Below, piece after piece: positions 1 through 33,072 of a stretch of 33,072 bases of DNA. The notes below the pieces were generated by a model. It was not told where the DNA came from. It was given only the letters and a program-made list of their open reading frames with translations, and searched no databases. Where the stretch lies: positions 1-33,072 of IMG/VR virus record IMGVR_UViG_3300009545_000048, one strand, 5' to 3'. This DNA is from a virus. Every line of letters begins with the position of its first letter. The stretch's first letter is position 1. The translations under genes were made by a program, and so were the position numbers.

Positions 1-1
1 C

Positions 2-166
2 GCAGACGAAGCAGGCGCAACAGACAAGGACGCAGTCAGGAAAGCGAACAACAAGTACAAGAGCATCGCAGACCGTGACGAACGCATCAAAGCCGCAATC
101 ATCAAATCAGCAATCGCAGGCGTCACAACAGCAGCAACAAGCCCCACAGAGAAAAGCCGCAGTTAA
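2..166 (+). CDS. 3' end of an upstream gene (partial), overlapping terS
   Basis: This frame is open from the left edge to TAA at 164-166 and encodes 54 residues with a normal mixed composition (charged helix-like start, then an AGVTTAATSPTEK tail). It overlaps the apparent start of the terminase small subunit by about 90 bp in another frame. The terS frame over the same bases reads as a Gln/Ser/Thr-rich tract, so this frame may be the true coding frame here. No family is recognised, and the start lies outside the window. Confidence 0.4.
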   Translation, partial: ADEAGATDKDAVRKANNKYKSIADRDERIKAAIIKSAIAGVTTAATSPTEKSRS

Positions 167-794
167 GACATCGGTCCGGACGCCGACAGCAACAACACCG
201 TACCCGGAACTCTCATACCAGCAGATCAACTTCTGTACCGAGTACTTCACCACGACAAACGCAACCGACGCATATATGAAGGCGTTTCCGTGTGGTGATT
301 GGGGACTTCCAACAATTAGTTCGCGTGCTTGCGTGTTGTTAAAAAATCCCAAGATCCAACTAAGGCTTCGTGAGCTAGAACAGCAAGCGACGCAACGGGC
401 ACAGGTAACACCGAACAGAATCGTTGCTGAGATCGCGAAACTGGCGTTCACCGATATCAGGAAAGCATTCGATGATGACGGGCAGTTGAAGCGGATCAAG
501 GACCTTGACGACGATACCGCAGCAGCGATCGCAGGTATCGAACACGAAGACCTGATGTCGAAGATCAACAAGGGATACAAGATCGGTACGACAACAAAGA
601 TCAAGCTTGCCGACAAGCTGAACGCATTAGAGAAGCTGGCGAAGATGACCGGGCTTTATGCGGAGTCTGAAGGGCGTGCACTGGCGAACTCTGCCATTAG
701 CCTTGAGATGTTCCGCCAGATGATCGCGGACGCGGATACTCCAAAGACGATCGGATCAGGAACCACGATTGAGCAATTCCGACAAGAACCGTAA
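75..794 (+). CDS. Terminase small subunit (TerS)
   Basis: Probable DNA-recognition subunit of the packaging motor, which binds phage DNA and presents it to TerL. The part from about residue 42 has the Terminase_2-type layout: a helix-turn-helix segment (LSYQQINFCTEYF, then NATDAYMKAFP), a helical region (VTPNRIVAEIAKLAFTDIRKAF) and a conserved end (KLADKLNALEKLAKMTGLY). Length 239 aa. The first 40 residues are low-complexity Gln/Ser/Thr. GTG at 75 is the only usable start in the window; it sits in a GTGA overlap with a third, short frame, but the frame stays open to the left edge, so the true start may lie outside. TerL is about 7.7 kb downstream rather than adjacent, which is unusual. Confidence 0.85.
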   Translation: MTNASKPQSSNQQSQASQQQQQAPQRKAAVKTSVRTPTATTPYPELSYQQINFCTEYFTTTNATDAYMKAFPCGDWGLPTISSRACVLLKNPKIQLRLRELEQQATQRAQVTPNRIVAEIAKLAFTDIRKAFDDDGQLKRIKDLDDDTAAAIAGIEHEDLMSKINKGYKIGTTTKIKLADKLNALEKLAKMTGLYAESEGRALANSAISLEMFRQMIADADTPKTIGSGTTIEQFRQEP

Positions 795-806
795 AGTACA
801 GCAATG
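787..806 (+). promoter_or_regulatory. Leaderless-type promoter (TAAAGT, 6 nt, ATG)
   Basis: TAAAGT (792-797) lies exactly 6 nt before the ATG at 804, which places the expected transcription start on the A of the start codon. TTGAGC at 769-774 gives a -35 with 17-bp spacing. The TAA stop of terS forms the first half of the -10 box. The 20-mer AACCGTAAAGTACAGCAATG recurs unchanged at 6653-6672. No Shine-Dalgarno is present. Confidence 0.55.
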
Positions 807-950
807 ATCAAGTTCGTATTGACGGTGTTCGGTGGTTGGGGACTAGGCGTCGGGCTTGCACATATTGCGCGGAATGATCACAAGATTGCAGCACCGTTGC
901 TGGTGATCGCGTCGTGCTTGGTGCTTTGGTTCACGTACCCACGGAGATAA
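804..950 (+). CDS. Small two-helix membrane protein
   Basis: Encodes 48 aa. A glycine-rich hydrophobic segment (about residues 3-20, FVLTVFGGWGLGVGLA) and a second one (about 29-44, APLLVIASCLVLWFTY) are separated by a short polar loop (IARNDHK) and followed by a basic end (PRR). This fits a two-pass inner-membrane protein. The ATG follows the repeated TAAAGT element with no Shine-Dalgarno. No family is recognised; small phage membrane proteins can be holin-like or superinfection-exclusion factors, but nothing here separates these roles. Confidence 0.6.
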   Translation: MIKFVLTVFGGWGLGVGLAHIARNDHKIAAPLLVIASCLVLWFTYPRR

Positions 951-952
951 TT

Positions 953-1177
953 ATGCCGACACGATGGTTTCGTTCCGCACAACAACGGACAAAAGATATG
1001 TGGCCTGTGGGTGCTCGCGTTCAGCATGAACAGCAGACAGGCACCATTACGGCACAGTGCGATCAAGGGCAACGCACAGTATTAACGACGGGTGAATCGC
1101 TTGCATGGTACCGGGTCACGTGGGATGACGGTACGGAAGCGTTTCGCATCAACGAGAAGGTTTTGGTGAGGATCTAA
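953..1177 (+). CDS. Small SH3/Tudor-like protein, function unknown
   Basis: Encodes 74 aa. I chose ATG 953 over an upstream in-frame ATG at 914 because GGAG lies at 943-946 and the longer form would overlap the preceding gene. The core (WPVGARVQHEQQTGTI, then WYRVTWDDGTEAFRI) resembles small beta-barrel folds, with an alternating hydrophobic pattern and a W-D-D-G turn. The N-terminus is basic. This could be a nucleic-acid or protein-binding adaptor, but that is inference from pattern only. It overlaps the next gene by one base (TAATG). Confidence 0.55.
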   Translation: MPTRWFRSAQQRTKDMWPVGARVQHEQQTGTITAQCDQGQRTVLTTGESLAWYRVTWDDGTEAFRINEKVLVRI

Positions 1178-1449
1178 TGGTCAAAGAAGAAATCGTCACG
1201 ACGAAGTACATCAGGTGTGATCGATGTGGCGTAGGACTCGCACAAGAAGGGCAGAATTCACGATTCCAAGTCTTGCTTGACGATACACCAATAGACCATT
1301 TCTTGCTGGTGACGATCGAACAACATGACAATCGTCCGACGTCAAGCGACCGCGATGAACGGCGTGAAGCCGATCTGTGTGCTGCATGCACGCGATTCGC
1401 TTTAGATATCGCAATGCGGCAAGCCACAAACCCGGTAATCAAAAAATGA
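1177..1449 (+). CDS. Zinc-ribbon-like small protein
   Basis: Encodes 90 aa. It has two paired-cysteine knuckles, CDRCGVGL near residues 14-21 and CAAC near residues 73-76, spaced like a treble-clef or zinc ribbon with a central beta-rich part (RFQVLLDDTPIDHFLLVTI). Plausibly zinc-binding; no specific function is recognised. It starts inside the previous stop and ends in an ATGA overlap with the next gene, so it is translationally coupled. Confidence 0.55.
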   Translation: MVKEEIVTTKYIRCDRCGVGLAQEGQNSRFQVLLDDTPIDHFLLVTIEQHDNRPTSSDRDERREADLCAACTRFALDIAMRQATNPVIKK

Positions 1450-1811
1450 TGCACATCTATCCAAAGTGGCAACGTGGGGACACAATCGCCGAACGCATTG
1501 AAACCGCCCGGTACATTCGCAAAAAGAATCTTGAACGATCAGGCATTAAGTTTTGGACGATCGCTGATTACGTTGAATCGAAGTTGACACCGGGTGAACG
1601 GCTAAAGCGAATCCTCGATCAGTGCACATACGATACCCGTGAACTGGCGCTTGCATCAGGACGCACAGCACCGATTGACGATGTCATCGCGGCATTGAAA
1701 GTGTTGCATGATGCTGATCCGCATGCGTTCACCTACTCGCCAAATGTGATCTTACAGCGACGGCTATTAAAGCCGTCATCGTGGTTTAGCAGATTCTTTA
1801 AGGGGGAATAA
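1446..1811 (+). CDS. Hypothetical helical protein
   Basis: Encodes 121 aa. ATG 1446 overlaps the preceding TGA (a second ATG follows at 1449); the longer upstream extension lies entirely within the previous gene and was rejected. The protein is basic at the N-terminus (RGDTIAERIETARYIRKKN), then helical, ending RFFKGE. No domain is recognised. The final codons include AAGGGGGA, which acts as the Shine-Dalgarno of the next gene. Confidence 0.55.
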   Translation: MMHIYPKWQRGDTIAERIETARYIRKKNLERSGIKFWTIADYVESKLTPGERLKRILDQCTYDTRELALASGRTAPIDDVIAALKVLHDADPHAFTYSPNVILQRRLLKPSSWFSRFFKGE

Positions 1812-2195
1812 ATGAAACGAATCACCGAACACCTAGTTGCAGGCGAAGAGAACGGACCACACCTTGTTGTTGCTGCTGTTGGTCAACTATCGAATGGTGG
1901 CGCGCACCACTTCTATCAAATTCGAGGCAAGAACAGTGCTGACGCCGCCGCTACATCGGCGGTTGCGAGCATTGAATTTCAATGCGGCGCGGTCAAGGAA
2001 GTGGGTATCAATGGCGTACAGAGCACCGCATTGATTGCAATCATGCTTGATCAGTTGCGTGACTTCCAAACAGGTCCGTTTGCCTGTGAAGACAACGTCG
2101 ACGCGATCGAGCATTTAAAAGCCGCGTTAACGGCATTACAACGGCGCACACGTGATCGCATCGCGCGGGGTGTAGAAGGACAGGCACGGCCGTGA
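1812..2195 (+). CDS. Tad1/Acb2-type sponge-like protein (putative anti-defence)
   Basis: Encodes 127 aa. Three blocks match what I remember of the Tad1 (Thoeris anti-defence 1) / Acb2-Tad1 hairpin family: EFQCGAVKEVGINGV (residues 55-69), RDFQTGPFACEDN (83-95) and RRTRDRIARGVEG (111-123), in the usual order with helices between, preceded by a beta-rich segment (18-38). Family members sequester signalling nucleotides: Tad1 binds the glycocyclic-ADPR signal of Thoeris, and some relatives bind CBASS cyclic oligonucleotides. The ligand here cannot be read from sequence. GGGGGA lies upstream of ATG 1812. It sits in the small-gene array after terS, a plausible early counter-defence location. Family assignment is from memory of the motif pattern; function is inferred. 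Confidence 0.68.
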   Translation: MKRITEHLVAGEENGPHLVVAAVGQLSNGGAHHFYQIRGKNSADAAATSAVASIEFQCGAVKEVGINGVQSTALIAIMLDQLRDFQTGPFACEDNVDAIEHLKAALTALQRRTRDRIARGVEGQARP

Positions 2196-2398
2196 CAAGC
2201 AAGGAACGCGCCGACGTACGGGCCACGCCTGCGGATCTGTGTCATGCATGCTTATCGCAAACTCTGCACACCGAGGAACAGAAGCGGCGTTATCACCCGC
2301 TAATGGGTCATGGTTGCTACGGTGCGGCAAGCTGTGCGTGTGGCAATCCTGCGTGTCCGTATAGTTCAGAGAACCGAAAGAAGGTCGCGAATGGATAA
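2192..2398 (+). CDS. Cysteine-rich small protein (zinc-binding?)
   Basis: Encodes 68 aa from a GTG that overlaps the previous TGA (GTGA). Six cysteines fall at 17, 20, 42, 48, 50 and 55 (CHAC, then CYGAASCACGNPACPY), a density suggesting metal binding. No family is recognised. Its last codons overlap the ATG of the next gene. Confidence 0.5.
   Translation: MTSKERADVRATPADLCHACLSQTLHTEEQKRRYHPLMGHGCYGAASCACGNPACPYSSENRKKVANG
2360..2365 (+). promoter_or_regulatory. Possible promoter -10 in conserved CCGTATAGTTC element
   Basis: CCGTATAGTTC (2358-2368) matches four other sites that precede gene starts (10832, 13313, 14145 and 16404). Here it is followed by AAGAAGG (2379-2385) and ATG 2391, so it would give a short leadered mRNA. 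It lies inside the end of the upstream gene, so this copy is less certain. Confidence 0.35.
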
Positions 2399-2861
2399 CG
2401 TAATTTTTCCACCACAGCAACCATCAACAAGCGAAATCCTTGACGAATTTTCCACACGACATAACGAACTCTGCAATCAGGTGTTTGGTGACATGCTTGA
2501 ACTCGGAAAGGAACCGCCACCTATGCCGACTAGTGAGGTCATAAAGACCGCTATGGAAGCATCCTTCAAACAGTTGTCGCGTGGGCTTAGCGATTATGCA
2601 AAGGCCACGCAGTTAGCAGCAATCCGTCTGTCAAAACTTCACACCGCGTTGATGCCAATCCAGTCGTTTCACATAACCGCGTCGAATCCGCCGAAGAAAC
2701 GCGCGATGAACAGCATCTTGATCAATGTCGAGAACATGAGCCGCGATCTTTCCGGCAAGAAGCTAATCCGCAATCGCAAACTTTGGATTAACCGCAAGCG
2801 TGCGTATGACCGACGTCTTCGTGAGTGGGTTGTCGACTTTGAAAGCCGTCCGCACTTTTAG
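2391..2861 (+). CDS. Hypothetical protein
   Basis: Encodes 156 aa. ATG 2391 has a Shine-Dalgarno (AAGAAGG) and overlaps the previous gene's stop (ATGGATAA). The N-terminus is proline-rich (FPPQQPSTSE), the middle is helical, and the C-terminal half is strongly basic (KLIRNRKLWINRKRAYDRRL), which could contact nucleic acid. No domain is recognised. Confidence 0.5.
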   Translation: MDNVIFPPQQPSTSEILDEFSTRHNELCNQVFGDMLELGKEPPPMPTSEVIKTAMEASFKQLSRGLSDYAKATQLAAIRLSKLHTALMPIQSFHITASNPPKKRAMNSILINVENMSRDLSGKKLIRNRKLWINRKRAYDRRLREWVVDFESRPHF

Positions 2862-2864
2862 ATT
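2859..2864 (+). promoter_or_regulatory. Leaderless-type -10 box (TAGATT, 6 nt, ATG)
   Basis: TAGATT ends 6 nt before ATG 2871, and no Shine-Dalgarno is present between the genes. The TAG stop of the preceding gene supplies the first three bases. It is proposed by analogy with the other TAnnnT-6-ATG sites in the window; no clear -35 is seen. Confidence 0.4.
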
Positions 2865-2870
2865 ACTCTT

Positions 2871-3308
2871 ATGGATTTCTCTAAACTGTCCGGATTCAGA
2901 CCGCAACCCGATCTAGTCCGTGATGAGATCAAAGAACTGATCCGACGCGGCAACATTGCGATTGCGGAATTCGAGGGGTTGCGGATGAACAGTTATGAAC
3001 GCGACGCTATCATTCCGGCAATGTCGCGCGAATTGCTAATCCAACAAACTGTCTACACGATCAAGAACTGTTCACCATTCAGTCACGGGCGTTGTGCCGC
3101 CACCTACGACGAAGCGTTGCAACTGTTTGCTGCTGAACTGGCAAAGCGGATGTCGGTCAAATCTTCAACAGCACCGATTACGGCGTCGCGCCTGCGTGAC
3201 ATCGCACACATGATTTGTCCGGTGTTGAGTACGAATGACGTCGCGGCAGACGCATCGGAAGACCTCGATCGGTTAGCAGTATGGATTGACGAAGTGGGAA
3301 CCAAATGA
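2871..3308 (+). CDS. Hypothetical helical protein
   Basis: Encodes 145 aa with mostly helical composition (IKELIRRGNIAIAEFEGL, DEALQLFAAELAKRM), net acidic at the end. No known motif. The start is preceded by a TAnnnT box rather than a Shine-Dalgarno, and the stop is in an ATGA overlap with the next gene. Confidence 0.5.
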   Translation: MDFSKLSGFRPQPDLVRDEIKELIRRGNIAIAEFEGLRMNSYERDAIIPAMSRELLIQQTVYTIKNCSPFSHGRCAATYDEALQLFAAELAKRMSVKSSTAPITASRLRDIAHMICPVLSTNDVAADASEDLDRLAVWIDEVGTK

Positions 3309-3655
3309 CCAAACTAATCGGCAAAGACGGCAAGGAAGTAGAATTTTCAATTCAGCGTGATGACTGCACGTGGCGGTACGGGCAAAGACCCGCAAGAGTT
3401 CCGGGCAGTCCACACTTGATTGTCCCGAACGCCATTCACATCGACGTTAAGTTCGTGGGTGCGAATCAGAAAACGGCGTCAATCAATTTGGTCGGGCGTA
3501 TGTGTTTCGCGATGACCGAAGGGCATTTTGCAATCATCGATCCAGCAAACGGCGGATTCGAGGTCAACAGCTTCGAACGCGGTTTGATCCGTAGTCTTGA
3601 CATTTCCGCACAGGTCAACGACATAGACCCGCATACAGGCGTTTTAAAGCCCTAG
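3305..3655 (+). CDS. Hypothetical protein
   Basis: Encodes 116 aa with beta-rich composition (IHIDVKFVGANQKTASINLV, HFAIIDPANGGFEV). There is no catalytic or binding motif I can name. Start-stop coupling with the previous gene; stop codon TAG. Confidence 0.5.
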   Translation: MTKLIGKDGKEVEFSIQRDDCTWRYGQRPARVPGSPHLIVPNAIHIDVKFVGANQKTASINLVGRMCFAMTEGHFAIIDPANGGFEVNSFERGLIRSLDISAQVNDIDPHTGVLKP

Positions 3656-3680
3656 AAGCGTTTCCGGGTCCGACAGGATC

Positions 3681-3732
3681 ACCACAGGGGTAGCGATCGA
3701 TTCTAGGTACCTTAAAAATCCAACCACAGGGG
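3681..3732 (+). repeat. Direct repeat ACCACAGGGG in the gap before the next gene
   Basis: ACCACAGGGG occurs at 3681-3690 and again at 3723-3732. The second copy supplies the AGGGG Shine-Dalgarno for ATG 3737; the first copy has no start codon after it. The gap 3656-3736 holds no convincing gene. Confidence 0.5.
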
Positions 3733-3736
3733 TTTT

Positions 3737-3910
3737 ATGAGCATCGGTGATGCAGTTGCGGGGCAAGTCTTCAGCTTTTGCTACAAGTGCCATGTGGAAA
3801 TACCGTTTCCGGCAAAAAGCACCCTGTGTGCTGCTTGTCTGAAAGCCGCGTCTGAACAAGAATCACGCGACGCGACCTTTCACCGTATAGAAGTCAAGGG
3901 AACAAAATGA
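3737..3910 (+). CDS. Small zinc-ribbon-like protein
   Basis: Encodes 57 aa. CYKC (15-18) and CAAC (31-34) form a two-knuckle zinc-ribbon pattern within 20 residues, followed by a charged tail (EQESRDATFHR). The ATG has AGGGG 4-5 nt upstream. Function unknown. Coupled to the next gene by an ATGA overlap. Confidence 0.5.
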   Translation: MSIGDAVAGQVFSFCYKCHVEIPFPAKSTLCAACLKAASEQESRDATFHRIEVKGTK

Positions 3911-4032
3911 AATTTCGGATTGCTTGGCTGGTATACGGGCGGCAGTACATGAAGTTGAGCATGCATGCCGCTATCGTGTGGGGCATTTACCTAGACCTGT
4001 CGCTTCCCGTTGATGAACGCATTGTTGATTAG
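3907..4032 (+). CDS. Small protein ending in an amber codon; possible read-through to 4116
   Basis: Encodes 41 aa to TAG 4030-4032 (MKFRIAWLVYGRQYMKL, ending VDERIVD). The same frame continues for 27 codons with protein-like composition (SPLKYELERLNASVEKWQ) to TAA 4114-4116, overlapping the start of the next gene by the usual few codons. It is therefore either a gene broken by a point mutation (CAG or GAG to TAG would restore it), an amber read-through product, or chance. The amber version is annotated. Confidence 0.4.
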   Translation: MKFRIAWLVYGRQYMKLSMHAAIVWGIYLDLSLPVDERIVD

Positions 4033-4097
4033 GAATCACGCGTTGCAGCGTCGCCGTTAAAGTATGAGCTAGAACGGTTGAACGCATCGGTCGAAAA

Positions 4098-4337
4098 ATG
4101 GCAGAGAAAAAAGTAAAGACCTATATCCAACACTGCATTTCGAATCACAGCAGTGCTGCTAAGATTCCGGGTGTTATGAAGTGCTGGCTATTCTCCGTCG
4201 ACGGCGTTGTTTGGAAGTGGCGCACAGGTCACACGTTGCAGGAAGCGTACAATGCGGCGTGCCTGCTATTCGGTCGCGCACCAAAGCATGTAAAGTTTGA
4301 CGGATACTGTTTCGATCAGGAGTTCGTGAGCAAATGA
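4098..4337 (+). CDS. Hypothetical protein
   Basis: Encodes 79 aa: a basic start (MAEKKVKTYIQHC), a core with W/F pairs (KCWLFSVDGVVWKWRTGHT), then a helix (LQEAYNAACLLFG). It resembles no family I can name. ATGA overlap with the next gene. Confidence 0.5.
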   Translation: MAEKKVKTYIQHCISNHSSAAKIPGVMKCWLFSVDGVVWKWRTGHTLQEAYNAACLLFGRAPKHVKFDGYCFDQEFVSK

Positions 4338-4615
4338 TTCCAACATGGCGGCAAGGAACGAAAGTAAAACAGAACGTGTATGAAGGCGACCGCCCGGTCT
4401 GCCAAACACACAACGTGCTTGACGCCGTCACCATGACGCTTTCTGTCAACTACGTGCGTATTTCGTACGACATCCTGAAACAGCTTGAATGGATTGAACG
4501 GCAACATGAAATGGTTTGTCCACTTTGCTTTAACGGGCAGGCTGATGGACACGTGAAGGATTGCAAGCTTGCCGCGATGATCGCGGTCGCGAAGACATTC
4601 GTCGAGAGGTTGTGA
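4334..4615 (+). CDS. Hypothetical protein with a C-terminal Cys cluster
   Basis: Encodes 93 aa. CPLC (62-65) and a later KDC form a partial zinc site with nearby His; the segment from MVCPLCFNGQADGHVKDC looks metal-binding. The N-terminal part is beta-rich. It starts in the preceding stop (ATGA) and ends in TGATG with the next. Confidence 0.5.
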   Translation: MIPTWRQGTKVKQNVYEGDRPVCQTHNVLDAVTMTLSVNYVRISYDILKQLEWIERQHEMVCPLCFNGQADGHVKDCKLAAMIAVAKTFVERL

Positions 4616-4929
4616 TGCCACACGGTAAGAACCACACCAAGCATTTCACCACCAGAAAGTTCAATCCGCATCATGACGGGCAAACTGATCACACGCTTAC
4701 ATTCAGCGATACATTGCGGAATGCAGGAAACGATCGTGCGCGTAATGGGCGTTATACGTTCGAAGACGCTTGCGACATTGCCCGTAAAGTAGTGGCAGCA
4801 GAGATGCTAAACAGCGTGCCTGTCAGCATCGTCAAAGATGGTTGTTGGGCGGTACCGCCGTCGTCACGCCCGTCGAACTGGCAAGCGCGCAACATTCCAG
4901 AACCGGAGAATCCTGAATGGCAGGTTTAA
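4615..4929 (+). CDS. Hypothetical protein
   Basis: Encodes 104 aa. I chose ATG 4615 (TGATG overlap, GAGAGG upstream) over a longer in-frame extension inside the previous gene. The N-terminus is His/Lys-rich (MPHGKNHTKHFTTRKFNPHH), the C-terminus proline-rich (PPSSRPSNWQARNIPEPENP). Function unknown. Confidence 0.5.
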   Translation: MPHGKNHTKHFTTRKFNPHHDGQTDHTLTFSDTLRNAGNDRARNGRYTFEDACDIARKVVAAEMLNSVPVSIVKDGCWAVPPSSRPSNWQARNIPEPENPEWQV

Positions 4930-5159
4930 ACAGTGAAAATGCAATCGGTCAACTGAACGACTGGTGTGCGGAAGACCCCGATAACCGTGAGTACTTGGTT
5001 GACTGCGAGTTCGGACAGATTCGAATTCGTATCCAATACAAGGATCAAAAAGGCATTACTCGCCAAATGGCGCGTATGGTATCGCTTGCCGCCGCGCAAG
5101 ATGCAAACCTTGACGTCATCGCTTTCGAGGTTGCCAAGATGATCGAAGCATTCCGATGA
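4917..5159 (+). CDS. Hypothetical protein, paralogue of the next gene
   Basis: Encodes 80 aa. The end, DANLDVIAFEVAKMIEAF, matches the end of the following gene (HTDIDIVAFTVDHMIQEM), and the preceding strands (REYLVDCEFGQIRIRI versus RDWSLTF) also align loosely. The pair looks like a tandem duplication. No function is recognised. It overlaps both neighbours by a few bases. Confidence 0.55.
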   Translation: MAGLNSENAIGQLNDWCAEDPDNREYLVDCEFGQIRIRIQYKDQKGITRQMARMVSLAAAQDANLDVIAFEVAKMIEAFR

Positions 5160-5452
5160 CACAGGCGGCGCAGATCAACTTTTTGGTGAAGCACGCCAGT
5201 GATGCAATGGCGATCTTGACGTGTTGGAAGAATGAACGTGTCGGACGTGATTGGTCACTGACGTTTTCGTCGGATGAACCACACCCGCTTGTTCCTGATC
5301 CTACGCTTGTGATTGCGTTGAAGGATCGCACCTATAAGCACGTGTCAATGTGCAAATATCTGACGCTTCAAATGATCGAGCACACCGACATCGATATAGT
5401 TGCTTTCACGGTCGACCATATGATTCAGGAAATGAAGGGGCAACCACGATGA
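5156..5452 (+). CDS. Hypothetical protein, paralogue of the previous gene
   Basis: Encodes 98 aa and shares the D-x-D-(V/I)-(I/V)-AF-x-V-x-x-MI C-terminal signature with the 80-aa product just upstream. It carries an insertion in the middle (SSDEPHPLVPDP). It starts in an ATGA overlap and ends in another. Function unknown. Confidence 0.55.
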   Translation: MTQAAQINFLVKHASDAMAILTCWKNERVGRDWSLTFSSDEPHPLVPDPTLVIALKDRTYKHVSMCKYLTLQMIEHTDIDIVAFTVDHMIQEMKGQPR

Positions 5453-6660
5453 AGAACGATAAGGTTCTACTATTTCACACCGCTGATGGACCCGAATCAA
5501 TCAGCATCTACACAAACCAGGAACGCGCAGTCGTTGACTTCGCGAGCCATCCACAAGCCGTCTATGTTGACCTGTCGTTGAATGATGCGTCCGTACAGTT
5601 CGGACCATTCCAACTGCCCCACATTTATAACGCATTGCAGAAAGCGTTTCCGTCGGCACTTCCGAAAGCACTGCGCACGTACACCCCTACCTTCGACGAT
5701 GAACCGCGTGATCAGCCTGCACAGGCCACGGGTACGTATCGGTTCGGTCGACCTGTGCCCGTGAAGCCTGTGTGTCCTGAACATGATGGAGCTGCAATCA
5801 GCAGTGCAAAAGAAACGCTCGCGGGCATAATTCTGTCGAATGAAGTGCAGGGTGCAGTCCGCGTACTTTGGCAAGCGTTGAATTGGGCGCAATACTATCG
5901 TGATCAGTACCGCAACGACGCGCAAGAAGCCCGTAACGCCGCGAAAGAATCAGCAGCAGAACGTGACAGGCATATTGAACGCCTGAAATATCTTCCATTA
6001 GACAACAAGGCAGTAGAAGATATCGCGGCATTGAATAAAGAACTCGCCAAACTTCGTATTGACCTTGCCAAAGTTCACGGTGAACTTACTCAAACGCGCG
6101 AAAGCCGCGACAAATTCAAAGGGCAAGCATTTGATGCAGACAAGATCAGTGATGGGTTGCGTGAGCATCGCGACAAACTGCAACAACAGCTTGATCACGA
6201 GTGCATGCTTAATCTTCGCCTGAACAACGACCTCATTGACGCACATGAACAACGTGACGAGTACCACCGAATGCGTGACGAATGTGCCGAACGTATCAAG
6301 GTGCTTGAATGCCGTCAAGCACCATCGACGCCGATAGAAGTTATGGACCGTGCGTATAGGGGACAAGCAATCAAGCCCGTCGACATTGCTGACGAGAAGT
6401 TGCGCGTGATTCCGAGTGTCGTGATCGAAGCGTTCAACGAAGAGATTGCAAAAGCGTACGTCGGCAACGCCGCACATGTCAGACAAGACGATGTGGTCGC
6501 GAATCTTGAAGGGCGCGGGTGGCAACGGTCCGACATCTTCGCAAACCACTGGCTTGACGTCGAACAGATCTATCAAGTTGCTGGTTGGAAAGTCGAGTAC
6601 GACAAGCCCGCTTACAACGATATTGGCGGGCATGCAACTTTCGTGTTTTCGAAACCGTAA
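5449..6660 (+). CDS. Large coiled-coil protein with a conserved C-terminal domain
   Basis: Encodes 403 aa; ATG 5449 is in a ATGA overlap, and the 33-residue upstream extension lies inside the previous gene. It has an N-terminal globular part (1-110, beta-rich, ending in a proline-rich linker), then a long coiled coil (about 150-310; NKELAKLRIDLAKVHGELTQ, RDKLQQQLDHECMLN). The C-terminal domain (about 310-403) contains VVIEAFNEEIAKAY, VRQDDVVANLE and QVAGWKVEYDKPAYND; I recall this block ending other phage proteins of unknown role. It is by far the largest product in this small-gene array, so may be a scaffold for a complex. Its TAA is the first half of the next promoter. Confidence 0.6.
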   Translation: MKNDKVLLFHTADGPESISIYTNQERAVVDFASHPQAVYVDLSLNDASVQFGPFQLPHIYNALQKAFPSALPKALRTYTPTFDDEPRDQPAQATGTYRFGRPVPVKPVCPEHDGAAISSAKETLAGIILSNEVQGAVRVLWQALNWAQYYRDQYRNDAQEARNAAKESAAERDRHIERLKYLPLDNKAVEDIAALNKELAKLRIDLAKVHGELTQTRESRDKFKGQAFDADKISDGLREHRDKLQQQLDHECMLNLRLNNDLIDAHEQRDEYHRMRDECAERIKVLECRQAPSTPIEVMDRAYRGQAIKPVDIADEKLRVIPSVVIEAFNEEIAKAYVGNAAHVRQDDVVANLEGRGWQRSDIFANHWLDVEQIYQVAGWKVEYDKPAYNDIGGHATFVFSKP

Positions 6661-6672
6661 AGTACAGCAATG
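6653..6672 (+). promoter_or_regulatory. Leaderless-type promoter, second copy of the 20-mer
   Basis: AACCGTAAAGTACAGCAATG is identical to 787-806. TAAAGT (6658-6663) is 6 nt from ATG 6670, again using the preceding TAA stop. There is no Shine-Dalgarno. Conservation across the stop, spacer and start codon of unrelated gene pairs argues for a functional element. Confidence 0.55.
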
Positions 6673-6876
6673 GATGAACAGCTAAACTTGCGTGACGCAG
6701 TGCGTGCGATTGCGGCGCGTCACAAAGCCCGTAAACAGGCAGAAATCAGGCTTGTTGCCGCCGCGATACTGGCGCGCGATTACCTTGAAGATGCATACGG
6801 CATGTCCGATGGCATCGCGACCGAACTACGTACCGCTCTTGCCGAATATCGCAAGTTCTTTAGGATGAAAACGTAA
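6670..6876 (+). CDS. Small helical protein
   Basis: Encodes 68 aa, alanine/arginine-rich and predicted all-helical (LRDAVRAIAARHKARKQAEI, LVAAAILARDYLEDAYG). No family is recognised. It follows the duplicated leaderless-type promoter and ends in TAATG with the next gene. Confidence 0.5.
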   Translation: MDEQLNLRDAVRAIAARHKARKQAEIRLVAAAILARDYLEDAYGMSDGIATELRTALAEYRKFFRMKT

Positions 6877-7319
6877 TGGATAACGTTTACAAGTGCCATG
6901 TGTGCGGGTGCCAAGTGTTTTTGTACCCGACTGCGAATGTCGTGCCGCATTACGGACCTGACGGGAAGAAATGCGCGGCGAATAATCAGCCGTGGCAGGA
7001 CACCAGGACCGAAGAAGACAAGAAGCTTGAATCGATCTATCGTGAACGTCCGATGATGGCAATTTACAACGACGCCATGATCGCGCACAAGTGGTTTGCC
7101 AAGCACTTCGGCGAACAGATGAACGGGCGCGACTTCGCGGTCAAGTGTGAAATGGCGGACCGCATACTTGCCGAACGTGAACAGGCAGACCGTGCATTAG
7201 TGACGGCGGCAAACAATATGCTTGCGGTGTCGTACGAACTGTATGGTTCGATGGAAATGATCGCGTACGAATTGAAGGATGCGGTCACAGCATTTGAAAA
7301 ATCAAGGGGCAAGCAATGA
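6876..7319 (+). CDS. Zinc-finger plus helical protein
   Basis: Encodes 147 aa. The N-terminus has a zinc knuckle (CHVCGCQVFLYP, then HYGPDGKKC), followed by long helices (about 45-145; FAVKCEMADRILAEREQADR). The layout suggests a metal-stabilised N-terminal module on a helical partner-binding body. Function unknown. Coupled at both ends. Confidence 0.55.
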   Translation: MDNVYKCHVCGCQVFLYPTANVVPHYGPDGKKCAANNQPWQDTRTEEDKKLESIYRERPMMAIYNDAMIAHKWFAKHFGEQMNGRDFAVKCEMADRILAEREQADRALVTAANNMLAVSYELYGSMEMIAYELKDAVTAFEKSRGKQ

Positions 7320-7465
7320 GCATCTATCAGGCGTTTTGCGTGTGCGGCCACAAGACCGCAACCCGGTCGAAAGAGTTCGTCTGCGAAAAGTGCGGACGGC
7401 ACGGTGCAATCAACTGGGACAATGAAAACAACAAGGCCAAAGAATCGGCCAAAGGCAAGAAGTGA
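7316..7465 (+). CDS. Small zinc-ribbon-like protein
   Basis: Encodes 49 aa. CVCGH (8-12) and CEKCGRHG (23-30) form a classic compact zinc ribbon, with a lysine-rich tail (KAKESAKGKK). It is coupled by ATGA to the previous gene and TGATG to the next. Function unknown. Confidence 0.5.
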   Translation: MSIYQAFCVCGHKTATRSKEFVCEKCGRHGAINWDNENNKAKESAKGKK

Positions 7466-8037
7466 TGAGCGAACCAAAGATTCTTATCGGAGTTTGTCAG
7501 ACATGCAGCACCGAGGATGTGCAGACCGCCGCATACACGGTCTACACGGAACGTGCCGCGAAGCAGTCCGGGAACCCGTGTGCCACCGAGGTTATTGAAC
7601 AGTGCGAGGTCTGCGCATCAACGTATGTCGGTAACATCGCGCACAACCCAAAACTCTATCCGGATACTGATTTGAATACTGTGCGGATCATGGCGCAGAT
7701 TGAGAACTTGCGTGCTAAGCGTGTTAACGAAATCCTTGCCAGAATCGACACTGAGTACACGAAGCAATCGATTCTTGAACAGGCGATCAAACAAAGCGCG
7801 ACAGCGACTATAATGCATGCAGGTGAGAAGTCTATGCCGTCAACGTTTGATGTTGTTGGGGGAACTGGTACACACGACACGCCACCGGGTGTATTCGCAG
7901 AGTGGGTTAACTCTGTCGAGTACAAAACTGAGATCGCGCGCATCAAGGCCATGCACGCAACGATCAAACGAGACATCGAAATGACGATGGGTGATTTGTG
8001 GCAAGCGATCGTCAAGCTTGAAAAGCTGATCAAATAA
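7465..8037 (+). CDS. Zinc-ribbon and coiled-coil protein
   Basis: Encodes 190 aa. ATG 7465 was chosen over an in-frame GTG three bases earlier because of the TGATG overlap. Cysteine pairs at the start (CQTC, then QCEVC) are separated by about 35 residues, and the remainder is largely helical with a central glycine-containing loop (DVVGGTGTHDTPPG). No family is recognised. Confidence 0.5.
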   Translation: MSEPKILIGVCQTCSTEDVQTAAYTVYTERAAKQSGNPCATEVIEQCEVCASTYVGNIAHNPKLYPDTDLNTVRIMAQIENLRAKRVNEILARIDTEYTKQSILEQAIKQSATATIMHAGEKSMPSTFDVVGGTGTHDTPPGVFAEWVNSVEYKTEIARIKAMHATIKRDIEMTMGDLWQAIVKLEKLIK

Positions 8038-8232
8038 ATGACGCTACCGCGATACCTTGATCAGCATTGCGTACTGTGTGGTCAAAAGCATGTTCGTTAT
8101 GTGAAGACCAAAGGCGGGTTTCACAAGTGCTGCGATCGCTGTATCAAAATGCTTGAAGGCTTCGGCAAGTCCAGCATGGTTCAGCGTACCGAGAAGGAGG
8201 TTGTCGATGGGTATATACGACGGTTACTGTGA
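8038..8232 (+). CDS. Small zinc-finger protein
   Basis: Encodes 64 aa. CVLCGQKH (11-18) pairs with CCDRC (31-35), a treble-clef-like four-cysteine site, followed by a basic helix (EKEVVDGYIRRLL). It begins directly after the preceding TAA. Function unknown. Confidence 0.5.
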   Translation: MTLPRYLDQHCVLCGQKHVRYVKTKGGFHKCCDRCIKMLEGFGKSSMVQRTEKEVVDGYIRRLL

Positions 8233-8398
8233 CGACTGTGGACTGTACCACGGTTTCCCTTACACTCAAGAGCACTGCGATAAAGCACGTGCAGCTGAGC
8301 AACGTGTGAAGGATCGTGGAGCGCGTTTTGCGGAGCTTAGAAGCCAAGCTGACGAGAAGATCAGTGAGCAGGTTAACAAGGAGCTTCCAGTCCTGTGA
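8207..8398 (+). CDS. Small CxxC protein
   Basis: Encodes 63 aa. ATG 8207 has the strong Shine-Dalgarno GAAGGAGG (8193-8200); a longer in-frame form was rejected. CDDCGLYHG near the N-terminus with a later EHC could hold a metal, and the rest is one charged helix. It overlaps the previous gene by 26 bp. Function unknown. Confidence 0.5.
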   Translation: MGIYDGYCDDCGLYHGFPYTQEHCDKARAAEQRVKDRGARFAELRSQADEKISEQVNKELPVL

Positions 8399-8472
8399 GT
8401 GGAATCTTCCTGCGACAAGTCCGCCGTTGATTTGCTGCTGAAATTGTCGAGTTAATCCAATCGCTCAAATAA
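8395..8472 (+). pseudogene. Possible small ORF interrupted by TGA
   Basis: A GTG at 8395 (GTGA overlap with the preceding stop) opens SGIFLRQVRR, then TGA (8428-8430), then the same frame continues FAAEIVELIQSLK to TAA 8470-8472. A TGG or CGA in place of TGA would give a 25-aa amphipathic peptide. It could equally be chance in the 92-bp gap before terL. Confidence 0.25.
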
Positions 8473-8478
8473 AGGCGC

Positions 8479-8484
8479 TAGAAT
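8479..8484 (+). promoter_or_regulatory. Leaderless-type -10 box before terL (TAGAAT)
   Basis: TAGAAT ends 6 nt before GTG 8491 (spacer CGTTTG), and no Shine-Dalgarno is present. The surrounding GCTAGAATCG is repeated at 10286-10295. No convincing -35 is seen. Confidence 0.45.
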
Positions 8485-8490
8485 CGTTTG

Positions 8491-10101
8491 GTGCCCGTCA
8501 AGCGCCCGCAAGTACCTGCAAGCCGTCCTGTTTCGCCTAGTGGCCTTAAAAACGCGAATACGACCGCTTTAAAAAGCCCGGTCGGTTTCAGCCGTGGTGT
8601 TCTAGGCCATGATCCTTGGGAATTACAGGAACAAATCCTAGATAGCCTGTGGAAGAACCGCCGAACTGCCGTCCGGTCGTGCCATAGTTCCGGCAAGACG
8701 ATGATTTCTGCGGACGCTGTCCTTGCATGGATTGCGCAGTACCAGGAAGGTATCGCCATCACCACAGCACCCGGTTGGATGCAGGTTGAAAAGTTGTCGT
8801 GGGGTGAGATCCGATCGTCTGCCGCGCATTCGAAAGTAGCATTTCCGACGCCACTGTTGACGGAACTGAAGATTTCCGACAAAAACTATGCGATCGGAAT
8901 ATCAACCCGCGAGTCGACCCGCTTTCAAGGCTTCAAGGGCACACACGTTCTAATCGTTCTCGACGAAGCGCCCGGTGTGCGTCCCGAAGTGTGGGAAGCA
9001 ATCAACGGATTGCGCGCGGGTGGTATCGTTCACATTCTTGCAATCGGCAATCCTACAATCGTTGGTGGCGATTTCCACGACGCTTTCACGACAAAGCGTG
9101 ATCTCTGGAAGTGCATCACAATCAGTGCATTCGATACTCCTAATCTCCTAGATTGCTATATCGAATACGATCGCGAGGAACCGGAAGTCGGTCCCGATGG
9201 AAAGTCGCGTGTCGTGATGAAGAAGGTGCGGCGCGGAACCGGGCACCGCAACCTGATGAAGATGATGAAGGATGAACTAGAAGAATCGGTCCGTCCGTAC
9301 CTGTGCTCGCGCGTGTGGGTCCGGGAAATGATCGAGGAGTTCGGGTTTGAGCATCCTTACGTGCAGTCGCGCGTATACGGTGAATTTCCGAGTGAATCTG
9401 AAGACGCACTTGTTCCGTTGTCATGGATTGAGCGATCAAAATACAACGAGAAAAGCAAACAAGGTGACGGCGTAATGGCAGGGCTTGATGTCGCAGGACC
9501 GGGCGAAGCTGAAACGTCCTTAACCGTTCTCGACAACGACAATGTCGAACTTGTCAAAGCGTGGCCATTTCCGGACCCGCGCGGCGACGTGATTGCAGCG
9601 CTTGAACCCTACGAATCGAAGTTAAAGCGCTTGAATGTCGATTCAATCGGTGTTGGTTGGGGTATCTACTTGCACATGTGCGACCGCTACAACCGTGACG
9701 GCAAGACGATCGTCTATCCGATCAATGTGGGTGTTGCGGCGGCAGACAAAAAGAAGTTCTTCAACGCGAAGGCTGAATATTATTGGGGTTTACGTCTCAA
9801 GTTTAAAGACGGATTTATCACGGGTCTCACTGACGAGAAAACCATCGGGCAACTTGCCGCGATTCGTTATTCACATCTTGCTGATGGAAAGATCAAAATC
9901 GAAAGTAAAGATGAACTTGTCAAGCGTGGCGTGAAAAGCCCGGACCGTGCGGAATCTTTGATGCTGGCGTCGGCACGCGGACGGAACGATTTATTTGAAC
10001 TCGGAATGGTCGACGATAGTGTTGACGGCGGACAATACGATTACAGCGACGGAAGCGACGAAGACGAATTAACAGCACCGTCGAAATGGAGAATGCGGTG
10101 A
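8491..10101 (+). CDS. Terminase large subunit (TerL)
   Basis: Packaging motor ATPase and nuclease. An N-terminal ATPase has a Walker A (SCHSSGKT, about residues 63-70) and a Walker B with catalytic Glu (VLIVLDE, about 153-159), with the adenine-side AITTAPGWMQV between. The C-terminal RNase H-like nuclease shows MAGLDVAGPGEAET (about 330-343; first metal Asp), SIGVGWGIY, and an end segment SPDRAESLMLA. It is 536 aa from GTG 8491; an in-frame TTG at 8488 is possible, but GTG fits the leaderless spacing. Its TGA overlaps the next start. Confidence 0.95.
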   Translation: MPVKRPQVPASRPVSPSGLKNANTTALKSPVGFSRGVLGHDPWELQEQILDSLWKNRRTAVRSCHSSGKTMISADAVLAWIAQYQEGIAITTAPGWMQVEKLSWGEIRSSAAHSKVAFPTPLLTELKISDKNYAIGISTRESTRFQGFKGTHVLIVLDEAPGVRPEVWEAINGLRAGGIVHILAIGNPTIVGGDFHDAFTTKRDLWKCITISAFDTPNLLDCYIEYDREEPEVGPDGKSRVVMKKVRRGTGHRNLMKMMKDELEESVRPYLCSRVWVREMIEEFGFEHPYVQSRVYGEFPSESEDALVPLSWIERSKYNEKSKQGDGVMAGLDVAGPGEAETSLTVLDNDNVELVKAWPFPDPRGDVIAALEPYESKLKRLNVDSIGVGWGIYLHMCDRYNRDGKTIVYPINVGVAAADKKKFFNAKAEYYWGLRLKFKDGFITGLTDEKTIGQLAAIRYSHLADGKIKIESKDELVKRGVKSPDRAESLMLASARGRNDLFELGMVDDSVDGGQYDYSDGSDEDELTAPSKWRMR

Positions 10102-10289
10102 ACTACACGTTTAGTATCTTGATCAACGTTCAGATACCTGCACTAGAAGCGTACGTCAACTACGTGCAATCGAAAGACGACACGCAAACGAAAATCAACG
10201 CGCTTACTACCCAAGTACAGGCTTTAACAGTACAGTTAGCGGAATCGACCGGGCATCTTGAAGACGCGGTCGAAGCACAACAAGGCTAG
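10098..10289 (+). CDS. Small coiled-coil protein
   Basis: Encodes 63 aa from GTG 10098 (GTGA overlap with terL, GGAG 6 nt upstream); ATG 10086 would add four residues. The second half is a heptad-like coil (INALTTQVQALTVQLAEST). It resembles the following protein in having an ALTTQ-type coil. Function unknown. Confidence 0.5.
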   Translation: MNYTFSILINVQIPALEAYVNYVQSKDDTQTKINALTTQVQALTVQLAESTGHLEDAVEAQQG

Positions 10290-10317
10290 AATCGAAGAGT
10301 AAGGAGATCTCTTTTAC
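10284..10317 (+). promoter_or_regulatory. Possible promoter and strong Shine-Dalgarno
   Basis: GGCTAGAATCG (10285-10295) repeats the element before terL, here overlapping the preceding stop (TAG). It is followed by TAAGGAG (10301-10307) and ATG 10318, so the message would be leadered with an efficient ribosome-binding site. Confidence 0.4.
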
Positions 10318-10746
10318 ATGGCCGTAAACTTTGACAACTTGAACGCGTCGATTGGCGCGTTGACCACGCAGTTGAACAATACACTCGGTGCGGAAGCAAG
10401 CGCAACCGTACTGTTGAATGGTTTTGCCGCTGCTGTTTCTTCGGCAGTCCAGGAAGCCATTCGCGCCGATGACAGCGTCAATCAAGCCGCTGCCGATAAC
10501 ATCCAACAGGCAATTGACGCCGTTACCGTTCAGTTCACCAATTCGGCGACTGCACTTGGTAACGCTGTTGCCGCCGTTCCTCCGAATGCCGGAACGAACA
10601 TTCCTGTTCAGGGAACCGGACCCGCGACCGGACCCGGTACCGGACCGGAAACCGCCGCTGCTTTTGCGTCCCGCGATGTCACACCGGGTGCGCCGAAGAA
10701 TTTGGTCCATAACCCGAATGTCGGAACAAAGGGTCAACGTCCGTAA
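10318..10746 (+). CDS. Ala/Gly/Pro-rich protein, possibly structural
   Basis: Encodes 142 aa. An N-terminal alanine-rich helical region (NLNASIGALTTQLNNTLGAE) is followed by a low-complexity TGPATGPGTGP stretch and a polar C-terminus. A strong Shine-Dalgarno and a downstream terminator suggest high expression. It could be a minor structural protein, but no family is recognised. Confidence 0.5.
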   Translation: MAVNFDNLNASIGALTTQLNNTLGAEASATVLLNGFAAAVSSAVQEAIRADDSVNQAAADNIQQAIDAVTVQFTNSATALGNAVAAVPPNAGTNIPVQGTGPATGPGTGPETAAAFASRDVTPGAPKNLVHNPNVGTKGQRP

Positions 10747-10747
10747 G

Positions 10748-10778
10748 CTGTACAGTACTTCAGAAGTACCGACGTCGG
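10748..10778. repeat. Three adjacent palindromes
   Basis: CTGTACAG (10748-10755), GTACTTCAGAAGTAC (10755-10769) and CCGACGTCGG (10769-10778) lie head to tail in the intergenic gap. They may be operators or fold in RNA just before the terminator. Confidence 0.55.
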
Positions 10779-10798
10779 CACGTGGTAGATGAAGAGGT

Positions 10799-10830
10799 AA
10801 GGGCGAGCGGCGAAAGCTGTTCGCCCTTTT
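10799..10830 (+). terminator. Rho-independent terminator
   Basis: AAGGGCGA (10799-10806) pairs with TCGCCCTT (10821-10828) across a 14-nt loop and is followed by further T residues. It closes the terL operon. Confidence 0.8.
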
Positions 10831-10831
10831 C

Positions 10832-10851
10832 CGTATAGTTCACTGAGGAAA
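10832..10851 (+). promoter_or_regulatory. Promoter -10 (CCGTATAGTTC element) with downstream SD
   Basis: CCGTATAGTTC (10832-10842; TATAGT 10834-10839) immediately follows the terminator and is followed by GAGGAAAT (10845-10852) and ATG 10858. It would restart transcription for the second small-gene array. Confidence 0.55.
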
Positions 10852-10857
10852 TAAAAC

Positions 10858-11124
10858 ATGAACCTTTGCACAAAGAATCATTTGATGGGCAATGTTGCGA
10901 CATGCTGGTGTGGAAGCGGACGCGATGCAGAATTAGGCGGGCGCGTGATGCCGCTGACTTTGCATCCGAAAACGAAAGGTTTGAAAGCACTGCGTAAGCT
11001 TCGCGCTGATCACCGTCAAGGCAGTTGTGTATACGGTAAGACCGCAATGCCGTCAACCAATACGCACACACCGACAAGCCATTTCGACCTCGGTGGCTTT
11101 GGCGGGTTGCTAGGTCTCAAATGA
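10858..11124 (+). CDS. Small Cys/His-containing protein
   Basis: Encodes 88 aa. CTKNH and CWCGSG near the N-terminus could bind metal; the middle is basic and the C-terminus glycine-rich (FDLGGFGGLLG). It is first gene after a terminator and promoter. Function unknown. Confidence 0.5.
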   Translation: MNLCTKNHLMGNVATCWCGSGRDAELGGRVMPLTLHPKTKGLKALRKLRADHRQGSCVYGKTAMPSTNTHTPTSHFDLGGFGGLLGLK

Positions 11125-11669
11125 TGACACCGGAACAAATGGAAGAAATCGCGGCGGGTGCGGCAAACGAGTACGCCGAAATGCAGAAAGATCCGGTTTT
11201 AAATCTGATCTTGAATGATGCAGCATTGACGCGCACCAAGAATGCCGCTGAAGCACTTGCACAGGATGCAGAACTTGATCCGGAAAGCGATGAAGCCGCT
11301 GAACGTGATCAACGCCGGAACCGGGCGATCGCGGCGGCGCTTGACTCACAGGTCAAGATGGTCAATCAGGCGCGTAAGCTTAGCAACACGGTCCATCAGG
11401 TATTTGCGGAAGCCACAGGCGCACGTGATGTAACGACTGATGTAACGCCTGACGTGGATGAACCGGAAGAACCCTTCGTTACGGTGCGTAAACCGCACTG
11501 GTATGAATTTGATTGGCTTTACGACTACCGCGATTTCATCGGCGTTCTTGGGTTTGGTGTCATCGTGGCGGGCGTTGCCGTGATGCTCGGGACAGGCGCG
11601 GCTTTAATTGTGGGCGGGTTGGTGCTTGTTGCAATTGCGTACGCACTGGCGTCAACACCACCACGGTAA
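11121..11669 (+). CDS. Membrane-anchored helical protein
   Basis: Encodes 182 aa. About 130 residues of charged helix (MTPEQMEEIAAGAANEYAEM) are followed by a C-terminal hydrophobic hairpin (about 142-178; FIGVLGFGVIVAGVAVMLG, then ALIVGGLVLVAIAYALA). Likely a cytoplasmic domain tethered to the inner membrane. Function unknown. It starts in an ATGATG overlap. Confidence 0.55.
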   Translation: MMTPEQMEEIAAGAANEYAEMQKDPVLNLILNDAALTRTKNAAEALAQDAELDPESDEAAERDQRRNRAIAAALDSQVKMVNQARKLSNTVHQVFAEATGARDVTTDVTPDVDEPEEPFVTVRKPHWYEFDWLYDYRDFIGVLGFGVIVAGVAVMLGTGAALIVGGLVLVAIAYALASTPPR

Positions 11670-11672
11670 ACA

Positions 11673-11927
11673 ATGCGGCACATGTATCACGAAGACGGCG
11701 TCCCTGACGAAGAAGTCATCGAACACATGACGTCGACAGGTCCGCCGTTTATTTTTTCGTCCGGTGAACCAATTGTTGTCGGGGAACGGTTCACCCTAGG
11801 CGAATACGTGTTTTCGATCCTGCGTGAATGCACACGCGTCGAATTTGCGGCGCGGTGTCAAGAACTTGCACCTGATTACGAAATCCCAATCGGGCACAAT
11901 TACTTTTTTGAAGCGATAACCGACTGA
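11673..11927 (+). CDS. Hypothetical protein
   Basis: Encodes 84 aa, acidic, with a short beta-rich core (PIVVGERFTLGEYVFSILRE). No motif is recognised. It starts 3 bases after the preceding stop and ends in TGATG with the next gene. Confidence 0.5.
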   Translation: MRHMYHEDGVPDEEVIEHMTSTGPPFIFSSGEPIVVGERFTLGEYVFSILRECTRVEFAARCQELAPDYEIPIGHNYFFEAITD

Positions 11928-12352
11928 TGCCAGATCAAACAGAAATGAAATGCGGCACATGCAAGTTCTTTGGTGTCGCGCCTGCTAACGGGCACTCGAC
12001 TTGTCATGTGTATGCGCCCGGTCACGGACAGCGCGGGTTTCCGATCGTCGACAGCTTCGATTGGTGCGGGCAGTGGGCAACAAAGACGCCGGAACCGCCG
12101 CGACCGTCAATCGCGAAAGCACTTGATTCAATCGTCGAACTGAAGTTAGAAAATAATGTACTTCGTGGGAGGATTGACGATTGGATCGGGCGTTATAACG
12201 AAATGAAAGACGAGAACGCTACACTTGCGACGCAATTAGAAACCGCATGTGCGGCAACTGGCAAGGGGTACAAGCTGTTTTCTGTGTTGACTGCGTTAGC
12301 GGGTTTGTTTCTTGGAACCTGTCTTGGTAAGGTACTTGCATTGATATGGTAG
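11927..12352 (+). CDS. Cys-cluster, coiled-coil, C-terminally anchored protein
   Basis: Encodes 141 aa. The N-terminal domain has CGTCKFFGVA, a later C and a WCGQW: four cysteines spaced like small zinc or iron-sulfur domains. A coiled coil follows (about 60-110; SIVELKLENNVLRGRIDDW) and then a C-terminal transmembrane helix (LTALAGLFLGTCLGKVLALI). Function unknown. Confidence 0.55.
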   Translation: MPDQTEMKCGTCKFFGVAPANGHSTCHVYAPGHGQRGFPIVDSFDWCGQWATKTPEPPRPSIAKALDSIVELKLENNVLRGRIDDWIGRYNEMKDENATLATQLETACAATGKGYKLFSVLTALAGLFLGTCLGKVLALIW

Positions 12353-12636
12353 AATCTAAAATTGATTGGAAATCAGCGCTTCAACATCTTCGCGAACCTG
12401 CAAAGATCACGGTACCGTTCCGGTTTGCGCCGATGGTTGCGGATGATTCGGAAAGCGTCGCGGCACACGCGGCACTCGACAAGATTGTTAACGATGCAAT
12501 GCGTGCACAAATGCAGTACGAAGAAGACACGATCCGCCAGTTCATGCAGGACACCGGATTGACGGTCGACGAATGCATCATCATTGTCCGTGACGGCGTC
12601 AAATACATCGCACGCAAAAGCGACTTCGAAATATGA
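12346..12636 (+). CDS. Hypothetical protein
   Basis: Encodes 96 aa, overlapping the previous gene by 7 bp. A helical middle (ALDKIVNDAMRAQMQYEEDT) precedes a small beta end (ECIIIVRDGVKYIARKSDF). Unknown family. It ends in ATGA with a small membrane ORF. Confidence 0.5.
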   Translation: MVESKIDWKSALQHLREPAKITVPFRFAPMVADDSESVAAHAALDKIVNDAMRAQMQYEEDTIRQFMQDTGLTVDECIIIVRDGVKYIARKSDFEI

Positions 12637-12728
12637 ATGCTTTTAACGTGATGATTGCGGCGCACGCGCTTCTTTTAGCACTGGCGGTTGCCAAGCTGAT
12701 CAAACGTACGAAAATAAATCCAAAATAG
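12633..12728 (+). CDS. 31-aa single-span membrane peptide
   Basis: MNAFNVMIAAHALLLALAVA forms one transmembrane helix, followed by a basic tail (KLIKRTKINPK), a typical N-out/C-in small protein. It is coupled by an ATGA overlap and ends just before a strong promoter. Function unknown. Confidence 0.45.
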   Translation: MNAFNVMIAAHALLLALAVAKLIKRTKINPK

Positions 12729-12783
12729 TGTTGGACTTTGCTTACAACTCTATAATATTATAGAAGAGTAGGAAGGAAACAAC
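12727..12783 (+). promoter_or_regulatory. Strong promoter with 12-bp palindrome (twin copy A)
   Basis: AGTGTTGGACTT (12727-12738; -35 TTGGAC 12731-12736) and TATAATATTATAG (12751-12763) recur on the minus strand at 25897-25932. TATAATATTATA is a perfect palindrome. TATTAT (12756-12761) gives 19-bp spacing as the -10. A Shine-Dalgarno (AGGAAGGA) lies before ATG 12784. The region is distinctly AT-rich compared with its neighbours. Confidence 0.65.
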
Positions 12784-13305
12784 ATGACAACCACAACGAC
12801 AACGACCATCGAAGCAACCGCAACCGCCACCGAGATCGATTTGACCGCCGCATACGAAACGAAGCCGTGCACCCGTTGCGGTGGAAGCGGGCACTATAGC
12901 TACTGTTCGATGTATGGAACCACTTGCTTCGGTTGCGCGGGCAAAGGTCATGTCTACACGAAGCGCGCACAGGCGGCGATTGCGTACGGTAAGGCACTCC
13001 GCACCGTCAAGGCGTCCGCCGTTCAGGTCGGGTGGTTGTTCTACGTTTCGCCCGGACCGTTCAACAAAGGCGGTTGGTTCACGGTGTTGTCTGTTGGGTT
13101 CAACGGTGGCACCTGCACAACGGACGGCGTCACGACTCCGTACTACACGATCGAAACAAAGAACATGTCGACGGGTACTTTTTACGACGCCGACGTGCAG
13201 GCGGTTCCTTCGAAGGAATTCATCGCTGACAGCAAAGTCAAGTCGCTGGCGTATCAGGCGACGCTGACGAAGACGGGCACCATCCGAAAGGCGGCGGTAA
13301 AATAG
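12784..13305 (+). CDS. DnaJ-like zinc-knuckle protein
   Basis: Encodes 173 aa. A Thr-rich N-terminus (TTTTTTTIEATATATEI) precedes two CxxCxGxG-type knuckles (CTRCGGSGHY at about 30-39 and CFGCAGKGHV at about 50-59) as in the DnaJ zinc domain, then a beta-rich domain (WLFYVSPGPFNKGGWFTVLS). There is no J domain, so it is not a full DnaJ. It has its own promoter. Probable autonomous accessory gene; role unknown. Confidence 0.6.
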   Translation: MTTTTTTTIEATATATEIDLTAAYETKPCTRCGGSGHYSYCSMYGTTCFGCAGKGHVYTKRAQAAIAYGKALRTVKASAVQVGWLFYVSPGPFNKGGWFTVLSVGFNGGTCTTDGVTTPYYTIETKNMSTGTFYDADVQAVPSKEFIADSKVKSLAYQATLTKTGTIRKAAVK

Positions 13306-13312
13306 GAACTGC

Positions 13313-13323
13313 TGTATAGTTCC
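13313..13323 (+). promoter_or_regulatory. Leaderless-type promoter (CTGTATAGTTC, ATG)
   Basis: CTGTATAGTTC with TATAGT at 13315-13320 ends 6 nt before ATG 13327; no Shine-Dalgarno lies between. It is part of the conserved TATAGTTC set. Confidence 0.6.
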
Positions 13324-13326
13324 CTT

Positions 13327-13704
13327 ATGATTACGAGAACAAATGCATCCTGCTATCTGATTGCGCCTGATATTCCGGGTCTCGACAACATCCAAGTTTT
13401 CTTTGTTGACTTCTGTACCGGAAACGGGCAAGTTGTTCTTTCGTCCTACGGGCGTGCGTGGTCTGCGTATTTCAACGCGATCGGCGACAAGACAATCAAG
13501 CAATTCTTCCTTGAAGCAAGCGCGGAGTACCTGACGGGAAAGCTTGCCCGGATGAATTCAAACAAAGCCGAAACCGTGAATCTTAGGCGTTTGGTAGAAA
13601 CCGCCAAAGAAACGATCGTCACGGCGGAAGCTTCCGATCTACTGGCGGACAATCCATTTCTTGTTGACAGCATTTACGGATCGGGGGATGTAATCCGAAG
13701 ATGA
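13327..13704 (+). CDS. Conserved phage protein of unknown function
   Basis: Encodes 125 aa. The block GLDNIQVFFVDFCTGNGQVV followed by SSYGRAWSAYFNAIGD and FFLEASAEYL matches a family I remember from many temperate phages, where it lies among small genes; no function is established to my knowledge. The gene has a leaderless-type promoter and couples to the next by ATGA. Confidence 0.6.
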   Translation: MITRTNASCYLIAPDIPGLDNIQVFFVDFCTGNGQVVLSSYGRAWSAYFNAIGDKTIKQFFLEASAEYLTGKLARMNSNKAETVNLRRLVETAKETIVTAEASDLLADNPFLVDSIYGSGDVIRR

Positions 13705-13916
13705 TTCTTTCAAACGTGTGGAAGTTTTGCGTGTCCGCCGCGATCTTGAGTTTGATGTTGTCGAAAGGATGGCGCATCGCGGCATTCTGTTGGGTTGCGT
13801 GGGCGTTGATCTGGTTCATTGAACTGACGAATTCGATGCGCCCGATTCTCTTGAGGCGCAAACCGTCCGTCACGGTGGTCGACGTTACGGGCACGGATGA
13901 AGACGGTGGCGAATGA
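13701..13916 (+). CDS. Small membrane protein
   Basis: Encodes 71 aa. A hydrophobic stretch (about 5-20) and a second (about 25-42; IAAFCWVAWALIWFIEL) are followed by a basic then acidic cytoplasmic-like tail (RRKPSVTVVDVTGTDEDG). Likely two-pass. Function unknown. Confidence 0.55.
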   Translation: MILSNVWKFCVSAAILSLMLSKGWRIAAFCWVAWALIWFIELTNSMRPILLRRKPSVTVVDVTGTDEDGGE

Positions 13917-14134
13917 AAATCAGGTTTAAATACAATGGAAAGTTCCTGTACGAAGAAGTCGGACTTGTTGCGCGGCAAGATGGCACGACAGGCCCACCGT
14001 ACACTTTGAAGATCCGACACTTTCCGAATAGTGCATCGAATCCCGCTGAAGTCCTTTCACTTATAGCGGACCATTACGACGTTGAAAAAGACGAGTACGA
14101 ATACATCGTTGTCGACCGCGCTACCGAACACTAA
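13913..14134 (+). CDS. Hypothetical protein
   Basis: Encodes 73 aa, beta-rich at the start (MKIRFKYNGKFLYEEVGLV), acidic at the end (DVEKDEYEYIVVD). No family recognised. ATGA overlap with the preceding gene. Confidence 0.5.
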   Translation: MKIRFKYNGKFLYEEVGLVARQDGTTGPPYTLKIRHFPNSASNPAEVLSLIADHYDVEKDEYEYIVVDRATEH

Positions 14135-14144
14135 ACCCAATATC

Positions 14145-14155
14145 TGTATAGTTCG
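14145..14155 (+). promoter_or_regulatory. Leaderless-type promoter (CTGTATAGTTC, ATG)
   Basis: CTGTATAGTTC with TATAGT at 14147-14152 ends 5 nt before ATG 14158; no Shine-Dalgarno is present. Confidence 0.6.
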
Positions 14156-14157
14156 CT

Positions 14158-14541
14158 ATGCTTAAATGCCTTGAACTTTCAGATCCGCATTCTTGCCTGA
14201 ATCGGGCGAATAATGGTGAAAAGATTTTTGTCTTGTTGGCGCGCGATGAGTCCACACCTGCAACGATTCGGTTTTGGGTTGGTGATCGCTTGCGGCGCGG
14301 CAAGAACACGATTGCCGACGAACAGACTCTTGAAGCGCTAGATCTTGCGAACGCGATCGAATCCGAACAGCGTGAAAAGGTCCGCTTGAAGGCACGGACA
14401 TTCAAGATCGAGTACGCCGACAATCGTATGATCACGCGTGAATGCTTCATGATGTTCAAAACAGACCTTGTCAAGAACGATTTTCTCAACACGTTAGAAG
14501 GTCTCGGATGTCATCTTATAAGCGTTACGCCAATACTGTAG
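14158..14541 (+). CDS. Conserved phage protein of unknown function
   Basis: Encodes 127 aa. CLNRANNGEKIFVLLARDES, then ATIRFWVGDRLRRGKN and a helix with EQTLEALDLANAIE match a small family I recall across phages of diverse hosts; no role is established. The C-terminal half (about 80-127) is not part of the usual short family and may be an added domain. It overlaps the next gene by 34 bp. Confidence 0.6.
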   Translation: MLKCLELSDPHSCLNRANNGEKIFVLLARDESTPATIRFWVGDRLRRGKNTIADEQTLEALDLANAIESEQREKVRLKARTFKIEYADNRMITRECFMMFKTDLVKNDFLNTLEGLGCHLISVTPIL

Positions 14542-15281
14542 AGTACGGCATGCACTTCGACATCAACGACCACAAACAGGTTGACCGCCCGGACGTCGAC
14601 GCCTTCATTGAAGACCTTGTCCGGGTTTTTCATCGGCATGGAATGTCTTTAGGCCACGAAGACACAGGCGGCGCTTTCATCGTGCAGGACATTGAAGCAA
14701 TGTCGGGCGAACTCACGAACATCGAATGGCTTGAACAGTGCATAACCGATACCGTCAAGCGGGTGCCGCCGAAACGTGGGGCTTCGTGGCTTGAACCGGG
14801 TTTCATTGTGCCACCGACACATGTGGACCTCGTTAGACGCGTTTTAAAGGCTTACAACGTTCCGCACAGGGAAATAGGCGACGATAGCACCACAGACGCG
14901 CCTGACGCCCTAGAAACGTCAAATACGGTACTTCTAGCGGGTGCCGTGACCTTCACGGACCGCGATACCGGGCAGGTGATCACGCACGTCAAGGATATCG
15001 GTGAACCGCCGACACTGCCGTTGCTTCCTGACGAGAATCAAGGCACACAACAGCCGTTTGAATACGATCCGGTCAAGAATCTACCGGACCCGAATCTTCC
15101 GCCAGATCAACGGTGCATTCGGTGCAATGGATTCGGCAAAGTATCCGTGATCGATGCAGTCGATATCACACGAGGCTCTTGTGGTGGTACGCGTGACGGT
15201 GATACACACCATTCATTCGTGACAGTTTCAAAGGTCGTGCGTTGCGAAGCGTGCGAAGGCATAGGTAAGAAAAAGCGGTGA
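14508..15281 (+). CDS. Protein with C-terminal DnaJ-like zinc knuckles
   Basis: Encodes 257 aa; ATG 14508 lies inside the end of the upstream gene, and the longer in-frame extension was rejected. The N-terminal half has HGMSLGHEDTGGAFIVQ, a block seen in phage small-gene products. The C-terminus holds CIRCNGFGKV and CEACEGIGK (two CxxCxGxG knuckles) with SCGGTRDG between, a DnaJ-type zinc cradle. The middle is proline/aspartate-rich linker. Function unknown. Confidence 0.55.
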   Translation: MSSYKRYANTVEYGMHFDINDHKQVDRPDVDAFIEDLVRVFHRHGMSLGHEDTGGAFIVQDIEAMSGELTNIEWLEQCITDTVKRVPPKRGASWLEPGFIVPPTHVDLVRRVLKAYNVPHREIGDDSTTDAPDALETSNTVLLAGAVTFTDRDTGQVITHVKDIGEPPTLPLLPDENQGTQQPFEYDPVKNLPDPNLPPDQRCIRCNGFGKVSVIDAVDITRGSCGGTRDGDTHHSFVTVSKVVRCEACEGIGKKKR

Positions 15282-15285
15282 AATA

Positions 15286-15705
15286 ATGGACACGTCTAAA
15301 TTTTTAGAAGTCGCAGATCTGATGATCGCGAGCGATCAAGGTGTAACGCTTTCAAAGCGGCAGACGGAAGAACTTTGCGCATCAATCCGGCAACTCACTG
15401 ATGATTACGACAAGCTTGTCGTAAATCTGGCGGCGACACGTACTTCACCAATGCCTGTACAGATTGGTTCCGGACGCTTTAATCCTGAAACGGTGCCCGG
15501 TATCACGTTCTTTGACGCAGTAAGCAATCGTAAAATGCGGTACATCGATCCGAATGCAAGTCATTGGGCAAGAGGTTGGATTGTTGTGCTGAATCCTAGT
15601 GGACAGTGGATGACGTTACGGCAAGCCACACCCGCTGACATCGCGGCGCTAGAAGCAGCAAAAGGCCACAACGCACCATTCAGTATCGGCGGGCATACGA
15701 AGTGA
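15286..15705 (+). CDS. Hypothetical protein
   Basis: Encodes 139 aa. An N-terminal helix pair (about 1-45) is followed by a beta-rich domain (WARGWIVVLNPSGQWMTLRQ). No family is recognised. It overlaps the glycosyltransferase-like gene by GTGA. Confidence 0.5.
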   Translation: MDTSKFLEVADLMIASDQGVTLSKRQTEELCASIRQLTDDYDKLVVNLAATRTSPMPVQIGSGRFNPETVPGITFFDAVSNRKMRYIDPNASHWARGWIVVLNPSGQWMTLRQATPADIAALEAAKGHNAPFSIGGHTK

Positions 15706-16322
15706 TCACGCGCGCCGACGTCCACATCGCGATCGTGACGAAAGGGGACCGTGACATTTCGAAAGTCATGAACTCGGTGTGCGGGTTTAGACGGATCGAT
15801 GTCTTCAATAACATTCAATCACAGCACGGCGATCAGATTGTCTACGGTCGTTATTGGGCAATGATCGGACTTGGCACGTCAACAATCAGCCGTGGTCCGC
15901 TTCCGACCATTGTGGCCACACAGGACGACGACGTTATTGTCGATTGGGACGCAATGCTCGCCCACTATGAACCCGGTAAGCTGGTGTGCAATGTTCCGGA
16001 CCCGTGGCGATCGAAGTACGAAGGAACAGGTATCAGTCTTGTCGGGTTCGGCGCGTTGATGGATCGTGATCTAGTTGCAACCTTTCCACCACAAAAAGGG
16101 CAAGGGTTCGGTGACTATTTCGATGCAGGCTTTCCGTTAGATGAGATCTTTCGACGGGAATGTGACCGCGTCTTCACGTATCTGAATCGTGACCGTACCA
16201 CGTGGGTAGATGTGCTGATCGAACGTCTTGACTATGGCGCGGGTAAGGATCGAATGGGGTACTTGCCACGTGTCCGCAATGACTATCAGGTCATTCGCGA
16301 ACGTCTGTCGAAAATCAAGTAA
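15702..16322 (+). CDS. Glycosyltransferase-like protein (GT-A fold)
   Basis: Encodes 206 aa from GTG 15702 (GTGA overlap). HIAIVTKGDRD at the N-terminus, and TIVATQDDDVIVDWDAML (69-86) with a DDD/DxD motif at 75-77, fit a nucleotide-sugar-binding GT-A glycosyltransferase. The later LVGFGALMDRDL and FPLDEIFRRECDRVFTYL resemble the acceptor-side part. The product could modify host surface glycans, a virion protein or DNA; the substrate cannot be inferred. It ends an operon before a terminator-like hairpin. Confidence 0.6.
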   Translation: MITRADVHIAIVTKGDRDISKVMNSVCGFRRIDVFNNIQSQHGDQIVYGRYWAMIGLGTSTISRGPLPTIVATQDDDVIVDWDAMLAHYEPGKLVCNVPDPWRSKYEGTGISLVGFGALMDRDLVATFPPQKGQGFGDYFDAGFPLDEIFRRECDRVFTYLNRDRTTWVDVLIERLDYGAGKDRMGYLPRVRNDYQVIRERLSKIK

Positions 16323-16324
16323 AC

Positions 16325-16400
16325 TATAAGAGCGTTGCTCTCGTTGCCCGAAAGCCGTTGGATTGGTGATGCCCACTCACTAGTTCAGCGGCTTTTCTAT
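16325..16400 (+). terminator. Intergenic hairpins, probable terminator
   Basis: AGAGCGTTGCTCT (16329-16341) is a small perfect hairpin after a TATAAG box. AAAGCCG (16351-16357) pairs with CGGCTTT (16389-16395), followed by TCTATTT. The 31-nt loop is long for a simple terminator, so a small structured RNA is an alternative reading. Confidence 0.5.
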
Positions 16401-16403
16401 TTC

Positions 16404-16414
16404 TGTATAGTTCA
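16404..16414 (+). promoter_or_regulatory. Leaderless-type promoter (CTGTATAGTTC, ATG)
   Basis: CTGTATAGTTC with TATAGT at 16406-16411 ends 6 nt before ATG 16418. It follows the terminator-like hairpin, so it starts a new unit. Confidence 0.6.
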
Positions 16415-16417
16415 CAC

Positions 16418-16771
16418 ATGCAGAACAAAAAGCTAACCAAACCCACCAAACCAGTAAAAGAACGTCTTCAAATCAAACGTGATTTCCCTGCAAGCTTAGC
16501 TGAACAGCAACCCGCGATTAAGCTTGCTGAACAGCGGTCCGCCAATGCATTGACGAACTCGTTTCCTGAAATCCTGTACGTGTATCCGGGCACAGAAAAC
16601 AACAACACGTACGACGCTTACACGGAAATCGAAGGTGCGGACGCAGACAACGACGTCGCTATTTACGAATTGAAGTCCGTCAGGTCCGTGACCATCGAAC
16701 ACCGTGCTGTCTTAAAGGACGTGCACAACCGTCTCGACAACATCGTCATTGACGGCGTCAAGGTCGACTGA
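16418..16771 (+). CDS. Hypothetical protein
   Basis: Encodes 117 aa. A lysine/proline-rich N-terminus (MQNKKLTKPTKPVKERLQIK) precedes a mixed domain (EILYVYPGTENNNTYDAYTE, then VAIYELKSVRSVTIEHRAVL). No family is recognised. It is first gene of the unit that encodes the PadR-like regulator. Confidence 0.5.
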   Translation: MQNKKLTKPTKPVKERLQIKRDFPASLAEQQPAIKLAEQRSANALTNSFPEILYVYPGTENNNTYDAYTEIEGADADNDVAIYELKSVRSVTIEHRAVLKDVHNRLDNIVIDGVKVD

Positions 16772-16772
16772 C

Positions 16773-17069
16773 GTGATCGGGCTTGAACACGCTGTCTTGA
16801 TAACGATTTTTCGGCGTCCGAATAGTTGGGGTACCGCGATCGCGGCAGACATGCGGCAACGCGGGTACCGCACATCAGACAGCGCGATCTATACGGCGTT
16901 AGCGCGCCTTGAAGCAAAGAAGTTGATCAGCGCAAAATTCAGTCCGCCAACATTCAAACAAGGTGGGCGTTCGAAAACGTTGTACACATTGACGGCAAAA
17001 GGACGAATCGAGGTCAATGCTGCTGCCGCGCTTTATGGTCAATTGACAGAAGGGTTGAACATTTGGTAA
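16773..17069 (+). CDS. PadR-family winged-helix regulator
   Basis: Encodes 98 aa from GTG 16773. The PadR signature is clear: LEHAVLITIFRRPNSWGTAI, DSAIYTALARLEAKKLISAK (recognition helix region) and GGRSKTLYTLTAKGRIEV (wing). PadR proteins bind DNA as dimers and usually repress their own operon and nearby genes, often responding to a small ligand through a C-terminal helix, which is short here. In a phage it could control timing of this array. The overlap with the next gene is TAATG. Confidence 0.8.
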   Translation: MIGLEHAVLITIFRRPNSWGTAIAADMRQRGYRTSDSAIYTALARLEAKKLISAKFSPPTFKQGGRSKTLYTLTAKGRIEVNAAAALYGQLTEGLNIW

Positions 17070-17482
17070 TGGAAAAAGAACAGAATTACAAACCGCTGCT
17101 ATTGCGGCGCGAAGAAGGCGAAGGTTTGCTTGACCTTTCGCACTTGCTGCAATTTGTTTCCGCCTATCACTACAGCGAACAGATCATGCAGGATCTTCGC
17201 GAAGATCCTGTCAAAGCAGTTGAACGGGCACGAAAAGAGAAGCGACAACAGATTGTCCATCAAGACGGCCCGATGTTTTTTCTTGTCTCGCAATCGGGCG
17301 GAATCGAACTCTGTGTTCCGTGGAAACGCTATGTACTTGCGGACCCTGCACAGGCGGGCACGTGCCCGTACTGTTCAAACTGGGAACTTAAACGAGATCC
17401 GAACAACAAAACGAAAGATGTACGTGTTTACTGCGGACGCAATCCCGGTCACACAGGCGACTGCGATTTTGTGCGTGTATAG
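17069..17482 (+). CDS. Protein with C-terminal zinc site
   Basis: Encodes 137 aa. The N-terminal part is mixed helical (RREEGEGLLDLSHLLQFVSA); the end carries CPYCSNWELK and VYCGRNPGHTGDC, a Cys4/His metal site. Coupled to the PadR gene, possibly its functional partner. Function unknown. Confidence 0.5.
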   Translation: MEKEQNYKPLLLRREEGEGLLDLSHLLQFVSAYHYSEQIMQDLREDPVKAVERARKEKRQQIVHQDGPMFFLVSQSGGIELCVPWKRYVLADPAQAGTCPYCSNWELKRDPNNKTKDVRVYCGRNPGHTGDCDFVRV

Positions 17483-17490
17483 GAAAACCA

Positions 17491-17763
17491 ATGATCAACG
17501 TTGATGGATTGTATTTAGCGTGCACGATTTTTGCAATCGTGGCGCTTGTAGTTGCGGTATTTGGTGTTTGGGTTGAAACCGCCGAAGCCGATAAACTTGA
17601 ACTTGAAATCGAGAAGAAGACGCACTATCGCGGCGCGTTCATAATTTACATGGCGCTTGTAATCATGATCATGTTCACGACTATTGCGGCGTTTCGGTCC
17701 GGGCAACTCTATCACCCCTGTACTACGACATCCTGGAATCCAATAAAAACGGAGTGCAAATAA
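17491..17763 (+). CDS. Two-pass membrane protein
   Basis: Encodes 90 aa with helices at about 7-28 (LYLACTIFAIVALVVAVFGV) and about 48-67 (AFIIYMALVIMIMFTTIAAF), joined by an acidic loop. Function unknown. Confidence 0.6.
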   Translation: MINVDGLYLACTIFAIVALVVAVFGVWVETAEADKLELEIEKKTHYRGAFIIYMALVIMIMFTTIAAFRSGQLYHPCTTTSWNPIKTECK

Positions 17764-17766
17764 ATT

Positions 17767-18183
17767 ATGGAACAAGACGAATTTGTCGATCTACTGGCAC
17801 GGTACGAACAGGCGATCGTGCAACGCGAAGCCGCAACCACGCAGGCGCAAGCCCTACACAACGAACTGTGTGCAACCTGCGTGACGCCGGAACTTGATTA
17901 TGATGAAACCATCACACCGGGCGCGGTGTTCGGCAAGGATGCATACGCAAAAATGCGCAGCATGTTTGAAGCTTTCTTTTCTGGAAAGACAGCGTTGCTC
18001 CGTTCCGACCTGTTGTTCCTGCAACGCGTTAATCTTCTCGGTCCTGATTTCAAGATCCCTGATGTCGGAACCATCGACAGTGCTGTTATGGTTGTGCCTG
18101 CTATGTCGCAAGCCGAACAAGCCGAATTCCGGCAATGGAAACAGAACAAAGCCACCGCACAAGCACGCACGGGGGAACAATGA
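17767..18183 (+). CDS. Hypothetical helical protein
   Basis: Encodes 138 aa. An N-terminal helix (FVDLLARYEQAIVQREAATT) and a central FGKDAYAKMRSMFEAFFSGK region are predicted helical; it contains CATC. No family is recognised. ATGA overlap with the next gene. Confidence 0.5.
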   Translation: MEQDEFVDLLARYEQAIVQREAATTQAQALHNELCATCVTPELDYDETITPGAVFGKDAYAKMRSMFEAFFSGKTALLRSDLLFLQRVNLLGPDFKIPDVGTIDSAVMVVPAMSQAEQAEFRQWKQNKATAQARTGEQ

Positions 18184-18887
18184 CCTTCAACGAAGAAACG
18201 CTACCTGAACGTATGAAGACGCTGGTACGGGACACAGCGCGCGGTAATGCACCGATCCCGTGGTTCGTCGACTACATTGACGGCAAACCTGAATGGCGTG
18301 CGATGGACCCACGTAAGCTTGTCGCGGCAATGAAACAAATGCTGTGTTGGGTATGCGGGCAAAAGCTTGGCAAGAACATGACATTTGTACTCGGTCCGAT
18401 GTGTGGTGTGACCCGGATTTCATCGGAACCGCCTTCACACCATGAGTGCGCGATGTGGAGTGCACAGAACTGCCCGTTCTTATCGCGCCCGCATATGGTT
18501 CGTCGCGAAGACGACCTCATCAACAACGACAACCTTGTCGAGAACTCCGCAGGCTTCGCACTGGCACGGAATCCGGGCGTTACGCTGCTGTGGACGACCG
18601 ATATCTATCATGTCGTGCGCACGCCGAATGGTGTGCTGTTCCGCATTGGTGATCCTTCAAAGACGGAATGGATCTGCGAAGGTCGTGACGCCACGCGACA
18701 AGAAGTTCACGAGTCGATAATGGGCGGGTATCCGAAACTAAAGGAACTTGCCGACGCAGACCCGGACGCAAAGGGCGCAAACGTTCAACTGTTGTTAGCG
18801 ATTCAGAAGATCGCGGCACTGATGCCACCGCGTATTGACGAACAAGTCGTTCCGACGATCATGACGCTTGAGGACATATTGCGATGA
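18180..18887 (+). CDS. Conserved phage protein with CWVCG and PPSHHEC motifs
   Basis: Encodes 235 aa from ATG 18180. The blocks IPWFVDYIDGKPEWR, CWVCGQKLGKNMTFVLGPMC, SSEPPSHHECAMWSAQNCPF and LWTTDIYHVV match a family I remember from phages of many hosts, of unknown function. Conserved Cys and His suggest a metal site, possibly catalytic. It sits in the second small-gene array and overlaps its neighbours by ATGA-type junctions. Confidence 0.6.
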   Translation: MTFNEETLPERMKTLVRDTARGNAPIPWFVDYIDGKPEWRAMDPRKLVAAMKQMLCWVCGQKLGKNMTFVLGPMCGVTRISSEPPSHHECAMWSAQNCPFLSRPHMVRREDDLINNDNLVENSAGFALARNPGVTLLWTTDIYHVVRTPNGVLFRIGDPSKTEWICEGRDATRQEVHESIMGGYPKLKELADADPDAKGANVQLLLAIQKIAALMPPRIDEQVVPTIMTLEDILR

Positions 18888-19057
18888 ATGTTCTTGTCCG
18901 GTGTAATACATGCTGGGAAGAATTTTGGGTTAAGGGGCAGTCCTTACGCCCGAATGAATACGGCATGCATGAAGATGCAGATTTATCGGAATGTTGCGAT
19001 CACATCCAACAAAATCCTGCTAACTGTGAACCGATTAATTGTACATGGGACGACTAA
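18884..19057 (+). CDS. Small cysteine-rich protein
   Basis: Encodes 57 aa. CNTC (8-11), CC (37-38), then C48 and C53, form a Cys6 set with a W-rich start (CWEEFWVKG). ATGA overlap with the previous gene. Likely metal-binding; function unknown. Confidence 0.5.
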   Translation: MNVLVRCNTCWEEFWVKGQSLRPNEYGMHEDADLSECCDHIQQNPANCEPINCTWDD

Positions 19058-19058
19058 T

Positions 19059-19427
19059 ATGAACATGCGAAAGAAACGCCTAGGTGTCTATTTCAACGAC
19101 GGACAGACCGTTAGCACATTCGAGTCGAACGATATCGCCAGATTGTCGGGTCCGTACCGTGAGAATCTTGCCGCCTTGATCAAGAAGACGTGCACGAACT
19201 TCTTCCGTGAAGCGGAAAAGCTGTTACAGGAACAGAAAGTCGAGAAGCTGAAAGACCCGTGTCCGGTATGTCTCGGTCTACTTTGGAATTCCTACAATTC
19301 TGATGACGTGTGCGCGCAGCATCAGGCTATCTACAGCGACTATGTCGCGACCACAAAAGAAAAGCCTGTGCCGATACGGGACTACTTCAACCGGGATGTG
19401 GTGAAGCCGGAATACCTTGACAACTAA
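19059..19427 (+). CDS. Hypothetical protein with zinc knuckle
   Basis: Encodes 122 aa from ATG 19059; a longer in-frame form runs through the previous gene and was rejected. CPVCLGLL and a later CAQHQ could form a Cys/His zinc site; the preceding part is helical (LAALIKKTCTNFFREAEKLL). Function unknown. Confidence 0.5.
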   Translation: MNMRKKRLGVYFNDGQTVSTFESNDIARLSGPYRENLAALIKKTCTNFFREAEKLLQEQKVEKLKDPCPVCLGLLWNSYNSDDVCAQHQAIYSDYVATTKEKPVPIRDYFNRDVVKPEYLDN

Positions 19428-19754
19428 ATGATCGATTGTGCGGAGTGCGGCAAGCCCGTCGATATTGTTGGAAGCTTCTTGCGGCGTGATCAGCTTTGCG
19501 AAATTTGCGGCGTACCTGTATGCTGCGTTTCAATGTGCGAGTCATGCCGCACCCGTCTTTTAACAAAAATCAATTTGATCGAAAAACGTTCTCATTTACC
19601 ACATTGGGATTCTTCCGAACAATTGCAGGAAAATTCCGAACTTAAAATTCCTAAATCGGGCGGACAATGTTTTCATGACTCCGAAGACCGCGCTTCCACC
19701 GAATGCGCCACCCGAAGCAAGCGCGATTTTGACGCGCATCATGACCACGACTGA
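19428..19754 (+). CDS. Small zinc-finger protein
   Basis: Encodes 108 aa. Multiple cysteine pairs (CAECGK, CEICGV, CCVSMCESC) in the first 45 residues suggest a double zinc ribbon or RING-like cross-brace. The last 27 residues overlap the next gene and look less like protein, so the true domain is probably residues 1-60. Confidence 0.5.
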   Translation: MIDCAECGKPVDIVGSFLRRDQLCEICGVPVCCVSMCESCRTRLLTKINLIEKRSHLPHWDSSEQLQENSELKIPKSGGQCFHDSEDRASTECATRSKRDFDAHHDHD

Positions 19755-20133
19755 TCCGACCGCTGTACTTAATTGGGTAACGGTCAACTTTCCGACCTTT
19801 CACGAATTCGTCGAGAAATTCCCCGCGCTTACATCTGTCGACCACATGTTCACGTTAGGGTTCCTGTTCAGTGCACTGTGGCACAAGCTGATGACGGAAG
19901 AAGGTCTTGACGTCCATGTTGACCACCTTCGCATGCATGTCATAAAAGTTGTCGGCGAAGAATTCAAGATCAAGAAGTACTCGATCCGTGGTGATCGTGC
20001 AGACCGTGCGCACCCGGAAGGTGAAACCACATATCCGACGCTTGAAGCGGCGCGCGCATGTCTGCCGTTAGGACTAACCAGATTAGAGCGTTCCGAGACC
20101 GACGACCCTGACGTTGTTGAACTTTGGGTCTAG
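19675..20133 (+). CDS. Hypothetical protein
   Basis: Encodes 152 aa from ATG 19675; ATG 19741 is an alternative with only 14 bp overlap, but codons in the first 22 positions look typical for this phage. Contains FVEKFPALTSVDHMFTLGF and a C-terminal acidic tail. No family recognised. Confidence 0.5.
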   Translation: MTPKTALPPNAPPEASAILTRIMTTTDPTAVLNWVTVNFPTFHEFVEKFPALTSVDHMFTLGFLFSALWHKLMTEEGLDVHVDHLRMHVIKVVGEEFKIKKYSIRGDRADRAHPEGETTYPTLEAARACLPLGLTRLERSETDDPDVVELWV

Positions 20134-20148
20134 CAGGCGTTTTAAGCG

Positions 20149-20228
20149 ATCGTCGGTCTTAGGGGTAGTTGCAGCACCGTCATAGCTTTTCGATTGAACT
20201 ATCAGGCTATAATTCGCAGTAACCGACG
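20149..20228. repeat. Inverted repeat flanking the portal promoter
   Basis: A 7-bp CGTCGGT near 20150 and its complement ACCGACG near 20221 bracket the TATAAT box. They could be an operator pair or form a long-range stem in the leader. Confidence 0.35.
20194..20213 (+). promoter_or_regulatory. Promoter for portal operon (TATAAT)
   Basis: TATAAT at 20208-20213 in a 113-bp gap, with TTCGC after it as in the TATAGTTCGC element at 14147. The nearest TTGAAC is only 8 bp upstream, so no standard -35 is seen. The leader before ATG 20247 is about 30 nt with a weak GAGAA Shine-Dalgarno. Confidence 0.5.
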
Positions 20229-20246
20229 GTTTAATCGAGAACGCCC

Positions 20247-21770
20247 ATGTCATTGATTGATCGCATTGCGAAAATAGCAACAACCGTACCGTACGCATAC
20301 GGTGGCGGACCCGCTGCCGTTCCGATGGTGTTACCGGGTGGCGTTCAGCAGTATGCAGACCTAAAACCAACTGAAGAGTTCGGCACAACCGGATTGTTGC
20401 GGACGCGCGGCGTCGGGTTCGTATATGAAGAATGGCTTGCGCAACTCTCGGTTAACAAGCAACGAAAAATCTTCCGGCAAATGCGCGACAATGACGCCGT
20501 TCTTGGCGCGCTATTCTTTGCTCTCGAAACAATCCTACGCACGACCGACTGGTACGTCGAAGAAGCGAAAGGCAATTCAAAAGCTGTTGGATATGCACGA
20601 TTCTTTGAAGAGTGCATGGACGACATGTCCCACACGTGGGAAGATTTCATCGCTGAAACCGTCAACATGTTCACGTTCGGATTCAGCCTTGCGGAACCTG
20701 TCTATAAGCGGCGCGATGGTCCCACGGGTGAATCTGTCAGTCGATTCGATGACGGTCTGATCGGGTGGCGCAAGCTTGCACCGCGCGCACAGGAATCAAT
20801 CGAGTACTGGGAATGGGACGATGAAGGCGGATTACGCGGGTGCGTGCAGTTAGCACCACCAAATTTCCGAACGATCCCGATTCCGATTGAACGTCTGTTA
20901 CTTTTCCGCACCACATCAATCAAAAATAATCCCGAAGGACGTTCAGTCCTGCGTAACTGTTTTCGTCCGTGGTTGCTGAAAACCCGTGACGAAGAAGTTG
21001 AAGGCATCGGACTTGAACGCGATCTTTGCGGCTTGCCTGTGCTGTATGCGTCGGCGGAAGCAATCGCCCAAATGGGCGGGCGTGCTAAAGCAGAACGCAT
21101 GATCCGGAACATTCGTGTTGACTCGCAAATGGGCGCAGTACTGCCCGCTGCATTCGACGGCAGTGGCAACCGAGTCGTTCAGCTTGAACTGTTGAAGACC
21201 GCAGGCGGCAAGCAATTTGATGCAGGTGCAATTATCAAGCGCCACAATCAAGACATCTTAAACACGGTGCTTGCCGGATTTATCCAACTGGGACAGACCG
21301 AAACAGGCGCGCGGGCGCTTCACATTTCGGCGACACAGATCTTTGCACGTGCACTATCAGTGTTTATGAAGGCAGTTGCAGCAGTCATGAATCGTCATGC
21401 GATTCCACGATTGATGGATTTGAACGGCATGGACTTAGGTTTAGCGCCGAAGCTGGTACCGGGTGAGATCGAAGGCCGTGACCTTGAAGAACTCGGTAAT
21501 TACGTTGCGAAGCTTGCGGCGGCGGGCATTGCGTTGACTGATCCTGATACCGCGTCAATCTTGCGTAAAAAGGCGGACTTGCCGGATCAGCCGTCAGAAA
21601 TGGCGCAAACATTCGGACTTGATGACGACTCCACAGCGGAACTTGACGAAGGTGACGATCCTGTTCAATCAGGCGATAATGCTGGACAACAGGAAGTTCA
21701 AACCACGGAGTTAGTAGAAAAGCGGCGGCGTGCGGTACCTGACAAATTACGACGTCGTAGAACCTACTAA
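20247..21770 (+). CDS. Portal protein (Mu gp29/DUF935 type)
   Basis: Encodes 507 aa. It forms the dodecameric ring through which DNA enters the head. Diagnostic blocks: RQMRDNDAVLGALFFALETI, ERLLLFRTTSIKNNPEGRSV, LRNCFRPWLLKTRD (about 205-250) and QDILNTVLAGFIQLGQTETG (about 335-360), all DUF935-like. The C-terminal tail is acidic then basic. MuF follows 9 bp downstream as in Mu-type head modules. The TAA stop forms the first half of the next -10 box. Confidence 0.9.
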   Translation: MSLIDRIAKIATTVPYAYGGGPAAVPMVLPGGVQQYADLKPTEEFGTTGLLRTRGVGFVYEEWLAQLSVNKQRKIFRQMRDNDAVLGALFFALETILRTTDWYVEEAKGNSKAVGYARFFEECMDDMSHTWEDFIAETVNMFTFGFSLAEPVYKRRDGPTGESVSRFDDGLIGWRKLAPRAQESIEYWEWDDEGGLRGCVQLAPPNFRTIPIPIERLLLFRTTSIKNNPEGRSVLRNCFRPWLLKTRDEEVEGIGLERDLCGLPVLYASAEAIAQMGGRAKAERMIRNIRVDSQMGAVLPAAFDGSGNRVVQLELLKTAGGKQFDAGAIIKRHNQDILNTVLAGFIQLGQTETGARALHISATQIFARALSVFMKAVAAVMNRHAIPRLMDLNGMDLGLAPKLVPGEIEGRDLEELGNYVAKLAAAGIALTDPDTASILRKKADLPDQPSEMAQTFGLDDDSTAELDEGDDPVQSGDNAGQQEVQTTELVEKRRRAVPDKLRRRRTY

Positions 21771-21773
21771 ACT
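21768..21773 (+). promoter_or_regulatory. Leaderless-type -10 box (TAAACT, 6 nt, ATG)
   Basis: TAAACT ends 6 nt before ATG 21780, with no Shine-Dalgarno between the genes. It is built on the portal gene's TAA stop. No -35 is seen; proposed from the shared geometry. Confidence 0.4.
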
Positions 21774-21779
21774 TTAACT

Positions 21780-22772
21780 ATGGCGGTACGGTTCATTCGA
21801 AAAGCGCTGACTGACGAAGCCATCATCCGTATTGCTGACAAGATGACTCCGAAAGTCCGTCGTGCGTTTCTGAATGCTATCAAAGCCGCGAAGGATACGG
21901 TCAACCTAGACGCGCTTGCAAAAGCGATCGAAGCACGTAATGCGAATCAGGTTCTTGCAATTCTCGGGCTTGACAAAGCGTTTGCGGGCGCGTTGAAAGG
22001 TGTCGGCATTGAGGTTGGAATCGCTAGCGTTCGTGACGCCTTACAACAAACCTTTCTTGCAGGCGCGAATACCGCAATTTCGGAACTCCCAAAGACGATA
22101 TCGACGCAGCTGTCTTTTAACCTGATGAACCCGAAAGCCGTTGACGCGATCGAGTCTTACACATTTGACTTGATTCGAGATTTGACGGTTGATGCAAAGC
22201 AGACAATCCAAGAAGTGTTGACGCGTGCCTTTCAAGAAGGTGGGCACCCGTACGAACAGGCGATTGAAATTCGTGATGCGATCGGATTAACTCGCATGCA
22301 GGAACGCGCGTTGTTGAACTACCGGAACGAACTTGAAACCGGAAAGTTTCGCGATGCTCTTGACCGCGCATTACGTGATGGACGCTATGATCGATCACTT
22401 CTTGCTTCCCTGAAAAACGGGAAAGGTTTATCACAGGACCGCATCGACGCGATGGTTGATCGGTACCGACAGAATTACTTGACACACCGCGCACAGACGA
22501 TCGCACGAACAGAAACAATCCGTGCGTCGAATTCCGGACAGCGGGAACTGTGGCGGCAAGCGCAAGAACAGGGATTGTTAGGTGTTGGGGTTCGTCGCAA
22601 GTGGGTCACGTCTGGTGATGATCGAACGTGTGATGAATGCGATGACCTCGACGGCAAGCTTGCAGGACTTGACGAAGAGTTTGAACCGGGAATAATGGAA
22701 CCGCCAGATCCGCACCCGTCGTGTCGGTGCTCGATCACGTTGTCGTTTCCGGGGAAGACTGCGGTTGCGTGA
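21780..22772 (+). CDS. MuF-type minor head protein (Phage_Mu_F/SPP1 gp7 family)
   Basis: Encodes 330 aa. The family's C-terminal domain is clear: HRAQTIARTETIRASNSGQR (about 236-255), KWVTSGDDRTCDECDDLDG (about 275-293) and PHPSCRCSITL (about 313-323), a probable metal-binding Cys/His set. The N-terminal part is helical. These proteins associate with the portal and are packaged in few copies, some being ejected with DNA. The position after the portal is canonical. A terminator follows. Confidence 0.88.
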   Translation: MAVRFIRKALTDEAIIRIADKMTPKVRRAFLNAIKAAKDTVNLDALAKAIEARNANQVLAILGLDKAFAGALKGVGIEVGIASVRDALQQTFLAGANTAISELPKTISTQLSFNLMNPKAVDAIESYTFDLIRDLTVDAKQTIQEVLTRAFQEGGHPYEQAIEIRDAIGLTRMQERALLNYRNELETGKFRDALDRALRDGRYDRSLLASLKNGKGLSQDRIDAMVDRYRQNYLTHRAQTIARTETIRASNSGQRELWRQAQEQGLLGVGVRRKWVTSGDDRTCDECDDLDGKLAGLDEEFEPGIMEPPDPHPSCRCSITLSFPGKTAVA

Positions 22773-22787
22773 TCAAGTTAAGTTTTG

Positions 22788-22823
22788 CCCGAATTTCGCG
22801 AAAGGAAATTGTCGGGATTTTTT
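22788..22823 (+). terminator. Rho-independent terminator
   Basis: CCCGAATTTC (22788-22797) pairs with GAAATT and CGGG (22805-22810 and 22813-22816) through a 2-nt bulge and a 7-nt loop, then ATTTTTT. It closes the portal-MuF unit; partial read-through to the downstream genes is likely since no clear promoter follows. Confidence 0.75.
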
Positions 22824-22883
22824 ATGGGCGGCAAAGCGATACGTAAACGGAATGTTGATGCACCGATTGCGGGGGATGACGAT

Positions 22884-23291
22884 ATGGCCGTAGACGTGGT
22901 GGCGTTGCTTAGCGGCGCGGGAATTTCGGGTGCGTTTGCACTGGCGGGCAATATGCTCGGTTGGTGGAAAAAGTCAGGCATCACGGAAGCCGAACTTGCG
23001 ACACGCATAGACGCACTAAAACTTGATCTCCAAACCGCTGCAAAAATCGCAGAAAAGGATGGCGGGTCTTTCAACCAAGCATTGAAAGACGCGATTATCG
23101 ACTTGCGAGGTGTCACCATGAACCTTGCACGAATGTCGAGTTCGCAAGAACAGATCAATCTGTTCACCTCGAAAACGGTCGAAGCAATTACACGAACCCA
23201 AGAAACGCATGCGCACATGTTGAACGAGTTGAAGACGTCGATATCCGTGTTGAAGGAAATTCTTGAACGCGAAGGGCGCGACGACAAATAG
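22884..23291 (+). CDS. N-anchored coiled-coil protein
   Basis: Encodes 135 aa from ATG 22884, which has GGGGGA 8 nt upstream; ATG 22824, directly at the terminator T-tract, is an alternative adding 20 residues. A hydrophobic segment (about 4-23; ALLSGAGISGAFALAGNMLG) precedes a long charged coil (about 30-130). The N-in or N-out tether plus coil resembles spanin- or holin-associated proteins, but no lysis gene is beside it. Function unknown. Confidence 0.5.
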   Translation: MAVDVVALLSGAGISGAFALAGNMLGWWKKSGITEAELATRIDALKLDLQTAAKIAEKDGGSFNQALKDAIIDLRGVTMNLARMSSSQEQINLFTSKTVEAITRTQETHAHMLNELKTSISVLKEILEREGRDDK

Positions 23292-23307
23292 AAAAAGGGG
23301 AAAGACG

Positions 23308-23466
23308 ATGCTTCTGTTAATTATCATCCTGGTGATTTTGTTCCTAGGTGGCGGATACTATGCAACGCCGCGATTCGGTCCGTACTATGGATTTGGGGGA
23401 CCACTTGCTTTAATCGTGGTAGTTTTGTTGATTCTGTATTTGCTCGGATATATTCCGCGAGGTTGA
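23308..23466 (+). CDS. DUF3309-like small membrane protein
   Basis: Encodes 52 aa with ATG 23308 and Shine-Dalgarno AAAAGGGG. Two hydrophobic segments (MLLLIIILVILFLGGG and GGPLALIVVVLLILYLLG) flank a Gly/Tyr/Pro-rich turn (YYATPRFGPYYGFG), the pattern of DUF3309. That family is best known as a bacterial chromosomal small membrane protein of unknown role, so its presence in a head operon is odd. Assigned from memory of the pattern. Confidence 0.65.
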   Translation: MLLLIIILVILFLGGGYYATPRFGPYYGFGGPLALIVVVLLILYLLGYIPRG

Positions 23467-23467
23467 C

Positions 23468-25051
23468 ATGGTTGAAATCCTGTACAAAACGGACGTCGGG
23501 TACGCGCAAGCTGCAATGATTGGATTCGAAAACGGTCTTGTTATGTCGTGCAACAAGTGCGTCGGCGCAGACTTCGGATCTTCATTCTTTCAGCAGCACG
23601 CTACCGTCGTTGTCAAGATCGGTCCTTATGACGTCGCCATAGATCGCGAACGGGAACCAAAGCTTTGGCTTGAAGCGTTGCCGATCGCATTGTGTGATGG
23701 TGACGTCATCGCGAAAGATGTTCTCACGACAACCGATGTCCACCAGGATTCACCAGTCGGTGTACTGCCGACAATCGACCCGTTTCGAAAACCAAAGAAA
23801 CCCGGCAAGAAGAAAACGTACGATCCGCCTGCAACGCTGGTATCAGCGGCAAAGCGTGCGCACGCAAATGGGTCAACGGATGTCGTGACCGAAACAATCG
23901 CAAAGGGCGAAAGTCTATCGCTTGACATCGTGTGTGCGATTGACGAAGCGATCACAAAGAATGAACAGCCGGATTCGTGGTCGTGGGCGGACACGTACGC
24001 AGGTGTTTGGACTGCAAAGATCCTGCGTAAGCTTGACAAGCATTTTGATGGTGACGTTACGGTCGCGAAAGCCGGAAACGGTGTCATGCTTGCGCTTTGG
24101 CCACCGCAAGCCATTCAAGAAGCGTTATCGGTCGAAGGTGGTGAAGCACCCGAAGACATCCACATCACGCTTGGATATTTCGGCAAGCTTGCGGACGTCC
24201 CGTTTGAAGACCTAAAGAAAATCGAGGACATTACCGCCGCATACTGTGCCAAGATCGCGCCGTTTGAAGTGGTGTTTGACGGATACGGGCGCTTTGACGC
24301 TACGGAGCACTCAGACGGGCTTGACGTCATTTATGCGGTAGTTCGGTCGGATGAACTGCTAGCGTTCCGTGACGGGCTTGTAAACGCGTTAGGACAGGCA
24401 GGAATTGCGCCAAAGAACAATTTCAACGGCTATACACCACACGCCACTATTACGTACGTTCCTGCGGGCACCGAAGAACCTGACGCTGACGACGGAACCG
24501 AAGACAATGAACTTCGATTCGGCGTCACTAGCGTAGGGCTTTCGGTTGGATCTGCCGTAAAGCAATACCGTCTTGAAGGCATCAATGATGCGTCGGATGC
24601 GTCCGGTCTTTACGAAATCGAAGGCGACATCATCAAAGTCGACGGCGAACAGCAAATCGCTTTTGGGTGGTTCTCGGTTGTGACCGTCGAGGGGCGCAGT
24701 GTTGTCGATACGCAAGGTGACATCATCGTTCCGGAAATGCTTGAAGCTTGTGCTTACAATTTCGTGCTTGACGCGCGCACTGGCGGTGAAATGCATGAAC
24801 AGACAGGTGACGGTGTGGTTCGCGGTATCGGGCGGCTTGTTGAATCGGTTGTGTTCACGGAAGAAAAGGTTCAAGCGATGGTTGCATCGTTGCGGAAGCA
24901 GGGGATTCTTGCGACGATCGATCTAAAATGCATTGCATGGTGGGGTGGCTTCAAGATTGACGACCCGGTTACATGGGCGGGCGTGAAGTCCGGACGTTTA
25001 AAAGCGTGGTCAATCGGCGGCAGTGGAAAGCGTGCGGCAATCGCAGCGTGA
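23468..25051 (+). CDS. 2H phosphoesterase domain fused to XkdF-like head protease domain
   Basis: Encodes 527 aa. Domains in order: an unknown N-terminal region (1-105); a linker; a helical block (122-190; ATLVSAAKRAHANGS) seen in phage head-protease-associated proteins; a 2H phosphoesterase domain (about 205-370) with both catalytic HxT motifs, IHITLGYFG (His232, Thr234) and TPHATITYV (His325, Thr327), 93 residues apart; and an XkdF-like domain (about 395-520; FGWFSVVTVEGRSVVDTQGD, then RGIGRLVESVVFTEEKV), the putative prohead serine-protease module. 2H enzymes cleave 2',3'- or 3',5'-cyclic phosphodiesters (LigT; the phage anti-CBASS enzyme Acb1 has this fold). The enzyme's substrate here is unknown. 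Confidence 0.8.
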   Translation: MVEILYKTDVGYAQAAMIGFENGLVMSCNKCVGADFGSSFFQQHATVVVKIGPYDVAIDREREPKLWLEALPIALCDGDVIAKDVLTTTDVHQDSPVGVLPTIDPFRKPKKPGKKKTYDPPATLVSAAKRAHANGSTDVVTETIAKGESLSLDIVCAIDEAITKNEQPDSWSWADTYAGVWTAKILRKLDKHFDGDVTVAKAGNGVMLALWPPQAIQEALSVEGGEAPEDIHITLGYFGKLADVPFEDLKKIEDITAAYCAKIAPFEVVFDGYGRFDATEHSDGLDVIYAVVRSDELLAFRDGLVNALGQAGIAPKNNFNGYTPHATITYVPAGTEEPDADDGTEDNELRFGVTSVGLSVGSAVKQYRLEGINDASDASGLYEIEGDIIKVDGEQQIAFGWFSVVTVEGRSVVDTQGDIIVPEMLEACAYNFVLDARTGGEMHEQTGDGVVRGIGRLVESVVFTEEKVQAMVASLRKQGILATIDLKCIAWWGGFKIDDPVTWAGVKSGRLKAWSIGGSGKRAAIAA

Positions 25052-25054
25052 GTT

Positions 25055-25411
25055 ATGGCGTGGGATTCAAAAGCATATTCACGGGAATATTGGGAAAAGA
25101 ATAAGCTTCGATTGCTCACGGAACGCAAGGCGAAACGCGAAGCAAACCTAGAAACCCATCGCGCAAGACAGGCACGATATCAACGGACGTATCGCAAGAA
25201 TAACCCGTATCGTTCAGTTGTTCCGTTACCGAAATATTGGGTACCTCGTGCCGTGCGTCGTGCAGGGGTGAACGCACCGTTTAAATCGAAGTACGGCATT
25301 TATGGCATGACTGAGAAGTCGTATCCGCCATCTTCATGGCAGGGATTTGAAAGTGAACTTCGTGTTTGGGGAATCGACATGCATACAGCTAGGCGTTATG
25401 CACAATCATAG
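25055..25411 (+). CDS. Basic protein, function unknown
   Basis: Encodes 118 aa, strongly basic and rich in Arg/Lys/Tyr (SREYWEKNKLRLLTERKAKR, then RARQARYQRTYRKNNPY). The Y-W-E-K-N-K-x-R-L-L-x-E-R pattern resembles basic helices found at the ends of HNH-associated or DNA-binding phage proteins. It may bind nucleic acid. It lies at the end of the plus-strand unit, convergent with a minus-strand gene. Confidence 0.5.
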   Translation: MAWDSKAYSREYWEKNKLRLLTERKAKREANLETHRARQARYQRTYRKNNPYRSVVPLPKYWVPRAVRRAGVNAPFKSKYGIYGMTEKSYPPSSWQGFESELRVWGIDMHTARRYAQS

Positions 25412-25454
25412 TCAATCCCCACGATTTGATGATCATTGGCCACAGGTGCAAAAG

Positions 25455-25892
25455 CTAGCAACCGTAATCTTCCGCCGACTTTGGCGACGAATTGCCCCAC
25501 TTGTTGATTCGTGTCACGGTGAACCCGTTCTTTGCGCACGTCTTGAAGAAACCCTTAATGCGGCGCGCGCCCGCTTCGTTTGCGTCGCCAACTCGCAAAC
25601 ACGGAACCATTCGAACGTCCATCGTGACATAGCCTTCAACCTTGCGAGTACCAGTTTCATACGACCAAATCGTTTTTGCTTTGATGTTCACGTACTTCGG
25701 GAACACGGCGGTGATCTGCTTTGCGGCTTCAAGATCTGCAACGGTCAACGTTACCGAAAACCATGATGGATCAGCAGCATCATAGATGATGCTTTGGCCT
25801 GTGCCGTCTTTGCGGGTATTGCGAATGACGGGTTCCGCCGCGTTTTCGTTCATGCACAGTGCAATGTCGTATTCAAAAGTTACGTTGCTCAT
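25455..25892 (-). CDS. Only minus-strand gene; function unknown
   Basis: Encodes 145 aa, mixed alpha/beta (TFEYDIALCMNENAAEP, SWFSVTLTVADLEAAKQITA, then a RGD-less C-terminus with GFFKTCAKNGFTVTRINKWG). No family is recognised. It is convergent with the preceding gene and divergent from the secreted-protein gene, with its own promoter twin to that at 12,727, so it is probably an autonomously expressed accessory gene. Confidence 0.65.
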   Translation of the reverse strand: MSNVTFEYDIALCMNENAAEPVIRNTRKDGTGQSIIYDAADPSWFSVTLTVADLEAAKQITAVFPKYVNIKAKTIWSYETGTRKVEGYVTMDVRMVPCLRVGDANEAGARRIKGFFKTCAKNGFTVTRINKWGNSSPKSAEDYGC

Positions 25893-25896
25893 AAAT

Positions 25897-25932
25897 CTAT
25901 AATATTATAAACATCCTCAGAAGTCCAACACT
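25897..25932 (-). promoter_or_regulatory. Strong promoter with 12-bp palindrome (twin copy B)
   Basis: On the minus strand: AGTGTTGGACTT (25932-25921; -35 TTGGAC at 25928-25923), an 18-bp spacer and TATTAT (25904-25899), then 6 nt and ATG 25892-25890, so the message would be leaderless. TATAATATTATA (25898-25909) is a perfect palindrome, identical to 12,751-12,762. Confidence 0.65.
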
Positions 25933-25943
25933 TTTTTCACGTG

Positions 25944-25949
25944 CTACGC
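25944..25949 (+). promoter_or_regulatory. Leaderless-type -10 box (TGCTACGCT, 6 nt, ATG)
   Basis: TACGCT with an upstream TG (extended -10, TGC) ends 6 nt before ATG 25957 (spacer TTTTTC); no Shine-Dalgarno is present. It is divergent from the minus-strand promoter in the same 64-bp gap. Confidence 0.45.
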
Positions 25950-25956
25950 TTTTTTC

Positions 25957-26241
25957 ATGAAAATACTTGCCACTTTGTTTTTCCTCGTGCTGTGTTTTTC
26001 TGTGGTTGCAAGTGCAGAGTGCCCGATGGGTTCCCATCGTGAAGACACGGGAACTATCATTTGCACGCAGAACCCGGACGGGACGTTTGATTGTTACGAT
26101 CAGGGGGAATGTGTGCCAAATCAGGGTTGCTACGATCCCACACCCGGATTGTGTGCACCTCCAATCTGGTTGCCGCAAGCGGTGGTTGACCGTGTTCGTT
26201 TGCCGAAATTCGGAATTCCTTCGCGAAAGCCAACAACCTAA
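25957..26241 (+). CDS. Secreted cysteine-rich protein
   Basis: Encodes 94 aa. The N-terminus is a classical Sec signal peptide (MKILATLFFLVLCFSVVASA, cleavage after ASA at 20); no lipobox. The mature part carries six cysteines (22, 36, 46, 52, 58, 66), enough for three disulfides, and ends in a basic tail. A small exported disulfide-rich protein in a phage head region is unusual; roles could include superinfection exclusion or envelope modification. No family is recognised. Confidence 0.65.
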   Translation: MKILATLFFLVLCFSVVASAECPMGSHREDTGTIICTQNPDGTFDCYDQGECVPNQGCYDPTPGLCAPPIWLPQAVVDRVRLPKFGIPSRKPTT

Positions 26242-26246
26242 AAACG

Positions 26247-26786
26247 ATGTCGCGATTCTTGACCGCTGAACAATACCGAAAGAAACACGGCGTTGCCGAC
26301 AAGCGCGGTCCGACCGGGCGGCGTGTCTGCGTATGCGGAACTGAAGTTCCGTCCGGTCGCATTTACTGGTGTTCAACGAAATGCGTTTTAATTTTCAAAG
26401 GCGAAAATGATTGGACATACATTCGGCGGCAAGTTGAAAAACGTGATCACGGGATTTGCGCAATTTGCAAAGTCGACACGTGCATGCAGTCTGCAAAGCA
26501 TTCGCACCTGTTGAGGAAAGACCGTGCCGCCGCGATCAAGTATTCAGAAAGTTTGCATGTTCCGAATCATCGTTCATGGGGTGACTGGTGGGATGCTGAT
26601 CACATCGTTCCTGTGGTGGAAGGCGGCAAGAACAGTATCGACAACTTGCGCACCCTGTGCATCGCTTGCCACCTGAACGAAACCGCGAAGCTTCGAAAAC
26701 GTCTTGCTAAACCGAAACGAATTTTTGTTTCGTCGCCATCGGGGGACCTCAAGATCTTGCGTCGTGTGATCCATCCTAGAATATAG
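26247..26786 (+). CDS. HNH endonuclease
   Basis: Encodes 179 aa. The HNH beta-beta-alpha-metal motif is clear: WDADHIVPVVEGG, then SIDNLRTLCIACHLNET (about 116-146), with the zinc-knuckle CAIC upstream (about 72-75) and CVCG, CSTKC near the N-terminus. HNH enzymes near terminase and head genes may serve packaging or be homing nucleases; its location in an insertion-like cassette, far from terL, favours a mobile origin. Confidence 0.85.
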   Translation: MSRFLTAEQYRKKHGVADKRGPTGRRVCVCGTEVPSGRIYWCSTKCVLIFKGENDWTYIRRQVEKRDHGICAICKVDTCMQSAKHSHLLRKDRAAAIKYSESLHVPNHRSWGDWWDADHIVPVVEGGKNSIDNLRTLCIACHLNETAKLRKRLAKPKRIFVSSPSGDLKILRRVIHPRI

Positions 26787-26793
26787 GGAATAA

Positions 26794-26895
26794 CGAATCG
26801 CAGAGTACGGTGTCCGTAGTTGGTCGACGCCGAATCAAATCGACGTAATGCTTTCTGGCGAAGCAGGCGGCGAAATCCTTAACCGGGGACGATGA
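26794..26895 (+). pseudogene. Open segment without a start, possible gene remnant
   Basis: The frame is open between TAA 26791-26793 and TGA 26893-26895 and reads like protein (RSWSTPNQIDVMLSGEAGGE), ending in an ATGA overlap with the next gene. It has no standard start except an internal ATG at 26848 (15 aa). The rest of the 105-bp gap shows a TAGAAT box at 26777-26782. Confidence 0.3.
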
Positions 26896-27257
26896 CCTCT
26901 TGGGCATACGGATCTAAAACAGGACAGCTTCTAAAAGACGGCGTCGTGTTCTCTACGGGGTATTCAGGCATCGATGCCGGATACAACAACCCTGATAAAG
27001 AATCTGTTCATGACGTCGGACCAATTCCACGCGGTGAGTTCAACATCGGGTCTTTCTTCAATGACCCGCGCTTTGGTCCCACAGTCGCGCATCTTTACCC
27101 GCGACCGGGTACAAACGTCTTCGGGCGTGACGGGTTCCTAATTCACGGCGACAGTTCTGCACACCCCGGAAAAGCAAGTCATGGTTGTATTATTTTGCCT
27201 TCGTTTGCGCGGGTAGCTATCCGCGATTCCAATATCAGGCGCATCACGGTTTTTTAA
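26892..27257 (+). CDS. L,D-transpeptidase-like protein (DUF2778/Tlde1-like)
   Basis: Encodes 121 aa, Shine-Dalgarno GGGGAC. Motifs GPIPRGEFNIG (43-53), FLIHGDSSAHPG (82-93) and ASHGCIIL (95-102) give the His85 / SHGC (Cys99) catalytic set of L,D-transpeptidase-like proteins, most like DUF2778, whose Tlde1 effectors attack peptidoglycan. No signal peptide. Possible roles are a cell-wall-degrading virion component or a lysis enzyme; the family also includes exchange of D-amino acids. It sits directly before the scaffold gene. Confidence 0.75.
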   Translation: MTSWAYGSKTGQLLKDGVVFSTGYSGIDAGYNNPDKESVHDVGPIPRGEFNIGSFFNDPRFGPTVAHLYPRPGTNVFGRDGFLIHGDSSAHPGKASHGCIILPSFARVAIRDSNIRRITVF

Positions 27258-27258
27258 A

Positions 27259-28869
27259 ATGGCGAATCAATTAACGGACTTGACCGTGCGGGAAGTCAGC
27301 CTAGTTGACCGTCCTGCGAATGCAGAGAAGGACCCGAAGACAGGCGCGCATGTGCCGCGTGCCACGATCGCGTTGTTCAAGCGTGATGGTGACATCGAAA
27401 AGTATTCGATGAATCAGGGACGCGACAAGGGCAAATACCGGGCGGGTGGTGGCGTCGGACCCGGTCAACACGCGGCAGAGCATGCCGACAATAAAGACGC
27501 GCATCTAGCAGCAGCGGCACACCACCTGCAAGCCGCGACGCAAGCAAACTCGACGGATGGATTATCCGCACACATCTTGGCAAGCAAGGCGCACGACAAT
27601 GCCGCATCGAATCCTTCACGGACTGCGTCGTTAACTGCGCGCAATTTAAGTCAAGCGGCTGGAAGATTCGGCATTATCACGAAGGAAGACGCCGAAATCG
27701 ACGAAGTAACAAAAGCCATCGAAGGCAAAACGGTCGACGGGAAAATCTTTCCGAAGTCCGATTTCGCGTACACTCCGAGCGACAACGTTTCGGAATGGAA
27801 GCTTCGTTTGACAAGTACACCGGGCGGTGATCCCGATCCGCGTATTGTCGGCGCAGCAGTCGCGGCACTCGGTCCCGGTGGATATCGTGGCCAAACGGTG
27901 GAGATACCGGATGCGGCACGCGCCGCAGTGAAAGCTAAAGTGCGTTCTGCATGGAAGAAAGCAAATCCCGATAAGGGCAGTGATGACTTGCCCGAAATTC
28001 TAAAAAGTGAGGAAACAGAAATGCCCGCAGATCAAATGACTATCGATGACATCGTCAAAAAGCAAACGGCGCAAGACGCAGAGATCGCAAAAGCGAATGC
28101 GGAAATCGCCAAACAAGCCGCATCTATCACGGCGTTGACCGAGGAAAACCAGTTCTTCAAGTCGCGTGCGGAAGTCGCAAAGAAGATGTCGGCAAAAGAA
28201 AAGTCCTTCTTCGATGAAATGTCCGACGACGATCAAAAGAAGTACATGGCGGCGGACGATGCAGGCAAGAAAGAGATGATGGACGCCTGCGACAAGAAAG
28301 CGAAGGCGAAGGCCGCGAAAGCGAACAAGAACGACGACGGCGAGGATGGTAGCGACGTGAACAAAGGTGACGCGGTCAACATCACGAAGGCCGAATACGA
28401 ATCGCTGGTTTTGAAGGTCAACACGGTCGTCAGCGAGAACGCGACGCTGAAAACAGCGTTGACGAAGTCACAGACCGACCTTGCCGACATCCACAAGCGC
28501 GAACGCCTGTTACACTTCACATCGATCGCGAAGTCCCATATCGACAAGTTGAGCGGCACGGACGTCGAGAAGGGCGCGACCTTGCAAGCGATGGCGGATG
28601 CGTGCGGCGGCGAAGACACGCCGTTGTTTAAGCAGTACCTTGAAACGCAGAAAACCGCCAACAAGCTGATGAAGTCGAACTTGCGTCCGATCGGCAAGGA
28701 CGGCGGCGGCACGGGTGGCGGCGAAGGCGTCGGCGTTATGGGGCAACTGGAAGCGAAGGCGGGCGAAATCGCGAAGCGCGACGGCGTCGGCAAAGAAATC
28801 GCGTTCGCGAAGGCTTTGAAGGAAAACCCGGATCTGTACGAAGAGTACGAAGCCGGAATGAAGGACTAA
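27259..28869 (+). CDS. Scaffold/head assembly protein with LVDRPAN N-terminal motif
   Basis: Encodes 536 aa. The N-terminus (LTDLTVREVSLVDRPANAEK, then ATIALFKRDG) is the opening block of many phage head-protease or scaffold fusions. Residues 157-255 carry FPKSDFAYTP, EWKLRLTSTPGGDPDPRIVG and AVKAKVRSAWKKANPDKG, a conserved block of this group. The C-terminal half is a lysine/alanine/aspartate-rich coiled coil typical of scaffolds. A strong internal ribosome-binding site and ATG at 28021 suggest a nested product. It lies next to the decoration and capsid genes. Confidence 0.75.
   Translation: MANQLTDLTVREVSLVDRPANAEKDPKTGAHVPRATIALFKRDGDIEKYSMNQGRDKGKYRAGGGVGPGQHAAEHADNKDAHLAAAAHHLQAATQANSTDGLSAHILASKAHDNAASNPSRTASLTARNLSQAAGRFGIITKEDAEIDEVTKAIEGKTVDGKIFPKSDFAYTPSDNVSEWKLRLTSTPGGDPDPRIVGAAVAALGPGGYRGQTVEIPDAARAAVKAKVRSAWKKANPDKGSDDLPEILKSEETEMPADQMTIDDIVKKQTAQDAEIAKANAEIAKQAASITALTEENQFFKSRAEVAKKMSAKEKSFFDEMSDDDQKKYMAADDAGKKEMMDACDKKAKAKAAKANKNDDGEDGSDVNKGDAVNITKAEYESLVLKVNTVVSENATLKTALTKSQTDLADIHKRERLLHFTSIAKSHIDKLSGTDVEKGATLQAMADACGGEDTPLFKQYLETQKTANKLMKSNLRPIGKDGGGTGGGEGVGVMGQLEAKAGEIAKRDGVGKEIAFAKALKENPDLYEEYEAGMKD
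28021..28869 (+). CDS. Nested scaffold product from internal start (inferred)
   Basis: ATG 28021 is in frame with the long gene at residue 255 and is preceded by GTGAGGAAACAGAA, an SD-like GAGGAAA with good spacing. It would give a 282-aa protein made only of the scaffold-like coil (ALTEENQFFK, then ASITALTEENQ region). This copies the lambda C/Nu3 arrangement, where a nested scaffold is translated from the protease gene. No independent evidence. Confidence 0.5.
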   Translation: MPADQMTIDDIVKKQTAQDAEIAKANAEIAKQAASITALTEENQFFKSRAEVAKKMSAKEKSFFDEMSDDDQKKYMAADDAGKKEMMDACDKKAKAKAAKANKNDDGEDGSDVNKGDAVNITKAEYESLVLKVNTVVSENATLKTALTKSQTDLADIHKRERLLHFTSIAKSHIDKLSGTDVEKGATLQAMADACGGEDTPLFKQYLETQKTANKLMKSNLRPIGKDGGGTGGGEGVGVMGQLEAKAGEIAKRDGVGKEIAFAKALKENPDLYEEYEAGMKD

Positions 28870-28885
28870 CGCAGTAAAGCGGAAC

Positions 28886-28907
28886 GGGGCATCGTACGCG
28901 GTGCCCT
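28886..28907 (+). terminator. Weak hairpin between scaffold and decoration genes
   Basis: GGGGCA (28886-28891) pairs with TGCCCT (28902-28907), one G-U, across a 10-nt loop; only short T run follows (TTCATCT). It could be an attenuator or an mRNA-stabilising stem that sets expression ratio. Confidence 0.4.
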
Positions 28908-28933
28908 TCATCTAACGAATAGGAGAAAACAGA

Positions 28934-29302
28934 ATGGCTAGCGACGTAATCACAGGACCGAAGTCTCTTCCGGCAAGTGCAGACTTGACCGCCTATCAGT
29001 TCCGCTTTATGCGGATTAACAGCAGCGGTCAACTTGCACTGCCAACACTCGGCGGGTACGCAACCACCGTTTTGCAGGACAAACCGACCGCGCAAGGTCA
29101 ACCCGGACAGTGCTGTCGTCCCGGTGACATCACGCGTGTTTATTGCTCTGCCCCTGTCAACACTGGCGACTTCTTGTCGTCGGACGCGACCGGGCAGGCG
29201 TTCCGGTCCGTTTCCGGGGACTGGATTTTAGGGCAATCGCTCGAAACGATTTCTGTTGCGGGCATTGTCCGAATGGTCTTTCAACCGATCGCGAAGCTGT
29301 AA
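28934..29302 (+). CDS. Capsid decoration/cement protein (DUF2190-like)
   Basis: Encodes 122 aa, SD AGGAGAAAA. The layout (YQFRFMRINSSGQLALPTLG, then TTVLQDKPTAQGQPGQCC, PVNTGDFLSSDATGQAF) matches the DUF2190 beta-barrel cement proteins placed just before the major capsid gene, which bind the shell surface and stabilise it. Position and motif agree. Confidence 0.7.
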   Translation: MASDVITGPKSLPASADLTAYQFRFMRINSSGQLALPTLGGYATTVLQDKPTAQGQPGQCCRPGDITRVYCSAPVNTGDFLSSDATGQAFRSVSGDWILGQSLETISVAGIVRMVFQPIAKL

Positions 29303-29340
29303 GCGAAGCGTTTCAATTTCAATCAAGGAGAATTATTTAA

Positions 29341-30333
29341 ATGCCGATTCCAACACAGAGTGACGTTCACGTAAATCAACCGTTAACGATGCTCACCGAA
29401 GCGTTTCGCGTTCAGAACGTCGATCTTGCTGCGATGAGTGTTTTTCCGCCTGTGCCCGTCGAACACAAGTCCGACAGCTTCTATCGTTGGTCGCGTGCTG
29501 ATCTGTTGCGCCACGTGATGCAGCAGCGGGCACCGGGCGCGCTTGTCGAAATGGGTGGCGTACGCCTTTCGACGACCGCGTATTCCTGTAATGATTGGGC
29601 ACTCGGGTACCCGATTCCCGATGGTATCCGCCGCAACGCGGATCGTATGCTTAACCTCGATTACATGGCCACGGAGTACCTGACGAATCAGGCGCTTCTG
29701 AATCGTGAAATCGCGTGGGCATCCGCGTACTTTACTGCGGGCAGTGGTTGGGGCACCACCGTTACCGGACAGGCGGGCGCTTCCGATTCGACGCACGTCA
29801 AGTACTGGAACACGGGCGGTTCGACGCCGATCGAAGACATCCTTGCAGGCAAGGTTGCGATTCACGCGTCAACCGGATACGAACCGAATGTTCTGGTTCT
29901 CGGTTACAAAACCCATCAAGCGCTGAAGACGAATCCCGAAATCATCGACCGCTTGAAGTACGGGCAGACCGCACCCGGACCCGTCAAGGTGACGAATTCC
30001 GATTTGGCGGCACTGTTCGAAGTCGACAAGGTTGTTGTCATGGGTGCCGTGCAAACCACTTCGCCCGAAGGCGCGGCAACCGACACGTTCGATTTCATCG
30101 GCGGACCAAACGCACTGTTGACGTACGCAGCACCCGCACCCGGTCTCATGGTTGCGTCGGGCGGCTATACGTTCAACTGGCAGGGACTTGAAGGTGTGAC
30201 GTCTTCGGGATGGCGCATCAAGAAGTACCGCGTCGAGGAACGTGAATCCGACATCGTCGAAATCCAACAGGCGTACGCCTTTGGTCTCGTCGCGCCCGCA
30301 CTCGGTTATCTGTACAGCGCAGTTCTCGGGTAA
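29341..30333 (+). CDS. Major capsid protein
   Basis: Encodes 330 aa, strong Shine-Dalgarno AAGGAGAATTATTTA. It builds the icosahedral shell (HK97 fold). Supporting blocks: an N-terminal VFPPVPVEHKSDSFYRWSR, NREIAWASAYFTAGSGWG, the extended beta/loop TFNWQGLEGVTSSGWRIKKY and a C-terminal EERESDIVEIQQAYAFGLVA. Size, position after a DUF2190-like protein and before fibre genes all fit. I identify the family from pattern and context, not an alignment. Confidence 0.85.
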   Translation: MPIPTQSDVHVNQPLTMLTEAFRVQNVDLAAMSVFPPVPVEHKSDSFYRWSRADLLRHVMQQRAPGALVEMGGVRLSTTAYSCNDWALGYPIPDGIRRNADRMLNLDYMATEYLTNQALLNREIAWASAYFTAGSGWGTTVTGQAGASDSTHVKYWNTGGSTPIEDILAGKVAIHASTGYEPNVLVLGYKTHQALKTNPEIIDRLKYGQTAPGPVKVTNSDLAALFEVDKVVVMGAVQTTSPEGAATDTFDFIGGPNALLTYAAPAPGLMVASGGYTFNWQGLEGVTSSGWRIKKYRVEERESDIVEIQQAYAFGLVAPALGYLYSAVLG

Positions 30334-30339
30334 ATCGCC

Positions 30340-30750
30340 ATGCCTCTTTACTGTCGAGTGCATCCGAAGATGATCAACAGGACAATGAAGTTTGTGGTCC
30401 TGACGAGTGCAGGAATCGACATGGGTGGCGAACCGCGCCGCGTATTCAAAGAAGGGGAAGTATTCGATACCTCTGTCGTCAACGATCAGTGGTTGCGTCT
30501 ACTTTACGATCAGCACAAAATCGATCTCGCGCCCGATCAACCAAGTCCCGTAGAGACGCCCGTCTCCGGGACAGTCGGCGCACCGTCGAGTGTCAACGCT
30601 CCGGTACGTCGCAAGATTTTCAACGAGACCGAATTACAAGCGCTGTCGAAAAAAGACCTCTCCGAACTTTGCGGTACGCAGGATTTGCCAACTGTCGGCA
30701 CGAAAGATGAACTAATCAAGCGGCTTGCCGCACTTGAAGAAGATGTATAG
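30340..30750 (+). CDS. Protein with C-terminal HeH/SAP-like domain
   Basis: Encodes 136 aa. The N-terminal half is compact (MKFVVLTSAGIDMGGEPRRV), followed by a proline/serine linker and a C-terminal HeH/SAP motif (FNETELQALSKKDLSELCG, then KDELIKRLAAL), a helix-extension-helix DNA- or protein-binding module common next to head genes. ATG 30385 is an alternative start. It overlaps the next gene by 8 bp. Confidence 0.6.
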   Translation: MPLYCRVHPKMINRTMKFVVLTSAGIDMGGEPRRVFKEGEVFDTSVVNDQWLRLLYDQHKIDLAPDQPSPVETPVSGTVGAPSSVNAPVRRKIFNETELQALSKKDLSELCGTQDLPTVGTKDELIKRLAALEEDV

Positions 30751-31306
30751 TCGAGTCGCGCCACCGTATTGGAAAGAAGTCTGGATCGTTGCAAACGGAC
30801 CGTCGGTTGTGGACTTTGACAGTACGCGGCTTGACGGCAAGCGTGTTGTTTCGATCAATGGAGCGGCGGCACGCCTAAAGCGTCCGCCTGTTCCGTCGTC
30901 TTTGATTTTGTTTTCTGCTGATCCGAAGTGGATACTTGATAACCGCGAAACGATCGCAGCACATGCGGGTGAGAAATACGCAACGCTCGCGCTTGATACA
31001 TGGCCTGAATGCACCCGCATTGACGGTTTAAAGGTGCTAGAACGCGCCCACTTTGACGGACTGTCTACGATGCCTGATTTTCTTTGCGTCGGCGGGAATA
31101 GCGGCTATGCCGCCATTAACCTAGCTGTCTTGAAGGGCTCGCAAGACATTCATCTCGTCGGGTACGACATGGCTTCCGACGAAGACAAATTTGCACAATG
31201 GCGTCCGCGTTTCCGAACGATGATTCCGCAACTGATCGCGGCGGGCGTTACAGTGACGAACCACAATTTAAAAAGCTTGATTGATGCGTTCCCACGACGG
31301 GTCTGA
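30743..31306 (+). CDS. DUF115/MptE-like protein (GT42-like fold)
   Basis: Encodes 187 aa. The start VWIVANGPSVVDF resembles the G-x-G/PS nucleotide-binding loop of DUF115 (6-hydroxymethylpterin pyrophosphokinase MptE-like and sialyltransferase-like) proteins; VVSINGAAARLK, LILFSADPKW, GGNSGYAAINLAVLKGSQDI and HLVGYDM support it. Members include glycosyltransferase-like enzymes. In phages it may modify virion or host surface sugars, possibly with the enzyme at 15,702. ATG 30743 chosen over an upstream TTG. Confidence 0.65.
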   Translation: MYSRVAPPYWKEVWIVANGPSVVDFDSTRLDGKRVVSINGAAARLKRPPVPSSLILFSADPKWILDNRETIAAHAGEKYATLALDTWPECTRIDGLKVLERAHFDGLSTMPDFLCVGGNSGYAAINLAVLKGSQDIHLVGYDMASDEDKFAQWRPRFRTMIPQLIAAGVTVTNHNLKSLIDAFPRRV

Positions 31307-31324
31307 ACGCTAGGAGAAAATTAA

Positions 31325-31648
31325 GTGAGTACAGAGCAACGTACATGGACAATGACCGCAACCGGAACAGGCGCTTTGCTTTCCGTGAACAGTAACGACG
31401 TTCATACGGTCGCGGTTATCGTGACCGGAAGTCCTAGCGCCGCGACCGTGAACCTTGAAGGTTCACTCGATTCAACGCACTGGTTCGACCTGTCAGGCGA
31501 TCAAGACGCAAGTGCAGGCGACATTATGTTCCATGTCGTGTACCGTGCCGTTGCTTTCGTACGTCCGAACGTTTCCGCGTTGTCGGGCGGAACATCACCG
31601 ACGCTTGTGATTTCTTATCTAGGGCATGAATCCGGGGGTGACAGATGA
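31325..31648 (+). CDS. Small beta-rich virion-like protein
   Basis: Encodes 107 aa from GTG 31325 with SD AGGAGAAAAT. All-beta pattern with GTGALLSVNSNDVHTVAVIV, VNLEGSLDSTHWFDL and VAFVRPNVSALSGGTSPTL, like small head-tail or fibre adaptors. It is directly coupled (ATGA) to the fibre gene. Function inferred from context only. Confidence 0.55.
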   Translation: MSTEQRTWTMTATGTGALLSVNSNDVHTVAVIVTGSPSAATVNLEGSLDSTHWFDLSGDQDASAGDIMFHVVYRAVAFVRPNVSALSGGTSPTLVISYLGHESGGDR

Positions 31649-32913
31649 GTGAAACAGTCGTAATTGGTGCAGGTAGCGGCGGCGGAACTCCGGGCGTGGA
31701 TGGTGCACCGGGTGCTGGATACCTCGCAACGTCGACAAGTTCTGTAGCGATCGGAACCGGAAGCAAATCATTCACGACGCAATCGGGACTTGCGTACTCC
31801 GTGGGTGCACGTGTCCGTGTTAGCGATGCATCGACCCCAACAAACTATGTTGAAGGTCTTTGTACCGCGTATTCGGGAACCACGCTGACGATTTTAGCCA
31901 CTGTTGCGAGTGGTTCGGGCACTATTGCGAGTTGGGATATCAATCTTGCTGGTGATGTCGGCGCGACGGGCGCAACGGGCGCGGCGGGCAGCAATGGCAC
32001 GAACGGAACAAACGGCACGAATGGCGCGGCGGGTGCAGGGTACGCGGCGACGTCGACAAGTTCGATCGCTATTGCGACCGGGTCGAAGTCCTTTACGACG
32101 CAGTCAGGACTTGCATATTCGGCGGGTGCCCGTGTGCGTGCATCAGACTCGTCAAACGGTGCCAACTTCGTCGAAGGACTTTGTACCAGCTATTCGGGTA
32201 CAACACTCGTCATCAACGTGACGCTGACAGGTGGTTCCGGAACCATCGCGAGTTGGAATATCAACGTTTCGGGAGAATCCGGAAGCAGTGGTTCAACTGT
32301 GACGGCGGTATCACCGTACATCGGGATTGGTTCGGGCTTCATGGGTCCGATTCATGCGGTCACAAAACCACCAGACGTTAGCACGCTTACTTTTCTTAAT
32401 CAGGGTGGTGCAACAGCCACCACACTAACGAATGGCGCGTTGCTGTTGATGGCACCGACTAATTCAGGCGACTCGGTCCGGTTTCTTCGACTTTCAGCTT
32501 ACCCATCAACGCCGTATACGTTCACGATCGGAATGCTGCTAGCGGGTGCGAATGCCGACGCCGTTTTAACTGGCGTTGCGATTTCGAACGGCACAAAGGT
32601 TTTCATTGCAGGACCCACACGTGTAAGTAGTCTCGGAATGGGTGCCTACACATTCACAACCCTGACGACTAACGGTGGATCACAGATTACACAATCGTCG
32701 TTTTTAATTAGCAATCCTTGGTTCGTTTCAATCACGGATGATGGAACTAACATTACTGTTTCGGGTGGACCGAGTCTTGACGCAATGCAGGTGTTCACCA
32801 CCACAACGCGATCGGCGTTAGGGATCACGCCGACACAGCTTGGTATCGCGATTGATAACAGTAATACGGGTCTTAAGGTTTTCATGGAAGTATTTCACTG
32901 GTTAGTTGCATAG
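31645..32913 (+). CDS. Collagen-like tail fibre/appendage protein
   Basis: Encodes 422 aa. MSETVVIGAGSGGG start, then two copies of an about 80-residue domain (GYLATSTSSVAIGTGSKSF at about 24-105 and GYAATSTSSIAIATGSKSF at about 131-211) separated by Gly-X-Y triplets (GATGATGAAGSNGTNGTNG), then a 200-residue C-terminal beta-rich domain (SFLISNPWFVSITDDGTNIT) likely for receptor binding. A homotrimeric fibre is expected. The duplicated blocks are also similar at the DNA level (31,717-31,953 and 32,037-32,272). Confidence 0.75.
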   Translation: MSETVVIGAGSGGGTPGVDGAPGAGYLATSTSSVAIGTGSKSFTTQSGLAYSVGARVRVSDASTPTNYVEGLCTAYSGTTLTILATVASGSGTIASWDINLAGDVGATGATGAAGSNGTNGTNGTNGAAGAGYAATSTSSIAIATGSKSFTTQSGLAYSAGARVRASDSSNGANFVEGLCTSYSGTTLVINVTLTGGSGTIASWNINVSGESGSSGSTVTAVSPYIGIGSGFMGPIHAVTKPPDVSTLTFLNQGGATATTLTNGALLLMAPTNSGDSVRFLRLSAYPSTPYTFTIGMLLAGANADAVLTGVAISNGTKVFIAGPTRVSSLGMGAYTFTTLTTNGGSQITQSSFLISNPWFVSITDDGTNITVSGGPSLDAMQVFTTTTRSALGITPTQLGIAIDNSNTGLKVFMEVFHWLVA

Positions 32914-32925
32914 GGTAAATAATGC

Positions 32926-33072
32926 ATGAGTGCTTCTATCGTCATTGGCGAAGGTAGCGGAAGTGGGGGATCTGTGGGACCACAAGGACCGCGCGGTTTT
33001 ACAGGACCGCAAGGACCGCAAGGCGAACAAGGAATTCAAGGCGAACAAGGCATTCAGGGCGAACAAGGCCCA
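32926..33072 (+). CDS. Collagen-like fibre protein (partial)
   Basis: ATG 32926 opens SASIVIGEGSGSGGS followed by an uninterrupted run of Gly-X-Y triplets (GPQGPRGFTGPQGPQGEQG, then GIQGEQG repeats) to the window edge; 49 codons are visible. Its N-terminus resembles the previous fibre (MSxxxVIGxGSG), suggesting a common attachment motif. The right end is cut off. Confidence 0.75.
   Translation, partial: MSASIVIGEGSGSGGSVGPQGPRGFTGPQGPQGEQGIQGEQGIQGEQGP

Follow-up and report, generated by a model that had tools for sequence, protein, structure and literature searches.

The DNA stretch analysed here, referred to as the window, is an entire IMG/VR record of 33,072 bases. An open reading frame (ORF) at positions 1812-2195 of the plus strand starts with ATG, remains intact throughout, ends with TGA, and encodes a product of 127 aa. 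The preliminary description quoted three residue blocks in this product, and all of them can be read from the sequence exactly as claimed: EFQCGAVKEVGINGV at residues 55-69, RDFQTGPFACEDN at residues 83-95, and RRTRDRIARGVEG at residues 111-123. A Shine-Dalgarno-like AGGGGG lies five bases 5' of the ATG. The TAA of the preceding ORF ends at 1811, directly before the start codon, and the next ORF begins with a GTG at 2192 that overlaps the TGA by 4 bases, a spacing as in translationally coupled operons. A scan for promoters and terminators returned a result at chance level. The features considered in this work are as follows.

75-794, plus strand: terminase small subunit (terS), Pfam Terminase_2, E 9e-25
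1801-1806, plus strand: Shine-Dalgarno-like AGGGGG, read directly from the sequence
1812-2195, plus strand: predicted Tad1-family sponge gene, 127 aa (phmmer against PDB, PHROG 2428, and AlphaFold2 model matches)
1863-1979, plus strand: N-terminal beta-sheet part, strands at about residues 19-22, 34-39, and 50-56 (AlphaFold2 secondary structure)
1974-2015, plus strand: conserved loop E55-F56-Q57-x-G59 ... N67-G68
2022-2168, plus strand: two-helix hairpin, residues 71-87 and 93-119, with F85, Q86, G88, N95, R112, and R116 (model and invariant or near-invariant columns)
8488-10101, plus strand: terminase large subunit (terL), PHROG 2, E 2e-18
20247-21770: portal
21780-22772: Mu F-like head protein, coordinates inferred from gene order
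29341-30333: major capsid protein, approximately 41-43% identical to those of Pseudomonas phage RSP and Roseobacter phages

The ORF is one of a run of small, similarly oriented genes that lies between terS and terL. This run (795-8487) covers approximately 7.7 kb, and almost none of its genes match a known family. The locus had been described as an early small-gene array; the small-gene run is indeed present, but nothing points to early timing, and the gene is oriented like the structural genes. Viral contigs scanned with TerL contained no relative, and a 25 kb megablast query showed no DNA-level similarity to any isolate phage, so no close kin were found from which to read the host or the synteny. 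A scan with the major capsid protein recovered five contigs, one of which (L104) is identical to window positions 19341-33072 and runs past the window end with further tail-region genes. Tad1 was absent from these five records, which shows little because they are fragments or are unrelated outside the capsid region.

Several other genes of the window carry recognizable domains. In the ORF at 23468-25051, a 2H phosphoesterase (2'-5' RNA ligase) domain is fused to an XkdF-like prohead protease. Its sequence matches in the PDB are weak (best E 0.008) and include, at E 0.39, a poxvirus cGAMP phosphodiesterase. The Acb1 anti-CBASS enzymes are 2H phosphoesterases too. The 121 aa product of 26892-27257 contains a Tlde1 or L,D-transpeptidase-like domain (Pfam E 8e-11) and is possibly a phage cell-wall enzyme, while 16749-17069 encodes a PadR-like transcriptional regulator (Pfam E 1.5e-10).

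When compared directly with proteins of solved structure, the 127 aa product fell among Tad1 proteins. In a phmmer search against all PDB chains, CbTad1 (7uav/8kbg) was matched at E 1.1e-15, CmTad1 (8kbb) at E 2.2e-14, and phiKZ gp184 at E 4.5e-12, with nothing meaningful thereafter. PHROG 2428, which carries no named function, was matched at E 2e-30. By tblastn, 141 isolate phages were matched, every one below 60% identity, and some of these records are annotated as Tad1. Scans with a small alignment found 105 confirmed relatives in viral contigs, of which 80 were kept, and 7 in cellular genomes. A family HMM was built from 62 relatives, leaving the window protein out. With this profile the ORF scores 120 bits (E 3e-33) and is the only match when the window and L104 are searched in all six frames, while shuffling its residues 10,000 times gave at most 14 bits. 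Together with the phmmer result, this difference shows that the residue blocks are not a product of chance. The same profile matched the CbTad1 and CmTad1 PDB chains at E 5e-28 to 7e-26.

General family libraries gave a different picture. Pfam contained no significant match for the protein, and it is not listed at E≤1 for PF24729, the Acb2/Tad1 hairpin family, which is itself matched by 36 of the 63 members of our family alignment (best E 2e-7). NCBIfam and PADLOC likewise contained no significant match. An HMM search had been proposed earlier as a check; our own 62-relative profile gave a positive result, and the joint Acb2/Tad1 profile of Pfam did not. These libraries alone would therefore have overlooked the protein, which comparison with solved structures recognises.

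The conserved residues of the Tad1 family (FQxG, NG, F85, N95, R112, and R116) are present in the protein. F56, Q57, G59, N67, and G68 are invariant in the 62 relatives, and an alignment of 14 diverse members shows Q57, G59, G68, N95, A105, R112, and R116 to be invariant and F85 to be conserved in most. In the 2022 work of Leavitt et al., the pocket residues of CbTad1 are said to be F82, N92, R109, and R113; given a one-residue tag offset, we take these to correspond to F85, N95, R112, and R116. Other positions are unusual. E72 and R81 occur in all 62 relatives and are replaced by T72 and Q81 in the window protein, which also differs from the relatives at the highly conserved T70 and T124, and the usual GTH close to the C-terminus reads GQA. 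Loss of E72 alone need not abolish function, since CbTad1, a proven sponge, also lacks glutamate there and has a serine at the equivalent alignment position.

A single-chain AlphaFold2 model was obtained from the 63-row alignment (mean pLDDT 87.8, pTM 0.78). It contains strands near residues 2-4, 19-22, 34-39, and 50-56 and helices at 71-87 and 93-119, an arrangement typical of Tad1, in which an N-terminal antiparallel beta-sheet precedes two long helices. At E≤0.001, Foldseek returned 20 PDB chains, all of them Tad1. With VIA, Tad1 entries, including ligand-bound ones, gave DALI-scale Z 10.9-13.1 over 112-123 residues (Z 13 to 7uaw, 8smd, and 8kbf), and the next row, an unrelated fold, gave 7.0. 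In a viral structure library, the top match is named "Acb2/Tad1 hairpin domain-containing protein". Structure prediction and comparison, another check suggested at the outset, thus found only Tad1 structures to be significant (Z 11-13 versus 7). Since sequence and predicted fold agree independently, the product of 1812-2195 almost certainly belongs to the known Tad1 family, as a divergent member.

The preliminary description had named Tad1 and Acb2 together. The Tad1 part is borne out by the CbTad1 and CmTad1 matches, the 120-bit profile score, and the fold, whereas the fold speaks against Acb2. The two proteins are both nucleotide sponges and Pfam joins them in PF24729, so an Acb2 identity has some basis, yet we regard it as extremely unlikely. 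The Acb2 protomer is shorter, lacks a beta-sheet, and is built from three helices, two of them long and one short (PMC12043709), and no Acb2 chain is among the significant PDB matches from phmmer or Foldseek. An Acb2 identity was rejected on the beta strands of the model at 19-22, 34-39, and 50-56, which do not fit the three-helix form.

Among characterized proteins, CbTad1 from a Clostridium botulinum prophage (7uav, 7uaw, 8smd, 8kbe, 8kbf) shares with the window protein its fold of a beta-sheet and two helices (Z 13 over 121-123 residues), its length (approximately 124 versus 127 aa), and the F/N/R/R residues. It differs in overall identity (33-35%), in having arginine instead of Q81, and in its C-terminal tail. 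SBSphiJ7 Tad1, from a Bacillus phage, has the same motif order, is also free-standing, and is 39% identical over 117 residues, but its beta region is longer (143 aa in total) and its host and phage type are unlike those of the window. CmTad1 (8kbb; 8kbc with cAAA; 8kbd with cAAG) resembles the protein in fold (Z 11-12) and hairpin motifs, with an identity of only approximately 30%. The gene tad1 was found in phage SBSphiJ7, and its products sequester signals without degrading them (PMC12043709), including both 2'cADPR and 3'cADPR (PMC10022894). Tad1 dimers bind gcADPR or cyclic dinucleotides in pockets to which both protomers contribute loops, C-terminal tail, and helices, and the hexamer, composed of three dimers, has two sites for cyclic trinucleotides (PMC12043709).

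The best explanation, which we consider highly probable, is that 1812-2195 encodes a Tad1-family sponge predicted to counter host immune signals. As the fold and the conserved residues are present, the protein would be expected to act like characterized Tad1, most likely soaking up cyclic ADP-ribose isomers and cyclic di- and trinucleotides, the signals of Thoeris and CBASS, without enzymatic activity. Its binding, assembly, and specificity are inferred from characterized Tad1 proteins. Two chains would pair, and their loops, C-terminal tail, and helices would form pockets clamping glycocyclic ADP-ribose, the Thoeris signal, or cyclic dinucleotides. Three such dimers would build a hexamer offering two additional sites for cyclic trinucleotides, among them the CBASS signal cA3. 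With the signals held uncut, host effectors would stay inactive and the phage could replicate.

A different role is suggested by phiKZ gp184 (8y6v), which has a C-terminal Tad1 domain and is annotated as structural; it is an inner-body interactor that is injected into cells with the phage DNA (PMC10449902). A relative in Lactococcus phage 1706 is also annotated as a "structural protein". The window protein could accordingly be an inner-body or head component of Tad1 fold, with or without signal binding, a reading that we find quite improbable. It is free-standing and 127 aa long, whereas gp184 has 230 aa, with approximately 100 extra N-terminal residues; the match begins at residue 12 of the former and residue 111 of the latter. 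Moreover, the supported clade of gp184 and a Noxifer protein excludes the window protein, whose row is admittedly a long branch, so a shift from a sponge to a purely structural role is not indicated. Injection itself would also be compatible with a delivered sponge.

The protein might instead be a decayed or repurposed Tad1 that has kept the fold and lost ligand binding. The changes at E72, R81, T70, and T124 and the long branch agree with this, as does a relative (L001) with an in-frame amber stop. The reading frame of the window gene is nevertheless intact, with a good ribosome-binding site, and N95, R112, and R116 are retained along with the majority of the other near-invariant residues, and we judge such a loss to be very improbable. 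In the relative at L001:9998-10402, the TAG stands where others have the Gln of FQxG. Since the gene itself also terminates in TAG, a nonsense mutation seems more likely than a recoded genome. Its row helped only in choosing search patterns; the 63-row alignment, the AlphaFold2 model, and the tree were built without it.

Returning to the sponge interpretation, the unusual residues and the divergence of the protein weigh against it. In a tree of 78 rows, in which few columns limit the resolution and long branches can be misplaced, the window protein sits on a long end branch (1.92) outside every supported group, and its identity to any relative found is at most 46%. There is a small chance that it represents an early-diverging or fast-evolving Tad1 lineage whose pocket, with T72, Q81, and the changed C-terminal tail, now accommodates another signal, such as a cADPR isomer or cyclic oligonucleotide beyond those that characterized Tad1 proteins bind. 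Another viral contig (L034) carries two Tad1 genes near each other, at 4051-4410 and 5995-6378.

The most surprising by-product of the search is the occurrence in jumbo phages of Tad1 fusions, some of them virion-linked. In gp184 of phiKZ (L009:1171-1863), the Tad1 domain is at the C-terminus, and our literature search found no paper tying this protein to a sponge function. Burkholderia jumbo phage FLC9 gp131 (L003:2377-3393) consists of a cyclophilin-type prolyl isomerase (Pfam E 2.5e-44) fused, at its C-terminal end, to Tad1. In the 78-row tree it groups with a 376 aa protein from a 254 kb viral contig (L054:5263-6393). The latter also has a C-terminal Tad1 domain, and residues 13-110 at its N-terminus match the phiKZ major capsid protein family (PF25620, E 4e-25). 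A cyclophilin-like ORF (4433-5215) lies just upstream of it. These fusions point to Tad1 domains being attached to other phage proteins or delivered alongside them.

With this gene, the family gains a divergent Tad1 from a phage that is uncultivated and lacks close isolate relatives, while the picture of the family stays as it was. Its presence is a hint that the host of this phage uses nucleotide-signal immunity, and the protein may serve as a natural variant for probing which Tad1 residues set signal specificity.
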